From the NCBI RefSeq assembly GCF_014202315.1, contig NZ_JACHGN010000007.1:380569-444568 (forward strand): a stretch of 64,000 nt of DNA, in the 5' to 3' direction. A program made the position numbers and the translations under genes. Positions 1 through 64,000 of the stretch are shown one piece after another. Under the pieces are notes generated by a model. It saw only the letters and a program-made list of their open reading frames with translations, was not told the origin of the DNA and searched no databases. This DNA is from Thermocatellispora tengchongensis (GTDB lineage: Bacteria > Actinomycetota > Actinomycetes > Streptosporangiales > Streptosporangiaceae). How positions within the stretch are numbered: position 1 is the first letter of the stretch; every line of letters begins with the position of its first letter.

Positions 1-1488
1 GCGCCGCTCCAGGTACTCGTCCACCCCGCCGGGCAGCAGCGACAGCCTGCCGTCGCCGAGCAGCGCGACCGAGCGATCGGCCACCCGCTCCAGGAAGTAG
101 CGGTCGTGGCTGACCACGATCAGCGTGCCCGGCCAGCCGTCGAGCAGGTCCTCCAGCTCGTTGAGCGTCTCGATGTCCAGGTCGTTGGTCGGCTCGTCGA
201 GCAGCAGCACGTTCGGGTCGTCCATGAGCAGGCGCAGCAGTTGCAGCCGCCGCCTCTCGCCGCCGGACAGGTCGCCGACGACCTTCCACTGCGCCTCGCC
301 GCGGAAGCCGAGGCGCTCCAGAAGCTGCCCGGCCGTCCACTCGCGCTTGCCGACCTTGACGAACTTCCGGACCTCCTCGACCACCTCCAGCACCCGGCGC
401 GTGGGGTCGAGCTCGGCCAGCTCCTGCGACAGGTGCGCCAGGCGGACGGTACGCCCGCGCACGACCCGGCCCGAGTCGGGCTCGACCGTGCCGGCCAGCA
501 GCCGCAGCACCGTGGACTTGCCCGAGCCGTTCACCCCGATCAGCCCGATCCGGTCGCCCGGCCCGAACTGCCAGGTGCACCGGTCGAGCACCAGCGGCCC
601 CGCCCCGGGACCGCCGGCGTGCAGGGTGACGTCCTCCAGGTCGTAGACGGTCTTGCCGAGCCGCGCCGAGGCGAACTTCACCAGCTCCACCTCATCGCGC
701 GGCGGCGGCTCGTCGGCGATCAGCGCCTGCGCGGCCTCGATGCGGAACTTGGGCTTGCTGGTACGCGCCGGCGGCCCGCGCCGCAGCCAGGCGATCTCCT
801 TGCGCATCAGGTTCTGCCTGCGCTCCTCGGCCGCCGCCGCGATGCGCGCCCGCTCGGCCTTGGCCAGCACGTACGCCGCGTAGCCGCCCTCGTAGCGCTC
901 CACCCGGCCGTCCACGACCTCCCAGGTGCGGGTGGACACCGCGTCCAGGAACCACCGGTCGTGCGTCACCACCAGCAGCGCCGACTTGCGCCCCGCGAGG
1001 TGCCGGGCCAGCCAGTCGATGGCCTCGATGTCGAGGTGGTTGGTCGGCTCGTCCAGGATGATCAGGTCGTGCTCGCCGATGAGCAGGCGGGCCAGCGCGG
1101 TGCGCCTGCGCTCGCCGCCCGACAGCGCCCCGGCCTGGGCCGACAGGTCGATGCCGCCGAGCAGGCTGGAAATGATCTCGCGAATGGCCTGGTCGCCGGC
1201 CCACTCGTGCGCGGCCATGCCGCCGAGCACGGCCTCTTCGACCGTGGCCCGGGGGTCGAGGTCGTCGGCCTGCGCCAGCACGCCGACCCGCAGCCCGCGG
1301 TTGTGCGTCACCCGCCCGGCGTCGGGCTTGAGAGTGCCGGCGATCACCGAGATGAGCGTCGTCTTGCCGCCGCCGTTGCGCCCGACGACGCCGATCCGGT
1401 CACCCGCGGCGATCCCGAGCGAGACCTCGCTCAGCAACGGCTTGGGCCCGTAGGCGTGCGACACCGACTCCAGATTGACCAGGTTCAT
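1..1488 (-). CDS. ABC-F family ATP-binding protein (partial, runs off left edge)
   Basis: A tandem-ABC ATPase without membrane segments. ABC-F proteins act on the ribosome (EttA/Uup-like) or confer antibiotic protection. The reading frame starts at ATG 1488 (MNLVNLESVS) and is open to base 1, giving 496 residues; the C-terminal end lies outside. Two nucleotide-binding domains are visible. The first Walker A (GRNGGGKTT) is near residues 37-44 and the second (GVNGSGKST) near 318-326. Each domain has an LSGGERRR signature and an ILDEPTNHLD or LLDEPTNDLD Walker B. The linker between the domains is charged, as is normal for the family. It lies about 30 bases after ispE on the same strand, so it is probably the last gene of the ksgA-NlpC-ispE run. 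The exact ABC-F subtype cannot be told from the visible part. Confidence 0.93.
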   Translation of the reverse strand, partial: MNLVNLESVSHAYGPKPLLSEVSLGIAAGDRIGVVGRNGGGKTTLISVIAGTLKPDAGRVTHNRGLRVGVLAQADDLDPRATVEEAVLGGMAAHEWAGDQAIREIISSLLGGIDLSAQAGALSGGERRRTALARLLIGEHDLIILDEPTNHLDIEAIDWLARHLAGRKSALLVVTHDRWFLDAVSTRTWEVVDGRVERYEGGYAAYVLAKAERARIAAAAEERRQNLMRKEIAWLRRGPPARTSKPKFRIEAAQALIADEPPPRDEVELVKFASARLGKTVYDLEDVTLHAGGPGAGPLVLDRCTWQFGPGDRIGLIGVNGSGKSTVLRLLAGTVEPDSGRVVRGRTVRLAHLSQELAELDPTRRVLEVVEEVRKFVKVGKREWTAGQLLERLGFRGEAQWKVVGDLSGGERRRLQLLRLLMDDPNVLLLDEPTNDLDIETLNELEDLLDGWPGTLIVVSHDRYFLERVADRSVALLGDGRLSLLPGGVDEYLERR

Positions 1489-1519
1489 CGTGTTCCAAGG
1501 GTATCCGCCGCGCGCACCC

Positions 1520-2476
1520 CTACGGTGCGGCCGCGACGACCGCGGCCCCGGGCACGTCGCCGTACGCGGTCAGGGCCGCGCGGCACACCCCCGCGGCCTC
1601 CAGTCCGGCCGCCAGGGCCGCCGCCTCGGCCGCGGAGCCGGTCAGGAACGCGCAGGTGGGCCCGGAGCCGGAGACGATCGCGCCGAGCGCGCCGCGCTCG
1701 CGGCCGGCGGCGAGCACCCCGGCCAGGCCGGGCATCAGCGCGAGCGCGGCGGGCTGCAGGTCGTTGGCCAGCTCCCGCCCCAGGGCGGCGGCGTCGCCGG
1801 CGCGCAGCGCCTCCATCAGCGCCGCGTTGGCCCGGGGCGGCCCGGCCGTGACCCCGGCCTCGGCGCGCAGCCGGTCGCACGTGGCGTACACCTCGGCGGT
1901 GGACAGCCCGCCCTCGGCCAGTGCGAACACCCAGTGGAAGCGCCCGCCGACCTCGGCGGGCGCCAGCCGCTCGCCCCGCCCGGTGCCCACGGCGGTGCCG
2001 CCGAGCAGGGCGAACGGCACGTCGCTGCCGATGTCGCCGCCGATCTCCATCAGCTCCTCGCGGGTGAGCCCGAGCCCCCACAGCTCGTTGCACGCCACCA
2101 GCGCGCCGGCCGCGTCGGCGCTGCCCCCGGCCATGCCCCCCGCGACCGGGATGGCCTTGCGGATCTGCAGATCGGCGCCGTACGCCCGCCCGGCGTGCGC
2201 CGCGAGCGCCCGCGCCGCCCGCACCGCCAGGTTGCCGCCGTCGAGCGGCACCTGGTCGGCGGACAGCCCGGTGACCCGCACGGAGTAGGCCCCGGGCTCC
2301 ACCGGCTCGGCCGCGGTCACGTCGTCGTAGAGCGAGACCGCGTGGAAGACGTTGACCAGGTCGTGGAACCCGTCGGCCCGCGGCGGCCCCACGGCCAGCC
2401 GCACGTTCACCTTCGCGGGCACCCGCACGGTCACCGCACCGCCGGCGGCGACCGGAAGACCGGTCACATCAATCAC
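1520..2476 (-). CDS. ispE: 4-diphosphocytidyl-2-C-methyl-D-erythritol kinase
   Basis: GHMP-family kinase of the MEP isoprenoid pathway; it phosphorylates CDP-ME with ATP in the cytosol. The 318-residue length is normal. The N-terminus has the family motif PAKVNVRLAVGPPRADGFHDL-type block near residue 19. The glycine-rich ATP loop PVAGGMAGGSADAAGA is near residues 110-125, and the C-terminal SGSGPTCAFL motif matches the third GHMP motif. It starts 3 bases after the stop of the NlpC/P60 gene, so the two are probably cotranscribed. ispE beside ksgA is a conserved actinobacterial arrangement. Confidence 0.96.
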   Translation of the reverse strand: MIDVTGLPVAAGGAVTVRVPAKVNVRLAVGPPRADGFHDLVNVFHAVSLYDDVTAAEPVEPGAYSVRVTGLSADQVPLDGGNLAVRAARALAAHAGRAYGADLQIRKAIPVAGGMAGGSADAAGALVACNELWGLGLTREELMEIGGDIGSDVPFALLGGTAVGTGRGERLAPAEVGGRFHWVFALAEGGLSTAEVYATCDRLRAEAGVTAGPPRANAALMEALRAGDAAALGRELANDLQPAALALMPGLAGVLAAGRERGALGAIVSGSGPTCAFLTGSAAEAAALAAGLEAAGVCRAALTAYGDVPGAAVVAAAP

Positions 2477-2479
2477 GGG

Positions 2480-3316
2480 TCACGATCGTAACGAACCCCT
2501 GACAAGCTGTTGCCCGCTCTCGGCGTCCACCACGTCCTCCACGGCGGGACGTCTGGGCTCCAGGCCGGGCCGTACGGCGCCTCGGTAGCGCGAGGAGTAG
2601 TGCTGCGACGCCTCGAAATCGGTCCTCTTGACCACGTCGCCGGTCTGCGGCGCGTGGATCATGACGCCGTCGCCGACGTTCACGCCCACGTGGTCGGGAT
2701 CGCCGGTGGGCTTGCCGAAGAAGACCAGGTCGCCGGGGCGCAGCTTGGCCTTGGGAATCCTGCGGCCCTGCTTGAACTGGGTGCCGGTGTAGTGCCCGAG
2801 CTTCACGCCCGCCTGCGCCCAGGCGTACAGGGTGAGCCCGGAGCAGTCGAACCCGACGGTATTCCGGCCCCGCCCGATGCCGCGCGTGGGCCCCTCGGCG
2901 TCGCCGCCGCCCCAGGAGAACGGCGTGCCGATCATGGCGGTCGCGGCCGACAGCGCGAGCTGCCCCCGCCTGCGCTGCTCCGCCTTCCGCTGCGACCGCA
3001 CGCCGGCGTCGGGGCGCGCGGCCTCGCCCTCCCAGCCGGGGACGCCCGGCAGGAAGGACTCGACGTCGTCGTCGAGCGGCGACGTGCCGTACGGCTGCGG
3101 ATCGAGCAGCGGCGGGTCGAACGGCACCGCGTCAGGCCCCGTCTCGAACGGCGGCGGACCGAACGGCGGCGTGCCGAACGGCGGCGGGTCGGGCGGCGCC
3201 GTCACGTCGTACGGGCCGGTCGTCTCGGGCCACGGGCCCGGCCAGGGCCCGTCGCCGGGCGGAGGCAGGAGCGATGCGAGCAGCGCGATCAGTCCCGCCG
3301 CGAGACCCGGAGGCAT
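2480..3316 (-). CDS. NlpC/P60 family cell-wall peptidase
   Basis: Predicted gamma-D-glutamyl-diamino-acid endopeptidase acting on peptidoglycan stem peptides. The C-terminal half (about residues 120-250) is a complete NlpC/P60 domain with the catalytic Cys in FDCSGL, His in DPDHVGV, and a third polar residue in the HAPQTG strand. The N-terminus has a short hydrophobic stretch (residues 4-18), then about 70 residues rich in Pro with PPF repeats, probably a spacer across the wall. The start is supported by a long GGAGGGAGGAGG-type ribosome site. This gene sits between ksgA and ispE, which are often adjacent; the intact upstream gap of about 160 bases suggests its own promoter. The signal peptide is weak by eye. 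Confidence 0.88.
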   Translation of the reverse strand: MPPGLAAGLIALLASLLPPPGDGPWPGPWPETTGPYDVTAPPDPPPFGTPPFGPPPFETGPDAVPFDPPLLDPQPYGTSPLDDDVESFLPGVPGWEGEAARPDAGVRSQRKAEQRRRGQLALSAATAMIGTPFSWGGGDAEGPTRGIGRGRNTVGFDCSGLTLYAWAQAGVKLGHYTGTQFKQGRRIPKAKLRPGDLVFFGKPTGDPDHVGVNVGDGVMIHAPQTGDVVKRTDFEASQHYSSRYRGAVRPGLEPRRPAVEDVVDAESGQQLVRGSLRS

Positions 3317-3479
3317 CGCCCACCTCCTCCCTCCACCACGCGGGGGGAGGGGGGACGCCTACGAACCGGCCACCGAATATCCGGAGAGATCATCATGCGG
3401 CGGGTGATACCCCATGATCCCGCTGATCATGAGTAAAGCGACATTCGTTAGAACAGCCCGAAAACCACCGCAAACAGCA

Positions 3480-4334
3480 TTAAGCCTTTCGGTTTTCCGC
3501 GATCCGAGCGAACTCCTCGATCGTCAACTGTTCGCCCCGGGCGGCGGGCGAAACCCCCGCCCCGCGCAGCGCCTCCTCCGCGAGCGCGGCGCTCCCGGCC
3601 CAGCCCGCCAGCGCCGCCCGCAGCGTCTTTCTGCGCTGGGCGAACGCCGCGTCGATCACGGCGAAGACCTCCTCGCGGGAGGCCGAGGTGGCGGGCGGCT
3701 CGCGCCGGGTCAGCGACACCAGTCCGGAATCGACGTTGGGCGCGGGCCAGAACACCGTACGGCCGACGGGACCGGCCCGGCGGACCTCGGCGTACCAGGC
3801 GGCCTTCACCGACGGCACGCCGTACACCTTGGAGCCCGGCGTGGCCGCCAGCCGGTCGGCGACCTCGGCCTGCACCATGACCAGCCCGGTGCGCAGCGAG
3901 GGCAGCACCTCCAGCAGCCGCAGCACCACCGGCACCGCAACGTTGTACGGCAGGTTCGCCACCAGCGCCGTCGGTGCCCGCCCCGCCGCGCGCAGCTCCT
4001 CGGGCGGCACCCGCAGCGCGTCGGCGGCCACCACGGTCAGCCGCCCGGCCAGCTCCGGCGCGTGCTCGGCCACCGTCAGCGGGAGCTGCCCGGCCAGCAC
4101 CGGGTCGATCTCCACCGCGATCACGTGCGCCGCCTCGGGCAGCAGCGCCAGCGTGAGCGAGCCGAGACCGGGCCCCACCTCGATCACGACGTCGTCGGGC
4201 GCGAGCGAGGCCGCCCGGACGATGCGGCGCACGGTGCCACCGTCGATCACGAAGTTCTGGCCCAGCCGCTTCGTCGGTCGAAGATCCAACTTGTGGGCCA
4301 AAATACGTATTTCCGCGGGCCCCAGCAGGCTCAC
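3480..4334 (-). CDS. ksgA: 16S rRNA (adenine(1518)-N(6)/adenine(1519)-N(6))-dimethyltransferase
   Basis: RsmA/KsgA dimethylates the two adjacent adenines of the 16S 3' hairpin late in 30S assembly. The GTG start at 4334 ([10 protein letters not shown]) gives 284 residues, the normal size; the frame stays open upstream but shows no domain there. Motifs: LGQNFVID near residue 22, the SAM-binding motif [11 protein letters not shown], the catalytic NLPY motif, and [10 protein letters not shown]. The gene is divergent from the Ser/Thr kinase. In many actinobacteria an rpf gene lies directly upstream; here about 5 kb of other genes separates the two. Confidence 0.95.
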
Positions 4335-4505
4335 AATAGTTCCCCCTAAGTCATCCAACCGAGTGTCTCGCACCGAACACCATGTGATGGAGCCCAGGTC
4401 TCGACGGGCACCGGGACCTGCACGAGAGGATCCAGTGTGGATAACGTTGCCATACGGGGGAGCGGCGGCATCGATGGGAACTCCCCACCTGGAGCGAGCG
4501 CGATC

Positions 4506-6428
4506 ATGAGCACGGAACACCCTGGTGCGGAGCGCCTGCGGCCCACCGACCCCGACACGATCGGGCCGTACCGGCTGCTGGGGCGGCTCGGCGAGGGCGG
4601 CATGGGCACGGTGTACCTGGCGCTCGCCCCGACCGGGCGGGCCGTGGCGGTCAAGGTGGTCAAGCCCGAGTTCGCCGTCGTGGACGGCTTCACCGCGCGC
4701 TTCCACGCCGAGGTGGACAACGCCCGCCGGGTCGCCTCCTTCTGCACGGCCCAGGTGCTCGACAACGGCAACGACGATTCCGGCCTGCCGTACATGGTGA
4801 CGGAGTACATCGCGGGCACGCCGCTGTCGCGGCAGATCAGCCAGTACGGCGCCCTGGAGCCGGGCCCGCTGCACGGCGTGGCCCTCGGCGTCGCCGCGGC
4901 GCTGGCCGCGATCCACGTCGCCGGGCTGGTCCACCGCGACCTGAAGCCGGCCAACGTGATCCTGTCCATGTCCGGCCCGCGCGTGATCGACTTCGGCATC
5001 TCCCGGGCCCTGGACCGCACCCAGGGCTTCACCATGTCCGGCGAGCTGATCGGCAGCCCCGGCTGGTGGGCCCCGGAGCAGGTCCGCGGCCTGGAGATCA
5101 CCCCCGCGGCCGACGTGTTCGCCTGGGGCTGCCTGGTCGCCTACGCGGGCAACGGCCGCCACCCCTTCGGCCGCGGCGACGCGATCACCATGGCCTCCCG
5201 GGTCCTCCACAGCGCCCCCGACCTGGGCGCCCTGCCCGCCCCGCTGAACGAGCTGGCCCGCGCGGCGACCGCGATGGACCCCTACCAGCGCCCGACCGCC
5301 CAGGACCTGCTGCTGGCCCTCGTGGGCGGCGGCATCCCCACCCCCACCCGCCCGGCCGATCCGGCTCCGGAGAACCCGCCGACCCTCATCGCCACCGACC
5401 TGCTGGCCGAGTCCTGGCAGCCGCCCGCCAACGTGGCCCCCGACGCCACCCAGACCCTGAGCGCCCTCGGCGTCCCCGAGACCACCGCGGCGCCCCCCGA
5501 GACCGCCACGCCCGCCCCCACGCCCGCTCCCGCACCCGTCTCCGAGCGCGACGAGAGCGAGATCACCCAGCCCGGCCTGCGCGCCCCCACCGGCCCCTCC
5601 GTCCTCCCCCCGCGGCCCGACGACACCGGCCCCGGCAACGGGACGGCCCCGCCCAGCACGCAGGAGGACGTCCAGGGCCGCCTGGTGGAGCAGGCCCTGG
5701 CGGCGAGCGCCCGGCCCGCGGAGACCACCCCCGCCCCCGGCACAACGGACGGACGGCAGCCGGCGCCCCCGTCAACGGTGCCGCCATCCACAGTGCCCCC
5801 GTCCACCGTGCCCCCGTCCACAGTGCCGCCATCCACCGTGCCCCCGTCCACGCCGCAGGCTCCCGTGACGCCGGTGGCGGCGCCCGCCCCGCCCCCCGGG
5901 AAGGGCGGCGCCGGCCGCCGCTGGCTCATCGCGGCGCTCGCGGTCGTCGCGGCCCTGGTGGTCACGGCCGTGGTCCTGGTCAGCATCAACTCCGGCACCG
6001 GCGGCAGGGTGACGCCCACCTCGGGCGGACAGGGCGACGGCGACGCGGTCACCGACATCGGCCGCCGGATTCCCACCGGCTCCTACATCGAGGACCCGCA
6101 ACTGATCGTCTCCGCCGCGCCCGCGTGCGGCCTGGGCGAGTACCAGGGCGCCACGCCGTCCCGGGGGCAGTTCTGCACGGTCAGGTGGACCATGCTGAAC
6201 CCGGGCGGCGAGCTGGTGGCCCTGTCGCGCACGCCGCTGTCCGCCGTGGACGACCGCGGCGCGCGGCAGGCCGCGCACACCTCCTCCACGCCGCTGCCGG
6301 CCGCGCTCGCGCCCGGCGCCAAGGTGGACGGCGTGCTGGTGTTCGACCTGCCGCCGGGCCGCAAACCGGCCCGGCTGGTGGGCAAGGTGATCGAGGGCGG
6401 CCCGGACATCGAGGTGCGGCTGTCATGA
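4506..6428 (+). CDS. Membrane-anchored Hanks-type serine/threonine protein kinase
   Basis: Eukaryotic-like kinase. From ATG 4506 the catalytic domain covers about residues 20-285: glycine loop GEGGMG, ATP-binding Lys50 in [15 protein letters not shown] with Asp145, DFG at 162-164, and APEQ. A Pro/Thr-rich linker follows, with six VPPST units near residue 420-450, then one transmembrane helix (about 473-495). The roughly 145-residue outer domain has two Cys (ACGLGEY and QFCTV) and no PASTA repeats. A GTG at 4437 has a better ribosome site (GAGAGGA), but the 23 extra codons are not GC3-biased, so I prefer 4506. The stop overlaps the start of the FG-GAP gene (ATGA), implying coupled expression and a possible kinase/sensor pair. 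Confidence 0.9.
5766..5852 (+). repeat. 15-bp tandem repeat coding VPPST units in the kinase
   Basis: Six near-identical 15-bp units encode PPSTV repeats in the juxtamembrane linker of the kinase. The units differ mainly at third positions and keep the reading frame, so copy number could vary without breaking the protein. The Ser/Thr/Pro content suits an extended, possibly phosphorylated or glycosylated, linker. Confidence 0.9.
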
Positions 6429-7873
6429 TCGTGCGCATGACCCCGATGCGGGCGGTCCTGGCCGCCGCCCTCCTGCTCCTGCCGACGGCCGCGTACCAGG
6501 CGTACCAGGTGTATCGGGCGGACCACGCGGGCCGGGCGGAGGCGGCCGCGGCCTGTGCCGCGACCCCCCTCCGCACCGACTTCGACGGCGACGGGGCGGA
6601 CGACTTCGTCACCGGCGACCCCTTCGCCGACGTGGACGGCCTGCCGGGCGCGGGCGCGGTGCACCTGGTCAGCGGACGCGCCCTGACCCCCGTCGGCGCC
6701 CCCGACCCGGCCGCGGGCGACGCGTTCGGCTGGTCGGTCGCGCTGGCCCAGCTCGACGGCGACGGCTGCGCCGACCTGCTGGTGGGCGCGCCGTACGCGG
6801 ACGTGGACGGCCGTACCGACGCGGGCGCGGTCTACGTCCTGTACGGCGGCGCGGAGCGCAACGTCCGCATCGTCGCCCCTGAGCCGCAGCAGGACGCCCA
6901 CTTCGGCTGGTCCCTGGCGGCGAGCCCCGACGACGGCGGCGTGGTGGCGATCGGCGCCCCGTACGAGGAGGACGACCAGGTCAGGGACGCCGGCGCGGTC
7001 TACCTGTTCCGCGGGAACGACACCAGCACGCTGACCCGCATCAGCCAGGAGAGCGAGGGCGTCACTGGCAACAGCGAGACCGGCGACATGTTCGGCTGGT
7101 CCCTGGCCCTGGGCAGGCTGGCGGGCGCCGCCGACGGCGTGGACCTCGCGGTCGGCAGCCCGTACGAGAACAACGACGGCACCGGCCGCCAGAACGTCGA
7201 GGGCATGCTCGACACCGGCGGCCTGAACGTCGTCCACGACCCGACGCGGGCCGAGGGCGGCAGGTACACCGGCGGCAAGTGGGAGCTGAAGGACCTGGTG
7301 GACACGTCGGTCGCGGGCGAGGCCCCCGGCGACCGCTTCGGCTACGCCCTGGCGTACGCGGCCGGCAGCCTGGCCGTGAGCGCCCCGCTGGCCGACGTAC
7401 GCGGCGTCAAGGACGCCGGGCTGGTCCACGTGCTGCGCAGCGACGGCTTCCGCGCCCTCGCCAAGGGCACCACCCTCTACCAGGACGCCGAGGGTGTGGA
7501 GGGCGACGCCGCCGCGACCGACGCCTTCGGCTTCTCCCTGGCCATGGGCGCCGGCGAGACGCCGGACGACGTGCGCCTGGCGGTGGGCATCCCGTTCGAC
7601 GCCCCCGAGCAGAAGGGCGCCGTCCAGTTGATCCCCCTGGCGAACCCCGGCGAGGACCGGCTGCTGACCTCCGCCTCCGCCACCCCGAACGAGCACTTCG
7701 GCTGGTCGGTGGCCTTCAGCGGCAACCGCCTGCTGGCCGGCATCCCCGACGCCCCCAAGGGCGGCGCCGTGGGGGTCCTGGGGCGGGTGGAGGGCGCCTT
7801 CACCCTGCTGACCCCGACGCCGGCCGGCGCGGGCGGCACCACGACCGACACGGGCGTCAGCCTCAGCGGGTGA
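6425..7873 (+). CDS. Secreted or membrane-anchored FG-GAP repeat (integrin alpha-like) protein
   Basis: Predicted extracellular beta-propeller. The ATG at 6425 overlaps the kinase stop by 4 bases and begins [20 protein letters not shown], a signal peptide or anchor. About seven FG-GAP blades follow, several with calcium-binding DxDGDGxxD loops (FDGDGADD, LDGDGCADLL) and recurrent FGWS, VGAPY and DAGAVY motifs. It has 482 residues. No enzymatic domain is seen, so a binding or scaffold role is likely. Coupling to the kinase suggests the propeller may present a ligand signal or be a kinase partner; that is inference. Its 3' end overlaps the convergent TetR gene by 11 bases. Confidence 0.88.
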   Translation: MIVRMTPMRAVLAAALLLLPTAAYQAYQVYRADHAGRAEAAAACAATPLRTDFDGDGADDFVTGDPFADVDGLPGAGAVHLVSGRALTPVGAPDPAAGDAFGWSVALAQLDGDGCADLLVGAPYADVDGRTDAGAVYVLYGGAERNVRIVAPEPQQDAHFGWSLAASPDDGGVVAIGAPYEEDDQVRDAGAVYLFRGNDTSTLTRISQESEGVTGNSETGDMFGWSLALGRLAGAADGVDLAVGSPYENNDGTGRQNVEGMLDTGGLNVVHDPTRAEGGRYTGGKWELKDLVDTSVAGEAPGDRFGYALAYAAGSLAVSAPLADVRGVKDAGLVHVLRSDGFRALAKGTTLYQDAEGVEGDAAATDAFGFSLAMGAGETPDDVRLAVGIPFDAPEQKGAVQLIPLANPGEDRLLTSASATPNEHFGWSVAFSGNRLLAGIPDAPKGGAVGVLGRVEGAFTLLTPTPAGAGGTTTDTGVSLSG

Positions 7874-8465
7874 CCGGGCCGATCACCGACGCCACCACCC
7901 TGCGCACGGCCGCGTCGTCCGGCTGGGTGCTTTCCCGGCCGGCGAACAGCAGGTGCCCGGACCCGACCAGCATGAGCGCCAGGGTCTCGACGTCGGCGTC
8001 GGCCGCGACGCGGCCGAGATCCCGTTCGGCGGCGAGGTAGCCGGCGATCATGTCGGTGGCCTCCGCCAGGACCGGGACGCCGACCGGCCTGGTCTGACGC
8101 AGCCGCGCGCGCAGGCCGTCGCGGAAGGTGATGAGGCTGACGATCGCCAGGGCGACCGACCCGAACACCTCCGTCAGCGCCTGGGTGAGGTTGCCGGCGA
8201 CGGTGCCCGTTCCGGCCGACTCGCGCAGCGCGGTGGCCTGGGCCTCCATCCGGGCGATGCCGTCGAGCACCAGTTCGGCGAGGAAGGCGTCGAAGTCGTC
8301 GAAGTACCGGTGCAGGACGCCCTTGGCGACGCCCGCCTCGGTGGTGACCGCCCGGCTGGTCAGCGCGTCGGGCCCGTCACGGAGCAGGACACGTTCGGCG
8401 GCCTGGAACAGGTGCTCGCGCGGGTCGCGCAGGTGTACGCCTGTGGGCACCGTGCGTCCCTCCAT
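7863..8465 (-). CDS. TetR family transcriptional regulator
   Basis: 200-residue TetR-type repressor. The N-terminal DNA-binding domain (about residues 16-62) has the usual helix-turn-helix ending in VAKGVLHRYFDDFDAFLAEL. The C-terminal helical domain is generic and its ligand cannot be predicted. It is divergent from the methyltransferase at 8521, and the short space between them holds two matching 18-bp palindromes, which are the likely operator for self-regulation and control of the neighbour. Confidence 0.92.
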   Translation of the reverse strand: MEGRTVPTGVHLRDPREHLFQAAERVLLRDGPDALTSRAVTTEAGVAKGVLHRYFDDFDAFLAELVLDGIARMEAQATALRESAGTGTVAGNLTQALTEVFGSVALAIVSLITFRDGLRARLRQTRPVGVPVLAEATDMIAGYLAAERDLGRVAADADVETLALMLVGSGHLLFAGRESTQPDDAAVRRVVASVIGPVTR

Positions 8466-8491
8466 TCCTCGCTCGGCGAAACCGGGTTACC

Positions 8492-8529
8492 AGTGGGCGC
8501 TTGCCCACTAAAGTGGGCACATGCCCACT
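8492..8529. promoter_or_regulatory. Double palindromic operator for the TetR regulator
   Basis: Two perfect-arm palindromes, AGTGGGCGCTTGCCCACT (8492-8509) and AGTGGGCACATGCCCACT (8512-8529), share AGTGGGC/GCCCACT arms around 4-base centres. Their centres are 20 bp apart, about two helical turns, as for two TetR dimers on one DNA face. The second palindrome covers the ATG at 8521. There is no ribosome site ahead of that ATG, so the mRNA may be leaderless and the operator may sit directly on the transcription start. Confidence 0.85.
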
Positions 8530-9363
8530 ATACCGTCGGATCGATCAGTTCCTCCTCCGAGCGAGCCGCACAAGGCCAGGCAGATCGCCGAGTCCTTCGG
8601 TGTGGACGCCGAACGCTACGACCGGGCCCGGCCCCCCTACCCCGACGCCATGGTGGCGCGGATCATCGCCGCCAGCCCCGGCCCCGACGTCCTCGACGTC
8701 GGCTGCGGCACCGGCATCGAGGCCCGGCAGTTCCAGGCGGCCGGGTGCACGGTGCTCGGCGTCGAGCCCGACGCCCGGATGGCCGACTTCGCGCGGCGCA
8801 CCGGGGTCGAGGTCGAGGTGGCGACGTTCGAGTCCTGGGAGCCCGCGGGCCGGGTGTTCGACGCGGTCATCGCGGGCACGGCCTGGCACTGGGTCGATCC
8901 GGTCGCCGGCGCGGCCAAGGCGGCGCGGGTGCTGCGCCCGGGTGGCCGGCTGGCGGCGTTCTGGCACGTGCCCGAGCCCCCGTACGCCGTGTCCGACGCC
9001 CTCGCCACGGCCTTCCGGCGGGTGATGCCCGACTCGCCGTTCACGTTCGCCGTCCAGGCGGTGGGCGATGACCGCACGCCTGCCGCGGACCTGTACCAGC
9101 CGCTGCTCACCAAGGCCGTCGACGGAATCCGGGAGGCGGGCGGCTTCGGCGAGCCGGAGCAGTGGCGGTTCGACTGGCAGCGGTCCTACACCCGTGACGA
9201 GTGGCTGGACCAGTTGCCCACCACCGGCGCGCTCACCCGGCTCCCGCAGGACAAGCTGGAGGAGGTGCTGAGCGGCGTGGGCGCGGCCATCGACGCGCTC
9301 GGGGGCGACATCACGGTGGAGTACGCGACCATGGTGGTCACCGCGGCCCGGCCCGGCCCCTGA
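8521..9363 (+). CDS. Class I SAM-dependent methyltransferase
   Basis: 280-residue small-molecule-type methyltransferase. SAM motif I is VLDVGCGTGIEARQF (about residue 58-72), followed by the acidic ribose-binding VLGVEPDARM and the WHWVDP block seen in UbiE/BioC-like enzymes. The substrate is unknown. The ATG start lies inside the second TetR palindrome with no visible Shine-Dalgarno, so leaderless translation is likely. Expression is probably derepressed when the divergent TetR releases its ligand-controlled operator. Confidence 0.88.
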   Translation: MPTIPSDRSVPPPSEPHKARQIAESFGVDAERYDRARPPYPDAMVARIIAASPGPDVLDVGCGTGIEARQFQAAGCTVLGVEPDARMADFARRTGVEVEVATFESWEPAGRVFDAVIAGTAWHWVDPVAGAAKAARVLRPGGRLAAFWHVPEPPYAVSDALATAFRRVMPDSPFTFAVQAVGDDRTPAADLYQPLLTKAVDGIREAGGFGEPEQWRFDWQRSYTRDEWLDQLPTTGALTRLPQDKLEEVLSGVGAAIDALGGDITVEYATMVVTAARPGP

Positions 9364-9376
9364 CCCGTGACGGCGA

Positions 9377-10066
9377 TCACTGCCAACTGAGGGCGGTCAC
9401 CCCGGAAGGGGGCGGGAGGATCTTGATGACCTCCCCCTCCTCGGGGAAGCGGTTCAGGCCCGGCCTGACGCGCTCGCCGTCGCGGAGGGTGATCTCCTGC
9501 TCGCTGAGCACATCGCGTACGGTGGCGCCGGTGGTGGTGGCCCGCATGCGCACCTTGTCACGCATGACGACCACGCTGCGCCGGGTGCGGACGGTGAGGT
9601 CCATGCCGGCCAGGGGCAGCATCTGGGTGGTGGGCGCGGACAGGGCTCCGGCCCGGTCCCGCAGGCCCAGCTCGTCCAGGGCCTCGCCCACGTTGTTGGC
9701 GGTCACCCACTGGGTGCTGCGCTCGCCGTCCAGCGTCAGCCGGATCGGCCGGGCGTGGCGGACCACGATCCTGGAGCCGTCGCCGATCCGGGTCTCGGCG
9801 GCCGGGTGGAGGTAGTCGCCCGCGCCGACCTTGACCCCGGCGGAGGTGAGGGCTTCGTCCACGGTGGTGGCGAAGCCGCGCATGCGCCTCAGCTCGCCAT
9901 CGACGATGAGCTCGACCTCGGCGGCGGCGCTGACCACGGTGACCGCGATGACCGCGACGACCGCGATCACACCCCCGGCGACCCAGCCCAGGCGGTCGCG
10001 GATCGCACCGGCCGCCGGGGGCCTGCGGCGCCTTCCGCGCCGCCGCCTGCGTAGCGTCTGCGACAC
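9377..10066 (-). CDS. Rpf-like DUF348 protein lacking the G5 and transglycosylase domains
   Basis: 229 residues: an Arg-rich cytoplasmic start, one transmembrane helix (about 27-50), and three DUF348 (YabE-like) repeats marked by VDGELRRMRGFATTVDEAL, LDGERSTQWV and MRDKVRMRATTTGATVRDVL. Resuscitation-promoting factors of this class normally continue with a G5 domain and a lysozyme-like catalytic domain. Here the frame stops soon after the third repeat (GVTALSWQ). It lies upstream of tatD/metG in the classical rpf position, but its 3' side abuts the foreign-looking methyltransferase gene instead of ksgA. It is therefore likely a truncated rpf, or a DUF348-only adaptor that bound its substrate without cutting it. 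Confidence 0.8.
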   Translation of the reverse strand: MSQTLRRRRRGRRRRPPAAGAIRDRLGWVAGGVIAVVAVIAVTVVSAAAEVELIVDGELRRMRGFATTVDEALTSAGVKVGAGDYLHPAAETRIGDGSRIVVRHARPIRLTLDGERSTQWVTANNVGEALDELGLRDRAGALSAPTTQMLPLAGMDLTVRTRRSVVVMRDKVRMRATTTGATVRDVLSEQEITLRDGERVRPGLNRFPEEGEVIKILPPPSGVTALSWQ

Positions 10067-10158
10067 GTACGTCCTCCGGTGACTCGACCGGTGCCGAACG
10101 TAACGCGGCGCGCTCGACCACTACAAGTGACTGGACGGTTCCGTGGCGTTACACTTCC

Positions 10159-11016
10159 TTACCAGGGGCCGAAGATCTTCTCGCCGTTGGCGCCGATGGC
10201 CGCGGCCAGGGCCTCGGGTTGCATCGACTTGACCTCGGCCAGGCACCGCAGCGTGAGCGGGATGAGGTACGGCGCGTTGGGCTTGCCGCGGTGGGGCGTG
10301 GGCGGCAGGTACGGCGCGTCGGTCTCGACCAGCATCAGCTCGGGCGGCGCCACCCGCGCGGCCTCGCGCAGGTAGCCGGCGTTCTTGTACGTCACCGGGC
10401 CGGAGAACGACATGAAATAGCCGGCATCGACGCACCGCTTGGCCATCTCGGCGTCGCCGGAGTAGCTGTGGAAGATCACCACATCCGGCGCGCCCTCCTC
10501 CGCCAGCACCCGCAGCACGTCGTCGTGGGCCTCGCGGTCGTGGATGACCAGCGCCCGCCCGGTGCGCTTGGCGATCTCGATGTGCGCGCGGAAGCTGGCG
10601 TGCTGGTCGTCCTTGGCCGCCCAGTCGCGGTAGTAGTCGAGCCCGGTCTCGCCCACCGCGCGCACCCGCGGCTCGCGGGCCAGCTCCTCGATCTCGGCCA
10701 GGACCTCCGGCGTGGCCGCGTGGGCGTCGTTGGGGTGGATGGCCACCGCGGCGTACACGTCGGGGTGCCGGGCCGCGACATCGGCGCCCCAGCGCGAGGA
10801 CGCCAGGTCATAGCCGACCGTGACCAGGCGCGTCACCCCGACCGACCGGGCCGCCGCCACGATGCCCTCGACCGACGCCGCCGCGGCCTGCGCCGCGGTG
10901 GCGACCGGATCTTCGGGGGCGGCGGGGCGGCTGCCCACCATGATGTCGAGGTGGCAGTGGCTGTCGAACACTTCGGCGCCCAGCGGCTCGGGGGGCGCCG
11001 GCGGGACTTTACTCAT
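10159..11016 (-). CDS. tatD: TatD family metal-dependent DNase/hydrolase
   Basis: TIM-barrel hydrolase of the amidohydrolase superfamily, implicated in DNA repair and 3'-5' exonuclease activity. The ATG at 11016 (MSKVPPAPPEPL) gives 285 residues, close to family size. Metal ligands are in FDSHCHLD, GETGLDYY (Glu), VIHDREAHDD and FHSYSG, with the terminal Asp in VETDAPYLPP. It starts 7 bases after metG and is probably cotranscribed with it; metG-tatD-rpf-ksgA is a standard actinobacterial order. Confidence 0.94.
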   Translation of the reverse strand: MSKVPPAPPEPLGAEVFDSHCHLDIMVGSRPAAPEDPVATAAQAAAASVEGIVAAARSVGVTRLVTVGYDLASSRWGADVAARHPDVYAAVAIHPNDAHAATPEVLAEIEELAREPRVRAVGETGLDYYRDWAAKDDQHASFRAHIEIAKRTGRALVIHDREAHDDVLRVLAEEGAPDVVIFHSYSGDAEMAKRCVDAGYFMSFSGPVTYKNAGYLREAARVAPPELMLVETDAPYLPPTPHRGKPNAPYLIPLTLRCLAEVKSMQPEALAAAIGANGEKIFGPW

Positions 11017-11023
11017 ATGCCTA

Positions 11024-12805
11024 TCAACCGCCCAGGCGGGCGAGCTCGTCGTCGACGACCTTCGGGTCGAGCTTGGGGAACAGCGGGGTCGGCGGCGCCA
11101 GCGGGGTGCCGGGCCGGATCGGGCGGTGCTCCCACGTGGCCGCACCCGTGTAGTCACCGGTGATCACCGGATAGCGCGCGCCGCCCTCCTCGTCCACCTC
11201 GCGGATCTCCGGCATGCCGGACCAGACGCCCTCGCCGCCCAGCATCGCGTAGATCTTGTTGGAGGAGGTCGGCAGGAACGGCGTGAGCAGGGTCTTGGCG
11301 TCATCGACGACCTGGAGCGCGACGTGCAGGATCGACTTCTGCCGCTCCGGGTCGCCCTTGAGCTTCCACGGCTCCTGCTCGGCGAGGTACTTGTTCGCCT
11401 CGCGCACGACGTCGAACGCCTCGGTGATCGCGTTCTTGAACCGGGAGCGGCCCAGCTCGGCCCCCACCGGGCCGAAGGCCGCCCGCGAGCGCTCCAGCAG
11501 CGCCCGGTCGGCGTCGGTCAGCTCGCCCGGCTCGGGGATCTCGCCGAAGTTCTTGGCCGCCATCGAGATCGACCGGTTGACCAGGTTGCCCCAGGCGGCG
11601 ACCAGCTCGCCGTTGTTGCGGTTGACGAACTCCGACCAGGTGAAGTCGGTGTCCTGGGTCTCGGGCCCGGCCACCGCGATGTAGTAGCGCAGCGCGTCGG
11701 CGTCGTAGCGGGACAGGAAGTCGCGCACGTAGATGACGACCTGGCGGGAGGAGGAGAACTTGCGCCCCTCCATGGTCAGGAACTCGCTGGAGACGACCTC
11801 GGAGGGCAGGTCGAGCGCGCCGAGGGAGCCCGGGGAGCCGTCGCGCGAGCCCTGGCCGTTGTAGCCGAGCAGCATGGCCGGCCAGATCTCGGCGTGGAAG
11901 ACGATGTTGTCCTTGCCCATGAAGTAGTAGCCGCGGGCGTCGGGGTTCTGCCACCACTGCCGCCACGCGTCGGGGTCGCCGGAGCGCTTGGCCCACTCGA
12001 CCGACGCCGACAGGTAGCCCACCACCGCGTCGAACCACACGTACAGCTTCTTGTCGGGGCGGTCGCGCCAGCCGTCGAGCGGGATCGGCACGCCCCAGTC
12101 GAGGTCGCGGCTGATCGCGCGCGGCTGGAGGTCGTCGAGCAGGTTCAGCGCGAACTTCAGCACGTTGGGCCGCCACTCGCCCTGCTTGCTCTGCAGGTAG
12201 GAGCCCAGCGCGCCGGCGAAGGCGGGCAGGTCGAGCATGAAGTGCTCGGTCTCCACGAAGACCGGGGTCTCGCCGTTGATCCGCGACTTGGGGTTGATCA
12301 GATCGACCGGGTCGAGCTGGTTGCCGCAGTTGTCGCACTGGTCGCCGCGCGCGCCGTCGTAGCCGCAGATGGGACAGGTGCCCTCGATGTAGCGGTCGGG
12401 CAGGGTGCGGCCGGTGGACGGCGAGATCGCGCCCATCGTGGTCCTGGGGAAGATGTAGCCGTTGTCGTACAGGCCCTTGAAGATCTCCTGCACCACGGCG
12501 TAGTGGTTGCGCGTGGTGGTACGGGTGAACAGGTCGTACGAGAGCCCGAGCGCGGTGAGGTCCTCGGCGATGACCCGGTTGTAGCGGTCGGCGAGTTCGC
12601 GGGCGGTCACGCCCTCCTTGTCGGCCTGCACCTGGATCGGCGTGCCGTGCTCGTCGGTGCCGCTGACCATCAGCACCTTGTTGCCCGCCATCCGCTGGTA
12701 ACGGCTGAAGATGTCGGAGGGCACCCCGAATCCGGACACGTGCCCGATGTGGCGGGGACCGTTTGCGTAGGGCCACGCGACGGCGGTCAAGATGTGCTGG
12801 GACAT
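11024..12805 (-). CDS. metG: Methionyl-tRNA synthetase
   Basis: Class I aminoacyl-tRNA synthetase charging initiator and elongator tRNA-Met. 593 residues. The ATP-binding HIGH motif is intact ([11 protein letters not shown] near residue 17-23), and a zinc knuckle CPICGYDG...CDNCG lies in the connective peptide. The KMSKS-equivalent is KFSSSR, the form usual in actinobacterial MetG. No C-terminal dimerisation domain is present. It heads the metG-tatD pair. Confidence 0.97.
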
Positions 12806-12860
12806 GACTCCAGCCTAGAGGGCCGCGCGCCCCTTCCCGAACCGAATATGCCCGCCGTCG

Positions 12861-14201
12861 TCAGTCGCGCGCCGCGACGCGGCCCTCTCCGGCCGTCTCG
12901 GCGGCGGTCGCGTCCTCGGCGGCCTCCTTACTCACCGCCTCGGCGGCCTCCTTGCTGACCGCCTCGGCGGCCTCCTTGCTGACCGCCTCGGCGGCCTCCT
13001 TGCTGACGGCCTCGGCGGCCTCCTCGGCGGCGGAGGCGGCGACGTCGGTCGGGGTCTCCTTGGTGCGCCGGATGCCCAGGATGCTGATGAACAGCGCCGC
13101 GAAGATGGTCTGGAAGCTCATGATCAGAGCCGTGGCCGAGGGCACCACCAGACGCAGCGACTCGCGCGGGTTGAGCTCGCCGAAGCTGCGCACCTGCCAG
13201 TGCACCAGCGAGGCCACCAGACCGGCGAGGCCGGCCAGGGCCAGCAGGCCGCCGACGATCAGCCCGCGCTCCAGGGTGATCACATCGACCAGGCGCTTGA
13301 CCCGCCGGTCCTCGGGCAGGAAGCCCTCCTCGGCCGCGTAGACCTTGGTGAACAGCGCGAACAGCACCGCCTGGAAGCCGATGACCACCATCGCCGACGC
13401 GCCGACCAGGGTGTCGACGTCGAAGGCCAGCTCGCCGATCTCGACCGGGCCGAAGGTGAGCGCGGTGCCCGCGGCCACGCCGAGCACCATCATGACCAGG
13501 CCGGGGATGAAGAACAGCCAGCGCGGGCTGTAGAGCAGCAGGAAGCGCAGGTGGCGCCAGCCGTCGCGCCAGGAGCGCAGGTGGGGCGGGCGGGAGCGGC
13601 CGTCGGGGGAGAGCGTGGTGGGCACCTCGCGGACGTCGAGGCCCTGCAGGGTGGCCTTGACGACCATCTCGCTGGCGAACTCCATGCCGCCGGTCTGCAG
13701 GCCCAGCCGCAGGATCGAGTCGCGGCGGAAGCCGCGCAGCCCGCAGTGGAAGTCGCCGATCTTGGAGGGGAAGAACAGCCGGCCGATGAACGACAGCACC
13801 GGGTTGCCGAGGTAGCGGTGCAGCGGGGGCATGGCGCCGGGGGCGATGCCGCCCCGGAACCGGTTGCCCATGACCAGCTCGGCGCCGTCGCGCAGCTCGT
13901 CCACGAACGGCTTCAGCGCGGTGAAGTCGTAGGAGTCGTCGGCGTCGCCCATGATGACGTAACGGCCGCGGGCGGCGCGGATGCCGCCCATCAGCGCGTT
14001 GCCGTAGCCCTTCTCCTCCACGTGCACGACACGCGCGCCGGCGTCGCGGGCGAGCTGCTGGGAACCGTCGGTGCTGCCGTTGTCGGCGATCACGACTTCA
14101 CCCTCGATACCGTGCTCCCGCATGCAGGAAAGGGCCTTGCGCACACAGGTCTCCACGGTCTCCGCCTCATTGAGGCAGGGCATGACCACGGTCAGTTCCA
14201 C
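12861..14201 (-). CDS. GT2 family glycosyltransferase with membrane segments (DPM1-like)
   Basis: Polyprenyl-phosphate sugar synthase type protein, 446 residues. The N-terminal GT-A domain begins with VVMPCLNEAETVE and has a DADDSYDF metal/nucleotide motif near residue 91-98. About four transmembrane helices follow (from about residue 230), which would hold the enzyme at the membrane where it loads a lipid carrier. The C-terminal tail carries four AAEAVSKE repeats. It is divergent from a GT39-like multi-pass protein and close to a Pmt gene, so the set probably glycosylates envelope proteins or lipids. The sugar is not predictable. Confidence 0.87.
   Translation of the reverse strand: MELTVVMPCLNEAETVETCVRKALSCMREHGIEGEVVIADNGSTDGSQQLARDAGARVVHVEEKGYGNALMGGIRAARGRYVIMGDADDSYDFTALKPFVDELRDGAELVMGNRFRGGIAPGAMPPLHRYLGNPVLSFIGRLFFPSKIGDFHCGLRGFRRDSILRLGLQTGGMEFASEMVVKATLQGLDVREVPTTLSPDGRSRPPHLRSWRDGWRHLRFLLLYSPRWLFFIPGLVMMVLGVAAGTALTFGPVEIGELAFDVDTLVGASAMVVIGFQAVLFALFTKVYAAEEGFLPEDRRVKRLVDVITLERGLIVGGLLALAGLAGLVASLVHWQVRSFGELNPRESLRLVVPSATALIMSFQTIFAALFISILGIRRTKETPTDVAASAAEEAAEAVSKEAAEAVSKEAAEAVSKEAAEAVSKEAAEDATAAETAGEGRVAARD
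12921..13016 (-). repeat. 24-bp tandem repeat coding AAEAVSKE units
   Basis: Four consecutive 24-bp units, three of them almost identical, encode the octapeptide AAEAVSKE in the C-terminal tail of the GT2 protein. The high DNA identity points to recent expansion, and the in-frame unit allows copy-number change without frameshift. Confidence 0.9.
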
Positions 14202-14301
14202 GACACAACCTCTCGCTCACGGCACGTGCAATTTCACCATCATGCCCTCCGACTCGTCGTGCCAGGGTCAAGACGCCCAAACGGCTGGCATCCTGTAATC
14301 C

Positions 14302-15924
14302 ATGGTGAGCGTTGCGGAGCGGCCGCGATTGAGACTGCCCGCCGCGGAGACGAGAACACGCCTGATCGCGTTCCTGCGCGGGCACCGCTGGTTCTCCGCG
14401 GCGTTCGCGCTGGCAGCCGTACTGCGGCTGATCACCATGCTGGCATACTCGCCGGCCCTGTGGTTCAACGACTCCTACGAGTACGTCTCGGTCGCGCTGC
14501 ACCCCACCCGTCCCCACCCGATCCGGCCCAACGGCTACGGCTGGTTCCTGATGCTGCTGGAGCCCTTCCACAGCTTCGCGTTCGTCGTCTTCGTCCAGCA
14601 CCTCATGGGCCTGGCCACCGGCGTGCTGATCTACGCGCTGCTGCGCAAGCGGTTCGGCCTGCCCGGCTGGGGGGCGACCCTGGCGGCGGTGCCGGTGCTG
14701 TTCGACGGCTACCAGATCCAGCTCGAACACCTGATCATGTCCGACACCATGTTCACGCTGCTCGTGGTAGCGGCGATCACCATGGTGCTCTGGCACCGGA
14801 AGATGAGCCCGCGCGTGGGCGCGGTGGTGGGCCTGCTGCTCGCGCTCACCGCGCTGACGCGCAGCATCGGCCTGCCGATCCTGGCCCTGGTCGTGGTCTA
14901 CCTGCTGATCAAGCGGGTCGGCTGGCGGCCGATCGCCGCCCTGGTCGCCGCCTGCGCGGCGCCGGTCGTGGCCTACATGGCCTGGTTCTCCAGCGCGTAC
15001 GGCAGCTTCGCGATGACCAGCAGCGACGGCCCGATCCTGTACATGCGCACGTCCCTGTTCGCCGACTGCAACAAGATGGGCATCGACGCGCGCAGGGAGC
15101 TGGACCTCGCGCTGCTGTGCATCAGCGTGCCGGTCGAGATGCGCGGCGTGTCGGGCCAGGGGTTCCTGTGGTGGAACACCGACACCCAGACCTTCCACCG
15201 GTTCGCGCCCGGCACCAAGTTCGGCGTGGAGATGAACGCCAACGCGGGCGCGTTCGCCCAGCGCGCGATCCTGTCGCAGCCGGGCGACTACCTGTCGTTC
15301 GTGGCCCGCGACTTCTTCCGCGCCTTCCGCTGGGACCGCCCGGTCTACCCCGACGCGAGCACCTACCTGCAGTACGAGTTCCCCAGCGTGGAGAAACCGC
15401 TGCCCACCTGGTCGCTCTACCACGGCCGGGCCGACACCGACGCCGAGCTGTACGAGCAGGGCCGGGCCGCGCCGCAGATCACCCAGCCCTGGGCCGGGTT
15501 CATGCAGGGCTACCAGCGCATGGTGCACCTGCCGGGCACGGCCCTGGGCGTGCTGCTGCTCATCGGCCTGTACGGCGTGGCGGTGCGCTGGCGGCGGCTG
15601 GGCGGCCCGGTGCTGCTGCCGTGGCTGGCCGCCCTGGGCCTGATCCTGGCCCCGGCCGCGACCGCCGAGTTCGACTACCGCTACCTGCTGCCCGCGGTGC
15701 CGCTGGCCTGCCTGGCCGCCGGGATCGCGCTGCGCCACGGCGTACGCCCGTGGCGGCGCGCGGCGGCCAAGGCCGGGGCCGGGGCTGGGGCTGGGGCTGG
15801 GGCCGGGGCTGGGATCGAGGCCGGGCCCGGGGCCGGCGACGCGCCCGCCATCGAGCCCGCCGAGCCTGTCACTGGGCCCGCCACTGGGCCCGCGACCCCC
15901 GGCCCGGAGGCGGCCGGCCGCTGA
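14302..15924 (+). CDS. Multi-pass membrane glycosyltransferase, GT39/ArnT-like
   Basis: 540-residue integral membrane protein with about ten hydrophobic helices from residue 33 onward. The first outer loop has the acidic WFNDSYEYVS motif, in the position of the catalytic acidic residues of lipid-carrier-dependent GT-C transferases. An extracytoplasmic region with Cys residues (FADCNKMG, LLCISVPV) follows. It is likely to transfer a sugar from polyprenyl phosphate to an envelope acceptor; family assignment is from layout, not from strong motifs. The C-terminus is a low-complexity Ala/Gly run encoded by a 6-bp repeat (15771-15815). It is divergent from the GT2 gene. Confidence 0.75.
   Translation: MVSVAERPRLRLPAAETRTRLIAFLRGHRWFSAAFALAAVLRLITMLAYSPALWFNDSYEYVSVALHPTRPHPIRPNGYGWFLMLLEPFHSFAFVVFVQHLMGLATGVLIYALLRKRFGLPGWGATLAAVPVLFDGYQIQLEHLIMSDTMFTLLVVAAITMVLWHRKMSPRVGAVVGLLLALTALTRSIGLPILALVVVYLLIKRVGWRPIAALVAACAAPVVAYMAWFSSAYGSFAMTSSDGPILYMRTSLFADCNKMGIDARRELDLALLCISVPVEMRGVSGQGFLWWNTDTQTFHRFAPGTKFGVEMNANAGAFAQRAILSQPGDYLSFVARDFFRAFRWDRPVYPDASTYLQYEFPSVEKPLPTWSLYHGRADTDAELYEQGRAAPQITQPWAGFMQGYQRMVHLPGTALGVLLLIGLYGVAVRWRRLGGPVLLPWLAALGLILAPAATAEFDYRYLLPAVPLACLAAGIALRHGVRPWRRAAAKAGAGAGAGAGAGAGIEAGPGAGDAPAIEPAEPVTGPATGPATPGPEAAGR
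15771..15815 (+). repeat. GGGGCT-type hexanucleotide repeat
   Basis: About seven copies of a GGGGCT/GGGGCC hexamer encode the (AG)n tract at the C-terminus of the GT39-like protein. Such runs are prone to slippage, but hexamer changes stay in frame. Confidence 0.8.
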
Positions 15925-15951
15925 GCGCCGGTCACGCGCCCCGCCGTGCGG

Positions 15952-16788
15952 CTAGCGGTGGACGGCGTTGTAGAGCGCGCGGCGCGAGACTCCGGCGGCC
16001 CTGGCGACCTCGGCGACGGCCTCCTTGCGCGGGGTGCCCGCCTCGGCCAGGCGGGCGACCTCGGCGGCCAGCTCGTCCAGGTCGGCCTCGCCGGGCGTGG
16101 CCGGCACGTGCCCGGCCACCACCACGGTGATCTCGCCCTTGACCCCGCCGGCCGCCCAGTCGGCCAGCTCGGCGAGGCTCCCCCGGCGGACCTCCTCGTA
16201 GGTCTTGGTCAGCTCGCGGCACACCGCCGCCTGCCGCTCGGCGCCGAACGCCTCGGCCATGGCCTCCAGGGTGGCCGCGAGGCGGTGCGGGGCCTCGAAG
16301 AAGACCATGGTGCGCTCCTCGGCGGCCAGCCCCTCCAGCCGGCGCGCCCGGTCGCCCGGCCTGCGCGGCGGGAACCCCTCGAAGCAGAACCGGTCGCTGG
16401 GCAGCCCCGACACGGCCAGCGCGGTCGTGACCGCCGACGGGCCGGGCAGGGCGGTGACGTGCACCCCGGCCTCCACGGCGAGGCGGGTGAGCCGGTAGCC
16501 GGGGTCGGACACGCCCGGCATCCCCGCGTCGGTCACGACCAGTACAGTCGCCCCCTCCTTCAGGGCCACCAGCAGCTCGGCGGCCCGCTCGGCCTCGTTG
16601 GCGTCGTAGTAGGAGACCAGCTTGGCGCGGATCTCGACCTCCAGGTCGGTGGCCAGCCTGCGCAGCTTGCGGGTGTCCTCGGCCGCGATCACGTCCGCGC
16701 TCTCCAGCGCCTGCCGCAACCGCGGCGAGGCGTCCCCCACGCGCCCGATGGGCACTCCGGCCAGCACCAACCTCCCGAAACCGTTCAC
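15952..16788 (-). CDS. rsmI: 16S rRNA (cytidine(1402)-2'-O)-methyltransferase
   Basis: Tetrapyrrole-methylase-fold enzyme that 2'-O-methylates C1402 in the ribosomal P site. 278 residues, normal size. Diagnostic blocks: VLAGVPIGRVGDASPR at the N-terminus (here GVPIGRVGD in place of the usual TPIGNLGD), AAEDTRKLRRL, VVTDAGMPGVSDPGYRL and ALPGPSAVTTALAVSGL. The C-terminal helix-turn-helix-like segment PRKEAVAEVARAAGVSRRALYNAV is typical of actinobacterial RsmI. It is divergent from pmt. Confidence 0.95.
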   Translation of the reverse strand: MNGFGRLVLAGVPIGRVGDASPRLRQALESADVIAAEDTRKLRRLATDLEVEIRAKLVSYYDANEAERAAELLVALKEGATVLVVTDAGMPGVSDPGYRLTRLAVEAGVHVTALPGPSAVTTALAVSGLPSDRFCFEGFPPRRPGDRARRLEGLAAEERTMVFFEAPHRLAATLEAMAEAFGAERQAAVCRELTKTYEEVRRGSLAELADWAAGGVKGEITVVVAGHVPATPGEADLDELAAEVARLAEAGTPRKEAVAEVARAAGVSRRALYNAVHR

Positions 16789-16902
16789 GCTCCCCAGTCT
16801 CGCGCACCGGGACGCCGATCACGCGCCCGGCCGTGCACCCCAATTGAGTTGTGTGTCGCGTTTCTTAACTTCACCGGATGGGCAGCCCCGTACGATGGCC
16901 GG

Positions 16903-18513
16903 GTGGCGGTGACCGACTTCTCATACCAGGCCCATGGTCAGCCGGCGTCCGAGCAGAACGTCCGGGTGCCGTCCGCGCGCGAGCGGCTGGTGCCGCCCAT
17001 GGGCGGCAGCGTCCTGTGGGGCTGGCTCGGCCCGCTGCTGGTCGCCGCGATCGGCGCCTTCCTGCGCTTCGACCGGCTCGACCGGCCCAAGGCGATCGTC
17101 TTCGACGAGACCTACTACGCCAAAGAGGGCCTGTCGCTGATCAACTTCGGCGTCGAGAAGGTCGCGGTCAAGGACGCCGACAAGCTGCTCATCTCCGGCA
17201 ACACCAACATCTGGCAGCAGTGCGCGCCCGCCGAGATCGACAAGTGCGCGTCCTACGTCGTGCATCCGCCGCTGGGCAAGTGGATGATCGGGGCCGGGGA
17301 GTGGCTGTTCGGCGCCACTCCGTGGGGATGGCGCTTCGTCCCGGCGCTGGTCGGGGCGATCTCGATCCTGATCCTGGCCCGGGTGGCGCGCCGGATGACC
17401 CGCTCCACCCTGCTGGGCTGCCTGGCCGGGCTGCTGCTGGCCCTGGACGGGCTGCACTTCGTGCTCTCGCGCACGGCGCTGCTGGACATCTTCCTGATGT
17501 TCTGGGTGCTGGCCGGGTTCGCCTGCCTGGTGGTGGACCGCGACCGGGCCCGCGAGCGGCTGGTGGCGTGGTACGAGTCCTCGCCGCTGTCCGACATCGG
17601 GCCCGACCTCGGCTGGCGGCCCTGGCGCCTGGCCGCGGGGGTGTGCCTGGGCGCCGCCTGCGCGGTGAAGTGGTCGGGCATCTACTTCCTGATCGCCTTC
17701 GCGGTCATGTCGCTGCTGTGGGACGCCGGGGCCCGCCGCGCGGTGGGGCTGCGCACGCCGTACGTGGGGATGTTCCAGCGCGACCTGCCCAAGGCGCTCG
17801 GCGCCATGGCGCTCGCCCCGGCCGTGGCCTACACGCTGGCCTGGACCGGCTGGTTCGTCTCCGCCGAGGGCTACGGCCGCAACTGGGAGCGCGCGACCTC
17901 CAACGGCCCGTTCTACTTCGTCTTCGACTCCGCGCGCTCCTGGATCGACTACCAGTTGCAGGCGCTGAGCTTCCACACCGGGCTGGAGTCCACGCACAAC
18001 TACCAGTCGGAGCCGTGGCAGTGGCCGCTGCTGCTGCGGCCGGTGGCGTTCTGGTACGAGAGCCCGAAGAACGTCTGCGGCGCCGAGACCTGCTCGCAGG
18101 CCGTGCTGGGCGTGGGCACGCCGGTGATCTGGTTCACCGCCGTCGTGGCGCTGATCGCCATGATCGCCTGGTACGTCGCCACCCGCGACTGGCGGGCCGG
18201 GGCCGTGCTGCTGGCGTACGCGGCGGGCTGGCTGCCCTGGTTCTACTTCGCCATCGCCGACAACCGCACCATGTTCCTGTTCTACACCGCGCCCCTGCTG
18301 CCGTTCATGGTGCTGGCGATCGTGCTGGCCGCGGGACTGGTCATCGGGCCCCAGGGGGCGCCGCAGCAGCGGCGTATCATCGGTGCGGTGGCGACCGGCG
18401 TCCTCGCGATAGCCGCGCTGGCGAATTTCTGGTACCTCTATCCGGTGCTGACCGCCGAGACCATCCCCTACCAGGAGTGGTATAGCAGGATGCTGTTGAA
18501 GAAATGGATCTAG
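16903..18513 (+). CDS. pmt: Polyprenyl-phosphate-mannose--protein O-mannosyltransferase
   Basis: GT39 enzyme that mannosylates Ser/Thr of exported proteins using polyprenyl-phosphomannose, coupled to Sec export. The frame extends far upstream, but the protein begins at GTG 16903 (VAVTDFSYQAHG; a second GTG is at 16909), giving about 536 residues, as in the mycobacterial enzyme. The catalytic acidic pair is in the first loop, FDETYYAKEGLSL. Further marks are HPPLGKW, the LLDIFLMF helix, and about ten transmembrane segments. The nearby GT2 gene is a plausible source of the lipid-linked sugar. The Pro/Thr-rich linker of the kinase at 4.5 kb would be a typical kind of substrate, but that is speculation. 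Confidence 0.93.
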   Translation: MAVTDFSYQAHGQPASEQNVRVPSARERLVPPMGGSVLWGWLGPLLVAAIGAFLRFDRLDRPKAIVFDETYYAKEGLSLINFGVEKVAVKDADKLLISGNTNIWQQCAPAEIDKCASYVVHPPLGKWMIGAGEWLFGATPWGWRFVPALVGAISILILARVARRMTRSTLLGCLAGLLLALDGLHFVLSRTALLDIFLMFWVLAGFACLVVDRDRARERLVAWYESSPLSDIGPDLGWRPWRLAAGVCLGAACAVKWSGIYFLIAFAVMSLLWDAGARRAVGLRTPYVGMFQRDLPKALGAMALAPAVAYTLAWTGWFVSAEGYGRNWERATSNGPFYFVFDSARSWIDYQLQALSFHTGLESTHNYQSEPWQWPLLLRPVAFWYESPKNVCGAETCSQAVLGVGTPVIWFTAVVALIAMIAWYVATRDWRAGAVLLAYAAGWLPWFYFAIADNRTMFLFYTAPLLPFMVLAIVLAAGLVIGPQGAPQQRRIIGAVATGVLAIAALANFWYLYPVLTAETIPYQEWYSRMLLKKWI

Positions 18514-18627
18514 TGCGCAATACCTCCTTTTTATCCCTCACTTCCTAGGCTGGGCGGCGTGCAAGATCCAATACGCAGCGGTTTCGGTCATCGTCACGGC
18601 TGGGGTCCATACGGCAGACTTCGAGGC

Positions 18628-20085
18628 ATGCCCGCACCCGACGTTGCCGCACTCCTGAGCGAGCTGGAGCGTTCCGAACCCGGTGCCGTCGAGGACGCCC
18701 GCACCGCGGTCGAATGGCTGACCGGCGGCGAGCCGCTGGAGAGCATCACCCAGCTCGACGTGTGCGAGTTCCTCTGGTACACCTTGCCGATCAAGGTCAG
18801 CGGCGACGAGCGGGCTCACGTGGCCATCGCCAGGGCGCTGGGCCGGCTGCTCGCGCTGGGCGGCCTCGACCGCTACGCCGCGATCTGCCGCTCCCCCACC
18901 ACGGCCAAGATCCTGCACGTGTACGCCCGCTCCGGCGACGAGGCGGGCCGGGCCGCCTACCAGGCCGCGCTCGACGCGACCGGGGTGCTCCCGCCCGATG
19001 TGCCCGAGCTGCGGTGGAGTTCGATCATGGGCCCCGAGGAGCTGGGCGCCCACGTGGCCTGCTCGGCGGCGCTGGAGCTGGCCATCGTGTCCGGCGCGCT
19101 CGACCCCGGCTCGTCCTCCTGGAAGCCGCGCCGCGAGGCCCTGACCCGGCGCTGGCTCACCGAGCCCCGCCCCGAGCTGGGCGGCGACAACTGGCTGCAC
19201 CGGGTCCACGGCGAGCGACTCAACCGCTGGGTGCTCGGGCGCGGCGCCGCCCGCCGGGAGCTGGCCCAGCCGTTCGAGGTGCGCCTGCACGCGCCGGTGC
19301 CCGCGCCCGAGGGCGTGCGCATGGCCCCGCTGCGGTGGCTGCTCGGCCGCGCCGGCGAGCCCGGCGGGCTGGCCCTGACCCAGCGGCACTACCTGTCCCG
19401 GGCGCTGGCCGTCGAGGCCGCCACCCGCTTCGACTGGACGCCCGCGCCCCCGGCCTCCCCCGGCATGGTCGCGACCGCCGTCGATGCCACCGGCCCCGCC
19501 CGGGTCGTGGCCGGCGCCAAGGCGGCGGCGAGGCGCGCGGCGGGCGTGCGCAGCGCCGTGGGCACCCCGCGCGGCGAGGCCGACGTCCCGGTGCTGACCA
19601 CGTTACGCGAGGTCGCCCAGGGCGAGCTGGGGGCGCTGCGGCGCACCGGCAGGCGGCTGGTGCTGACCCCGGCGGGCCGCGAACTGCTCGACGACCCGGC
19701 CAAGATGTGGGACTCCGCCACCGCGGCCCTGCTCGCGCCGGTGCGCGGCGAGCACGACTTCGGCATCTCGGTACGCGAGGCGGCGCTGATGCTGCTCGCC
19801 GACGGCGCCGCCTTCACCCCCGCCGAGCTGCGGCAGCGGATCGGCGAGGTGGTCAGCGGCGAGGGCTGGCGGTCCTCGGCGGGCGACGACCTCGACCCGC
19901 CGCTGACGGCCCTGTTCCGCCGCCTGGCCGCCTTCGGGCTGGCCCCCGCGCCCCGCGAGGCACGGCAGGAGGGGGCGGCGGCGGGCGTACAGACGGTGCG
20001 GCTGAACCCGGCGGGCCGCGCGGCGGCACTCGCGGCGCTGCGCTGGCACGCGCTACGCCCCCGCAAGTACGTCAGCCTCGGCTGA
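18628..20085 (+). CDS. Hypothetical protein
   Basis: Unrecognised. From ATG 18628 (MPAPDVAALLSELE, preceded by GAGG) it has 485 residues; an upstream GTG at 18559 is possible but lacks a ribosome site. The protein is soluble and mostly helical, rich in Ala/Leu/Arg, without signal peptide, membrane helices or Cys clusters. The C-terminal 170 residues contain segments such as RLVLTPAGRELLDDP and FRRLAAFGLA that look like winged-helix pieces, so a DNA-binding or adaptor role is possible. It follows pmt by 114 bases and converges on the sortase gene. Confidence 0.75.
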   Translation: MPAPDVAALLSELERSEPGAVEDARTAVEWLTGGEPLESITQLDVCEFLWYTLPIKVSGDERAHVAIARALGRLLALGGLDRYAAICRSPTTAKILHVYARSGDEAGRAAYQAALDATGVLPPDVPELRWSSIMGPEELGAHVACSAALELAIVSGALDPGSSSWKPRREALTRRWLTEPRPELGGDNWLHRVHGERLNRWVLGRGAARRELAQPFEVRLHAPVPAPEGVRMAPLRWLLGRAGEPGGLALTQRHYLSRALAVEAATRFDWTPAPPASPGMVATAVDATGPARVVAGAKAAARRAAGVRSAVGTPRGEADVPVLTTLREVAQGELGALRRTGRRLVLTPAGRELLDDPAKMWDSATAALLAPVRGEHDFGISVREAALMLLADGAAFTPAELRQRIGEVVSGEGWRSSAGDDLDPPLTALFRRLAAFGLAPAPREARQEGAAAGVQTVRLNPAGRAAALAALRWHALRPRKYVSLG

Positions 20086-20183
20086 CCCCGGCCCTCCACG
20101 CACGAAGGCCCCGGCTGACCCCGTGCCCCCGCACGGCGGTCAGCCCGGCCGACCCGTAGGGCGGCCAGCCCTGGCGGCCCCTC

Positions 20184-20217
20184 GGCCCGCATGTACGGGC
20201 ATGAGCCCATGCGGGCC
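20184..20217. terminator. Candidate bidirectional terminator hairpin
   Basis: A perfect 10-bp stem, GGCCCGCATG/CATGCGGGCC, closes a 14-base loop that itself contains a GGGC/GCCC mini-stem. It lies between the convergent genes ending at 20085 and 20298. There is no T-tract, as is common in high-GC actinomycetes. Confidence 0.55.
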
Positions 20218-20250
20218 GGGTCGGCCCCGGCGGGCCCCTCCAGCCCGCAC

Positions 20251-20275
20251 GTATGGCCATGAGCCGCGGCCATAC
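20251..20275. terminator. Second hairpin between convergent genes
   Basis: Perfect 8-bp stem GTATGGCC/GGCCATAC with a 9-base loop, 33 bases from the first hairpin. The 20090-20290 spacer also contains related short motifs such as CCCATACGGG, so it looks like a degenerate set of small palindromes that could stop transcription from both sides. Confidence 0.5.
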
Positions 20276-20297
20276 CCATACGGGTCCCCATACGGGG

Positions 20298-20966
20298 TCA
20301 GCCCCGGCTGCCGCCGGCTCGCCTCCCCGCCTTGCCGGGGGGCACGTAGTCGGCGAAGGCGATGATGTTGTCGAGGTACTCCCCCTTGCCGGCGTCGTAC
20401 CGGCCGCCGCAGGTGATCAGGCGCAGCTCCGGCGCGGCGGTCGGACCGTACACCCGTCCGGCCGGGAAGTCGGCCTTGGCGAAGGCCCGCACGCCGCGCA
20501 CGGTGAAGCGGGCCACGCTGCCGTCCTCCCGCCTGATCCGCACCCGGTCGCCCCGCCGCAGCTCGCCCAGGCGGTAGAAGACGGCCGGGCCGCTGCCGAC
20601 GGCGTCCACGTGGCCCACCAGGACGGCCGGGCCGCGCTCCCCGGGCGAGGGGCCGCGCTCGTACCAGCCTGTGACGTGCGGCCGGGAGGTGGACGGCACC
20701 GCCAGCGTGCCGTCCAGGCCCACGCCCACGGGCTCGACGGGCGCGCGCACGCCGATGGCCGGGATCTCCACCGAGACGGGCGGTGAGCGGCGCAGCGGGG
20801 CCGTACGCGCGGCCCTGCCCCTGGCCTCCGCGACGTCGCCCTCGGGCGCGGGAGGCGGCGCGTAGTCGCGGTTGACCACCGCGTCGAAGCCCAGGCCCAC
20901 CCCCGCCGCCATCAGCGCGCAGCCGGCCAGCTTCAACAGCGCCTCGGCCGCTCCCCAGCGCGGCAC
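20298..20966 (-). CDS. Class F sortase
   Basis: Membrane-anchored transpeptidase, 222 residues. One N-terminal helix (about 8-28) is followed by a sortase beta-barrel. The catalytic His119 is in VLVGHVDA and Cys186 in LITCGG. Class F enzymes usually have the catalytic Arg about nine residues after the Cys; here that stretch reads RYDAGKGEY, with Lys194 and no Arg at that position (the only Arg is Cys+3). The downstream gene (14-base gap) encodes a signal-peptide protein with a C-terminal helix and RRRRR tail, a likely partner although no LPxTG motif is visible. Confidence 0.88.
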   Translation of the reverse strand: MPRWGAAEALLKLAGCALMAAGVGLGFDAVVNRDYAPPPAPEGDVAEARGRAARTAPLRRSPPVSVEIPAIGVRAPVEPVGVGLDGTLAVPSTSRPHVTGWYERGPSPGERGPAVLVGHVDAVGSGPAVFYRLGELRRGDRVRIRREDGSVARFTVRGVRAFAKADFPAGRVYGPTAAPELRLITCGGRYDAGKGEYLDNIIAFADYVPPGKAGRRAGGSRG

Positions 20967-20981
20967 GGGCCCGGCCCGCGG

Positions 20982-21713
20982 CTAGCGCCCGCGCCGGCGG
21001 CGGCGTACCAGGGCGACCCCGCCCGCCACCGCGCCGACCACGCCGATCCCGACCGCGGCACTGGTCATCGGGCCCACGGCGCGCATCGCGGTCACCCCGT
21101 CGCCGGTGGCGATGCCGCCTTCGGGCCAGTCGTCGTCGTAGTCCTCGTAGTCCTTGTATTCGCCGTATTCGCGGTCGTCGCCGTATTCGTCGTAGTGGCT
21201 GTAGGAGAAGTCCTCCTCGCAGCGGTTGAAGCGGCGGCATTCCTCGCTGACCGGCCTGATCAGGGTCTCCAGCAACCCGCGGTCGTCATCGTCGTGATCG
21301 CGCCAGTGGTCGCCCCAGCCACCGTCCCCATGATCATGCCCGCGATCGTGGGCATGATCGCGGTGATGGCCGCCCCGGTCGTCCTCGACGGTCAGCCACT
21401 CCTCGCCCGGAACCCACTCGCCGCCGCGCTCGCACATGCCACGCACGCGGTAGCGTCCGGGCTCGTCGTTCACCGTGACCTTGACGCGGCGCTCACCGCC
21501 CAGCTCGACGGTGCCGAAGGCGGTCGAGGTGACGTACGCGCCGTCGAGGTTCTCGCAGTCGAGCCTGACCGTCACCACGTCGCCGGGGCCGACCCGGCGC
21601 GGGCTGATGTCGATGCCGTCCTCGCCGGCCGCGGCGGCCGGAGCCGTCCGCGCCAGGCCGAGGAACGCGCCGCACGCCATGGCGGCGCACAGCGCCGAAG
21701 AAAGCAGACGCAC
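20982..21713 (-). CDS. Secreted, membrane-anchored acidic/His-rich protein beside the sortase
   Basis: 243 residues. N-terminal signal peptide (residues 1-29, ending TAPAAAA), an Ig-like or beta-rich segment with paired Cys (LDCENLD and GMCERGG), then a His/Asp-rich stretch (HHRDHAHDRGHDHGDGG) and an Asp/Glu/Tyr-rich stretch, and finally a transmembrane helix followed by RRRRRGR. This is the order of a cell-wall sorting signal, but no LPxTG-like pentapeptide is found ahead of the helix. The His/Asp region could bind metal ions. It is transcribed ahead of the sortase with a 15-base gap. Confidence 0.72.
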   Translation of the reverse strand: MRLLSSALCAAMACGAFLGLARTAPAAAAGEDGIDISPRRVGPGDVVTVRLDCENLDGAYVTSTAFGTVELGGERRVKVTVNDEPGRYRVRGMCERGGEWVPGEEWLTVEDDRGGHHRDHAHDRGHDHGDGGWGDHWRDHDDDDRGLLETLIRPVSEECRRFNRCEEDFSYSHYDEYGDDREYGEYKDYEDYDDDWPEGGIATGDGVTAMRAVGPMTSAAVGIGVVGAVAGGVALVRRRRRGR

Positions 21714-21816
21714 GATTACCGTCCCCGAGATTCGCGATCACTGTTCTGCACTGTTCCCCGGGGACGTTCACGGCATCGCCAACGATCAACGAGTGTTACG
21801 TATGGGACGGATGTGG

Positions 21817-22062
21817 TCAGTGCTGGCGTTCGACCGGGGTCATCTGGCGCGGGGCGTCCAGGATGACGTCGGAGAAGATGTCCACGGCCAGCGCGACGAC
21901 GCCGCCCACCGCCACGATGCCCGCGCCCACCCAGAAGATGAGCCAGTCGGGGCCCATGGTCAGCCCGACGCCGCCGACGGTGAACCCGATGAGGATTATG
22001 GCCACGGCCAGCCAAGACTTGGGGCTCCCACCGTGGCTGCCCTGGTGCGCGGGTGCGGTCAT
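21817..22062 (-). CDS. Small HGxxP-type membrane protein
   Basis: 81 residues with two hydrophobic helices (about 18-37 and 42-64). The N-terminus HQGSHGGSPKSWLAV fits the HGxxP motif of a small, widespread actinobacterial membrane family of unknown role. The tail DAPRQMTPVERQH is soluble. The upstream region contains two DnaA-box-like words near 22171. Confidence 0.7.
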   Translation of the reverse strand: MTAPAHQGSHGGSPKSWLAVAIILIGFTVGGVGLTMGPDWLIFWVGAGIVAVGGVVALAVDIFSDVILDAPRQMTPVERQH

Positions 22063-22330
22063 GATCGGTTGTTGTCCCTTCTCTCGTACGCAGGCGATTG
22101 TCTCGCGTCAGGGCGGACGTCGCGAACTCGGGGCCTCCGGTCACACGCGCAACCGCCGGCCGCGAGCACTTTATCCACATATCCACAGACGAGGCCGAGA
22201 GGGGCGGTGTTCCGGGGCCCGTGCCGGCGCCGAGGGGCCGGCGCGGGGAATCAGAAGCCGAGCGTGCCTCGGATCATCCGCCGCACCCGCTCGACGTCCG
22301 GCAGCGGCGCGGCATGGCCGTCTCGCGCCG

Positions 22331-22549
22331 GGGACGGCTATCGCCGGCCGGCTGCGCGGCATGTCCCGTACGGACGCGAAGGCCGCCGCGCGCGCTTTGG
22401 CCGACGAACTGGACATCCGCGAGTGGTTCGACCGGCGGGCCACGCCGGACGGCGGCGGACTGTCCGGCGGCGTTCGGCGCCTGACCGCGTTCGCCATGGC
22501 CGCGGTCGCGCCGGTGCCGCTGATCATCCTCGACGAACCGACCAACGAC
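22331..22549 (+). pseudogene. Remnant of an ABC transporter ATPase
   Basis: Only the middle of an ABC ATPase survives: IAGRLRGMSRTDAKAAARALADELDIREW (helical domain), then GGLSGGVRRL (signature) and LIILDEPTND (Walker B). The Walker A half upstream and the switch-His region downstream are missing. The reading frame changes directly into the permease frame after TND. The fragment is therefore a deletion remnant of the exporter whose permease follows. Confidence 0.75.
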
Positions 22550-22572
22550 GCACCTCCGCCCCGCCGGCGCGC

Positions 22573-23331
22573 GTGCCCACCGGCATACCGCCGCGCACCG
22601 GCCTCTGGACGACCTACGCGAGCCTGCTGCGCTGGACGACGGCCCAGATCGGCGTGATGCTGCCGCTGTTCATCGTCGTCCAGACGCTGCTCGCCGCCGG
22701 CATCATCGTCGGGTTCGGACTCCTCGTCCCCGGCCTCGACACCCCCTCCGCCCGGTTCCTGTCCACGGGCGCGCCCACCGTGCTGCTGATGGTCATCGGC
22801 CTCGTCATGGTCCCCCAGGGCGTGGCGCAAGCGCGCACCAGCGGCACGTTCACGTACATGCGAGCGCTGCCGGTGCCGCGCCCGCTGCTGCTGTCCGACC
22901 TGACGGTGTGGCTGGTCATCGCCCTGCTGGGCATCCCCGTCGCGGCGGTGGTGGCGCAGCTCCGATACAGGTTCGGCTACACCATCGACTGGCCCCTGCT
23001 GGTGGCCGCATCCGTCCTGACGGCGGTGATGGCCACCGCGGTCGGCTATGCGATCGCCGTGCTCCTGCCCCCGCTGCCGGCCCAGCCCACCACCCAGGTG
23101 CTGGTGTTCTTCGTGATGCTGTTCTCCCCGATCACCTTCCCGGCGAGCCGGCTACCCGAGTGGTTCCAGGCGGTCCACGACGTGCTCCCGTTCCGGCCCG
23201 CCGCCGACCTGCTCCGCGTGAGGCTGCTGTCGAGCGGCTACACCGTGAGCTGGCGGGATCTCGCCGTGCTGCTGGCCTGGTGCGCGCTCGGGCTCGCGAT
23301 CAGCGTCCGCGCCCTGGTCCGCCGCGCCTGA
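22573..23331 (+). CDS. ABC-2 type transporter permease (its ATPase is decayed)
   Basis: About 252 residues from GTG 22573, with six predicted transmembrane helices and the ABC-2 layout typical of drug or polyketide exporters (FTYMRALPVPRPLLLSDL coupling region; MLFSPITFPASRLPEWF near the fifth helix). No ribosome site is visible, and the gene follows immediately after the truncated ATPase. It may be untranslated or depend on another ATPase. The true N-terminus could have been lost with the same deletion. Confidence 0.65.
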   Translation: MPTGIPPRTGLWTTYASLLRWTTAQIGVMLPLFIVVQTLLAAGIIVGFGLLVPGLDTPSARFLSTGAPTVLLMVIGLVMVPQGVAQARTSGTFTYMRALPVPRPLLLSDLTVWLVIALLGIPVAAVVAQLRYRFGYTIDWPLLVAASVLTAVMATAVGYAIAVLLPPLPAQPTTQVLVFFVMLFSPITFPASRLPEWFQAVHDVLPFRPAADLLRVRLLSSGYTVSWRDLAVLLAWCALGLAISVRALVRRA

Positions 23332-23368
23332 AGCGCCCCGTATCCGCAGCCGCCCGGCGCCCCCGCCG

Positions 23369-24244
23369 TCATCGGGCGAGCGCCCTGCCGATCGCCTTCG
23401 CGGCCACGGCCATGTACTTCCCGTTCGGGTGCGCGGCCGACGCGCCGACCGGGTTCACGATCGGCTCGATCAGCCGGGTGCCCTCGGCCTGGCACATGTC
23501 GCGGCCGACCGTCTCGCGGTACATGTCGACGTACCTGACGCGGCTGCGCGCGGCCTCCCTGGCCAGCGCCGCGTTCAGCCTCTTGATCGTGTCGCGGAGG
23601 TAGGGGAAGTCGCCCACGGCGAACGGCACCGCCCGCCGGCAGGCCGAGCCGTCGTCCGGCAGCAGCGACGGGTACCCGACGAGCAGCACCTGCGCCCGGG
23701 GGCTGCGCCGCTTGACGTCCCGCAGCACCTTCCCGACCGACGCCGCCACGCCCCGCATCCGCTTCGCCAGCGCGTCGGAGCCGTCCTTGGCGTAGTAGTC
23801 CTTGCACGGGCTGCCGGTGGGCGCGGTCTGCGCGGCCTGGGCGCAGGTCTGGATGATCTCGGTGAAGCCGAGGTCGTTGCCGCCGATGGACAGGGTGACC
23901 AGGCTCGCCCGCGACCGCAGCGCCGCGATCTGCGGGCGGTCGCCGTTCTGGCGCCGGTACAGGTCGCGGGTGGTGGCGCCGGCGCAGCTCACGTCCGTGA
24001 ACCGGCGGGCGCGCTCGCCGAGCAGGGACGCGTAGTTCGCCCCCGACCGCCCGCACGCCTCGTCCTCGACGGGGGCGATGCCGGGCCCCGCGGCGTAGGA
24101 GTCGCCGAGTGCGACGTAGTCGCGCAGCACCGACGGCGCCGAGGGACCGGCCTGCGTCCGCGCCACGGCCGGGGACGCCGCTCCGGTGGCCAGCAGCCCG
24201 CACACTCCGGCCGCCGCCGCCTTCACGAGGGTGTCACGGAACAC
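23369..24244 (-). CDS. Secreted SGNH/GDSL hydrolase
   Basis: Esterase/lipase of the SGNH fold. The GTG at 24244, five bases after GGAG, gives a signal peptide (VFRDTLVKAAAAGVCGLLATGAASPAVA) and 291 residues; an ATG at 24271 is the alternative. Catalytic blocks are all present: Ser in VALGDSYAAG, oxyanion Gly and Asn in SIGGNDLGF, and the late His in AAHPNGKYM. Six Cys suggest disulfide bonds, as in the extracellular Streptomyces-type lipases and acylhydrolases. The natural substrate is unknown. Confidence 0.9.
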   Translation of the reverse strand: MFRDTLVKAAAAGVCGLLATGAASPAVARTQAGPSAPSVLRDYVALGDSYAAGPGIAPVEDEACGRSGANYASLLGERARRFTDVSCAGATTRDLYRRQNGDRPQIAALRSRASLVTLSIGGNDLGFTEIIQTCAQAAQTAPTGSPCKDYYAKDGSDALAKRMRGVAASVGKVLRDVKRRSPRAQVLLVGYPSLLPDDGSACRRAVPFAVGDFPYLRDTIKRLNAALAREAARSRVRYVDMYRETVGRDMCQAEGTRLIEPIVNPVGASAAHPNGKYMAVAAKAIGRALAR

Positions 24245-24454
24245 GAGATCTCCAAGCGGGGGTAGTCGCATAGCCGAAGGCGACCGCCCCGAATCCCGAT
24301 ACCTCGCGTTGACGCCGCCTCGACATCCCGATGACCCAGAGTCCACCACATTGCGACCGCTTGGGCGGGAAATGCACGAAACCGGTAAATCAAACGACAG
24401 CATGGTCGCAAACGCCGAGAAGCGACGGGCGACCGGCGGCGCGCGCCAGCGACC

Positions 24455-24640
24455 TCAGTCGGGCCGCGACCGGGCGGCGTCCTGATAGGCCCGGACCACG
24501 GCGAGAGTCATGGCCACCACGGCGACGAGTACGGCGACCGGCCAGAACACGCCGGCGCCGAATATCCCCAGCAGCACCCCCACCGGCAGCGACGCCCCCA
24601 CGATCCCCAGCCAGAACTCAGGCTTGCCCCGAACCGTCAC
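24455..24640 (-). CDS. Small two-helix membrane protein
   Basis: 61 residues from GTG 24640, whose start overlaps the stop of the upstream gene (GTGA). Two adjacent hydrophobic helices (EFWLGIVGASLPVGVLLGIF and FWPVAVLVAVVAMTLAVV) and a charged tail. No family recognised. Overlap implies coupled translation with the 198-residue membrane protein. Confidence 0.6.
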   Translation of the reverse strand: MTVRGKPEFWLGIVGASLPVGVLLGIFGAGVFWPVAVLVAVVAMTLAVVRAYQDAARSRPD

Positions 24641-25233
24641 CACTCTTCCTCCCACACGTACCAGGGACCGCGGATGTGCTCGTACCCGCCGCCCGTGCCC
24701 TCCTCGGGCGGCCCCTTGGGGCTCCAGGCGAACCCGTAGCGGTTCAGGAAGCCCGTATCGCTCACCACGAACCGCGCGCCGCCGTTCTCCAGCGGCTCGG
24801 CCCGCTCCAGCGGGTAGAGCCCGACCCAGGACCTCTCGTCCCACCCGGTCTCACCCCCGGCCGCGACCTCCCGCGCGTACGCCTCCAGGCCCGACTCCGA
24901 CAGCGCGAACCGCACGTCGCCCGCCAGCCCCGAGTACGCCGACGCCACCACGGCCACCCCCATCACCGGCGCCGCCGCCCAGCGCACCCAATGCCGCCGC
25001 AGCCCCGGCCGTCCGTCCGAACGCAGCAGCGCGACCACGAACCGGGGCGCCCACACGACGACGGCGCAGAACGCCACAACCGACCCGAAGAACCCCCAGA
25101 TGAGATCGCCGCCGGGCACGCTCACGGCGTGCAACAAGGCCACGGCCGCGACCCCCACGACCGGAAGCAACACCCACCCGGGAGGCCCGATCAACACCCG
25201 GGTGAGCGGCGATAACGGCACAGGTTCAGTCAC
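24637..25233 (-). CDS. Hypothetical membrane protein
   Basis: 198 residues from GTG 25233 (VTEPVPLSPLTRV). Three hydrophobic segments lie within the first 110 residues, followed by an outer domain of about 90 residues with Trp and Tyr at its end (WYVWEEEW). No known motif. The frame is open upstream to 25674, but that part has no recognisable domain, so I use the GTG. Confidence 0.6.
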   Translation of the reverse strand: MTEPVPLSPLTRVLIGPPGWVLLPVVGVAAVALLHAVSVPGGDLIWGFFGSVVAFCAVVVWAPRFVVALLRSDGRPGLRRHWVRWAAAPVMGVAVVASAYSGLAGDVRFALSESGLEAYAREVAAGGETGWDERSWVGLYPLERAEPLENGGARFVVSDTGFLNRYGFAWSPKGPPEEGTGGGYEHIRGPWYVWEEEW

Positions 25234-25660
25234 AACCCGGCAGACTAGCGCGCCCCCCCCAAAAGCACCGCTCGGCATCCGGGGCCGTCTGCCCGCGGCG
25301 ACCACCCGGATGGGAACGGGTGGCAGAGTGCGCCCGCCGAAGGCGTCGGCGACCTCGCGCATGTGGCGCGGCATGACCGCCAGGGTGCCCGCGAGTTCGC
25401 GGATCGGCGCGAGGCCGTGGCGGGCAGGAGCGTACGCAGGCGAAACACCCGCGAGGCCATGAAGAACGACAGGTGGCACACCAGCGCCGAGCCCGGCGGC
25501 GTCTGACTGACCGTGGGCGCCGTCAATTGACACCCACGAGATCCACAAGCCGGCCGACCGCCGCGCCACCTCCCGCACGAAGAGCGTCCGGATCGAGCCG
25601 AAGCAGCCGCCGCGCCCGACCGGCCGGAAATGCGATCGCCGTCGGCCGGGAGGCTTTGGC
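25234..25660. other. Gene-free stretch, possible gene remnants
   Basis: About 430 bases between divergent genes. Minus-strand frames are open and GC3-biased in pieces (for example ARHGLAPIRELAGTLAVMPRHMREVADAF), but no continuous protein is recognisable and frames switch. It may be a decayed regulator; I cannot assign it. Confidence 0.35.
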
Positions 25661-26419
25661 ATGGTGGGAACCATGGTCGATGAGCAGTTCTCCGATCCCC
25701 GGCTCGCCGCCCTGTATGACCTGTTCTGCCCCTGGGACGAACGCGAGGACTTCGCGTTCTACCTGCCGCTGGTCATGTCCGCTCGGTCGGTGCTGGACGT
25801 GGGCTGCGGGACAGGCGCTCTACTTCGCAGAGCACGCCAGGACGGTCACACCGGACGCCTGCTCGGGCTGGACCCGGCGGCCGGAATGCTGGAGGTGGCC
25901 CAGGCTCACCGCGACATCGAGTGGGTGCTCGGCGATCTGGACACCGTGGCGGGCTGGGATCAGGAGTTCGACCTGGTGGTGATGACGGGCCACGCCTTCC
26001 AGGCCCTAGTCCGCGATGAGGAGTTACGGGTAGCGCTGCGGACGATCGCCACGGCGTTGACCGATGAGGGTCGCTTCGTGTTCGAGACCCGTAACCCGTC
26101 GGCCCGAGAGTGGGAGAACTGGGATGTGCGGTACTCCAGGAAGGTGGTGGACGCCACCGGCGCGGTGGTGGAGTGCACGTGCCGGGTAAAGAGGCCGGTC
26201 CACGGCGATGTCGTTTCCTTCACGAACACCTACACGAGTCCGAGCTGGAATGGACCCCGGCAAAGTTCGAGCACGCTCCGATTCCTCGGCCCGGAGGCCC
26301 TGTCAGCCTTCCTGTCCGAGGCGGGCCTGATGGTCTGCGAGCAGTTCGGGGACTGGGATCGCAGCCCACTGACCGCCTCCAGCCCAGAAATCATCACCGC
26401 CGCACGCAGAAACGGCTGA
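25661..26419 (+). CDS. Class I SAM-dependent methyltransferase
   Basis: 252 residues. ATG 25661 has a good ribosome site (GGGAGG, 7-base spacing); an in-frame ATG at 25673 is less likely. SAM motif I is VLDVGCGTGALLRRA, then LLGLDPAAGML. The C-terminal beta region (FVFETRNPSAREWENW, LRFLGPEALSAFLSEAG) resembles small-molecule methyltransferases. The substrate is unknown. GC3 is slightly lower than in its neighbours, which may mean acquisition. Confidence 0.85.
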   Translation: MVGTMVDEQFSDPRLAALYDLFCPWDEREDFAFYLPLVMSARSVLDVGCGTGALLRRARQDGHTGRLLGLDPAAGMLEVAQAHRDIEWVLGDLDTVAGWDQEFDLVVMTGHAFQALVRDEELRVALRTIATALTDEGRFVFETRNPSAREWENWDVRYSRKVVDATGAVVECTCRVKRPVHGDVVSFTNTYTSPSWNGPRQSSSTLRFLGPEALSAFLSEAGLMVCEQFGDWDRSPLTASSPEIITAARRNG

Positions 26420-26423
26420 CGTC

Positions 26424-26603
26424 TCAACCAAGACCCCGCACCCGGCCGGCGAAGGCCCGAAACCCATGGCTGGGCGGCCACCTCTGGCCTGCCCGCAGGT
26501 TCATCGGTCGCAGACGGCTTAGTTCCTCGTGGAACTCCTGTTCACCGATCTCGTACGGCGCGAACTCGTCGAGATCGTCGTACTCGGTGTCGTAGGCGAT
26601 CAC
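26424..26603 (-). CDS. Short hypothetical ORF, probably a gene fragment
   Basis: A 59-codon frame from GTG 26603 with strong third-position GC: VIAYDTEYDDLDEFAPYEIG, then EQEFHEELSRLRP. The acidic, regular codon pattern looks like real coding sequence, but no ribosome site or matching upstream part is seen. It may be the C-terminal end of a lost gene. The family is not recognised. Confidence 0.4.
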   Translation of the reverse strand: MIAYDTEYDDLDEFAPYEIGEQEFHEELSRLRPMNLRAGQRWPPSHGFRAFAGRVRGLG

Positions 26604-26687
26604 CGTGCCGGCACTCCCGCCGGAAGTACCTCACTCCACTCACGTCCTCTTCGAGCCGCGCCACCGTACTCCGCTGTACGGAACGGA

Positions 26688-26720
26688 AAAGGCCACTTCC
26701 GATCACGGGAGGTGGCCTTT
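26688..26720 (-). terminator. Intrinsic terminator after tRNA-Ala
   Basis: Stem AAAGGCCACTTCC/GGGAGGTGGCCTTT, about 13 bp with one G-T wobble, around a 6-base loop. On the minus strand it ends in a TTTT run, nine bases after the tRNA 3' end. It is one of the few classical T-tract terminators in the window. Confidence 0.85.
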
Positions 26721-26728
26721 GACCTGGG

Positions 26729-26802
26729 TGGAGCTGAGGGGATTTGAACCCCTGACCCCCTCGATGCGAACGAGGTGCGCTACCGGACTGCGCTACAGCC
26801 CC
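26729..26802 (-). tRNA. tRNA-Ala (anticodon CGC)
   Basis: On the minus strand the acceptor stem GGGGCTG pairs with CAGCTCC. The D arm is TAGCGCAGTCCGGTAGCGC, the anticodon stem CCTCG/CGAGG with loop TTCGCAT gives anticodon CGC, and the T arm is GGGTTCAAATCCC-like. 74 bases. The 3' CCA is not encoded. A terminator hairpin follows. Confidence 0.95.
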
Positions 26803-26869
26803 GAGGACGGGTCTACATTAGCAAACTATTCGGGGGTCTCGCGCCATGCGGTGCGCCGGGGAGGGTGGG

Positions 26870-27535
26870 TCAGTCGCCGACGGCTCGGCGTTCGGGTTCG
26901 GCGTACTGGTCGAAGATCTCTTCGGTCTGGTGGGTGGAGAACTCGATGACCTCGGCCTCCTGCTGGCGGGCGGCGAGTTCCAGGGCCCGTCGGCGCTCGC
27001 GGCGGCGTCTGGCGCGTTCGGCCCGGGCCTCGGCGGCCAGGCGCTTGCGTTCGCGGTCCATCTTGACGGCGACGCGGAGCACGGCCAGGTAGCCGACCAT
27101 GAGCAGGCCGGAGGGGGCGACGCCCCACCAGGGGATGACCTCGACGGCGGCGGTGACGACGGAGGCCATGACCAGCAGCACGCACCAGAACAGGCGGCGA
27201 CGGCGGCGGGCGATGATGATGGAGCGGCGGCGGGCCTCGGCGCGGCGGCGGAGGGCGGCGTGGTCGATGGGCTGCGGGACGACCGAGTGCTCCTCGGTGG
27301 TCTCGGCGGCCTCGGAATCGGGGGTGTCGGACGCCGGGATCGGGGGGATGGTGATGGGGCCGGTGGTCTCGTCGGTGCCGGTGACGGGGTAGGGCGGGTA
27401 GACCGAGTCGGTGCCCGGCTCGGGCTCCTGGAGGTCCATCAGGTCGTGCTTGTCGCGGCGCAGCCACATGGGCACGAGGACGCCGAGCCACATGACGATG
27501 ATGGCAAGATAGAGGAAGGCGCTGTTCACGACCAC
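26870..27535 (-). CDS. GlpR/SepX-like divisome membrane protein
   Basis: 221 residues. An N-terminal helix (about 5-21) ends in PMWLRRDKHDL, the signature start of the actinobacterial SepX/GlpR family. A soluble linker of about 100 residues follows, then two close helices (about 116-150) and a coiled, highly charged Arg/Glu tail (DRERKRLAAEARAERARRRR). Family knowledge: SepX of Streptomyces and GlpR of Corynebacterium are membrane proteins of the division machinery, and GlpR is the receptor of the MoeA-like protein Glp. The moeA gene three genes upstream fits this pairing. Assignment is by start motif, layout and synteny. Confidence 0.75.
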   Translation of the reverse strand: MVVNSAFLYLAIIVMWLGVLVPMWLRRDKHDLMDLQEPEPGTDSVYPPYPVTGTDETTGPITIPPIPASDTPDSEAAETTEEHSVVPQPIDHAALRRRAEARRRSIIIARRRRRLFWCVLLVMASVVTAAVEVIPWWGVAPSGLLMVGYLAVLRVAVKMDRERKRLAAEARAERARRRRERRRALELAARQQEAEVIEFSTHQTEEIFDQYAEPERRAVGD

Positions 27536-27653
27536 CTCCGGGCAGCACGAAGACGCCCATGTGCTCCCGGCGTCTTCGATGTGCTCACGTCACGCACCGT
27601 AAGACCGCGTGTCACTAATTGACGAGCATTCGGTGCGGTGTGTCGCGAGATCG

Positions 27654-28298
27654 TCAAACCTCTTCATGGGGAGATCCACCGTGGGCGGCGGCCTCCCGTG
27701 CGCGCCGCCACTGCACCAGCAGGCCCCGCGGCGCGTCCTCCACTGTGATCGCGTAGCAGATGTGGTCGCGCCAGGCCCCGTCGATGTGCAGTTGACGGCG
27801 TCGAATTCCTTCTTCCCTGAACCCGAGCTTCTCAACCACTCTGCGGCTGGCGTGGTTCTCGGGGCGGATGTTGGCCTCCAGGCGGTGCAGGCCGGTGGTG
27901 AAGAAGCAGTGGTCCACGGCCATGGCCAGGGCGGTGGGGATGATGCCGCGCCCGGCGAGCGCGCCGTCGATCCAGTAGCCGACCTGGGCGGAGCGGGCCG
28001 AGCCCCACACGATGGCGCCGACCGTGAGCTGGCCGGCGAAACGTCCCTCGTAGGTGACCACCCAGGGCAGGGCGAGCCCCTGCCTGGCCTCGCGGCGCAG
28101 GGTGCCGGCCATGGAGATGTACGGGCCGAGCCCGGTGCGGAACAGCGGCGTCTCGGGGTTGCTCGGCTCCCACGGACGCAGCCAGTCGGCGTTTCGCAGG
28201 CGGGTCTCGCGCCAGGCCCGCACGTCGCGCAGGCGCAGCGGCCGAAGTTCAACCGGTCCCTCGGTCAGGGTCGCCGGCCACCCACGAAGTCGATCCAC
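27654..28298 (-). CDS. rimJ: GNAT N-acetyltransferase, RimJ-like
   Basis: Acetyl-CoA-dependent N-acetyltransferase, probably acting on a protein N-terminus. GTG 28298 (VDRLRGWPATL) gives 214 residues. The RimJ/RimL core is clear: VELRPLRLRDVRAWRETRL, the AQVGYWIDGALAGRGIIPTAL acetyl-CoA loop, RLEANIRPENHASRRVVEKLGF, and EGIRRRQLHIDGAWRDHICY. It lies between mog and the glpR-like gene, an order conserved in actinobacteria. The target protein cannot be told; S5 is the E. coli RimJ substrate. Confidence 0.85.
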   Translation of the reverse strand: MDRLRGWPATLTEGPVELRPLRLRDVRAWRETRLRNADWLRPWEPSNPETPLFRTGLGPYISMAGTLRREARQGLALPWVVTYEGRFAGQLTVGAIVWGSARSAQVGYWIDGALAGRGIIPTALAMAVDHCFFTTGLHRLEANIRPENHASRRVVEKLGFREEGIRRRQLHIDGAWRDHICYAITVEDAPRGLLVQWRRAREAAAHGGSPHEEV

Positions 28299-28363
28299 AT
28301 TCCTATCATCCCCCCAAGCGCGCGTCCGCCGCATCCCTGCCCCTAGGCGCACGCGAAGCCGCA

Positions 28364-28853
28364 CTACGCGCGGGGGTGGTCGCCGCCCTTCATCTGGTCC
28401 ACGACGTGGGCGAGGATGGGCCCCAGGACCGCCATGCCGTCGCGTACGCCGCCCTTGGAGCCGGGCAGGTTCACGATCAGGGTGGTGCCCGCCTGGCCCG
28501 CCAGGCCGCGCGAGAGCACCGCCGTGGGCACCTTGTCGCGGTTCGACTGGCGGATCGCCTCGGCGATGCCGGGGATCTCGCGGTCCAGCACCCTGCGGGT
28601 CATCTCGGGGGTGAGGTCGGCGGGGGTGAGCCCGGTGCCGCCGGTGGTGACGATCACGTCGTACCCCTCGGCCAGGCCCTCGCGCAGCGCCGCCTCGACC
28701 GGGTCGCCGTCGGGTACGACGCGCGGGCCCGCGACGGGGTCGCAGCCGGCCGCGGCGAGCAGTTCGGCCAGGAGCGGCCCGGAGGTGTCGGCGTACACGC
28801 CGGCCGCCGCCCGGTTGGACACGGTGACGACGAGGGCGCTGACGGGCTTGCGG

Positions 28854-28861
<8 letters not shown>
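28364..28861 (-). CDS. mog: Molybdopterin adenylyltransferase (MogA/MoaB)
   Basis: Adenylylates molybdopterin before metal insertion. 165 residues. Motifs: ALVVTVSNRAAAGVYADTSGP at the N-terminus, the MPT-binding TTGGTGLTPADLTPE, and VNLPGSKGGVRDGM. It overlaps the 3' end of moaC by 8 bases and belongs to the moeA-moaC-mog run. Confidence 0.93.
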
Positions 28862-29326
<465 letters not shown>

Positions 29327-29330
<4 letters not shown>

Positions 29331-30538
29331 AGCGGCATCACCTCCACGGTCGCCCCTTCGGGCACGTCGGTGACGTCCTCGGGCACGATCACGAGGGCGT
29401 TGGCGGTGGCCAGGGCGGCGAGCTGGTGGGAGCCCTGGCCGTGTACGGGCACGGCGGTGGCGCGGCCGTCGGCGTCGCGGACGAGCCTCGCGCGCAGGAA
29501 GGAGCGGCGGCCCTTGGGCGAGCGCAGCGGCTTGGCCGCCACGGCCTGCACCGTGGCCGGCGGCTCGACCGGCAGGCCGGCCATCTTGCGCAGCGCCGGA
29601 CGTACGAACAGCACGAACGACACGAACGACGACACCGGGTTGCCCGGCAGCGTGAAGATCGGCACCTGGTCCTCGCCGACCACGCCGAACCCCTGCGGCA
29701 TGCCGGGCTGCATCGCGACCTTCTCGAAGATCACGGTGCCGAGCGGCGACAGGGCCTCCTTGACCGGCTCGTACGCCCCCATCGACACGCCGCCGCTGGT
29801 GATGACGGCGTCGGCGCGTACGAGCTGGGCGTCGAGCTGGTCGAGGAAGTGGGCGGCGTCGTCGGTCACCGACCCCGCGCGGTAACCGTCGGCGCCCGCC
29901 TCCCGCACCGCCGCCGTGAGCATGAAACTGTTGGAGTCCCAGATCTGGCCGGCGCCGAGCTGCGAGCCCGGCTCGACCAGCTCGGCGCCCGTGGAGAGCA
30001 CGACAACCCGGGGGCGCGGGCGTACCAGGACGCGCTTGCGGCCGGCGCCGGCGAGGATGCCGAGCTGGGCCGAGCCGATCGGCGTGCCGGCCGTCAGCAC
30101 CACCTCGCCCGACCGTACGTCCTCGCCCGCGCTGCGGATCGCGTTCCCGCGGGGCGCGGCACGGCTGATCGTGACCGAGGCGGTGCCGCCGTCGGTCCAC
30201 TCGACCGGCACCACCGTGTCGGCGCCCGCCGGCAGCGGCGCCCCCGTCATGATCCGCGTCGCCAGCCCCGGCCCCACGGCGTACAAGGTGCCGTCGCCCG
30301 CCGCGACGTCCTCGACGACCGGGAGCACCACCGGAGAGTCGGGACCCGCCTCCGCCACGTCCGCGGCCCGCACGGCGTAGCCGTCCATGGCCGAGTTGTC
30401 GAACGGCGGCAGCGGCACCGGCGAGGACACGTCCTCGGCCAGGGTGGTGCCGAGCGCCTGCTCCAGCTCCACCTCCAGCGGGGCCAGCGTCCGCACGGTG
30501 TTCAGAATCCGCGCGAGATGCTCATCGACCGACCGCAT
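29327..30538 (-). CDS. moeA: MoeA/Glp-type molybdopterin molybdotransferase (gephyrin-like)
   Basis: 403 residues from ATG 30538 (MRSVDEHLARIL), next to a GGGGGAG site; an ATG at 30565 overlapping the galU stop would add nine residues. Blocks: PLPPFDNSAMDGYAVRA, IMTGAPLPAGADTVVPVE, VVVLSTGAELVEPG, ITSGGVSMGAYE, FTLPGNPVSSFVSF. In Corynebacterium the equivalent gene (Glp) has been recruited to cell division, binding FtsZ and the membrane receptor GlpR. Here the neighbours moaC and mog argue for cofactor synthesis, while galU, rimJ and the glpR-like gene match the division locus. It could serve either or both. Confidence 0.9.
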
Positions 30539-30561
30539 CGCTCCCCCCACGCCCCCTGCCA

Positions 30562-31464
30562 TCATCGTCGTTCGTCGAGGAACTCGCGCAGCCACGGCAC
30601 GAAGTCCGGCGCCAGGTCGGGCCGGTCGGCAGCGAACTGCACCACGGTGCGAAGATAGTCGAGCTTGTTGCCCGTGTCGTACCTCCTGCCCCGGAACAGC
30701 ACGCCGTGCACCGGACCGCCGTGCTCGGAGTCGCGCCCCGCCAGCTCGCGCAGGGCGTCGGTGAGCTGGATCTCGCCGCCGCGGCCGGGCGGGGTGTTCT
30801 CCAGCACCTCGAACACCGCCGGGTCGATGACGTACCGGCCGATGACCGCCCAGTTGGACGGCGCGTCCTCCTTGGCCGGCTTCTCGACCAGGTCCCTGAC
30901 CCGTACGACGTCGGCCTCGCTGGTGGGCTCGATGGTGGCCACGCCGTACAGCGAGACCTGCTCCTCGGGGACCTCCATCAGCGCGATGACGCTGCCGCCG
31001 TACATCCCGCGGACCTCGATCATGCGCTTGAGCAGCTCGTCGCGCGCGTCGATCAGGTCGTCACCGAGCAGGCAGGCGAACGGGTGGCCGCCGACGTGCT
31101 GCTTGGCGCACAGCACCGCGTGGCCGAGGCCGCGCGGCTCGCCCTGGCGCACGTAGTGCAGGGTGGCGAGGTCGGCCGGCTCGCGCACCTGCGACAACCG
31201 CTCGTCGTCGCCCTTGGCCTGAAGGGCGTCCTCCAGTTCCGGGGCCCGGTCGAAGTGGTCCTCGATCGAGCGCTTGGTCTTCCCGGTCACCATGAGAACG
31301 TCGAGCAGACCGGCGGACACCGCCTCCTCGACGACATACTGGATCGCGGGCTTGTCGACGATGGGCAGCATCTCCTTGGGAGTGGCCTTTGTCGCCGGCA
31401 GGAACCGCGTGCCAAGGCCCGCTGCTGGGACGACGGCTTTCGTGACGGGGTCGAAGTCAGCCAT
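30562..31464 (-). CDS. galU: UTP--glucose-1-phosphate uridylyltransferase
   Basis: Makes UDP-glucose for envelope polysaccharide and glycogen-related pathways. 300 residues, normal size. Nucleotidyltransferase signature AVVPAAGLGTRFLPATKATPKEMLPI, then LPIVDKPAIQYVVEEAV, DDLIDARDELLKRM and the GLGHAVLCAKQHVG block. Its stop overlaps a possible moeA start. It is divergent from 5-FCL with only a short shared promoter space. Confidence 0.95.
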   Translation of the reverse strand: MADFDPVTKAVVPAAGLGTRFLPATKATPKEMLPIVDKPAIQYVVEEAVSAGLLDVLMVTGKTKRSIEDHFDRAPELEDALQAKGDDERLSQVREPADLATLHYVRQGEPRGLGHAVLCAKQHVGGHPFACLLGDDLIDARDELLKRMIEVRGMYGGSVIALMEVPEEQVSLYGVATIEPTSEADVVRVRDLVEKPAKEDAPSNWAVIGRYVIDPAVFEVLENTPPGRGGEIQLTDALRELAGRDSEHGGPVHGVLFRGRRYDTGNKLDYLRTVVQFAADRPDLAPDFVPWLREFLDERR

Positions 31465-31488
31465 GAATGAACCCTAATGGAGCGACCT

Positions 31489-32058
31489 GTGGACAAGCTG
31501 GAGCTGCGCCGCAAGGTGGCACAAGCGCGCCGCGCGATCCCCGCCGAGGCGCGCCGGTCGGCCGCGGCGGCCATCCGCGAGAACCTGCTCGACCGGCCCT
31601 GGGTGCAGATGGCGGGCCTGGTCGCGTGCTACTGGTCCACCGGCGACGAGCCCGACACCCACGGCCTGGTCTTCGCCCTGTGGAAGCACGGCGCGACCGT
31701 GATCCTGCCAGTGCTGCGCGAGGACGACGACCTCGACTGGGCCGTGTACGACGGGCCCGACACGCTCGCGCCCGGACGCCGCGGCCTCATGGAGCCGATC
31801 GACACCCGCCGCGGCGTCGAGGCGATACGCACCGCGGCACTGGTGATCGCCCCCGCGCTCGCCGTGGACCGCCAGACCGGCGTGCGGCTGGGGCGCGGCG
31901 GCGGCTCGTACGACCGGGCGCTGGCCCGGGTCGGCCCGAACGTGCCGACCGTCGCGCTGCTGCACGAGGGCGAGCTGATCGACGGCGTGCCCGCCGAACC
32001 GCACGACCGCCCCGTACGCTACGCGGCCCTGCCCAGCGGGATCGTGGCGATACGGTGA
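31489..32058 (+). CDS. 5-formyltetrahydrofolate cyclo-ligase
   Basis: Converts 5-formyl-THF to methenyl-THF with ATP. GTG 31489 (VDKLELRRKVAQARRA) has GGAG six bases upstream and matches the family start; ATG 31477 is the alternative. 189 residues. Conserved: N-terminal LRRKVAQARRAIP, the ATP-binding RTAALVIAPALAVDRQTGVRLGRGGGSYDRAL, with the GGGSYD core. The partner gene galU is divergent. Confidence 0.9.
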   Translation: MDKLELRRKVAQARRAIPAEARRSAAAAIRENLLDRPWVQMAGLVACYWSTGDEPDTHGLVFALWKHGATVILPVLREDDDLDWAVYDGPDTLAPGRRGLMEPIDTRRGVEAIRTAALVIAPALAVDRQTGVRLGRGGGSYDRALARVGPNVPTVALLHEGELIDGVPAEPHDRPVRYAALPSGIVAIR

Positions 32059-32133
32059 AGCTCACACCCACCAGATGAGTCGGACACTGGGCGCCATACG
32101 ACACAATGTCCTCATTGACACGAAGGGGACTGG

Positions 32134-33642
32134 GTGGATCTCGATGTCTGGCTGCTGCTCGGCGCCGTAGTCGTCATCGCGGCGATCGTCTCGGTCCGCT
32201 TCGCCCACCGGAGCGGGCTGCCGAGCCTGCTCATCTTCCTCGGCCTGGGCATCCTGCTCGGCGAGTCGGGGATGGGCATCCCGTTCGAGAACGCCCAGCT
32301 CGCGCAGCAGATCGGCCTGTCGGCGCTGGCGCTCATCCTGGCCGAGGGCGGCCTGACCACCAACTGGCGGCACGTACGCTCCGCGGTCCCGACCGCGCTG
32401 GTCCTGGCCACGCTCGGGGTCGCGATCAGCATCGTGATCGTCGCGCTCGCGGTCCAGGGGCTGCTCGGCGAGAGCTGGCGCACCGCGCTGATCCTGGGCG
32501 CGGTGCTCGCCTCCACCGACGCCGCCGCCGTCTTCTCCGTACTGCGCAGGCTGCCGCTCCCGCCCAAGCTGGCCGGCACCCTGGAGGCCGAGTCGGGCTT
32601 CAACGACGCCCCCACGGTCATCGTCGTGGTGCTGCTCAGCGCCACCGCCACGCCGGTCCCCACGCCGTGGGAGTTCGTCATGCACGCCGGCATCGAGCTG
32701 GTGATCGGCGCCGCGGTGGGGCTGAGCGTGGGACCGCTGGGGGCGTACGCGCTGCGCCACATCGCCCTGCCCGCCTCCGGCCTGTACCCGCTGGCGGTGC
32801 TCGCGCTGACCTTCGTCGCGTACGGCGCCGCCGCCGTCATGCACGGCAGCGGCTTCCTCGCCGTCTACCTGACGGCCCTGATCCTCGGCAACACCCGCCT
32901 CCCCCACCGCTCCGCGACCCGCGGCTTCGCCGAGGGCGCGGCCTGGCTGGCCCAGATCGGCCTGTTCGTCATGCTCGGCCTGCTGGCCAGCCCCGGCGAG
33001 ATGCCCGGCGCCATCGTCCCCGGTCTGGTCGCGGGCCTGGTGCTGGTCCTGGTCGCCCGCCCGGCGTCGGTGCTGGTCTCGGCCCTGGTCGTGCGCCTGG
33101 CCCGGCTCGACCGGCTCAACTGGCGCGAGCAGACGTTCCTGTCCTGGGCCGGCCTGCGCGGCGCCGTGCCGATCGTGCTGGCCACGATCCCGTGGGCGTC
33201 CTCGGTGCAGGGGGCGGAGGTGGTCTTCAACGAGGTCTTCGTGATCGTCATCGTGTTCACGATCCTGCAGGGCCCGACACTGCCGTACGTCGCCCGCCTG
33301 CTCGGCGTCGCCGCGCCCGCCGAGGCCCGCGACCTGGAGGTGGAGGCGGCCCCCCTGGAGGAGCTCAACGCCGACATGCTCCAGATCCGCGTGCCACCGT
33401 CGTCGCTGCTGCACGGCGTGGAGATCTTCGAGCTGCGCCTGCCGGCCGGGGCCGCCGTCACGCTGATCGTCCGCGAGGGCCGCAGCTTCGTGCCGTCCCC
33501 GAGCACCAGGATCAGAGTGGACGACCAGCTCCTGGTCGTCACCACCGCCGCCTGCCGCGACCAGGTGGAACAGCGCTTCCGCGCCGTCAGCCGCCGCGGC
33601 AAGCTCGCCGGCTGGTTCGGCGAGCGCGGCCGGCCCGGCTGA
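32134..33642 (+). CDS. Potassium/proton antiporter, NhaP2/CvrA type
   Basis: CPA1-family K+/H+ or Na+/H+ exchanger in the inner membrane, 502 residues from a GTG start. About twelve transmembrane helices fill residues 1-385; the ion-binding region STDAAAVFS and GFNDAPTVIVVVLL contains the paired acidic residues expected in the family. A soluble TrkA-C (RCK_C) domain ends the protein (about 405-485; VEIFELRLPAGAAVTLIVREG), a likely nucleotide or ion sensor. It stands 75 bases after 5-FCL. Confidence 0.92.
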   Translation: MDLDVWLLLGAVVVIAAIVSVRFAHRSGLPSLLIFLGLGILLGESGMGIPFENAQLAQQIGLSALALILAEGGLTTNWRHVRSAVPTALVLATLGVAISIVIVALAVQGLLGESWRTALILGAVLASTDAAAVFSVLRRLPLPPKLAGTLEAESGFNDAPTVIVVVLLSATATPVPTPWEFVMHAGIELVIGAAVGLSVGPLGAYALRHIALPASGLYPLAVLALTFVAYGAAAVMHGSGFLAVYLTALILGNTRLPHRSATRGFAEGAAWLAQIGLFVMLGLLASPGEMPGAIVPGLVAGLVLVLVARPASVLVSALVVRLARLDRLNWREQTFLSWAGLRGAVPIVLATIPWASSVQGAEVVFNEVFVIVIVFTILQGPTLPYVARLLGVAAPAEARDLEVEAAPLEELNADMLQIRVPPSSLLHGVEIFELRLPAGAAVTLIVREGRSFVPSPSTRIRVDDQLLVVTTAACRDQVEQRFRAVSRRGKLAGWFGERGRPG

Positions 33643-33750
33643 CCGGAATTGCGTGACCCAGATTGGCGTTTATGCTTGTCGGCTGCGTACCATTAGCAGT
33701 CGCACCGGTAGAGTGCCAACCCCCCGGTGCGGATCACAGAGGAGGAGCGC

Positions 33751-34071
33751 GTGCCCACCTACCAGTACGCCTGCACCGCCTGCGGCGAGCAGCTCGAAGT
33801 CGTCCAGAAGTTCACCGACGACGCCCTCACGGAGTGCCCGGCCTGCCAAGGCGCCCTGCGCAAGGTGTTCTCGGCCGTAGGCATCGTGTTCAAGGGTTCC
33901 GGCTTCTACCGGACCGACAACCGGTCGTCCTCGTCGACGGCCTCGACCAGCTCCAAGTCGAGCTCGTCCTCGTCGGAGTCGAAGAACGGCTCGTCGGATT
34001 CGTCTTCGTCCACCTCTTCGTCGTCCTCGTCCACCGACGCCAAGCCCGCCGCCGCGGCCGCCTCCAGCTAG
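33751..34071 (+). CDS. FmdB-type zinc ribbon protein
   Basis: 106 residues from GTG 33751 behind a GGAGGAG ribosome site. The N-terminal 45 residues are the FmdB/CxxC_CxxC_SSSS domain: PTYQYACTACGEQLEVVQKF and ECPACQGALRKVFS, four Cys for one zinc, then VFKGSGFYRTDNR. The second half is almost all Ser with some Lys, Asp and Thr, as in the family. Function unknown; it is constantly found near mscL and the MTAP gene in actinobacteria. Confidence 0.9.
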   Translation: MPTYQYACTACGEQLEVVQKFTDDALTECPACQGALRKVFSAVGIVFKGSGFYRTDNRSSSSTASTSSKSSSSSSESKNGSSDSSSSTSSSSSSTDAKPAAAAASS

Positions 34072-35173
34072 CACCTCTTTCCCCCTTCACGCGTTCGAGG
34101 CGGCCGGGGGAGCGGTACGCGGCCCATGGCCCTGCCTTTACGGGCCAGCTCGTCGGTGTCCGCCGCCTGCCAGGAGGCAGGACTGCCGCTGCCAGCGGGA
34201 CACGGACGACCGGACGGGGCTGGCCCGGGCCATGGCACCGCCGGCGATGCGACCATGCCTGGCGCGGTCGCCGTGCCCATGGACGGTGGTTTGCTGTCCC
34301 TCCTCGCGGCACCGCAGAGTGGATGACGGCGGCCGGACTCGGTGCCGTCAACCCCCTTGTGCGCCCTCCGCGCGCCACTCCCGGCACCGCTTTTCCCGCG
34401 CGGCCTCCCAATCGCCGCGTTCCTCCCTGGCACCCTCTGCGCGCCACATCCGATACCGCCTTCCCTACGCCGCCGCCTTGCAGGCGCCACTGCCGGCAGC
34501 ACCTCCCTCCTAGCCCCGGCGGGAAGGCGTGACGTGCGGGCAGCCGCCCCCCGCTCTCCGTGTGCGCCCTCAGCGCGCCGCCCAAGCCGCCTTTCAGGGC
34601 CGGGTACGCTGACACGACCTCCCCCGCACGGCCCTCCAGCCGCCACAGCCGGCAGCGCCTTCCTTCACTGCGCGCGCCACCGCTGACGCCACCTCCCCTG
34701 ACCGCCCTCCAGGCACCGCTGCCGACAGCACCTTCCCCGGCACCGCCTTCCCCTGCGCGCTCCGCACGCACTTCCGGGCATCACCTTCCCCGCGCCGGCT
34801 TCCGAGCGTCACTCCGAGGCCGCCGTCTCCCCCCGGCACCGCCTTTCCCCCAGCACGGCCCCGTTCGCGGCCTCTCCCTGCAGCACCGGAATCCATCGCC
34901 GAGGTGCTTTCGGCCCGGGAACTCGCCGAGATGGCGGCGGCCCCCGCCACACTCCGCCGCCCTCCTCCGCCAAAGGGCCCTGCCACACTCCCCCATCACG
35001 CTCTCCCGCCACACCCCCGCCAGGTCACGTCCACCGACTTTTCCACAAGCTGACCCACCATTTGGCCCACTTATCCACAGCCTGCGGCCAGTTACCCACA
35101 CCCCCACGGCGGTTATCCACAAGCGATCCCCCTGCCCCCCTCCACCACCCCACCGAGCGCTAATCTCAGCGCC
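34072..35173. other. 1.1-kb gene-free stretch with degenerate GC-rich repeats
   Basis: No convincing gene. From about 34330 to 34900 a diverged module recurs on the minus strand, with words like GGAAGGCGGTGCCGG and GTGGCGCGCRGAGGGYG every 50-70 bases in varying order; the open frames across it show repeating Arg/Gly-rich peptides and look like by-products. The last 140 bases before the MTAP gene hold four DnaA-box-like sites. Confidence 0.6.
35039..35121 (+). promoter_or_regulatory. Cluster of four DnaA-box-like 9-mers
   Basis: TTTTCCACA (35039), TTATCCACA (35071), TTACCCACA (35092) and TTATCCACA (35113), all in the same orientation. Two are exact consensus DnaA boxes and two differ by one base. 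The last three start exactly 21 bp apart, two helical turns. They end 52 bases before the MTAP start. Binding by DnaA, or another protein using the same word, is inference. Confidence 0.6.
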
Positions 35174-35980
35174 ATGGTCAATCAAGTGGAGATCGGCGTC
35201 ATCGGCGGCTCGGGCTTCTACTCCCTCCTCGACGACGCGGAGGAGCACGAGCTGACGACGCCCTACGGCCCGCCGAGTGACGTCATCACCGTGGGCACGA
35301 TCGGGTCGCGCCGGGTCGCCTTCATCCCCCGCCACGGCCGCGACCACCGCTTCCCGCCCCACCGCATCCCGTACCGGGCCAACATGTGGGCCCTGCGCAG
35401 CCTCGGCGTCCGCCAGATCATCGCGCCGAGCGCGGTGGGCTCCCTTCGCGCCGAGTACGGCCCCGGCGTCCTGGTGATCCCCGACCAACTCGTCGATCGC
35501 ACGTCGGGCCGCGTACAGACGTACTACGACGCGGGCGGCGCCGTCCACGTCCCCTTCGCCGACCCCTACTGCCCCACCGGCCGCGCCGTCGCCGCCGCCA
35601 CGGCCTCGGCCGCCGGCTGGGACACCGTGGACGAGGGCACCCTGGTGGTGATCGAAGGCCCCCGCTTCTCCACCCGCGCCGAGTCCCGCTGGTTCTCCGA
35701 CAACGGCTGGACCATCGTCGGCATGACCGGCCACCCCGAAGCCGTCCTGGCCCGCGAACTGGCCCTCTGCTACACCTCCCTCTCCCTGGTCACCGACCAC
35801 GACGCCGGCGTGGAAGCCGGCGAGGGCGTGACCCAGGAAGAGGTCTTCGCGTTCTTCGCCGCCAACATCAACCGCATGCGCTCCCTGGTCGCCGAGGTGG
35901 TGGAGGCGCTCCCCAGCACCCGCTCCTGCCCCTGCGTCCACGCCCTCGACGGCATCAAGCTCCCCTTCCCGCTCCCCTGA
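35174..35980 (+). CDS. mtnP: S-methyl-5'-thioadenosine phosphorylase / purine phosphorylase
   Basis: Cleaves 5'-methylthioadenosine (or a related purine nucleoside) with phosphate, in methionine and purine salvage. 268 residues, slightly short but complete. PNP/MTAP blocks: IGVIGGSGFYSL (phosphate loop), PRHGRDHRFPPHRIPYRANM, QIIAPSAVGSLRAEYGPG, VVIEGPRFSTRAESRWF and the purine-binding VGMTGHPEAVLARELALCYTSLSLVTDHDAG. The usual Met-Asn base-recognition segment reads GMTGHPEA, close to MTAP. Confidence 0.92.
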   Translation: MVNQVEIGVIGGSGFYSLLDDAEEHELTTPYGPPSDVITVGTIGSRRVAFIPRHGRDHRFPPHRIPYRANMWALRSLGVRQIIAPSAVGSLRAEYGPGVLVIPDQLVDRTSGRVQTYYDAGGAVHVPFADPYCPTGRAVAAATASAAGWDTVDEGTLVVIEGPRFSTRAESRWFSDNGWTIVGMTGHPEAVLARELALCYTSLSLVTDHDAGVEAGEGVTQEEVFAFFAANINRMRSLVAEVVEALPSTRSCPCVHALDGIKLPFPLP

Positions 35981-36283
35981 CGAGACCCACCCCGAGTCCC
36001 CTCAATTCCCAAGTCCCCCAAGTCCCCCAAGTCCCCCAAACGCCCTCCAAGCCCTAGGCCCCCAGCAACGCACCCGCACGCCCATCCCCCCACACGCCGA
36101 GCAACCCCCCAACCCCAAACAGTCACGACACCGCCGTCACCGCTCCACCCACCCACGACCAGACCCGCACCAGAAGACCTCCACCAGAAGACCCCACCAA
36201 AAGACGCCATAACCGACCGACCCACAGGCATCGCCGCCGCCTGCGCGGGCACCAAGACACCCATCACTCACCCGGAGTCCGCA
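35981..36283. other. Gene-free spacer with short C-rich repeats
   Basis: About 300 bases, very C-rich on the plus strand. It holds four CCCAAGT-type units of 9-10 bases (36008-36040) and later CCAGAAGACC/CCAAAAGACG repeats near 36170-36210. No gene or hairpin stands out. Confidence 0.6.
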
Positions 36284-37027
36284 ATGCCCACCCTCCTATC
36301 CCCGCCCCCGTACGCGGCGATAACCCAACCGCCCGCCCCGCCGGCCGCCCACGGCCCACGTGATGGGCGTAAGGCCCTGTCGTTCCGCTCCCTCCAGCGC
36401 GCGGCATCCCGCCACCGGCGCCCGCTGGCCGCGGCGACGGCCGCCCTCGCCACCGCCACCGCGTTGACCGCCATAGCCCCCGCCCCGCCGCCCACGACCC
36501 GCATCGTGACCGCCGCCCGCGACCTGCCCGGCGGCCCGCTCACCCCCGCCGACCTCACCACGACGCCGATGTCACCCACCGCGATCCCCGACGGCGCCCT
36601 GCACACCATCGCCGAGGCCGCCGGCCGTACGCTCACCGCCCCCGCCCGCCGCGGAGAGCCGATCACCGACGTCCGCCTCCTGGGCCCCGGCCTCCTGGCG
36701 ACGGCCACCACCCCCAACACGGTGGCGACCCCCATCCGCCTGGCCGACGCCGACGCGGCCAGGCTGCTGTCCCCCGGCGACGTGGTCAACGTCCTGGCGG
36801 CACCCACCGGCTGGGAGGACGCCGCCCCGGCCGCCGCGGCCGTACCCGCCGCGACGGTCGCCGACAGGGTCACCGTCCTGACCGTCCCGCCCGCCAAGAC
36901 GGTCGGCCAGACCGGCGCCCTGGTGGTCCTGGCCACCACCCAGGATCAGGCGGCCCGCCTGGCGACCGCGCAGACAAACGGCCGTCTCTCCATCACGATC
37001 ACTCAACGCAACCGATTCACACCATAA
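36284..37027 (+). CDS. SAF domain protein, CpaB/RcpC-like
   Basis: 247 residues. Basic N-terminus, one transmembrane helix (about 48-66), then a SAF domain (TRIVTAARDLPGGPLTPADLTTTPM, residues about 70-125) and an RcpC-like beta region ending QAARLATAQTNGRLSITI. CpaB/RcpC proteins help assemble Flp/Tad pilus secretins, but no other tad genes are present. In actinobacteria this gene commonly accompanies fmdB and mscL, and its role there is unknown. Confidence 0.8.
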   Translation: MPTLLSPPPYAAITQPPAPPAAHGPRDGRKALSFRSLQRAASRHRRPLAAATAALATATALTAIAPAPPPTTRIVTAARDLPGGPLTPADLTTTPMSPTAIPDGALHTIAEAAGRTLTAPARRGEPITDVRLLGPGLLATATTPNTVATPIRLADADAARLLSPGDVVNVLAAPTGWEDAAPAAAAVPAATVADRVTVLTVPPAKTVGQTGALVVLATTQDQAARLATAQTNGRLSITITQRNRFTP

Positions 37028-37517
37028 GCAACGTCCCGCTCACGCAACGTAATAGACTGCGCCACGCCCCCGCCGCCTACCACCTCGGACACACCTCCAC
37101 CCCACCACCACCCCAACCCACTACCAACAAGTCCACCCATCAACCCGAACCGCCGAACCACGAGAACGCCAAACCGCCACCCGATCAACCAACCGTCACC
37201 GACAATCCACCCACCACCTCCAGCAACCCACCACCTCCAGCAACCCACCACCTGGCAAGCCACCACCTGAGCAACCCACCGCAAGCCGATGATCACCCGA
37301 GCAACCCACCACGAAGTGATGATCACCCAGCAACCCACCCACCACGAATTGATGACCACCTGAGCAACTCACTCACCACGAGCTGATGATCACCTGAGCA
37401 ACTCACTCACCACGAGCTGATGATCACCTGATCCCGACCCACCCACCCACCCACCCCCTCCACCCACACCACCACTCACCCCGAACCCCCATAGCGTCCG
37501 CAAGGAGCACACACCCA
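37028..37517. other. Gene-free stretch ahead of mscL with tandem repeats
   Basis: 490 bases with no gene, Pro/Thr-like CCACC-rich composition on the plus strand. Its middle has CCACCTCCAGCAACC repeats (about 37215-37260) and its end a five-copy 30-34-bp repeat. The mscL promoter must lie here. Confidence 0.7.
37267..37429 (+). repeat. Five-copy 30-34-bp tandem repeat upstream of mscL
   Basis: The last two units (37362-37395 and 37396-37429) are identical 34-mers beginning GAGCAACTCACTCACCACGA and ending in TGATGATCACCT. Three upstream units (30, 30 and 33 bases) share GAGCAACCCACC and TGATGATCACC. There are no unique spacers, so this is not CRISPR. The array ends 88 bases before the mscL start and could act on its expression. 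Confidence 0.88.
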
Positions 37518-37931
37518 ATGAGCGGCTTCAAGAAGTTCCTGCTTCGTGGCAACGTCATCGAGCTGGCCGTCGCGGTAGTCATCGGCGCCGCGTTCACCTC
37601 GATCGTCAATTCCTTCGTGAAGGACCTTCTGACGCCTCTGATCTCCATGTTCGGCGGTTTGCCCGACTTCGGTAATCTGGTGGTCACCGTGGGCGAGGCC
37701 CAGTTCCGCTACGGCTCCTTCATCAACGCCGTGGTGGCCTTCCTCATGGTCGCCACGGTGGTCTACTTCCTGGTCGTGCGCCCGTACGAGCGGATCACGT
37801 CACGCTTCACCAAGGAGGCCGAGAGCACCACCCGCGAGTGCCCCGAGTGTCTCTCCGAGATCCCGCGGGCGGCCACGCGCTGCGCGAACTGCACCGTCCA
37901 GGTCCCCCCGCTGGACGCCACCTCCGTGTGA
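37518..37931 (+). CDS. mscL: Large-conductance mechanosensitive channel with C-terminal zinc ribbon
   Basis: Osmotic safety valve, 137 residues. The pore helix FKKFLLRGNVIELAVAVVIGAAFTSIVNSFVKDLLTP is canonical, with the TM2 helix FINAVVAFLMVATVVYFLVV. The cytoplasmic end carries ECPECLSEIPRAATRCANCT, a four-Cys zinc-ribbon motif instead of the plain helical bundle. This extension occurs in actinobacterial MscL and may tie the channel to another partner. Confidence 0.95.
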   Translation: MSGFKKFLLRGNVIELAVAVVIGAAFTSIVNSFVKDLLTPLISMFGGLPDFGNLVVTVGEAQFRYGSFINAVVAFLMVATVVYFLVVRPYERITSRFTKEAESTTRECPECLSEIPRAATRCANCTVQVPPLDATSV

Positions 37932-38014
37932 CCGAGACGTCCAGACACCCAGCAGGCCTACAGCAGACCCCACCAGACGGCGCAAGCACCAGCAGACGAA
38001 TGGAACAGCCTGGA

Positions 38015-39169
38015 CTACAACAGCGAGCCGAGCTTGGGGTCGTACTCCCAGTGCCAGGGCTCGAACGGGCTGCTGTAGGCCCATTCCGGGTGGATCCATC
38101 CGAACCGCTTCCCGTTCGCCTCCAGCCAGTTGAACTCGACCGACCGGAAGCGCTCCACGCCGCCGCACAGGTCCACGGCGAGCCCGAGCCCGTGGTTGCT
38201 CCGCCCCGGCACGGCCGCGAACCCCGGCCGCCGGTAGTAGACCGCCTGTTGCTCCGCGAGGCTCCGGTAGCTGTCGGTCACGCACATCGGCTTGCCGAAA
38301 CGCTTGCGGTAGGCCTCGTTCAGGCTGATGAAGGCGATGGCCGCATCCGCCCGCAGCTCGTGCCCCTTCTGCTGCAACGGGCACAGCGAACTCGCCGGAA
38401 TCAACCCGTTCGGGAACTGCCCGGCGGACTTGGCCTTGGTCGGGTCGCATCCCAGCGCGGCCCGCCCCACTTTGTCGATCTTGATGCCCAGCTTCACCAG
38501 CGCCTGGGTCAGCTCTTTCACGATCTTGTCCGAGCGCTTGCGCAGCGTGTCGATCTCGGCGGCCATCTGCGCCTCGGCCAGCAGCTTCCCGGCCCGCAAC
38601 TCCTGCGCCTCGGCCGCGAGCCGCTGCCGCTCCTCCAGCAGCTTTCCGGTGTCCGCCAGCACCTCATCGCGCCGCGCGATGAGCTGGGCCACGTCCCCCA
38701 TGGCCCGCAAGGTGGATTCATCGGACTGCCCGGACAGGAAGGGCGCGATGTCGCCGGCGCCCGACTGCTGATACAGCATCTGCACCAGCTCCGCCAGCGG
38801 CTGCCGTTCGATGGCCAGCGCCCGGTCGGTGGCCTGCAGCTCCCGCAGCTTGGCCGACAGCTCCTTGTCCGCGCTCCTCAACTGCGCCCGCCGCTGCTCC
38901 AGCGCCTTGGTGGCGGTCTCCAGGTCCCGGGCCGCGGCCTCCGCCTGCTTCCGCAGCTCGGTCAGATTTGCGGGATCCCGCTCAAGAGCGACGCCGGCAG
39001 CGGTCTCATCCCGCTGCCGCTGCTGCCCGATCTCCACACTGAGCCCGCCGACCTCGACGGTCACCCCATCCCCGTCGGCGTCCGTCTCCGCCTGGCCGGC
39101 CCCTGCCGGAAACAGCAAGGTCATCACCACGACAATCGCGATCAGGGCCGCTGATCGAGGAGATGACAC
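38015..39169 (-). CDS. Secreted VanY/M15-type D-Ala-D-Ala carboxypeptidase with coiled coil
   Basis: 384 residues. Signal peptide (1-27), a long coiled coil (about 65-240; EQRRAQLRSADKELSAKLREL and similar) like those of RipA-type hydrolases, and a C-terminal M15B peptidase domain. Zinc and catalytic residues are visible: SNHGLGLAVDLCGG (HxxxxxxD), the substrate YRSLAEQQAVYY helix and EPWHWEY at the end. It is expected to trim peptidoglycan stem peptides outside the membrane; the coiled coil may self-inhibit or bind a divisome partner. Confidence 0.9.
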   Translation of the reverse strand: MSSPRSAALIAIVVVMTLLFPAGAGQAETDADGDGVTVEVGGLSVEIGQQRQRDETAAGVALERDPANLTELRKQAEAAARDLETATKALEQRRAQLRSADKELSAKLRELQATDRALAIERQPLAELVQMLYQQSGAGDIAPFLSGQSDESTLRAMGDVAQLIARRDEVLADTGKLLEERQRLAAEAQELRAGKLLAEAQMAAEIDTLRKRSDKIVKELTQALVKLGIKIDKVGRAALGCDPTKAKSAGQFPNGLIPASSLCPLQQKGHELRADAAIAFISLNEAYRKRFGKPMCVTDSYRSLAEQQAVYYRRPGFAAVPGRSNHGLGLAVDLCGGVERFRSVEFNWLEANGKRFGWIHPEWAYSSPFEPWHWEYDPKLGSLL

Positions 39170-39301
39170 GTTCGACTCCTCCGTTTGCGAACTCGTGACC
39201 CGGACCAGGCACGCACGTTACTACAGCTCCCTGAGTGCCCGTGCCCGACTCAACAGAGCCGTAATGTTCCGAAAGGCGCGTTTGCACCATTTACGCCCCA
39301 G

Positions 39302-39928
39302 TCACCGCTCCACCCCCTCTCCTCCCGCACACTTCTCCTCCCACAACCACGTCCCGCGCCACTCGGCAGGACACCCGCCACCCCCTATAGGCGCCTTCCG
39401 CGTCTCCCGCACAGGCACCGCCGTCCGCCCCCAGGAAGCCCCACGCCGCCCCGCCGACTGTCCCAGCCGAAGCACCGCCCCCACCTTCCACTCCTCCCGC
39501 ACCGGGGCCTCTCCTCGCGGAGAGGTACGCACGCGAGCCGCAACCCGCCGCCCGTCCGAGGAGAACGTCCGCGCATTTTCCACCACTCGCTCCTCAACCC
39601 CCACAAACCCCCACCGAGCCCGGGAAACCGCCCACCGCCCTCGTACGACGCCGCCGTAGACCAGATCGGCACGCGGCGGCGCCCCCACGACCAGCGGCTC
39701 CACAACCCCCACCCACGACGCCCCGGAGCCCCGAGGCGCGACGGCCCCCGCGACCCCCCAGGCCGCCACGCCCCCACCGCTCTTGCCGCCACCGACGACC
39801 CCAACGGCCTCCGCCACCACCAGCCCGCCCGCGACCAACGCCGGCACCACCATGGCCAGCCCGAACCCCAAAGTCCGGCCCAGCCCACCACGACGCTTAC
39901 GGGCGCACGCCCCCTGCCTCCTCATCAC
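39302..39928 (-). CDS. Hypothetical membrane-anchored protein
   Basis: 208 residues. Basic start (MMRRQGACARKRRGG), one hydrophobic helix (about 20-45), then a Gly/Val/Arg-rich outer part with a single Cys pair near the end. Codon third positions are G/C-rich, supporting coding on this strand, although the opposite strand is also open. No family recognised. Confidence 0.5.
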   Translation of the reverse strand: MMRRQGACARKRRGGLGRTLGFGLAMVVPALVAGGLVVAEAVGVVGGGKSGGGVAAWGVAGAVAPRGSGASWVGVVEPLVVGAPPRADLVYGGVVRGRWAVSRARWGFVGVEERVVENARTFSSDGRRVAARVRTSPRGEAPVREEWKVGAVLRLGQSAGRRGASWGRTAVPVRETRKAPIGGGGCPAEWRGTWLWEEKCAGGEGVER

Positions 39929-40083
39929 GGATCGTGACCCTAACTACGCCCGCCACCACCCAGCCGATCGAGTTGCCACCCCTTTACCGCACCTCAGACC
40001 ACCCATGACACCCCCCACCAAACCCACCCCACCGCCGAGTCCCCAAACACCCCCAGCGTTCGCTACCCTTGTTCACAGTCCCA

Positions 40084-40156
40084 GCCTCCGTAGCTCAGGG
40101 GATAGAGCACCGCTCTCCTAAAGCGGGTGCCGCAGGTTCGAATCCTGCCGGGGGCA
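40084..40156 (+). tRNA. tRNA-Arg (anticodon CCT), integration target
   Basis: Acceptor stem GCCTCCG/CGGGGGC, D arm TAGCTCAGGGGATAGAGCA, anticodon stem CCGCT/AGCGG with loop CTCCTAA (anticodon CCT), and T arm GCAGGTTCGAATCCTGC. 73 bases including discriminator A; CCA not encoded. Its 3' half is duplicated at 61227-61276, so it is the attachment site of the 21-kb element, and the integration kept the gene whole. Confidence 0.97.
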
Positions 40157-40157
40157 C
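40108..40157 (+). repeat. attL: 50-bp direct repeat within tRNA-Arg
   Basis: Identical to 61227-61276. It starts in the anticodon arm (CACCGCTCTCC) and runs to the base after the discriminator (GGGGGCAC). A tRNA 3' segment as core site is the hallmark of tyrosine-recombinase AICE integration. Confidence 0.95.
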
Positions 40158-40517
40158 CTAGTCGATCAGCAGATTCGCCGATGACCTGGGGTTACGCGCC
40201 TCGGGTCCTTTGCGCGCTAGGCAGCCGTAGGCCACCAGATGCCGGTGCATGTCGGCGCTCGCGGGATATACGCGGGATGGATCAAGGGCCGTTTCCGCAG
40301 GTCGCGCCAGGACGAGACCCCGTCCTCGATGCCGCGAGCGTAGCCGTCCCTCGTCGCCGGTCAAGGTCGTACGTCCTCGCTTCGCTGCGGGCGCTCCACC
40401 TTGACCGGCTCCTCAGGCCAGCGGATGAGTCAGCGTCGAGGACCGGGAGGAAAAGGGCCAGGAGGAGCGAACAGAAGGCCCCGGCACTGGGCCGGGGCCG
40501 AGAGTGGCAAGGGTAAG
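40158..40517. other. Left end of the element: no gene, one long inverted repeat
   Basis: 360 bases between attL and the integrase stop. No convincing ORF. The notable content is the hairpin at 40356-40409. Confidence 0.7.
40356..40409. terminator. 12-bp inverted repeat with 30-base loop
   Basis: GCCGGTCAAGGT and ACCTTGACCGGC form a perfect 12-bp stem. The loop contains GCTTCGCTGCGGGC and may fold further. It lies about 110 bases past the integrase stop on the transcribed side, so it could terminate int; in a rolling-circle element it might instead serve as a single-strand origin or Tra-recognition structure. Confidence 0.5.
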
Positions 40518-41880
40518 TCAGCCGAGGGCATCGTTGATCTTCCCGTTGATGTGCTCTTGCTGGCCGTCGAGGCACTTGGCGTAGACGCGGAGAAGGACGT
40601 CAACGCTGTGGCCGGCGCGCTTGGCCACTTCCGGGGCCGGGACTCCCGCGTTCAGCCAGAGCGACACCGCAGCATGCCGCAGGTCGTACGGCCGGGCGGC
40701 CAGGGATGAGGCGACCTGCGCCGGGGTGAGAGCGAGCTTGCGGGTCTCCTGCCAGACGTAGGAGTAGGCCGAGCTGGAGTAGGAGCCACCTGTCTCGGTA
40801 CGGAAAAGCCTGCCGTCCTTGGCCACACCGTACTCCTTGATGTGTTCGCGGAGGATGTCGACAAGGACGGGCGGTATGGGGACCTCCCGCGTCTCCTTGT
40901 CGGCACGGTGCTTGAGGCGCCGGGACTCGTGAGTCCGGCCGCTGTCAGTCCAGCGCTTCGTGCCCTGCGGACGGGCGCGCTCCAACACGATCAGGCCCCA
41001 CCCGGAGTCGGGCAGGGTCAGATTCGCTCTCCCGAAGGTCCGCCGCTTCCTCTGGCCGGAGAGCGCCGTAGTAGTTGCAGGCGAACAGCGCCCGGAGCCT
41101 CGCGCCACGTCTGCGACCGACCTTGGGCACGGCGTCGAGGAGTCGGCAGGCTTGAACCGGGGTAACGACTGTCCGGGGATCGACCACCGTCACGGCCTTG
41201 GGCGGGGTCCATCTGATCCCGTCCAGCGGGTTGCTCGCGAAGAGCTTCTGTTCCACGGCCAGTTCCAGCAGATGGTGCAGGACGGCTCGCTTTCGCCGTA
41301 TGGTGTTCGCCCCGGCGGGCTTGCCCGCGAACGTCGTCGAGATGGCGTCGAGGGCCAGCCGCAGCGTGGTCGCCTCCCCCAGCGCGAGCATGGGCAGCGA
41401 TGCCTTCTCCAGCCAGCGCAAAGCTGCGGCTTGCCGGCCGGTCGGCTCAACCCGCCGGCTCTCGGGTAGCAGAGTGTAGGACCGGAGCACACTCCGCAGG
41501 TCATCCGGATCGGGACGTCCCGGAAGGTCGGCCACGAGCGCAGGCACCAGGGTGAGCAGCGCGTAGGCGTCCGTCTCGCGGGTCCTGGCCGCCGAAGTGC
41601 TCCAGCGCCCAAGCACGTACGACTGCGCGAACTGCAGAAAGGACAAAGCCGAGGGCTCAGCCGGGATCATCGACACCGGCAGACCGGTGGCCAGGTCGAA
41701 GCCCTCCCCTTTCTTGGCGGCTTGCCGCAGCTCGGACAGGAAGCTCTCGGCGAGCGCCTTGGTGCGGAAGGTCTTGGACTTCGGCTTGCGACCGACCTTC
41801 CAACGAGCCTCGTAGGACGGCGTCTTGCTGGAGGCGTTCCGGCGAACCTCCCAGAAGCGCACGTCGTAGGCGAGGTTCAT
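40518..41880 (-). pseudogene. int: Tyrosine recombinase (integrase), frameshifted
   Basis: Two frames together make one AICE integrase. The first (41880 down) encodes the arm/core-binding half (MNLAYDVRFWEVRRNASSKT; VGRKPKSKTFRTKALAESF) and the start of the catalytic domain, including the first catalytic Arg in GALRPEEAADLRES. The second continues with NLTLPDSGWGLIVLE and carries PYDLRHAAVSLWL, GHSVDVLLRVYAKC (final His and Tyr). Reading skips one base at 41025 between the codons for Ser and Asn, a single-base insertion. A complete protein would be about 453 residues. Either the gene is inactive, or this is a sequence error; programmed frameshifting is less likely because no slippery site is evident. 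Confidence 0.88.
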
Positions 41881-42068
41881 GCCGACTCCTTCCGGGAGTC
41901 GAGCCAGGCCATCAGGTCACGACGCCAGATACGGAGTTCGTCGTTCGGCAGGCGGACGCATGCGGGAGCGCGGCCCAGTTCACGCCAGCGATAGAACGTG
42001 CGGCGGGAGACGCCGCCCAACTCATCGAGGACCTGAGCCACCGTCAGCAGCTCGTCGCGGCGGCTCAC
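41877..42068 (-). CDS. xis: Excisionase / AlpA-like helix-turn-helix protein
   Basis: 63 residues. MerR-like winged-helix: LTVAQVLDELGGVSRRTFYRWRELGRAPACVRLPNDELRIWRRDLMAWL. Overlaps the integrase start by 4 bases (ATGA) and the rep stop by 4 bases, so rep, xis and int are coupled. In AICEs this protein directs excision; its role here depends on whether the integrase works. Confidence 0.9.
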   Translation of the reverse strand: MSRRDELLTVAQVLDELGGVSRRTFYRWRELGRAPACVRLPNDELRIWRRDLMAWLDSRKESA

Positions 42069-43426
42069 CAGACATCACCGCCCATGTGCGCGAGGCGGGA
42101 AGCGGTCAACGCGGCGACGAGGAGATCTCCGGCCGAGTACCCCTTGCCTGCGTACGTCCACTCGCTGATCACGAGGACGGTGTCCTCGTCCAGAAGGGGC
42201 AGCCTGCCCGTGCTGATCTCTTCGTTGCGCACGTACGCCGCTCGCTCGGCTCTGATCGCGCCGATGGTGGTGGAGTAGTGGCGGGATCGGGTGGAGAAGT
42301 GGCCGCGGAATCCGAGCATGTGGGCCCACTGGATCAGCCGGAGGTCGGCCAGTTCGTCGAGTTGGCCCAGGCGCAGGCATTCGGCGATAAGGCGGCGGGC
42401 ATGTGGGCGCAGGGGCAGGGCGGCCAGGTCGTCGAGTGGGCTGATACGCCGATCGAGGGTGCCGACACATTCGGCCGCCTTGGTGGCGTACTTGGCGATG
42501 TAGCCGGCGACGGCCTGTTCGGTGAGGTCGCCGTCCAGGGTGATGGGGCGAATGTCGAGTTGTTCGCCCCAGCGCAGGACGGGGACGCCGTCGAGGCCTG
42601 GGACGGTGGCGGTGACCGCGCGGGCGGCATGCCGTACGGCGTCGGCCAGTAGGTCGGCGGTGGCCCAGGCCGGCGGCCGGGAGGTAGGGCCGCCGGGGCC
42701 GTCGAGGCGGATGATGGCGTGCAGGTGGACGACGCCACGACGCTGGTACTCGGCGACCTTGGCGAAGGAGACGACGAGGTGGTGGCGTAGCTTGGCGAGC
42801 GCTAGACCGTCGAGTTTGGCCAGGTGGCGGCGTAGGGCGTCGGTGAAGCGCTTCCACAGGACCGGGGCCAGGGCGTTGAACAGGACCGAGCCGGTGTAGT
42901 CGTAACAGTCCGGGCAGAGCGGTTCGCCGAGGCGGGGGTCATCCGCTGCGTGGCGTGTCGTGCAGGACTGAGTGATGCCGTGCGGGCAGGTCGGGGCGTC
43001 TCGGCGAGGTCGGCAGGGCTTGCCGTCGCGGTAAGCGTGGACGGGGCCGAAGGATGGTGCGGTGAGGGTGATGAACAGGGCGGGGTGGGCGGTCACGGTC
43101 TCGGGGACGCCTTTGCCGCCGATGAGGCCCGCGCGGATGAGGTGGTAGGTATCGGCGCGGTAGGTCTCGGCGCAGGCCGGGCAGCGGGAGGCGCGGCGGG
43201 TCTTGCAGGGCAGGCGCAAAACACCGTCGGGTTCGCCGGCGGTGGTGTAGGTGTGCAGGCGGCGGCCGGTGGCGCGATCGACGTGCAGGACGTGGCCGCG
43301 CAGGTGGATGGGGCGCTGACAGCCGCCGGTCTTGTGGGTCTGGGCGGCCCAGCGGTCGAAGTCGGGGCTGTTGAGCCGGTTGATCGCCTCGCGGATCGCG
43401 TGCGCGTTGGTGGTGGTTGTGGGCAA
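42065..43426 (-). CDS. rep: Rolling-circle replication initiator (RepSA-like)
   Basis: 453 residues from a TTG start at 43426, backed by AGGAGG eight bases upstream. HUH endonuclease features: motif with FITLTAPSFGPVH (about 118-130), HUH-type HLH in GVVHLHAIIRLDG (His234, His236), and the nicking-tyrosine region GYIAKYATK (Tyr309, Tyr313). Four CxxC-like Cys groups in the first half (CPAC, CPHG, CPDC) suggest a zinc-binding insertion. It would let the excised circle replicate by rolling circle, as in pSAM2. Confidence 0.92.
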   Translation of the reverse strand: MPTTTTNAHAIREAINRLNSPDFDRWAAQTHKTGGCQRPIHLRGHVLHVDRATGRRLHTYTTAGEPDGVLRLPCKTRRASRCPACAETYRADTYHLIRAGLIGGKGVPETVTAHPALFITLTAPSFGPVHAYRDGKPCRPRRDAPTCPHGITQSCTTRHAADDPRLGEPLCPDCYDYTGSVLFNALAPVLWKRFTDALRRHLAKLDGLALAKLRHHLVVSFAKVAEYQRRGVVHLHAIIRLDGPGGPTSRPPAWATADLLADAVRHAARAVTATVPGLDGVPVLRWGEQLDIRPITLDGDLTEQAVAGYIAKYATKAAECVGTLDRRISPLDDLAALPLRPHARRLIAECLRLGQLDELADLRLIQWAHMLGFRGHFSTRSRHYSTTIGAIRAERAAYVRNEEISTGRLPLLDEDTVLVISEWTYAGKGYSAGDLLVAALTASRLAHMGGDVW

Positions 43427-43523
43427 GATGGAGTCCTCCTTTCACTCGTTGGGGTGGAGGGATGGCCCCCGACCTGGCGGGCGTCTTGGCGGATGTGCGG
43501 CCAGGCCGGGGGCGCGCCGGCTC

Positions 43524-43673
43524 TCAGCAGAAGCCGAGGCCGAGGCAGTGGGGGCAGGTGTCGCCGTAGGAGTCGAGTCCGGTGCCGCCGCAGTGGCAGC
43601 ACTGCCAGCGGCGGGGTGGGATGGGCTCGGCGGTCTCCGGTTCGGGCGTTTTCTGGTGCTGGTCAGGCGGCAT
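43524..43673 (-). CDS. Small DnaJ-like zinc-finger protein
   Basis: 49 residues. N-terminal half Pro/Glu-rich, C-terminal half a pair of CxxCxGxG-type motifs, CCHCGGTGLDSYGDTC and PHCLGLGFC, able to bind one zinc. It overlaps the upstream gene by 11 bases. Small proteins of this kind recur in AICE replication regions; role unknown. Confidence 0.7.
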   Translation of the reverse strand: MPPDQHQKTPEPETAEPIPPRRWQCCHCGGTGLDSYGDTCPHCLGLGFC

Positions 43674-44010
43674 CGGTGTCGTATGGGGTGACGCAGCCGT
43701 AGTAGCTGGCAGCGGCGTCGTGCCGGGCGCGGCGGGCGGCGAGGATGGCGACGGCCTCGTAGGTGACGGGGCCGAAGGAGATGTGCGTCTTGTAGTGGCC
43801 GTGCGGCAGGCTCTCGGGGTCGATTGAGGAGCCGAGCAGGGCGGCAATACGGTCGACCTCGCCGGTGATCTCCTCATCGGGGCCGCGGTAGGGGAAGTAG
43901 GACGCGGTGATGCCGTACTGAGGAACGGGGACGTCCGGGTTGGTCTCGAAGAAGTCGGCCAGGTCGTGCAGGCCGTTGATCAGGGCCTTGCGGGTGTCGA
44001 TGTCGGTCAC
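43663..44010 (-). CDS. Conserved AICE hypothetical protein
   Basis: 115 residues, soluble, no known domain. The start is MTDIDTRKALINGLHDLADFFETNPDVPVP; then DEEITGEVDRIAALLGSSI and a C-terminal FGPVTYEAVAILAARR segment. It sits between the Spd-like gene and the zinc-finger gene in the replication-transfer run. I do not know its function. Confidence 0.75.
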   Translation of the reverse strand: MTDIDTRKALINGLHDLADFFETNPDVPVPQYGITASYFPYRGPDEEITGEVDRIAALLGSSIDPESLPHGHYKTHISFGPVTYEAVAILAARRARHDAAASYYGCVTPYDTDAA

Positions 44011-44028
44011 GGTGTTGGGCTCCTTTCG

Positions 44029-44658
44029 CTAGGCGGCTTGGGCGGTGGTGCGGATGTGGCGCAGCAGGTCGGAGGCGAGCTGGTTGGACACGCCGAGCCG
44101 GGCGCGCAGGGCGTCGCGGGTGATGGGCCTGCCGTGCTGGGCGTGGTGATCCTCGGCGACACGGCGGGCGTAGTCGATCAGTTCCGGGGACGGTCCCGGA
44201 CCGTCCGGCCCCTCCGGGACGGCCGGCAGATCGTCCGGTGTGGCCGGGACGCGGGCCGGGGACGGTTCGGGACGGGGTGCGGCGGCGCGGCGTTCCAACA
44301 TCGAGACGGCGATGAGGAACGCGCCCGCTGGTGTGGCGGCGGTGATCCAGCCCCAGGCGGACGGGGCGGCCTGGTGCAGATTGGCGGCCAGGGACAGCAC
44401 GACGCCGCCGATGAGGACGAGGGTGGGCCAGGACGCCAGGCCGGTGTGCGGGCGCCCGGTCTTCTTGTCGCGCTGGCGTTCGCGGGCGGCCATGACGCAC
44501 GTGAGGTCGACGCAGACTGCGATGGCCCAGGACATCCATCCCGTCTGGCCGTTCTCATGCGCGGTGTCGCGGATGTGGGTGAACGATCCGGCACCCGCGA
44601 TGACGGCCAGGACGAGCACCGGCCCGGTGTCGAGCAGTCGGCAGGCGAAGCGTCGCAT
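44029..44658 (-). CDS. DUF2637-type membrane protein (Spd-like spread protein)
   Basis: 209 residues from ATG 44658 (MRRFACRLLDTGPVLVL). Four transmembrane helices fill residues 10-125 (including GWMSWAIAVCVDLTCVMAA and ASWPTLVLIGGVVLSLAANL). The soluble C-terminal tail ends in a helix-turn-helix-like region (PITRDALRARLGVSNQLASDLLRHI). In AICEs and Streptomyces plasmids such proteins accompany Tra and assist spread between compartments of the mycelium. Confidence 0.8.
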   Translation of the reverse strand: MRRFACRLLDTGPVLVLAVIAGAGSFTHIRDTAHENGQTGWMSWAIAVCVDLTCVMAARERQRDKKTGRPHTGLASWPTLVLIGGVVLSLAANLHQAAPSAWGWITAATPAGAFLIAVSMLERRAAAPRPEPSPARVPATPDDLPAVPEGPDGPGPSPELIDYARRVAEDHHAQHGRPITRDALRARLGVSNQLASDLLRHIRTTAQAA

Positions 44659-44677
44659 CGTGTCCCCCTTTCGTGGT

Positions 44678-46015
44678 TCAGGCGGTGAGCAGTTCGGGCA
44701 GGTCGGCCCGCCCATCGACGGCGGTGATCTCGTCCCAGGACGGGGTCAGGTCGGCGTACGTGCGGGCGGCGTGTTCGGCGGCCTGCTCGGTGACGTAGAA
44801 GGAGCGGGCGCGGTACCACTGGCCGTCCTGGCCGGCGACGATGGCGACGCCGGGCGTCTCGGCCGGGATGGCGCGGGCGGAGACCAGCGCGGCGGGGTCG
44901 AGATCGCCGAGAGTCATGGTGGCGGTCTCGGGGTCGTTGACCCGGTGGCAGATCCGTCCGGAGCACTGTGCGCGGAGCGCGGTGACGCCGGGGCCGAGGT
45001 CGGAGCCGATCCGCTGGCCGGACAGGAACAGGTAGATGCCGAACGCCCGCCCGAGCTGGGCCACGCGCAGGAGCGCGGTCGAGGTGCGAGCGATCTCGTC
45101 CTTCTCGCTCTTGTCGGCCATCAGGTACAGCTCGGCCAGCTCATCGACCAGGACCACGATCGGGACGGGCCGGACGGCGGGGGCCAGTTGCCAGATGTTG
45201 CGGGCGCCCGCTGTACGGCACAGCCCCATCCGTTCGGCCATCAGCGCCACCAGGTCATCCAGCAGCCCCACCGACTCGGCGCGGGAGGTCGCAAGGGCCG
45301 ACAGGCGTGGGGCGTACGGGGTGAACTCCACACCGCCTTTCAGGTCGAAGCCGACCAGCGCGATTGGTTGCGGGGCGAGGCCGACGAGCAGGGCGTTGGC
45401 GAGGTTGGATTTGCCGGATTGCGTCGCTCCGGCGTTCAGCCAGTGCGGCACGGTGCGGAAGTCGATCTCCCAGGGGCCACCGGTCTCCAGTCGGCCGACG
45501 GTGACCTTGAGCAGGTCGGTCGAAGGTGGCAGGTCGCGTACCTGCACCAGCGGGTCGCGGATCGTGGCGGCCAGGACCACGCGGCCGGGCCGGGGCGAGG
45601 AGACGCGTACGGCGTGCACGCCCCAGGAGTGCGCGAGCCGTTCGGCGGCCTGGCTGTAGTCGTCCGGGATCTGGCCTTCGAGGGTCCAGATCGTGACCCG
45701 CCAGCCGTGCCGGGTCGGCCGCGGCAGCCACATGAACGGCTTGGTGTCGACCGCGACCCGCTCGAAGCGCCGCCGTACCTTCACCAGGCCCGTGGAGGCG
45801 ATCGCGCCGGGGACGGTGGTGAACCACCAGCGTTGCCGCTTCTTGGTCAGCCCGCAGCCGAGGGCGACCTTGCGCCACGTCGCCCGTACCGTGATCGCGG
45901 TCAGCGGGAAGCCGATCACCAGCCAGAACGAGCGGTAGTGCCAGCGCCGCCACGCCCACAGCCCGACCGCGCAGGCGGCCAGGGCGGTGAGCGTGAGGCG
46001 CAGGGTGTCAGCCAA
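44678..46015 (-). CDS. tra: FtsK/SpoIIIE-type DNA transfer ATPase (TraSA-like)
   Basis: 445-residue DNA translocase that moves double-stranded element DNA between mycelial cells. Two N-terminal hydrophobic helices (about 7-42), then the motor: Walker A GATQSGKSN (196-204), Walker B VVLVDELAEL (Asp291, Glu292), and the GQRIGSDLGPGVTALRAQ sensor region. It starts inside the 3' end of the small upstream gene (8-base overlap). This single protein is the conjugation machinery of an AICE. Confidence 0.93.
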   Translation of the reverse strand: MADTLRLTLTALAACAVGLWAWRRWHYRSFWLVIGFPLTAITVRATWRKVALGCGLTKKRQRWWFTTVPGAIASTGLVKVRRRFERVAVDTKPFMWLPRPTRHGWRVTIWTLEGQIPDDYSQAAERLAHSWGVHAVRVSSPRPGRVVLAATIRDPLVQVRDLPPSTDLLKVTVGRLETGGPWEIDFRTVPHWLNAGATQSGKSNLANALLVGLAPQPIALVGFDLKGGVEFTPYAPRLSALATSRAESVGLLDDLVALMAERMGLCRTAGARNIWQLAPAVRPVPIVVLVDELAELYLMADKSEKDEIARTSTALLRVAQLGRAFGIYLFLSGQRIGSDLGPGVTALRAQCSGRICHRVNDPETATMTLGDLDPAALVSARAIPAETPGVAIVAGQDGQWYRARSFYVTEQAAEHAARTYADLTPSWDEITAVDGRADLPELLTA

Positions 46016-46346
46016 GCTGGCCTCCCCGCGTCCCGGCGGGGACGATGGTGCCGGCCCGGTAGGAGATGCCCCACCGTCCGGCCATCTCCCAGACGTAGCC
46101 GACGAGATCGACGGGCGTGACCTCGTTGCCCACGCCGATGGGCGGTTCTCCGACGGTGCCGATCTTGATGAGTTCGATGCGGTCGGACTCGTCCTCGACC
46201 GACAGCGTCACCTCGTAGACGGTCTGGCCGCTGGCCTTGTCGGTCTTGATCTCGCCGGTCTCCCGGTTGAGCAGCCGGGGCCGGGGTGCCTTGACGCAGG
46301 TGAAGCGCAGGCGGGCGGAGTCCACAGGAATCGGGATGTTTCGCAT
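46008..46346 (-). CDS. Small regulatory protein of the AICE transfer region (SCO3933-like)
   Basis: 112 residues, beta-rich: IPVDSARLRFTCVKAPRPRLLNRETGEIKTDK, then VTLSVEDESDRIELIKI. An AGGAGG site precedes ATG 46346. The family accompanies tra in many AICEs and has been called a regulatory protein; its mechanism is not known to me. First gene of the leftward tra-rep-xis-int run. Confidence 0.75.
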   Translation of the reverse strand: MRNIPIPVDSARLRFTCVKAPRPRLLNRETGEIKTDKASGQTVYEVTLSVEDESDRIELIKIGTVGEPPIGVGNEVTPVDLVGYVWEMAGRWGISYRAGTIVPAGTRGGQLG

Positions 46347-46369
46347 GGGCGTACCTCCTAGGCATCGTG

Positions 46370-46411
46370 GTCAACATAGTCAACCTAGTTGGCCTGGTTG
46401 TCAATCTCTGA
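46370..46411. promoter_or_regulatory. Candidate operator for the GntR repressor
   Basis: Between the divergent transfer run and the GntR gene. It contains GTCAAC, GTCAAC, GTTG and GTTGTC words; CAACCTAGTTG (46381-46391) is palindromic, and GTCAACATA/GTCAACCTA are direct repeats 10 bp apart. In pSAM2 the GntR-like KorSA represses the activator gene from such a site; by analogy this would control transfer. Confidence 0.6.
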
Positions 46412-46430
46412 CTTGCAAGTTGGCTGAGGT

Positions 46431-46778
46431 GTGCTGAAAGCTGGGCTGGTGGTCAAGAACACCGGCCGTCCGCACTACCTCCAGATCGCCGACGATCTCC
46501 GGGAGCAGATCCGGCGCGGGGATCTGGCGCCCGGTGCCGCGCTGCCGTCAACCCGGGAACTCGCTGCGGCGTACGGCGCGTCGCTGAGCGTGGTGAAACT
46601 GGCGGTCGGGGTGCTGCGGACCGAAGGACTGGTGATCGGCCAGCAGGGCAAGGGCGTGTTCGTGCGGGACGGCGACGAGTCGCCGGCGGACGAGCTGAGC
46701 GAGCTGCGCGCGGCCGTACGGGAGCTGTCGGAGCGGGTCGCGCGCGTCGAAGCGGCGCTGTCGGACCGACTCAGCTAG
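46431..46778 (+). CDS. GntR family repressor (KorSA-like)
   Basis: 115 residues. One winged-helix domain (about 14-80: PHYLQIADDLREQIRRGDLAPG, LPSTRELAAAYGASLSVVKLAVGVLRTEGLV) followed by a short coiled coil (SELRAAVRELSERVARVEAAL) for dimerisation and no ligand domain. The start at GTG 46431 could instead be GTG 46449. Position and size match KorSA, the transfer repressor of pSAM2. Confidence 0.87.
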   Translation: MLKAGLVVKNTGRPHYLQIADDLREQIRRGDLAPGAALPSTRELAAAYGASLSVVKLAVGVLRTEGLVIGQQGKGVFVRDGDESPADELSELRAAVRELSERVARVEAALSDRLS

Positions 46779-46953
46779 CGACGCCGTTGCGGACGTGGCA
46801 GCCGGTCACCCGCCGCGCCAGCGACGCGCTGATGCTGACCGGGGCATGGTGCAGACTCATCGCCTTGTCCTCGCGGCGGATGCCGACCAGGACCGCGATG
46901 TAGCCGGCGAGGAGCACGAAGGCGAGCACAGTGGCCAAGGCGAGAACGATCAT
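46771..46953 (-). CDS. Small single-helix membrane protein
   Basis: 60 residues. N-terminal transmembrane helix (IVLALATVLAFVLLAGYIAVLVGI) and a basic tail ending RRVTGCHVRNG. It overlaps the upstream small gene by 4 bases and the 3' end of the convergent GntR gene by 8. Common in AICEs; function unknown. Confidence 0.65.
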   Translation of the reverse strand: MIVLALATVLAFVLLAGYIAVLVGIRREDKAMSLHHAPVSISASLARRVTGCHVRNGVAS

Positions 46954-47165
46954 GACCGGGCCGCTCCCTTCTGAGCGATGCCGCGCGGGTCACGGGGCGG
47001 ACGGCGAGAGTCGCGCCGCCGCCTGCGCGCCTTGCGGCGGGCGGCGTCCTTCCTGAGCCAGCGGTCCCGCGCCAGGCACTTGCGGCAGCGTGTCTGCCCG
47101 CGCGCCAGGATGGCACCGCAGGCGCAGGACGGCGTCTCGTCCAGCCGGATGGTCAGGTAGATCAT
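46950..47165 (-). CDS. Small Cys- and Arg-rich AICE protein
   Basis: 71 residues from ATG 47165 (MIYLTIRLDET). A four-Cys knuckle (SCACGAILARGQTRCRKCLARD) is followed by a strongly basic tail (RRKARRRRRDSRR), suggesting nucleic-acid binding. It is divergent from the first XRE-PLD gene, sharing the GACGTCC operator region. Confidence 0.65.
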   Translation of the reverse strand: MIYLTIRLDETPSCACGAILARGQTRCRKCLARDRWLRKDAARRKARRRRRDSRRPPRDPRGIAQKGAARS

Positions 47166-47248
47166 GGTGGCATCACGTCCTTTCGGGTCAGTGGTGGCGT
47201 GCGCTACCGAGAGTGCGCCGAACGGGCAGGACGAGATCACTGCATGAC

Positions 47249-47298
47249 GGGACATGTTCAAGACGTCCGTCATACGATGTGCGGGTCCCCGGACGTCC
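47249..47298. promoter_or_regulatory. GGACGTCC operator region, copy 1
   Basis: GGGACATG (47249), GACGTCC (47262-47268) and GGACGTCC (47291-47298) precede the first XRE-PLD gene and face the small divergent gene. The same palindromic word occurs in pairs at two other promoters of the element. Confidence 0.7.
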
Positions 47299-47314
47299 CT
47301 GATGAGCAGGTGAA

Positions 47315-48055
47315 ATGGCGAACGAGCGGTTGCGGGCGGCACTGCTGGCCAAGGGCATGAGCGTCGCGGAACTGGCCGAGGCGATCGGCGTGGACCCCAA
47401 GACCGTCGAGCGGTGGATCGCCAAAGGCCGCGAACCGTACCGTAAGCACCGTTACGCCGTGGCCGCCCTGCTCGGCGCCGACGAGACCTACCTGTGGCCG
47501 CAGGCCCTCACCCGCGAGCAGGTGGCGTCGGCGTCGGAGAGCGAGATCGTCACCGTCTACCCGCACCGCTGGAGCGTCCCCAGGGACACCTGGGGACGGC
47601 TGTTCGCGCACGCCGCCGAGGAGATCGGCGTGCTGGTCTACAGCGGGCTGTTCCTGGCCGACGACGCGGGCATGGTGCGGCTGTTCGGCGAGAAGGCCGG
47701 CGCGGGCGTACGGGTACGGATTCTGCTCGGCGACCCCGACAGTGCCGAGGTCGCCCAGCGTGGCGCCGATGAGGGGATCGACGCGGTGATGGCCGCACGG
47801 ATACGCAACGCGCTGGTGCTATATCGGCCGTTGCGCGGCCGGGAGAACGTCGAGATCCGGCTACATGCCACGGTGCTCTACAACTCCATCTACCGCGCCG
47901 ACGATCAGCTTCTCGTCAACACGCACGTGTACGGCACGCCCGCCGCCAACGCCCCCGTGCTGCATCTGCGCAAGGTGATCGGCGGCGACATGGTGTCCAC
48001 CTATGTGGAGAGTTTCGAACGGGTGTGGGCGCAGGCGAAGCCGGTAGAGTCCTGA
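47315..48055 (+). CDS. XRE-type HTH protein with PLD-like sensor domain (paralog 1)
   Basis: 246 residues. N-terminal XRE helix-turn-helix (LRAALLAKGMSVAELAEAIGVDPKTVERWI, residues 5-60), then a PLD-fold domain (about 85-240) with VRVRILLGDPDS and the HKD-equivalent LHATVLYNSIYRADDQLLVNTHVYG. The motif keeps the His and Asp but has Thr in place of Lys, so it should not cut phosphodiesters and probably senses a ligand. It precedes the NUDIX gene by 2 bases. A second copy lies at 50095. Confidence 0.85.
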   Translation: MANERLRAALLAKGMSVAELAEAIGVDPKTVERWIAKGREPYRKHRYAVAALLGADETYLWPQALTREQVASASESEIVTVYPHRWSVPRDTWGRLFAHAAEEIGVLVYSGLFLADDAGMVRLFGEKAGAGVRVRILLGDPDSAEVAQRGADEGIDAVMAARIRNALVLYRPLRGRENVEIRLHATVLYNSIYRADDQLLVNTHVYGTPAANAPVLHLRKVIGGDMVSTYVESFERVWAQAKPVES

Positions 48056-48057
48056 TC

Positions 48058-48534
48058 ATGGCCAGCCGGATCGACTACTACGACGACCCGGACGCGCCCG
48101 CGGCCAACAGCCTGGTCCCGTCCGTGAACGTCATCGTGACCAACGAGGCCGGGGACGTGCTGATGATCCGCCGCTCCGACAACGACAACTGGGCCGTGCC
48201 CGGCGGCGCGATCGACCTGGGCGAGTCGCTGCCGCAGGCCGCCGTACGCGAGACGCTGGAGGAGACCGGTATCCGGTGTGAGATCACCGGCCTGGCCGGC
48301 ACCTACACCGATCCGCGGCACGTGATCCTCTACACCTCCAACGGGGAGGTGCGGCAGGAGTTCTCGATCGTGCTCACCGCCCGGTATGTCGAGGGTTCGT
48401 TGCGGGAGAGCGAGGAGTCGCGGGAGGTGCGCTGGGTGCCACGCGGCGAGATCGGCTCGCTGGCCATGGATCGGTCGATGCGGATGCGGATCGAGCACTT
48501 CCTAGCCGGTACGGGGCTGCCGCACATCGGCTAG
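48058..48534 (+). CDS. NUDIX hydrolase
   Basis: 158 residues from ATG 48058, two bases after the XRE-PLD stop. Complete Nudix box: GGAIDLGESLPQAAVRETLEETGI (G-x5-E-x7-REtLEETG). Such enzymes split nucleoside diphosphates linked to another group; the substrate is unknown. Pairing with a sensor-like regulator suggests it handles a nucleotide signal or damaged nucleotide. Its end overlaps the convergent HD gene by 33 bases. Confidence 0.92.
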   Translation: MASRIDYYDDPDAPAANSLVPSVNVIVTNEAGDVLMIRRSDNDNWAVPGGAIDLGESLPQAAVRETLEETGIRCEITGLAGTYTDPRHVILYTSNGEVRQEFSIVLTARYVEGSLRESEESREVRWVPRGEIGSLAMDRSMRMRIEHFLAGTGLPHIG

Positions 48535-49068
48535 CGCCGCCTCCACCGCCCGTACCGAGGCCATGATGCATGGGGTCGCGGCGGTGATCGAGCGGCTGAC
48601 GAGATGATCGGGGCCGTAGCGGGTGTGGATCTCGGCCAGCCGGTCGATGACGTCCAGGTGCCGCCCGTCCGGGTCGGTGGTCATGTCGCAGTAGGTGAGC
48701 GCTTCGGCCAACTCGGGATGTTCCTCGTCGAACTCGCTCGTCAGGGCGTCGAACAGGTGCCGCTGGCCGGCCTCCATGACCGCGCACGAGTGGTGCGCCA
48801 CCAGTCGGCACAGGGTGTTGTCCGCTTTGGCGACGTCGCGGAGGTAGCGGGCGCCGTCGAGCTGGTGCATGCCCGTGTCGACGAGATCCGGGGCGTACCC
48901 GATGTCGTGCAGGTAGGCGGCGGCGACCAGCGTATCGGCCTCATCGCCGAGGATCACGGCCAGCGATTCGGCCCGCCTCGCCACGCCCTGCGTGTGCGCC
49001 CAGCGTCGCGGAAGCGGCTTCTCAAGCAGATCTCGGGCCAGGTCACGGGCCCACTCAACGGATTGCAC
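48502..49068 (-). CDS. HD domain phosphohydrolase
   Basis: 188 residues. Metal-binding HD residues: His25 in RRWAHTQGVA, His54-Asp55 in AAYLHDIGYAP, His pair in LVAHHSCAVMEA, and Asp in TYCDMTTDPDG. HD proteins of this size act on nucleotides or nucleotide messengers. It is a common AICE accessory gene next to NUDIX genes. Its promoter holds two GGACGTCC palindromes. Confidence 0.9.
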   Translation of the reverse strand: MQSVEWARDLARDLLEKPLPRRWAHTQGVARRAESLAVILGDEADTLVAAAYLHDIGYAPDLVDTGMHQLDGARYLRDVAKADNTLCRLVAHHSCAVMEAGQRHLFDALTSEFDEEHPELAEALTYCDMTTDPDGRHLDVIDRLAEIHTRYGPDHLVSRSITAATPCIMASVRAVEAALADVRQPRTG

Positions 49069-49095
49069 GTCTTCAACGATGGCGCGCCGAGTCCT

Positions 49096-49134
49096 GGGAC
49101 ATCAGACATCCGAAACGGACGTCCCAGGACGTCC
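49096..49134. promoter_or_regulatory. GGACGTCC operator region, copy 2
   Basis: Upstream of the HD gene: GGGACAT (49096), then two perfect GGACGTCC palindromes at 49117-49124 and 49127-49134, starts 10 bp apart. Confidence 0.75.
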
Positions 49135-49140
49135 GAGAAA

Positions 49141-49596
49141 TCACGATCCGCGAACGTAGCGGCCTTTGCCATGTTCTGTGACGATCAGCCCCGCACGCTC
49201 CAACTCGGCCAACGCATGCCGCACCGTGTTCCGCGACACCTGGAAGCGCCGCCGCAGCTCAGCCTCGCTGGGCAACGTGTCGCCGGGCGCGAGGTCACCC
49301 CGTGCGATCTGCCTGCGCAGGTTATGGGCGATGAACGCGTACCGGTACAGCGCCACAGACGGCTCGCTTCCGCTCACCACGACGCGCCCCTTGGCGGGAA
49401 CGGTCACGATCAGGCCCTCGCCCTCCAGGACCGCCAGCGCCCGGCGTACGGTGTTGCGGGCAACGTGGAACTCCCTGCACAGTGCCACCTCAGAGGGCAG
49501 CACCGCCCCCGGCGGATACTCGCCCAGGGCGATCCGCTCCCGCAGCCGGTCGGCGATCTGGGTGAAGATCCGCCAACCGGTCAGCCACTGGCTCAC
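49141..49596 (-). CDS. Protein with two GntR-type winged-helix domains
   Basis: 151 residues from GTG 49596 (VSQWLTGWRIF). The sequence consists of two consecutive GntR DNA-binding domains: IFTQIADRLRERIALGEYPPGAVLPSE...RNTVRRALAVLEGEGLIV and YAFIAHNLRRQIARGDLAPGDTLPSE...RNTVRHALAELERAGLIV. There is no ligand-binding domain. The duplication makes a single chain equivalent to a GntR dimer. It lies 13 bases after the upstream gene. Confidence 0.85.
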   Translation of the reverse strand: MSQWLTGWRIFTQIADRLRERIALGEYPPGAVLPSEVALCREFHVARNTVRRALAVLEGEGLIVTVPAKGRVVVSGSEPSVALYRYAFIAHNLRRQIARGDLAPGDTLPSEAELRRRFQVSRNTVRHALAELERAGLIVTEHGKGRYVRGS

Positions 49597-49609
49597 GGGA
49601 TGCCCGGCG

Positions 49610-49954
49610 TCAGAACCGGTACGCCTGCGCGATCTGGTGCAGGTTGAAGGAGATCTCTCCCTGCTCCCCAGGATTCCACCCCGCCGCAGCGGCTTCCTGG
49701 ACGCGAGCGACGGCCCGGGGCACATCGGTGCACGACACCCGCTCGTCGGGCTGATCGCCCCAGTAGAACCACATGAACGGCAGGTGCACGTACACCCTGC
49801 GCGTGACGAGGTGGACGTCCATCACCTCCACCCGCGGCCGGTCATCGTCGCCGATGACGAACGCGGCGGTGACGCCGCGTTCGGCCAGCTCGTTCCGCAA
49901 CGCCACCAGCAAGGCTTCCTGATAGGCGCGCTGCTGCCGCTGAATCGTGTTCAT
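49610..49954 (-). CDS. Hypothetical AICE protein
   Basis: 114 residues from ATG 49954 (MNTIQRQQRAYQEALLVALRNELAERG). Soluble, one domain, containing RVEVMDVHLVTRRVYVHLPFMWFYWGD and ending GEISFNLHQIAQAYRF. No recognised family. Divergent from the second XRE-PLD gene across the third operator region. Confidence 0.65.
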   Translation of the reverse strand: MNTIQRQQRAYQEALLVALRNELAERGVTAAFVIGDDDRPRVEVMDVHLVTRRVYVHLPFMWFYWGDQPDERVSCTDVPRAVARVQEAAAAGWNPGEQGEISFNLHQIAQAYRF

Positions 49955-50030
49955 GGAAGGGTCCTCTCGGGTCGCTCTGACTGACGCTCCGAGCCTGCTG
50001 GCGAGGGAGGAACCTCTACACCGCAACTTG

Positions 50031-50063
50031 GGGACGTCTGGGGACGTCTTGTGTTAACGTCCC
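50031..50063. promoter_or_regulatory. GGACGTCC operator region, copy 3
   Basis: Two direct GGGACGTCT words (50031 and 50041, 10 bp apart) and an inverted AACGTCCC (50056-50063) lie between the divergent genes starting at 49954 and 50095. Confidence 0.75.
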
Positions 50064-50094
50064 AGGTGGCAGCCCTACCCCCGGAGGTGCCCAC

Positions 50095-50823
50095 ATGACC
50101 GAGTACCTGCGCAACGCACTCGCCAGGGCCCGCCTCACCCCCGCCGACGTCGCCACCCACCTCGCCGTCGACCCCAAAACCGTCGACCGCTGGCTCAAGG
50201 GCCGCACCCCATACCAGCGCCACCGCTGGACCCTCGCCGACCTTCTCGGCGTCGACGAAGCCGATCTCTGGCCCGACGTCGCGTCCCGCCGGCTCCCCGT
50301 CACCAGCGAAGTCCGAGCGGTCTACCCGCACCGCTGGGCCGTACCCCGTGCCGTCTGGCACCGCCACTTCCAGTCAGCGACGAAGGAGATCGCGATCCTG
50401 GCCTACAGCGGGCTGTTCCTCGCCGAAGACACCGGCCTTCTCCACCTCTTGGCCGACCAGGCCCGCGCCGGCGTCCGAGTCCGCATCCTGCTCGGCGACC
50501 CCGACAGCCCGCCCGTAGCCGCACGAGGCGAAGAGGAAGCGATCGGCCCCGAGGTCATGGCCGCCCGCATCCGCAACGCCCTCACCCTCTACCGGCCCCT
50601 CACAACCATCGACGGCGTAGAACTGCGCCTCCACCGCACCGTCCTCTACACATCTATCTACCGCGCAGACGACGACCTCCTGGTCAACCCCCACGTGTAC
50701 GGAACCCCCGCCCCTAAGGCTCCCGTCCTCCACCTCACGGCCACCCCTGGGCCGGGGGCAGCGACCACCTACCTCGATAGCTACGAACATGTCTGGTCCG
50801 CGGCACAGCAAGACAGCAGTTGA
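50095..50823 (+). CDS. XRE-type HTH protein with PLD-like sensor domain (paralog 2)
   Basis: 242 residues, clearly homologous end to end with the protein at 47315: LRNALARARLTPADVATHLAVDPKTVDRWL, then VYPHRWAVPRAVW, AYSGLFLAEDTGLL, VRVRILLGDPDS and LHRTVLYTSIYRADDDLLVNPHVYG. It has the same loss of the HKD Lys. It is not followed by a NUDIX gene. GGAGGT precedes the ATG by a short spacing. It is the last gene before the defence-like cargo. Confidence 0.85.
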   Translation: MTEYLRNALARARLTPADVATHLAVDPKTVDRWLKGRTPYQRHRWTLADLLGVDEADLWPDVASRRLPVTSEVRAVYPHRWAVPRAVWHRHFQSATKEIAILAYSGLFLAEDTGLLHLLADQARAGVRVRILLGDPDSPPVAARGEEEAIGPEVMAARIRNALTLYRPLTTIDGVELRLHRTVLYTSIYRADDDLLVNPHVYGTPAPKAPVLHLTATPGPGAATTYLDSYEHVWSAAQQDSS

Positions 50824-51345
50824 TCCGCGCAACCAAGATCGAAAGCAACTTATCTGTTCGTCATCAAGGGCGGTCCGCTCCGCGGCCCCCCGCGCGTTGG
50901 ACGGCCGCCGGCCGCGCTGCGGCTCTTCGGCCGGTCGCGGCCGGCGCCGCCCACGCGCCAGGTCCACCGGACGAACACCTCAGCCATAGAAGTCTTCCTG
51001 CAGTCACAGTGATCCCTCCGTAAGGCTGTCGCCCCGCTTCCGTTCCTCGGGCCTGGCGGCCCTGCGGTACGGGTCGGGTTGCCACCGGATGCCGTCATTA
51101 CGCGCCGTTGATGGGACTACTACTCCACACCGCTGGGATGCAACATCTGGCTAGCTTGATCGCCACCAGCGGTTCGACGTGCACAGGACTCACCAGCAGT
51201 CACTCGACTAAGCTATGGTCAATGATGCTCCTATGGATGCTCAGCGCTCGGTAATGGGCCATCCACGGGAAACCAGACCTACCGATCGGTGGAGACGGTT
51301 ACAGTTCTCTGTGACGATTTAAATGAGGACACGCAGGGGCAGCGG
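50824..51345. other. Gene-free junction between AICE module and cargo operon
   Basis: About 520 bases. The first 240 are high-GC with short partial frames of no recognisable kind; from about 51100 the base composition becomes more balanced and matches the cargo. The operon promoter should lie within the last 200 bases. No inverted repeat of note. Confidence 0.6.
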
Positions 51346-54300
51346 ATGGATGAAACATCAGGGGACTCGCTGTTCTCTGTACTGACTGTCGGGGCAACCG
51401 TGAACGGCCTCGCTGGCCCCGTTTCCGCGAAGATCCTCTCAGTCGACCGGCTCACCGACGATTCCGCATCGGTTGCTTACCGCACGGAAGAAGGCGGACT
51501 CGGAGAGAAGATCGTGTTCGCCGACATGCTGCCGCATCTCAAAGCCGTCAAACCTGGTAGCGCGTTCACCTTCGATGCCTCATCGGATGCGTTCCTCCTC
51601 GCCGCCGAAGCACGGCGAATGCGGCTCGCTCACCTGTTTGATCCGCTCTCCGCCCTTGGTACCTCCGACGTGGAGCCACTGCCGCACCAGTTGCGTGCCG
51701 TCTACGGCGAGATGTTGCCCCGCCAGCCCCTGCGCTATGTCCTCGCTGACGACCCCGGCGCGGGCAAGACCGTCATGGCCGGACTCCTCATCAAAGAACT
51801 CCTCCTGCGCGGCGACGCCGCCAACGTCCTTGTTGTCGCGCCCGGCGTTCTCGTCGATCAGTGGGATGAGGAGATGCGGGAGAAGTTCTCCCTTGACTTT
51901 GAGATGCTCATCCGGGACAAGATCCTCGGCGAAGCTAACCCGTTCACTCGCGGTGGTCTCTGGCTGGCTCGCCTCGACGTGCTTGCCCGCAACAGCGAAG
52001 GTGTCCTGGATAAGGCGTGCACGATCGATTGGGACCTGGTCATCTTCGACGAGGCCCACAAGATGTCGGCCTCTGTGTGGGGTAGCGAGGTTAAGAAGAC
52101 CAAGCGGTACCAGATGGCTGAGGAACTCGGGAAGCACACCCGTAACCTCCTCATGATGACCGCGACCCCGCACTCGGGGAAGGAAGAACAGTTCCAGTTG
52201 TTCATGGCGCTGCTCGACTCTGACCGGTTCGAAGGCGTCGCCCGCGAGGGAACTCGGAAAGTCGACGTGTCCGACATGATGCGTCGCCTGGTGAAAGAAG
52301 AGCTCCTCACCTTCGATGGCACTCGACTGTTCCCGGAGCGGTTCGCCTACACCGTCAAGTACGAGCTTTCCCAGGCGGAGAAGGATCTCTATCGCGCGGT
52401 TACCGAGTACGTGCGCGAGGAGATGAATCGGAACGATGCCTCTGAGGGCGACAAGCGGAAGAAGGTCGCGGTCGGCTTTGCTCTCACCACCCTGCAGCGC
52501 CGCCTCGCTTCCTCGCCTGCGGCCATCCACCGGTCGCTGGAGCGACGCAAGAAGCGGCTTGAGGGTGAACTGCACGAGGCACGAATCATGGCCTCGGCGC
52601 CCAAAAAGGACGATTTTGACGTACCCGAAGATGAGGCCGACCTCGAAGAACTCACCGACGCTGAGCGTGAGGAACTCGAAGACAAGGCCGTCGCTGCGGC
52701 CACCGTTTCCCGTACTCCGGAAGAACTCCAAACCGAGATCAAGGTACTCGACCGACTCCTAGTGAAGTCACTCAAGGTCAAGACCAGCCTCACCTACGCG
52801 AAGTGGGACGCGCTACGCGACACCCTCGACGAGGCCGACGAGATGCGCGACTCCACCGGTGCACGCCGCAAGGTCATCATCTTCACCGAGCACAAGGACA
52901 CCCTCGACGACCTCGTTGGTCGACTGACCAACTACCTCGGCCGAGATGACGCCGTCATCACCATCCACGGCGGCACCAAGCGCGAGGACCGCAAGAAGGC
53001 CAAGGAGATCTTCGAGCAGGACGAAAATTGCGTCTTCCTCGTTGCCACTGATGCCGCCGGCGAAGGCATCAACCTCCACAAGAACGCACACCTACTCATC
53101 AACTACGACCTCCCGTGGAACCCCAACCGCATCGAGCAGCGGTTTGGACGGGTCCACCGCATCGGCCAACCCAACGTCTGCCACATGTGGTCGCTGGTCG
53201 CGAAGGACACCCGCGAAGGAGACGTGTACACCCGGCTGCTGGAGAAGCTCGACGAACAGAGAGCGGCACTCGGCGGGCGAGTTTACGACGTGCTCGGCAA
53301 GTTGTTTGAAGGCAACAGCCTGCGTGACCTAATGATTCAGGCCATTCGCGAAGGCGATCGGCCTGAACGGCAGCGCTACCTCACCGAGGTTGTTGACGCG
53401 AAGGTCGGCGACGGCATTGCTGAACTCCTTGAAGAGAATCAGTTGGTACCCTCACGTCTCGACGAGTCCGAGATTGACGAGGTCCGCAAACAGATGGAGC
53501 GCGCTGAAGCCGCCCGTCTTCAACCGCACCACGTCGAGGCGTTCTTCCACAAGGCGTTCAAGGACCTCGGTGGCAACCTTCGCATGCGCGAGCACCATCG
53601 ATACGAGATCAAGACCGTGCCGAGCGACATCAAGGAACATGACCGGCTCACCGGCTACGGCGCTCCTATAGTTAACTCCTATCACCGCATCACCTTCGAC
53701 CCGAAGTATGTGCGTGTCCTCGGTAACAACCACCTCGCCACCCTGATCCACCCTGGGCACCCTCTCATGTCCGCGACCATGGGTGTCATTACCGACCGGC
53801 ACCACGAGGCACTCCGACGTGGAACCATCCTCGTCGACCGTGCCGACCTCAACATCGAGCCCTACATCGTCTGTCTCCTTGAACACGATGTGACGGATGG
53901 CCGCGTAGGCAGGGATGGACAACCTCAGATCATCTCCCGCCGTGCCCAGTACGTGCGCATCGACCCCGGCGGCACCATCACAGCACTCACTCAAAGCCCC
54001 ATTCCCAACCTCGACGCCGTCACCGACGAAGAGCGCGAAGCAGCACAAGCCATACTCAAGGAGTCGTGGTGCCAGGCCGCTGACCTGGGGTCCCGTATCG
54101 TCCGGCATGCCTCCAGCACCGTGGCGCGGGATCACGTTGATGCGGTAACCGCACGCACCATCGAACGAGTTGCCAAGACCGAGCGACTCGTGCGCGACCG
54201 GTTGACCAAGGAGATCAACTATTGGGACCAGCGCGCCTTCGAGTTGCGAGAACAGGAACGTGCGGGGAAGAAGACGCGGCTGCCCGCTGAGCAGATCGAA

Positions 54301-54849
54301 CAGCGTGCCGAAGCCCTTTCTCGTCGTCTTGGTCGGCGGCTACGCGAACTCGCCAAGGAACGTGACATTTCCGCGCGTCCGCCTCGAGTCACCGGTGCAT
54401 GCCTCGTCATCACCCAAGGCTGGATCGACGCACGGATAGACTCCGAAGCCGCAGCTCACCGGGCGAAAGAAACTGCTCGTATCGAGAGACTCGCAGTCGA
54501 CGCTGTGCTCCGTGTTGAAAAGGTGCTCGGGCACGACGCGACCGAGATGCCACACAATAATCCCGGCTACGATGTTGAATCCGATACCCCCAACGGGCTC
54601 GACTTCATCGAGGTCAAAGGGCGATTCGAGGGAGGCGACAACTTCGTCCTCACCCGCCAGGAAGCCGTTACCGCACTCAACAAGGGCAAGCACAGCGTCC
54701 TGGCGCTCGTCCGCGTTCTGTCTGACGGCAGCACGACAGTTCGCTATCTGCGCCAACCGATAACCACGCCGATTGACCCACGAGCAGCTCGTGTCGAGTT
54801 CGACTGGGAACCATTCTGGAACGAAGCCGAGGAGATGGACCAGCAGTGA
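51346..54849 (+). CDS. SNF2/DEAH-type helicase with C-terminal DUF3883 nuclease-like domain
   Basis: 1167 residues from ATG 51346 (MDETSGDSLF), AGGGG upstream. Superfamily 2 motor: Walker A DDPGAGKT (135-142), DEAH 235-238, motif III MTATPHSG (271-278), and motif VI QRFGRVHRIGQ (598-608), with the RapA/SNF2-like C-half NYDLPWNPNRIEQRFG. A charged linker (about 400-470) separates the RecA lobes. The last 94 residues are a DUF3883 domain: GYDVES (Asp1076) and LDFIEVKG (Glu1089, Lys1091), the D...ExK order of restriction-like nucleases. Similar helicases occur in BREX type 3 and class 1 DISARM. It overlaps the methylase start by 4 bases. GC is lower than in the host genes. Confidence 0.9.
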   Translation: MDETSGDSLFSVLTVGATVNGLAGPVSAKILSVDRLTDDSASVAYRTEEGGLGEKIVFADMLPHLKAVKPGSAFTFDASSDAFLLAAEARRMRLAHLFDPLSALGTSDVEPLPHQLRAVYGEMLPRQPLRYVLADDPGAGKTVMAGLLIKELLLRGDAANVLVVAPGVLVDQWDEEMREKFSLDFEMLIRDKILGEANPFTRGGLWLARLDVLARNSEGVLDKACTIDWDLVIFDEAHKMSASVWGSEVKKTKRYQMAEELGKHTRNLLMMTATPHSGKEEQFQLFMALLDSDRFEGVAREGTRKVDVSDMMRRLVKEELLTFDGTRLFPERFAYTVKYELSQAEKDLYRAVTEYVREEMNRNDASEGDKRKKVAVGFALTTLQRRLASSPAAIHRSLERRKKRLEGELHEARIMASAPKKDDFDVPEDEADLEELTDAEREELEDKAVAAATVSRTPEELQTEIKVLDRLLVKSLKVKTSLTYAKWDALRDTLDEADEMRDSTGARRKVIIFTEHKDTLDDLVGRLTNYLGRDDAVITIHGGTKREDRKKAKEIFEQDENCVFLVATDAAGEGINLHKNAHLLINYDLPWNPNRIEQRFGRVHRIGQPNVCHMWSLVAKDTREGDVYTRLLEKLDEQRAALGGRVYDVLGKLFEGNSLRDLMIQAIREGDRPERQRYLTEVVDAKVGDGIAELLEENQLVPSRLDESEIDEVRKQMERAEAARLQPHHVEAFFHKAFKDLGGNLRMREHHRYEIKTVPSDIKEHDRLTGYGAPIVNSYHRITFDPKYVRVLGNNHLATLIHPGHPLMSATMGVITDRHHEALRRGTILVDRADLNIEPYIVCLLEHDVTDGRVGRDGQPQIISRRAQYVRIDPGGTITALTQSPIPNLDAVTDEEREAAQAILKESWCQAADLGSRIVRHASSTVARDHVDAVTARTIERVAKTERLVRDRLTKEINYWDQRAFELREQERAGKKTRLPAEQIEQRAEALSRRLGRRLRELAKERDISARPPRVTGACLVITQGWIDARIDSEAAAHRAKETARIERLAVDAVLRVEKVLGHDATEMPHNNPGYDVESDTPNGLDFIEVKGRFEGGDNFVLTRQEAVTALNKGKHSVLALVRVLSDGSTTVRYLRQPITTPIDPRAARVEFDWEPFWNEAEEMDQQ

Positions 54850-57566
54850 CCGAGAACAACCGCAAGCGGAAGCTGATTGAAGTTGCCCTTCCCCTCGACG
54901 AGATTAACGCCGCCTGCAAGGCCGACAAAGACCGGAAAACCGGTACCATCCGCAACCTGCACAAGTGGTTTGCGCCCATGCCGCTCCCGGCCTGGCGTGC
55001 GCTCCTATTCGCCGCGCTAATCGACGACCCCGAGGACGACAACCAGCGCGTCTACCTGCTCGATGTTATTAAGCGTCTGGTTGCCAATGGGGCTGACTTG
55101 CCCGACCAGGACACCCTCGACGAAGCGAAGGCACTTATTGAGAAACAGTTTCCCGAGGGCCTTCCAATCGTCATGGACCCGTTCTGCGGGGGTGGTTCCA
55201 CGCTCGTCGAAGCACAGAGGCTGGGTCTAAGAACCGAGGGATCGGACATCAATCCCGTACCCGTGCTAATCAGCCGTACCCTCACCGCGTTGTTGCCTTC
55301 AGTGACCGGCTTTCAACCGCGGCACCCACATGGTGCCTCCGAACTGGACGCCTCTATGTCGGCTCACCAAAGTCGGCTCTTCTCCGACGCCCAAACGCCC
55401 TTCAGTGGCCTCGACGGCCTCGTTCGGGATGTCGAATTTCACGCTGAACGTATTCGTCAAGCGGCCATTGACCGGCTTCGGGATGCCTTCCCTGAGACAC
55501 CTGGGGAAGTTCCGGTGGCCTGGCTGTGGGCTCGAACTGTTCCATGCACTAATCCTGCGTGCGGTGTCGAGACGATTCTGACCACGACATGGTGGCTCTC
55601 CAAGAAGAAGGGCGACCTCGCCTGGGTTGAGCCATACATCGACCAGGGGCGCGTGATGTTGGAGGTGCATAGCGGCAAGCGGTCGGGAGGGCCGCAGGAC
55701 CCTCCTAAGGTTGGACGAGGCGCTTCGTTCGCATGCGTCGCTTGCGCTCAGGTTGTGACCGAAGAGGATGTGCGTCGGCTTGCAGAAGCCCATCAAATGG
55801 GACTTCGCATGGTCGCGGTAGCGACCGACGTGGATGGTCGGCGCTGTTATCGAGCGCCGAACCCACACGAGGAGCGCGCGGCTGCGGATGTTGTAGTGCC
55901 GGAGTCGGTATCGGAGGTCGGTCTTGGCCCAGCCAACCAGTACGTAGCGCCTCCAAGGTACGGACTTACTAAATTCCGGGATCTCTTCACGCCTAGGCAA
56001 CTCCTGACCATCAGCACCTTCGCGGAACTGGTCGCGGCGACGCCCGCTCGTATCCGGGACGAGGGCGGCAGCGATGAATGGGCCCGTGCCGTGACCACTG
56101 TTCTGGGTCTTGCAGTAGGGCAACTCGCTCGCTTCGGATCCAGCCTATGTCAGTGGCGTCTACGAGGTGCGGCCAATTCCAAAGCTGAGGCTGCGTTCAG
56201 TCGTGCCGATCTGCCCATGATGTGGGACTTCGCCGAGACATACTTCGATGGAGGGTCCGTTGGAGACTGGACTCAGATTTGTAGGTCCGTCACTCGCGCT
56301 TTCCCGTACGTTGTTAGCGGCGGTTGTGGAAAGGTAGTGAGACGCGACGCTAGGGAAGCCATCGGTAACGGGCAGGCGCTCGTGGCTACCGATCCGCCGT
56401 ATTTCGATGCGATCGGGTATGCGGATCTGTCGGACTATTTCTACATGTGGCATAGGATCGCGTTTCGTTCCGTTTATCCCGATCTCTACCAGACCATTGC
56501 AGTGCCCAAGTCGGGTGAACTGACAGCCTTCCCCTGGCATGCCGGAGGCACAAAAGAAGCCGCGCGGAATTACTTCATCAACGGTTTTACCGAGACGTTC
56601 AAGAGCCTTCAGCAGGCTTCTACCCCAGGGCTTCCTCTCCTAGTGGTTTACGCGTCGAAGGAGCAGAAGGGGGGACGTGAAGAGGAAACGCGTTGGTCTT
56701 CAATCCTGACCGCGATCATTGATGCTGGTATGGAGATCACAGGCGCATGGCCTGTTCACGGTACAGGCAGCACTCGCATGAGAGGTATCGGTGCGAATGC
56801 CGTCGCCGCCTACATCGTGATGATCTGCCGTCCTCGTGCACAGCAGGCCGGTTCATGCACGCTCGCTGAATTCAACCGCGCTCTTCGCCGAGAACTAGGC
56901 CCGGCAGTTCGCGATCTGCAAGCGGCGTCAATCCTCCCAGTAGACTTGGCGCAGGCGGCCATGGGGCCAGGGATGCAGATTTACTCGCGCTATCGGGCGG
57001 TTCTTGACCAGTCAGGATCGCGTGTGCCAGTCGACAGGGCTCTTCGCCTCATTAACCTCGCTCTAGCCGAAGTTCTCGATGAGCAGGAAGGTGAACTGGA
57101 TCCCGAATCGCGGTTTGCAGTCCGCTGGTGGGAGACCCACGCTTGGGACTCGGCTTCATTCGGTGAGGCCGACAAAACGGTACGTCCTTTGGGTATCAGC
57201 GTCGACGATGTCGCTCGTGCGCAAGTGATCACCAGCCAGGGGAGCAAGGTTCAACTTCTCGGCTTCGGTGACCTGGACCCAACTTGGGTACCGTCTGGAG
57301 ATATGCGCCCCACAGCCTGGGAAGCCGTCCACCACTTGGCTCACCGGCTAATCGACCGAGGCGGGGAGTTGGAGGCCGCGCGGCTCATGGCCGTACTCGA
57401 TAACTTGCGGGATCCGGCCATGGCACTGGTGTACCGCCTGCACGACATCGCAGCGAAGAAGGGGCGGACGCGGGACCAGGAGCGCTACAACGCGCTGATC
57501 AACTCATGGGCCGAGCTGGTGAAATTGAGTTCTGACGGTTCTATCGCGAATGAAGGGCTGTTCTAA
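54846..57566 (+). CDS. DUF1156 DNA methyltransferase (adenine-type DPPY)
   Basis: 906 residues. The DUF1156 N-terminus is KRKLIEVALPLDEI with LHKWFAPMPLPAWR (38-51). Methylase motif I is DPFCGGGST (111-119) and motif IV is DPPYFDAIGYADLSDYFY (516 on), the order of N6-adenine or N4-cytosine enzymes. Between them lie zinc-ribbon Cys pairs (CTNPAC and CVAC). The C-terminal 180 residues are helical. It starts at GTG 54846 overlapping the helicase stop. In restriction-like systems it would mark self DNA; here it may mark the element and host. Confidence 0.9.
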   Translation: MTENNRKRKLIEVALPLDEINAACKADKDRKTGTIRNLHKWFAPMPLPAWRALLFAALIDDPEDDNQRVYLLDVIKRLVANGADLPDQDTLDEAKALIEKQFPEGLPIVMDPFCGGGSTLVEAQRLGLRTEGSDINPVPVLISRTLTALLPSVTGFQPRHPHGASELDASMSAHQSRLFSDAQTPFSGLDGLVRDVEFHAERIRQAAIDRLRDAFPETPGEVPVAWLWARTVPCTNPACGVETILTTTWWLSKKKGDLAWVEPYIDQGRVMLEVHSGKRSGGPQDPPKVGRGASFACVACAQVVTEEDVRRLAEAHQMGLRMVAVATDVDGRRCYRAPNPHEERAAADVVVPESVSEVGLGPANQYVAPPRYGLTKFRDLFTPRQLLTISTFAELVAATPARIRDEGGSDEWARAVTTVLGLAVGQLARFGSSLCQWRLRGAANSKAEAAFSRADLPMMWDFAETYFDGGSVGDWTQICRSVTRAFPYVVSGGCGKVVRRDAREAIGNGQALVATDPPYFDAIGYADLSDYFYMWHRIAFRSVYPDLYQTIAVPKSGELTAFPWHAGGTKEAARNYFINGFTETFKSLQQASTPGLPLLVVYASKEQKGGREEETRWSSILTAIIDAGMEITGAWPVHGTGSTRMRGIGANAVAAYIVMICRPRAQQAGSCTLAEFNRALRRELGPAVRDLQAASILPVDLAQAAMGPGMQIYSRYRAVLDQSGSRVPVDRALRLINLALAEVLDEQEGELDPESRFAVRWWETHAWDSASFGEADKTVRPLGISVDDVARAQVITSQGSKVQLLGFGDLDPTWVPSGDMRPTAWEAVHHLAHRLIDRGGELEAARLMAVLDNLRDPAMALVYRLHDIAAKKGRTRDQERYNALINSWAELVKLSSDGSIANEGLF

Positions 57567-57568
57567 GG

Positions 57569-60500
57569 ATGGCGTTGACGAACAAGGAACGGGTTGGACG
57601 TGTCCTTGATCTGGTGGCGGAGGGCCTTGGCCCGTGGATGATCGCGCTGCTGGAGGTCAAGTACGGCACGGACTGGGCTGGCCATGTGGTCCGGGCTGCC
57701 GGCCCGACGAACCGCGACACGACGCCGAACCCCTCGGACCCCGCCTACCTGTTCTGGATCTTCGACAAGCAGTGGCACAGCTTGTTCCGCGATCACTTGA
57801 GTTTCGAGGACAAGCGCGCGGTGTCGGCACTGTGGGATGCTCGTAAGGAGTGGGCGCACGGTGCCAAGGTTGCCTCAGATCGAACCGAACGTGTCCTCAT
57901 GGATGGCGAACACCTGCTGCGTTCGATCGGTGCAGTCGAGCAAGCGGACGCGGTTGATGAGATGCGCCGGGAATTCCGCCGGATCATGTTTGAGGAGGAC
58001 CAGAAGCGCATTCAACGCGCCAAGGAGAGGTCCCTATCCGTGCAGGTCGACTCGACCGGTCTCCCGGCATGGCGCGACGTGGTGGAGCCGCACGACGACG
58101 TGGCGCGAGGGTCGTTCCAGTTGGCCCAGTTCGCCGCTGACCTGCGGCAGGTGCACCAGGGTATCGCTGGACCTGAGTACGGCGACCCGACGGAGTTCTT
58201 CGGACGTACCTACCTGACCCGTGGACTCCGGTACTTGCTGGAGCAGGCCGTCCAGCGCCTCACCGGTGTCGGGGGGGAGCCGGTGATCGACCTGATGACC
58301 ACCTTTGGTGGAGGCAAGACCCACTCGCTGCTCGCCGTCTACCACGCGGCCTCCGGCGTGTCGGCGGACAAGTTGCCCGGCATGCGTGAGGTCCTCGACA
58401 ACCTCGGCATCAGTGACCTTCCTGCCAAGGTAAACCGCGCCGTCCTCGTCGGCAACGACCTGTCCGTCCTGGGGTCCACCAAGCCAGACGGCACGGTGGT
58501 TAACACGATGTGGGGCGAACTGGCGTGGCAGTTAGGCGGATCCGAAGGGTTCGCGATGCTCGCTCGGTACGACGCAAAGTCTGCGCCTCCGCCTACCACC
58601 GACCTTGAGGCGTTGTTCAAGAAGTTCGGCCCCTGCGTCATTCTCGTCGACGAGTGGGTCGCTTATCTGCGGCAGTTGTGGTCCCGTGATGACGTGGCCC
58701 CGGCGGGCACGTTCGACACCCACATGACGTTCGTGCAATCCCTGACCGAGGCGACCAAAGCAGTTGCCAACGCCCTGCTGGTAGTGTCACTGCCTGCCTC
58801 TGAGCTGGTCCGCGACATGCACATGGCGGACGCGCCTATCGAGAACCAGCACGAGATCGGCGGCACCGCAGGGCTCGAAGCGCTGCGTCACCTCCGGTCG
58901 GTGATCCACCGCCTGGAGACCGCATGGCAGCCCGCCTCTGTCGAGGAGTCTTTTGAGATCGTGCGTCGGCGTATCTTCAAGCCGTTCGGCAGTATGGAGA
59001 CCGCCAACCGCGACCTGGTGGTCGGGAAGTTTCTGAACCACTATCAGAAGCACGCCGCCGACCTTCCCAACGAGGTCATGCAGCCTGGCTACCGGTCGGC
59101 GATGAAGGCCGCATACCCCATCCACCCGGAGTTGTTCGACCGGCTCTACCAGGACTGGTCCACATTGGAGCGGTTCCAGCGAACCCGAGGTGTCCTGCGA
59201 CTCATGGCAACCGTCGTGCACGCATTGTGGACCAGCGGGGACAAGTCCCCGATGATCCTTCCTGCATCCGTCCCGATGGACAACCAGAAGGTGTTCGAGG
59301 AGATCACTAATCACCTCGACGACACCTGGAAGCCCATCGTGGACGCAGACATCGCCGGTGACGGCTCTGCGGCCTCCACCATCGACAACGAAATCAAGAT
59401 TCTCGGTCGTTCAATGGCCACGAAGCGCGCCGCGCGCTGTGTCTTCCTCGGCACTGCGCCGATGGCGAACCGCCGTGAACGCGACGGCTCCCAAGCTCCT
59501 GTGCGAGGCATCGAGCAGAAGCGAGTCGTCCTTGGCTGCACCTACCCCGGCGATAACCCTTCCCACGTTGCTGACGCGCTGCGTCGCCTCGGGGATCAGG
59601 GTAAGTACATGAACCGGGACCAGGACCGTTACTGGCTGAGCCTGCAGCAGACGGTCTCCCAGATTGTGCAGGAGCGTGCGGACGCCTACCACGAGGACCA
59701 GGTTTTTGACGAACTCGCCGCTGTGGTCCGGCGGGAAACTGACAAGGGCCTGTTCCAGCGGGTTCACCGATTTCCGGCAAGCAGTATCGACGTGCAAGAT
59801 GACCCCGGTATCGGGCTTGTCATCTTCGGCCCCGATCGGGCTTTCTCGAAGAAGGCCAAGTCGAAGGCCGAAGACGCTGCGCTGGAGTTCTTGAACAAGC
59901 GAGGGACCAACGCCCGAATCTACAAGAACAGTCTTGTGTTCCTCGCCCCCGAGGTTGACCGGGTCGACGTCATGCTCACCGCGGTCCGGAACCGCATGGC
60001 ATGGGAGTACATCCTCGACAACAAGGATTCCCTCAACCTCGATCAGCACAACATCAAGTTGGCGACCCAACGGGTTAAGCAGGCCGAGCAAACCGTCGCC
60101 GACTCGATTCGTGAGGCGTACCGGTGGATCCTCGTCCCGCATCAAGAGCCCGGCAAGGCCAACGTCGATCTAGAAGCCATCCTCATGAACGGCGAAGGTA
60201 CCCTCGTCGAACGTGTCACTAAGAAGGCACGGGGAGAAGAATTCATTGTCGAACGATTCTCCGCGGCGCTGCTTCGCATGCAAATCAACCGCCTCGACCT
60301 GTGGAGGGAAAAGCGCCACGTCCCCGTCGATACGATGGCTGGCTACTTCAGCCAGTACGTCTACATGCCCAAGGTCGTCGATCCCAAGGTAATCATCGAC
60401 TGCGTGTGGCAGCTTGACGAGGTTCTCCACATCGACTTGGACGGCTTCGCCTATGCGGACGCCCACGAAGGTGACCGCTATGTGGGGCTCACGTTGAAGA

Positions 60501-60955
60501 AGCCGGCCGAAGTGCGCCCAGGCGGCCTCATTGTTGACCCAACGATCGCCAAAGCACAAATCGAAGCGGACACCGCTGCCTCCGCAACTACGGGCAGCAC
60601 CAGCGACGAAGCACAACCCGGCGAGCCCACTGGCGCCACTAACCGGGAAAACCCGTCGAAGGTCGGCCTTGCAGGTAAGCCCACCGTGACCGGTGGAGGC
60701 GGCGCAACACAGGTGACCAAACCTCTCACTCGATTCCAGGCTACGAAGGAACTGACCTCCGCCCGCGTGGTGCGGGACGTATCTCAGATCTACGAGGAGA
60801 TCATCTCCCACTTCGTCGGCGCCGGAGTCGACGTCAAGGTCACCCTCGACGTTGAGTCCAACCAGTTGCACAAGCTGACCAATGACCAGCGCACTGCCAT
60901 CCGAGAGAATCTCAAGAGCCTCGGCTTCGGCGACGACGACTGGTCAATGGAGTGA
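57569..60955 (+). CDS. DUF499 AAA+ ATPase with N-terminal Swt1-type HEPN domain
   Basis: 1128 residues, starting 2 bases after the methylase stop. The first 130 residues look like an Swt1-type HEPN domain with the catalytic RNase motif R-x4-H (Arg92, His97 in ARKEWAHG). The ATPase follows: Walker A FGGGKTHS (GGGKT 247-251), Walker B CVILVDEW (Asp361, Glu362). The long middle is DUF499 (related to BrxC/PglY-type large ATPases). The tail has a Thr/Gly-rich linker (about 1010-1060) and a small C-terminal domain. With the helicase and methylase it forms a three-gene module. HEPN RNases are frequent toxic effectors, so this protein may be both sensor and killer. Confidence 0.88.
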   Translation: MALTNKERVGRVLDLVAEGLGPWMIALLEVKYGTDWAGHVVRAAGPTNRDTTPNPSDPAYLFWIFDKQWHSLFRDHLSFEDKRAVSALWDARKEWAHGAKVASDRTERVLMDGEHLLRSIGAVEQADAVDEMRREFRRIMFEEDQKRIQRAKERSLSVQVDSTGLPAWRDVVEPHDDVARGSFQLAQFAADLRQVHQGIAGPEYGDPTEFFGRTYLTRGLRYLLEQAVQRLTGVGGEPVIDLMTTFGGGKTHSLLAVYHAASGVSADKLPGMREVLDNLGISDLPAKVNRAVLVGNDLSVLGSTKPDGTVVNTMWGELAWQLGGSEGFAMLARYDAKSAPPPTTDLEALFKKFGPCVILVDEWVAYLRQLWSRDDVAPAGTFDTHMTFVQSLTEATKAVANALLVVSLPASELVRDMHMADAPIENQHEIGGTAGLEALRHLRSVIHRLETAWQPASVEESFEIVRRRIFKPFGSMETANRDLVVGKFLNHYQKHAADLPNEVMQPGYRSAMKAAYPIHPELFDRLYQDWSTLERFQRTRGVLRLMATVVHALWTSGDKSPMILPASVPMDNQKVFEEITNHLDDTWKPIVDADIAGDGSAASTIDNEIKILGRSMATKRAARCVFLGTAPMANRRERDGSQAPVRGIEQKRVVLGCTYPGDNPSHVADALRRLGDQGKYMNRDQDRYWLSLQQTVSQIVQERADAYHEDQVFDELAAVVRRETDKGLFQRVHRFPASSIDVQDDPGIGLVIFGPDRAFSKKAKSKAEDAALEFLNKRGTNARIYKNSLVFLAPEVDRVDVMLTAVRNRMAWEYILDNKDSLNLDQHNIKLATQRVKQAEQTVADSIREAYRWILVPHQEPGKANVDLEAILMNGEGTLVERVTKKARGEEFIVERFSAALLRMQINRLDLWREKRHVPVDTMAGYFSQYVYMPKVVDPKVIIDCVWQLDEVLHIDLDGFAYADAHEGDRYVGLTLKKPAEVRPGGLIVDPTIAKAQIEADTAASATTGSTSDEAQPGEPTGATNRENPSKVGLAGKPTVTGGGGATQVTKPLTRFQATKELTSARVVRDVSQIYEEIISHFVGAGVDVKVTLDVESNQLHKLTNDQRTAIRENLKSLGFGDDDWSME

Positions 60956-61226
60956 ACCGTGCCGAGTTTGGTGGGGTCAACCAAGTTGACTCCACCAAAG
61001 CCGGAGTACATCAAGGTCTCCACGAATCCCGGGGTGCTCCTCTTGAGGACTGAGAACGCAGTCCGTGTGACCTATTGCCATAGGAACACAAAGCCCATCC
61101 GCTTGCCACCGAGTGACGTGGTGCAAGCCTCTGTGGGGGGCGGGACATGCACGGGATGATCTTGCAAAGGGAGCGGGCTGCGCGAGACGTTCGCGCAGCT
61201 CACACCGTATGAGCCCGCCGCGCGGC
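60956..61226. other. Right end of the element: no gene beyond the terminator
   Basis: Apart from the hairpin there is no recognisable ORF. Composition returns to high GC near 61150-61226, just inside attR. Confidence 0.6.
60967..60999 (+). terminator. Hairpin terminator of the cargo operon
   Basis: Stem TTTGGTGGGGTCAAC / GTTGACTCCACCAAA, 15 bp with one G-T wobble and a 3-base loop, 12 bases after the DUF499 stop. No T-tract follows, but the stem is the strongest in the window. Confidence 0.8.
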
Positions 61227-61276
61227 CACCGCTCTCCTAAAGCGGGTGCCGCAGGTTCGAATCCTGCCGGGGGCAC
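61227..61276 (+). repeat. attR: 50-bp direct repeat, 3' part of tRNA-Arg
   Basis: Exact copy of 40108-40157. Upstream sequence (GAGCCCGCCGCGCGGC) does not continue the tRNA, so only the anticodon-to-3' part is present here; this is the right end of the element. Confidence 0.95.
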
Positions 61277-61583
61277 GCTTCTCGACCGGCAATCCGGCCT
61301 CCGACCTGCGGTTTCTCTGCCGCAGGTCTTTGCTTTCCAGACCCCTGACAGCTCGCCGAGAGCACCCGTGCGCAGCCGTAGGACCTTGATCACGGGATAC
61401 TATGCGCGATGATCTTGGCTGTGTTTCCCCCAGCTCAAGGAAACAGTTCGGCTCGTCCCTGCGTCAGAGGAAACCTGAAGCGCTCCGGGTCTGACAGAGG
61501 CTCGATTCTCTGAGGGGATCGAGTCCCCGTCCGCCTACCCGGCAGAGCTTCGCGAGCGTGCGGTACGACGCGTGCCCGCCCGG
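61277..61583. other. Gene-free spacer at the right junction
   Basis: About 300 bases between attR and the next gene. No convincing ORF, RNA or hairpin. Before integration it would have lain directly downstream of tRNA-Arg. Confidence 0.6.
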
Positions 61584-62423
61584 TCACTCGGGCCTGGTGG
61601 CCAGTACGGCGTCGGCGACCGCTCGGAGGGTGGCGATGGGGTCGTCGCCGAGGGGGTAGACGCCGACTTGGTCCGCGCCGGCATCGAGGTGCGCGGTCAG
61701 GTTGCGCGCGAGGTCGGCCGGGTCGCCGTAGGCGAGCAGTGCGTCGATGACGCGGTCGCTGCCGGTGCCGGAGAGGTCCTCGTCGGTGAAGCCCAGCCGC
61801 CGGAGGTTGCTCGCGTAGTTGGTGACCTGCAACGCCTGCCCGGGCGGTGCGGCCCGGGCGACGGCGCGGGCCCGCTCTACATCGGGCTCCGCAAGCGCGA
61901 AGTGGCCGGGTAGGAGCAGTTTGCCCGGCCCCAGGATCTCCCTGGCCCTCCGGGTGTGCTCGGGCGTGACCATGCAGGGGATGGCACCCGCGGTGCGGTC
62001 GCGGGCCAGCCGCATCATTCTCGGACCGAGGGCGGCCAGCACCACCCGCTCGGCCGGGACGCCGGCCAGCGCCAGTTGGTGCAGGTAGGACACCAGGGTG
62101 TCGTATGGCGACGCCCACTCGGCGTGGACCTCGCGGTGCCCGACCCCGACGCCGAGAATGAACCGGCTGGGGTACCTGGCGACGATTCGGTGGTAGGAGG
62201 CGGCGACGATCTCGGCGTCGGCGGTCCACACGTTGACCACGCTCGTGCCGACCACCAGCCGGGTGGTGGCGTCGAGGAGCTTCTCCGCGAAGGCGAGGTC
62301 GGCCGGTGGCGACGCGTCCAGCCAAAGCGTGCCATAGCCGGCCCGCTCCACCTCCACCGCGCTCTCCGGGCTCACCTCATGCTCGCGTAGGTGGGCGCCG
62401 AGCAGACCCAGGTCGATGTTCAT
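61584..62423 (-). CDS. LLM-class F420-dependent oxidoreductase
   Basis: 279 residues from ATG 62423 (MNIDLGLLGAHLRE). Luciferase-like TIM barrel: VERAGYGTLWLDASPPADLAFAEKLL, LVVGTSVVNVWTADAEIVAASYHRIVARYPSRFILGVGVGH (typical F420 LLM block) and ADQVGVYPLGDDP near the end. This subfamily oxidises or reduces small molecules with coenzyme F420, which actinomycetes make. The divergent LysR gene probably controls it. Confidence 0.9.
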   Translation of the reverse strand: MNIDLGLLGAHLREHEVSPESAVEVERAGYGTLWLDASPPADLAFAEKLLDATTRLVVGTSVVNVWTADAEIVAASYHRIVARYPSRFILGVGVGHREVHAEWASPYDTLVSYLHQLALAGVPAERVVLAALGPRMMRLARDRTAGAIPCMVTPEHTRRAREILGPGKLLLPGHFALAEPDVERARAVARAAPPGQALQVTNYASNLRRLGFTDEDLSGTGSDRVIDALLAYGDPADLARNLTAHLDAGADQVGVYPLGDDPIATLRAVADAVLATRPE

Positions 62424-62519
62424 GATCCGATCCCAGCACCACGCCCCCATCGGAAACCAGAACCAGTTCCGACGCGCTCGATAACCTGGGGGCATCGTCG
62501 CAGAACAGGGGGCGGCTCG

Positions 62520-63386
62520 GTGGAACTGCGTGCACTGCGCTACTTCGTCGCGGTGGCCGAGGAACTGCACTTCGGGCGGGCCGCCGAGCGGCTGCACATC
62601 GCCCAGCCCGCGGTCAGCAGGCGGATCGCCCAACTGGAACGGGAGCTTGGAGTCCGGCTGCTGGACCGTTCACCGCGCCGGGTTCGGCTCACTGCTGCCG
62701 GGCACCGGGTGCTCGCCGCGGCGCGTGATGCGCTCGCGGCCGTGGATCGGGTCCAGGCCGCCGCCGGTGCGCGGGCGGGCACCATGCGCATCGGTACCGC
62801 CGCCGGGTTCACCGCGCGCCTGGAGCGCGGGATCGACGCGCTGCGCGAGCACCCCTCGGCGCTCGGCGTCGACGTCGTACTGGTCGACCTTCCACTGGAG
62901 GCTCGTCTGGACACCGTACGACGGGGGGAGATCGATCTGGCACTGGCTCGGGGGGTGCGTTCGGCACCCGGGCTTAAGGTGCTGCCGACGTGGACGGAGC
63001 AGCTGTTCGCGATCGTGTCCGTGCAGCACCCCGCCGCCGGTCGCTCGACAGTCGGCTTGGCCGATCTCGCCGTCGACGAACTGCGGATCCCGTCGCGGGA
63101 CCACGCCCTGTTCCTGCCGGAGGCTTTGACGGCCGCGATACGGAAGGCCGGGGTCGAAACTCGGGCCGATCGCCTTGCCGGGACGGTCCAGGACACGATC
63201 GTCGAAATCGGTTTCAATCCGCGTAGCTGGACCGTGCTGCCAGGCGACCAGGTCGCGGAGATCCGCTCCACCCGGGTGCGGGCGATCCCGTTCGCACCGC
63301 ACACCACGATCACCGGCAGCGTCGTGGTACCGGTCGACCTCCCGCACACCTGCGCCGCCGCCCACCAGGCGGCCTTCGGAGATTGA
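62520..63386 (+). CDS. LysR family transcriptional regulator
   Basis: 288 residues from GTG 62520 (VELRALRYFVAVAEELHFGRAAERLHIAQPAVSRRIAQLERELG), the canonical LysR helix-turn-helix start; the frame extends upstream but without coding character. The effector domain follows from about residue 90 (GTMRIGTAAGF). It is divergent from the LLM oxidoreductase, the usual arrangement for LysR control of a neighbouring enzyme. Confidence 0.92.
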   Translation: MELRALRYFVAVAEELHFGRAAERLHIAQPAVSRRIAQLERELGVRLLDRSPRRVRLTAAGHRVLAAARDALAAVDRVQAAAGARAGTMRIGTAAGFTARLERGIDALREHPSALGVDVVLVDLPLEARLDTVRRGEIDLALARGVRSAPGLKVLPTWTEQLFAIVSVQHPAAGRSTVGLADLAVDELRIPSRDHALFLPEALTAAIRKAGVETRADRLAGTVQDTIVEIGFNPRSWTVLPGDQVAEIRSTRVRAIPFAPHTTITGSVVVPVDLPHTCAAAHQAAFGD

Positions 63387-63548
63387 CCCGTCCACAGCAA
63401 GATGCGAACCCGACGCGGTGCGGGCACCGCCGCGGAGGGTCGCGGACGATGAGACCGGCCGCCACGCCGGTCACGCCGACATCCTCCGCGAACTGATCGA
63501 CGGCACGAGCGGACGCTGACCCCACCACCTTCTCCAGGACAGGAACAC

Positions 63549-64000
63549 ATGATCACCGCAACACGGCCGTTGCCACGCCGCCTCCTCCGGTCCGCGCGCA
63601 CGGTGGCGACCATCGCGCTCATCACCCTGCTCACGATCGGCACCGCCGCCTGTTCCACACCGGCCGCGACGGCCACACCCACTGCGACTTCCATAGCGAC
63701 CTCGGCTCCCCCATCGACCGCGACCACCGCCGCCCCCTACGCCGCCGTCACCCGGGACGATCCGGAGTTCGCCAAGACCTTCCGGCACGAGTTCGCCGAG
63801 GTCGACGGCGTCCGCATGCACTACGTGACCGGCGGCAGCGGCAGCCCGGTGGTGCTGATCCACGGCTGGCCCCAGACCTGGTACGGCTGGTGGCCGATCA
63901 TGCCGGCGCTCGCCGAGCACCACACCGTCTACGCTGTTGACCTTCCCGGACTTGGCGACAGCCACGGCTCACCGACCGGCTACGACAAGGCCACCCTGGC
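63549..64000 (+). CDS. Lipoprotein alpha/beta-hydrolase, epoxide-hydrolase-like (partial, runs off right edge)
   Basis: Starts at ATG 63549 with AGGA four bases upstream. Open to the window end, 150 codons. The N-terminus is a lipoprotein signal: basic RRLLRSARTVATIALITLLTIG followed by the lipobox TAAC (Cys about residue 35). A Thr/Ala-rich linker precedes the hydrolase core: FRHEFAEVDGVRMHYVTGG, the oxyanion HGWPQTWYGWW, and VYAVDLPGLGDS. These match the epoxide hydrolase/haloalkane dehalogenase group. The nucleophile and His lie beyond the window. Confidence 0.88.
   Translation, partial: MITATRPLPRRLLRSARTVATIALITLLTIGTAACSTPAATATPTATSIATSAPPSTATTAAPYAAVTRDDPEFAKTFRHEFAEVDGVRMHYVTGGSGSPVVLIHGWPQTWYGWWPIMPALAEHHTVYAVDLPGLGDSHGSPTGYDKATL

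Follow-up and report, generated by a model that had tools for sequence, protein, structure and literature searches.

Several genes in the accessory module of an AICE from Thermocatellispora tengchongensis are preceded by similar short words. The question raised by this locus is whether these words form one operator and which resident protein would bind it. The initial annotation of the window (the whole stretch of 64,000 nucleotides analysed here) had proposed a single regulon, controlled most simply by the two XRE-PLD proteins themselves or by a double-GntR protein.

The module and its repeated sites

The element of the window is a pSAM2-type AICE, since it encodes a RepSA-type initiator (RepSA of the pSAM2 family, E 1e-164), an FtsK-type transfer protein (FtsK_SpoIIIE, 81.3 bits for a cut-off of 24) and a tyrosine integrase. 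The latter is split over two reading frames, one of which matches Phage_integrase (E 7e-5; 23.1 bits, below the cut-off of 27.1), and no paired site was found at these integrase frames. In the accessory module, XRE-PLD gene 1 (47315..48055, plus strand, 246 aa), which encodes a Cro/C1-type HTH and a DUF5919-like PLD-fold domain, is directly followed on its 3' side by a NUDIX hydrolase gene (48058..48534, plus strand). An HD-domain phosphohydrolase gene (48502..49068), assigned like the NUDIX gene from a domain match, a double-GntR gene of 152 aa (49141..49599) with two wHTH domains (two GntR stretches in the profile search) and a small gene of 114 aa without Pfam match (49610..49954) lie on the minus strand. 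The small gene is divergent from XRE-PLD gene 2 (50095..50823, plus strand, 242 aa), a paralogue of gene 1, with which it has an operator region in common.

The words lie where the initial annotation had placed them: AGACGTCC at 47261-47268, GGACGTCC at 47291-47298, 49117-49124 and 49127-49134, and GGACGTCT at 50032-50039 and 50042-50049. Over the whole window, the octamer GGACGTCC is not enriched (seven exact copies for 4.04 expected, with at least seven in 11 of 100 shuffles; 77 copies for 75.6 expected with up to one mismatch), and it was dropped as a single operator unit. Since four of its seven exact copies (5666, 41513, 43929 and 49813) are inside ORFs taken as genes, the claim that the motif is always intergenic fits the GACGTC pairs but not the octamer. 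What carries information is the pair: two GACGTC cores whose starts are separated by 10 (or 11) bp, one helical turn.

The proposed pairing with a spacing of about 10 bp holds for the exact pairs at 49118/49128 and 50033/50043, but 47262 and 47292 do not form one pair: the 47292 core lies 30 bp further downstream and is part of another, degenerate site. In the window, gene 1 thus has two sites, both degenerate. Site A, the candidate operator of this gene (47251..47267, plus strand), combines GACATG at 47251 with GACGTC at 47262 (11 bp, two mismatches); its core 1 occupies the position expected for a -35 element and its core 2 is followed after 5 nt by TACGAT (47273..47278, plus strand), a putative -10 box read from the sequence. 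Site B (47282..47297, plus strand), made of CGGGTC and GACGTC 10 bp apart with three mismatches, lies between this box and the start codon. The candidate operator of XRE-PLD gene 2 (50033..50048, plus strand) is an exact 10-bp pair, GACGTC-TGGG-GACGTC, and a putative -10 box, TAACGT (50055..50060, plus strand), was likewise read 6 nt after its core 2. Another candidate operator, GACGTC-CCAG-GACGTC (49118..49133, no strand assigned), occupies the gap between the HD and double-GntR genes; in some loci (e.g. L107 and L140) the site in this gap is palindromic and may also be a hairpin.

Conservation, promoter geometry and specificity of the pair

Related elements, in which a search for the motif had been proposed, keep the pair upstream of their XRE-PLD genes. 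Among the best 80 of 566 matches, taken from named records, site A (11-bp pair, up to two mismatches) precedes the first XRE-PLD gene in 76 of 80 loci, covering 29 of 29 genus labels, and site B (10-bp pair, up to two mismatches) is found in 63 of 80. Upstream of the second XRE-PLD gene, a pair with up to one mismatch is present in 68 of 68 loci (26 of 26 genus labels). When one locus per genus label is retained (n=26), the mean majority frequency reaches 0.96 in the operator columns vs 0.51 in the others. One locus, L076, carries a third XRE-PLD gene.

The words had also been assigned to the HD gene and to two small divergent genes. This stands for the 114-aa small gene (32 of 32 related loci) and is lineage-dependent for the HD gene, for which up to one mismatch gives 41 of 75 loci and two mismatches give 56 of 75. 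A pair with up to one mismatch precedes the double-GntR gene in 1/60. At the same threshold, the pair is absent upstream of NUDIX (0/78), single GntR (0/34), p112 (0/31) and ftsK (0/16), i.e. it precedes these five neighbours in one case out of 219, and pair density in this comparison is 4.95 vs 0.059 per kb; loci with less than 120 nt upstream (hence n=78 of 80 for gene 1) and matches starting beyond residue 12 are left out of these counts.

In a second set of loci, the pair occurs in 35 of 63 upstream regions (0.8 in shuffles), after removal of 6 out of 69 that duplicated a first-set region or each other; these 63 include L185 and a few others already inspected. Moreover, an exact GACGTC lies within 115 nt upstream of the genes of 264 of 322 distinct XRE-PLD proteins (11.6 in shuffles), a set without duplicates, proteins shorter than 180 aa and upstream regions shorter than 100 nt. 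The pair was found in just 1 of 17 remote homologues (less than 45% identity).

The pair also has a fixed place in the promoter. A TAnnnT box resembling a -10 element starts 4-6 nt after core 2 in 137 of 142 promoters, for a background of 0.002 per position. For gene 1, 70 of 74 promoters are concerned (offset 5 in 47, offset 4 in 23) and for gene 2, 67 of 68 (offset 6 in 59, offset 5 in 8). Core 2 is placed between the inferred -35 and -10 elements and, in the loci inspected, site B follows the -10 box. Furthermore, in Thermomonosporaceae, the same operator-promoter arrangement is located at or before a gene in 18 of 25 loci, this gene encoding a tyrosine integrase where checked, and TAnnnT follows core 2 in 17 of 17 integrase sites. 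The predicted operator also reaches integrase genes in another family, beyond what could be seen from the window.

A similar frequency of the motif inside genes or elsewhere in the genome had been named as a result that would speak against a regulon. The pair does not behave in this way: the 11.65-Mb host genome contains seven exact pairs (none with the reversed-pattern control), five of which are within the three XRE-PLD modules. In 60 relatives, the exact operator was found at 12 places, 10 of them just upstream of an XRE-PLD gene and one before an integrase gene; in 296 genomes of the class, it was found at 11 places, nine of them just upstream of an XRE-PLD gene, the two sets overlapping by three genomes with matches in both. 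With up to one mismatch, the 296 genomes give 18 places, 8 of which do not precede an XRE-PLD gene, and the reversed control gives five; a scan of four one-mismatch places (L142, L143, L146 and L149) for XRE-PLD gave no match. The exact places in G217 and G056, outside XRE-PLD loci, belong to tandem arrays with further copies and were set aside as unrelated repeats. One of these arrays is at the 3' end of a gene, presumably a glutamine synthetase gene from the look of its start, and the other in a repetitive stretch.

Candidate regulators and sense of regulation

According to the structure model, the XRE-PLD protein joins an HTH of the Cro/C1 type to a PLD fold like that of TrmB. The HTH of gene 1 is assigned to the Cro/C1 (XRE) type by HTH_3 (26.3 bits for a cut-off of 23), while no profile exceeds its cut-off for that of gene 2 (HTH_31, 26.2 vs 27). 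In the gene 1 model (mean pLDDT 89.9, pTM 0.68), the HTH fold resembles the PDB chains of P22 c2 (Z 10.7), ImmR (Z 10.6) and CylR2, although for such small helical domains these Z values may reflect a common arrangement alone. The C-terminal domain is PLD-like (TrmBL2, its best match, Z 14.7; NucT, Z 14.2; Nuc, Z 13.2). It lacks the HxK motif of PLD (HKD) enzymes: among 322 XRE-PLD proteins, His 184 is present in 310, and position 186 is never Lys and is Thr in 276. This fold without catalytic lysine keeps a conserved R-H-S-D-N-H set. With DUF5919 (PF19319, gathering cut-off 23.5), gene 1 scores 23.0 bits, gene 2 gives no match and a homologue from phage Alderaan scores 24.0.

The conservation of the pair, its constant place in the promoter and its specificity across whole genomes give good support to the initial proposal of one resident regulator with a common operator. 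Of its two candidate binders, XRE-PLD fits better and the double-GntR protein less well. The latter combines two GntR domains in tandem, and its two fused wHTH domains, each bound to one core, would suit a 10-bp direct repeat. A strong double-GntR match is also present in most modules, and GACGTC precedes 130 of 135 XRE-PLD genes located beside a double-GntR gene vs 44 of 63 without any GntR among the fetched loci, a group that contains remote homologues. However, eight loci (L095, L096, L125, L126, L127, L131, L135 and L137) have no GntR ORF by profile, yet both of their XRE-PLD genes are preceded by GACGTC; L130 was left out of this group because GntR fragments are present. Among the matches listed, the best ones to double-GntR in these eight genomes of unstated completeness are weak (E 1e-14 to 3e-10); they extend over a single domain or part of two, or are broken by stops. 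Since the sites persist in these eight loci, the best candidate binder is XRE-PLD itself, and binding by the double-GntR protein appears unlikely. The phage Alderaan homologue (35% identity) has a lone GACGTC upstream, 6 nt before TAGGGT, and no GntR gene is annotated near it in the 10.75 kb examined.

Covariation between operator and recognition helix was considered as proof of binding and rejected. By eye it is striking: the operator variant GTCGTCC accompanies A or S at HTH residue 27 in 28 of 38 cases, D in 27 of 248 and N or I in 0 of 34. Over 322 proteins, however, the mutual-information rank of residue 27 among 242 columns is only 27th for GTCGTCC and 30th for both GA[AG]GTCCC and GACGTC, so that descent accounts for the covariation equally well; in a Streptomyces-like set of 106, it ranks 34th of 240. 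L085 and L086 have A27 and yet a canonical core.

The site alone leaves the sign of regulation unfixed. XRE-PLD could bind and activate: where the -35 element of a promoter is weak, it would touch RNA polymerase from this region. The hexamer at this position, GGGACG, is far from TTGACA, a scan of 47150-50120 found no consensus sigma-70 promoter and no terminator, and a core that directly precedes the -10 box could be well placed for an activator. Activation is nevertheless doubtful, given core 2 in the spacer and, in 63 of 80 loci, site B downstream of the -10 box, as operators at such positions usually repress. A site for a host regulator, or a -35 element for a host sigma factor, would agree with the fixed distance of the first core from TAnnnT, but is very improbable in view of the few exact pairs in the host genome and their concentration, there and in the 296 genomes, at XRE-PLD genes; moreover, a sigma factor would have no need for a second core in the spacer. 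Finally, the lack of enrichment of the octamer in the window is what chance, or functionless shared promoter ancestry, would predict. For the pair, and as far as sequence can tell, this reading was already disfavoured by the contrast between operator and other columns over 26 genus labels and by recurrence of the paired unit at unrelated genes, integrase included, and it can hardly be entertained.

The paired GACGTC site is thus probably the operator of the adjacently encoded XRE-PLD proteins, which would repress their own synthesis. We infer that an XRE-PLD dimer would bind both cores from the same side of the helix and cover the -35 region and the spacer, shutting its own promoter. It may also repress the promoter of its paralogue, those of the HD gene and the divergent small gene in many lineages, and that of the integrase gene in elements from Thermomonosporaceae. 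The outcome would be a homeostatic switch resembling phage CI or ImmR, in which the C-terminal PLD fold is proposed to be a sensor that lifts repression, as in TrmB-type regulators.

Related systems and significance for mobile elements

Like ImmR and P22 c2, XRE-PLD has an HTH fold and several sites, in its case predicted, at its own and other element promoters. ImmR of ICEBs1 has six binding sites within the regulatory regions of two promoters (PMC8960796). The predicted XRE-PLD sites lie at the promoters of the XRE-PLD genes themselves and, in the Thermomonosporaceae loci described above, at the integrase. Unlike ImmR and P22 c2, XRE-PLD has a PLD-fold C-terminal domain. TrmB, a sugar-binding regulator, and TrmBL2 likewise join a DNA-binding domain to a PLD-like fold (139 residues and rmsd 2.6 for TrmBL2 against our model), but they are archaeal, have another HTH type and are only 11-15% identical, whereas XRE-PLD comes from bacterial mobile elements. 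KorSA-Pra of pSAM2 is also an AICE system, with a regulator that acts both at its own promoter and on a key gene of the element (PMC8584621); KorSA is, however, a GntR protein, and the motif of the relative SCO3932, AC[TC]T[AG]TT[GC][TG][GT]ACG, is unlike the GACGTC pairs.

An mdp-nud-xre cluster has been described in four Frankia AICEs, Sco5349, pMEA100 and pSE211, and pACPL of Actinoplanes SE50/110 has reg, nud and mdp (PMC3218068, PMC3364876). These clusters combine the same metal-dependent phosphohydrolase, Nudix protein and regulator, a likeness of gene kinds, and in the passages of these two papers devoted to them there is no mention of an operator, a PLD-fold domain, autoregulation or a connection with the integrase. 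Literature searches found nothing on DUF5919; among the titles and abstract starts of the matches listed, none retrieved with GGACGTCC concerned AICEs and none described the paired operator.

At E values of up to 1e-30, 167 of 295 genomes of one genus, presumably Streptomyces, contain XRE-PLD relatives; across the class, at E up to 1e-15, 65 of 296 genomes do so. To our knowledge, the choice of an AICE between staying integrated and moving has been detailed mainly for pSAM2 (KorSA, Pra). As a tentative view, XRE-PLD proteins might be widespread master switches of actinobacterial mobile elements, joining a phage-repressor-like HTH to a dead PLD-fold sensor of a nucleotide-like signal that the neighbouring NUDIX and HD enzymes would make or destroy; the paired GACGTC operator would then let both conjugal immunity and expression of the integrase be set by the presence of a resident element or by a metabolic cue. 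The defined operator makes control by XRE-PLD directly testable and provides a marker for members of the regulon. It connects the Nudix-HD-XRE gene cluster, known but so far without explanation, with control of the element, and its conservation across many genera of soil bacteria suggests that these regulators may switch themselves, and sometimes the mobility of the element, on and off.

Paired GACGTC cores mark the XRE-PLD modules

The initial annotation had described GGACGTCC words as the mark of one regulon, paired ahead of the XRE-PLD, HD and small divergent genes of the AICE, and it located them correctly (47262-47298, 49117-49134 and 50031-50063). However, the octamer alone is ordinary in the window, with 7 exact copies for 4.04 expected and 77 for 75.6 when up to one mismatch is allowed, and four of the seven exact copies lie inside ORFs taken for genes. 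The informative unit, which is rare, is a pair of GACGTC cores that start 10 or 11 bp from each other. The 11.65-Mb host genome holds the exact 10-bp pair at seven places, against none for the reversed pattern, and five of the seven are within its three XRE-PLD modules: two in the window, two on contig C25 and one on contig C1. The C25 module is organised like the window, one site preceding its gene 2 and another falling in the gap between the HD and double-GntR genes; the single exact site of the C1 module lies in its own copy of that gap.

We compared 80 loci, the best of 566 matches in named genome records, which are ranked by similarity and include a few organisms twice; each comprises XRE-PLD gene 1 plus up to 6 kb per side. 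Most share one gene order: gene 1 (47315..48055, plus strand, in the window) and NUDIX (48058..48534, plus), then HD (48502..49068) and double-GntR (49141..49599) on the opposite strand, and gene 2 (50095..50823, plus). Within 150 nt upstream and with at most one mismatch, a pair precedes gene 2 in 68/68 loci, the small divergent gene (49610..49954, minus, in the window) in 32/32, gene 1 in 46/78 and HD in 41/75. The corresponding counts are 0/78 for NUDIX, 1/60 for double-GntR, 0/34 for single GntR, 0/31 for p112 and 0/16 for ftsK, and shuffled upstream regions give 0.0 to 0.2 pairs. With two mismatches, these values become 75/78 for gene 1 and 56/75 for HD, then 1/78, 2/60, 1/34, 1/31 and 2/16 for the same five neighbours. 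Allowing up to one mismatch, the promoters of the XRE-PLD and HD genes hold 4.95 pairs per kb, compared with 0.059 across the remaining 912 kb. When the two gene-1 spacings are separated (up to two mismatches), site A (11 bp) is present in 76/80 loci and site B (10 bp) in 63/80. All genus labels have a site, 29/29 for gene 1 and 26/26 for gene 2; these labels were taken from the titles of the records, where two MAGs are named to order only, and [Actinomadura] parvosata is counted apart. With one gene-2 locus per label (26), the mean majority frequency is 0.96 in operator columns and 0.51 in the others.

The operator is also nearly specific in other genomes. A search of 60 relatives located exact GGGACGTCTNGGGACGTC at 12 places; XRE-PLD genes follow closely at 10 of these, an integrase gene of genome G039 follows at one, and the last is in a tandem array. 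Across the 296 genomes of the class, exact GGGACGTCTNGGGACGTCT is present at 11 places, nine of them just upstream of an XRE-PLD gene and two in tandem arrays; three genomes (G000, G029 and G056) are counted in both sets. With one mismatch, XRE-PLD places account for 11/18 in the relatives (reversed control, 1) and 10/18 in the class genomes (reversed control, 5). Furthermore, among 63 XRE-PLD upstream regions taken from the class search regardless of motif, 35 carry a pair with up to two mismatches (shuffles, 0.8): 13/16 at 60% identity or more, 21/30 at 45-60% and 1/17 below, with 2/49 for NUDIX and 7/31 for HD as controls. An exact GACGTC lies at most 115 nt upstream of the genes for 264 of 322 distinct XRE-PLD proteins (shuffled sequences average 11.6 and reach 20 at most; for twelve other palindromes the count is 2 to 15). 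By origin, these are 142/144 from the first 80 loci, 36/61 from the class set, 9/11 from others and 77/106 from a Streptomyces-like set, whose members were picked for their resemblance to a single protein, so that the sample is uneven. Sphaerimonospora thailandensis (fetched loci L045, 5674-6877, and L076) has an extra XRE-PLD and NUDIX pair just upstream of gene 1, and this gene 1 has no operator pair upstream.

Promoter geometry and integrase promoters

A TAnnnT hexamer, whose background is 0.002 per position, follows core 2 at a nearly fixed distance: offset 6 in 59 and 5 in 8 of 68 gene-2 promoters, offset 5 in 47 and 4 in 23 of 74 gene-1 promoters. Combined with the 10- and 11-bp spacings, these offsets mean that core 1 precedes the -10 box by 21 to 22 bp in nearly all of them. 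Core 1 would thus coincide with the -35 element, leaving a spacer of about 18 bp, and core 2 lies within the -35/-10 spacer. In the gene-1 promoters read, site B is located downstream of the -10 box and ahead of the start codon. A protein bound at either of these last two positions usually represses. A consensus sigma-70 scan of 47150-50120 in the window returned no promoter, which fits a poor -35 element and lends no support. In several families, site A is immediately preceded by a second conserved word resembling GGACGAGATCACTACA (about 47228-47245 in the window), which may be the divergent promoter or another site.

Outside the counted promoters, 18 exact pairs were found: one, of gene-2 pattern, near the end of locus L119, and 17 in Actinomadura loci, all near one place some 3.3 kb ahead of gene 1. 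We examined these 17 loci and four further ones lacking the pair. TAnnnT follows the pair in all 17 (offset 6 in 16, offset 5 in one), and in 14 the first start codon of a long minus-strand ORF is no more than about 115 nt away from the site. Each of these 14 ORFs has, by eye, a tyrosine-recombinase-like C-terminus, and the four scanned pass the Phage_integrase cut-off. Scanning all 80 loci for a pair plus -10 box adds L113 (one mismatch), hence an integrase-type site in 18 of 25 loci from genera that we take to belong to Thermomonosporaceae; the fetched stretch may not reach the integrase in the remaining seven. The G039 genome likewise has an exact operator before an integrase gene. The window element has no integrase site, pairs (up to two mismatches) in 36000-51500 being at the module or inside ORFs. 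Its integrase (40518-41880, minus strand) is divided between two overlapping frames of 311 and 196 aa and looks interrupted in the assembly; the adjoining tRNA-Arg gene (40084-40158) is a possible attachment site.

Right after XRE-PLD gene 2, genes at 51346-60955 match all three PADLOC Hma models (HmaA helicase, HmaB methylase and HmaC ATPase with Swt1-like HEPN). No GACGTC pair lies between 50049 and 51500.

Candidate binder and proposed mechanism

Both the XRE-PLD proteins and the double-GntR protein are candidate readers of the operator. GACGTC is commoner beside a double-GntR gene (130/135) than where GntR is missing (44/63), which counts against XRE-PLD as the binder, although the second group includes remote homologues. 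However, a profile built from the double-GntR alignment found no GntR reading frame in eight loci, and in all eight GACGTC is retained ahead of the two XRE-PLD genes. Among the matches listed for a double-GntR query in those eight genomes, the best are weak, with E-values of 1e-14 to 3e-10, and consist of one domain, part of two, or an interrupted form; a ninth genome, G068, was left out because it has a better match. Moreover, Streptomyces phage Alderaan (locus L169, 5022-6671) encodes an XRE-PLD homologue (35% identity) about 700 bp before a Cro-like gene, arranged as in an immunity region; a lone GACGTC lies upstream of the homologue, 6 nt before TAGGGT, and the fetched stretch contains no annotated GntR gene. 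These data argue for XRE-PLD as the probable binder.

A protein that reads an operator directly is expected to shift with it. In two Streptomyces-like groups the operator has drifted (GTCGTCCC, GA[AG]GTCCC) and HTH residue 27 of XRE-PLD is A/S or N/I, not D, a co-drift inseparable from descent since this residue ranks only 27th to 34th and many columns share the split. As to the GntR proteins themselves, one relative (L048, 2181-2855) has an apparently triple, not double, protein, and repeated GTCAAC/GTTGNC words in the region (46347-46431) that separates the 112-aa and single-GntR genes are a possible separate operator of the single-GntR protein.

The gene 1 protein, modelled with 30 sequences (mean pLDDT 89.9, pTM 0.68), has a predicted C-terminal domain (about 75-246) that matches TrmBL2 (Z 14.7, 139 residues, rmsd 2.6) and also TrmB, FAM83B, NucT and Nuc. 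In the model, the N-terminal 63 or so residues resemble P22 c2, ImmR and CylR2, with Z of 10.4 to 10.7, values that may be unspecific for small helical domains. Lys is present at position 186 in 0/322 XRE-PLD proteins, and R182, H184, S191, D196, N202 and H204 are each conserved in 308 to 317 of them, which suggests a ligand pocket without PLD catalysis.

Passages of PMC3218068 and PMC3364876 describe an mdp-nud-xre cluster in AICEs and reg, nud and mdp of pACPL; in the former, the Nudix protein Pif gives pSAM2 conjugal immunity. XRE, GntR and NUDIX genes are also marked in AICEs in a paper from 2025 (PMC11706625). The portions covered of PMC3218068, PMC3364876 and PMC11706625 do not describe a paired GACGTC operator.

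We propose that an XRE-PLD dimer would bind the two cores on one DNA face and thereby block the promoters of its own gene and of the paralogous gene. This block would extend, in some lineages, to the HD gene, the small gene or the integrase gene. Of this scheme, the comparisons show the operator, its geometry, its specificity and its persistence in loci lacking GntR; binding, dimer formation, sign and ligand are inferred. Repression would be relieved by a signal that binds the PLD fold and, as a conjecture, the NUDIX and HD enzymes may act on that signal.
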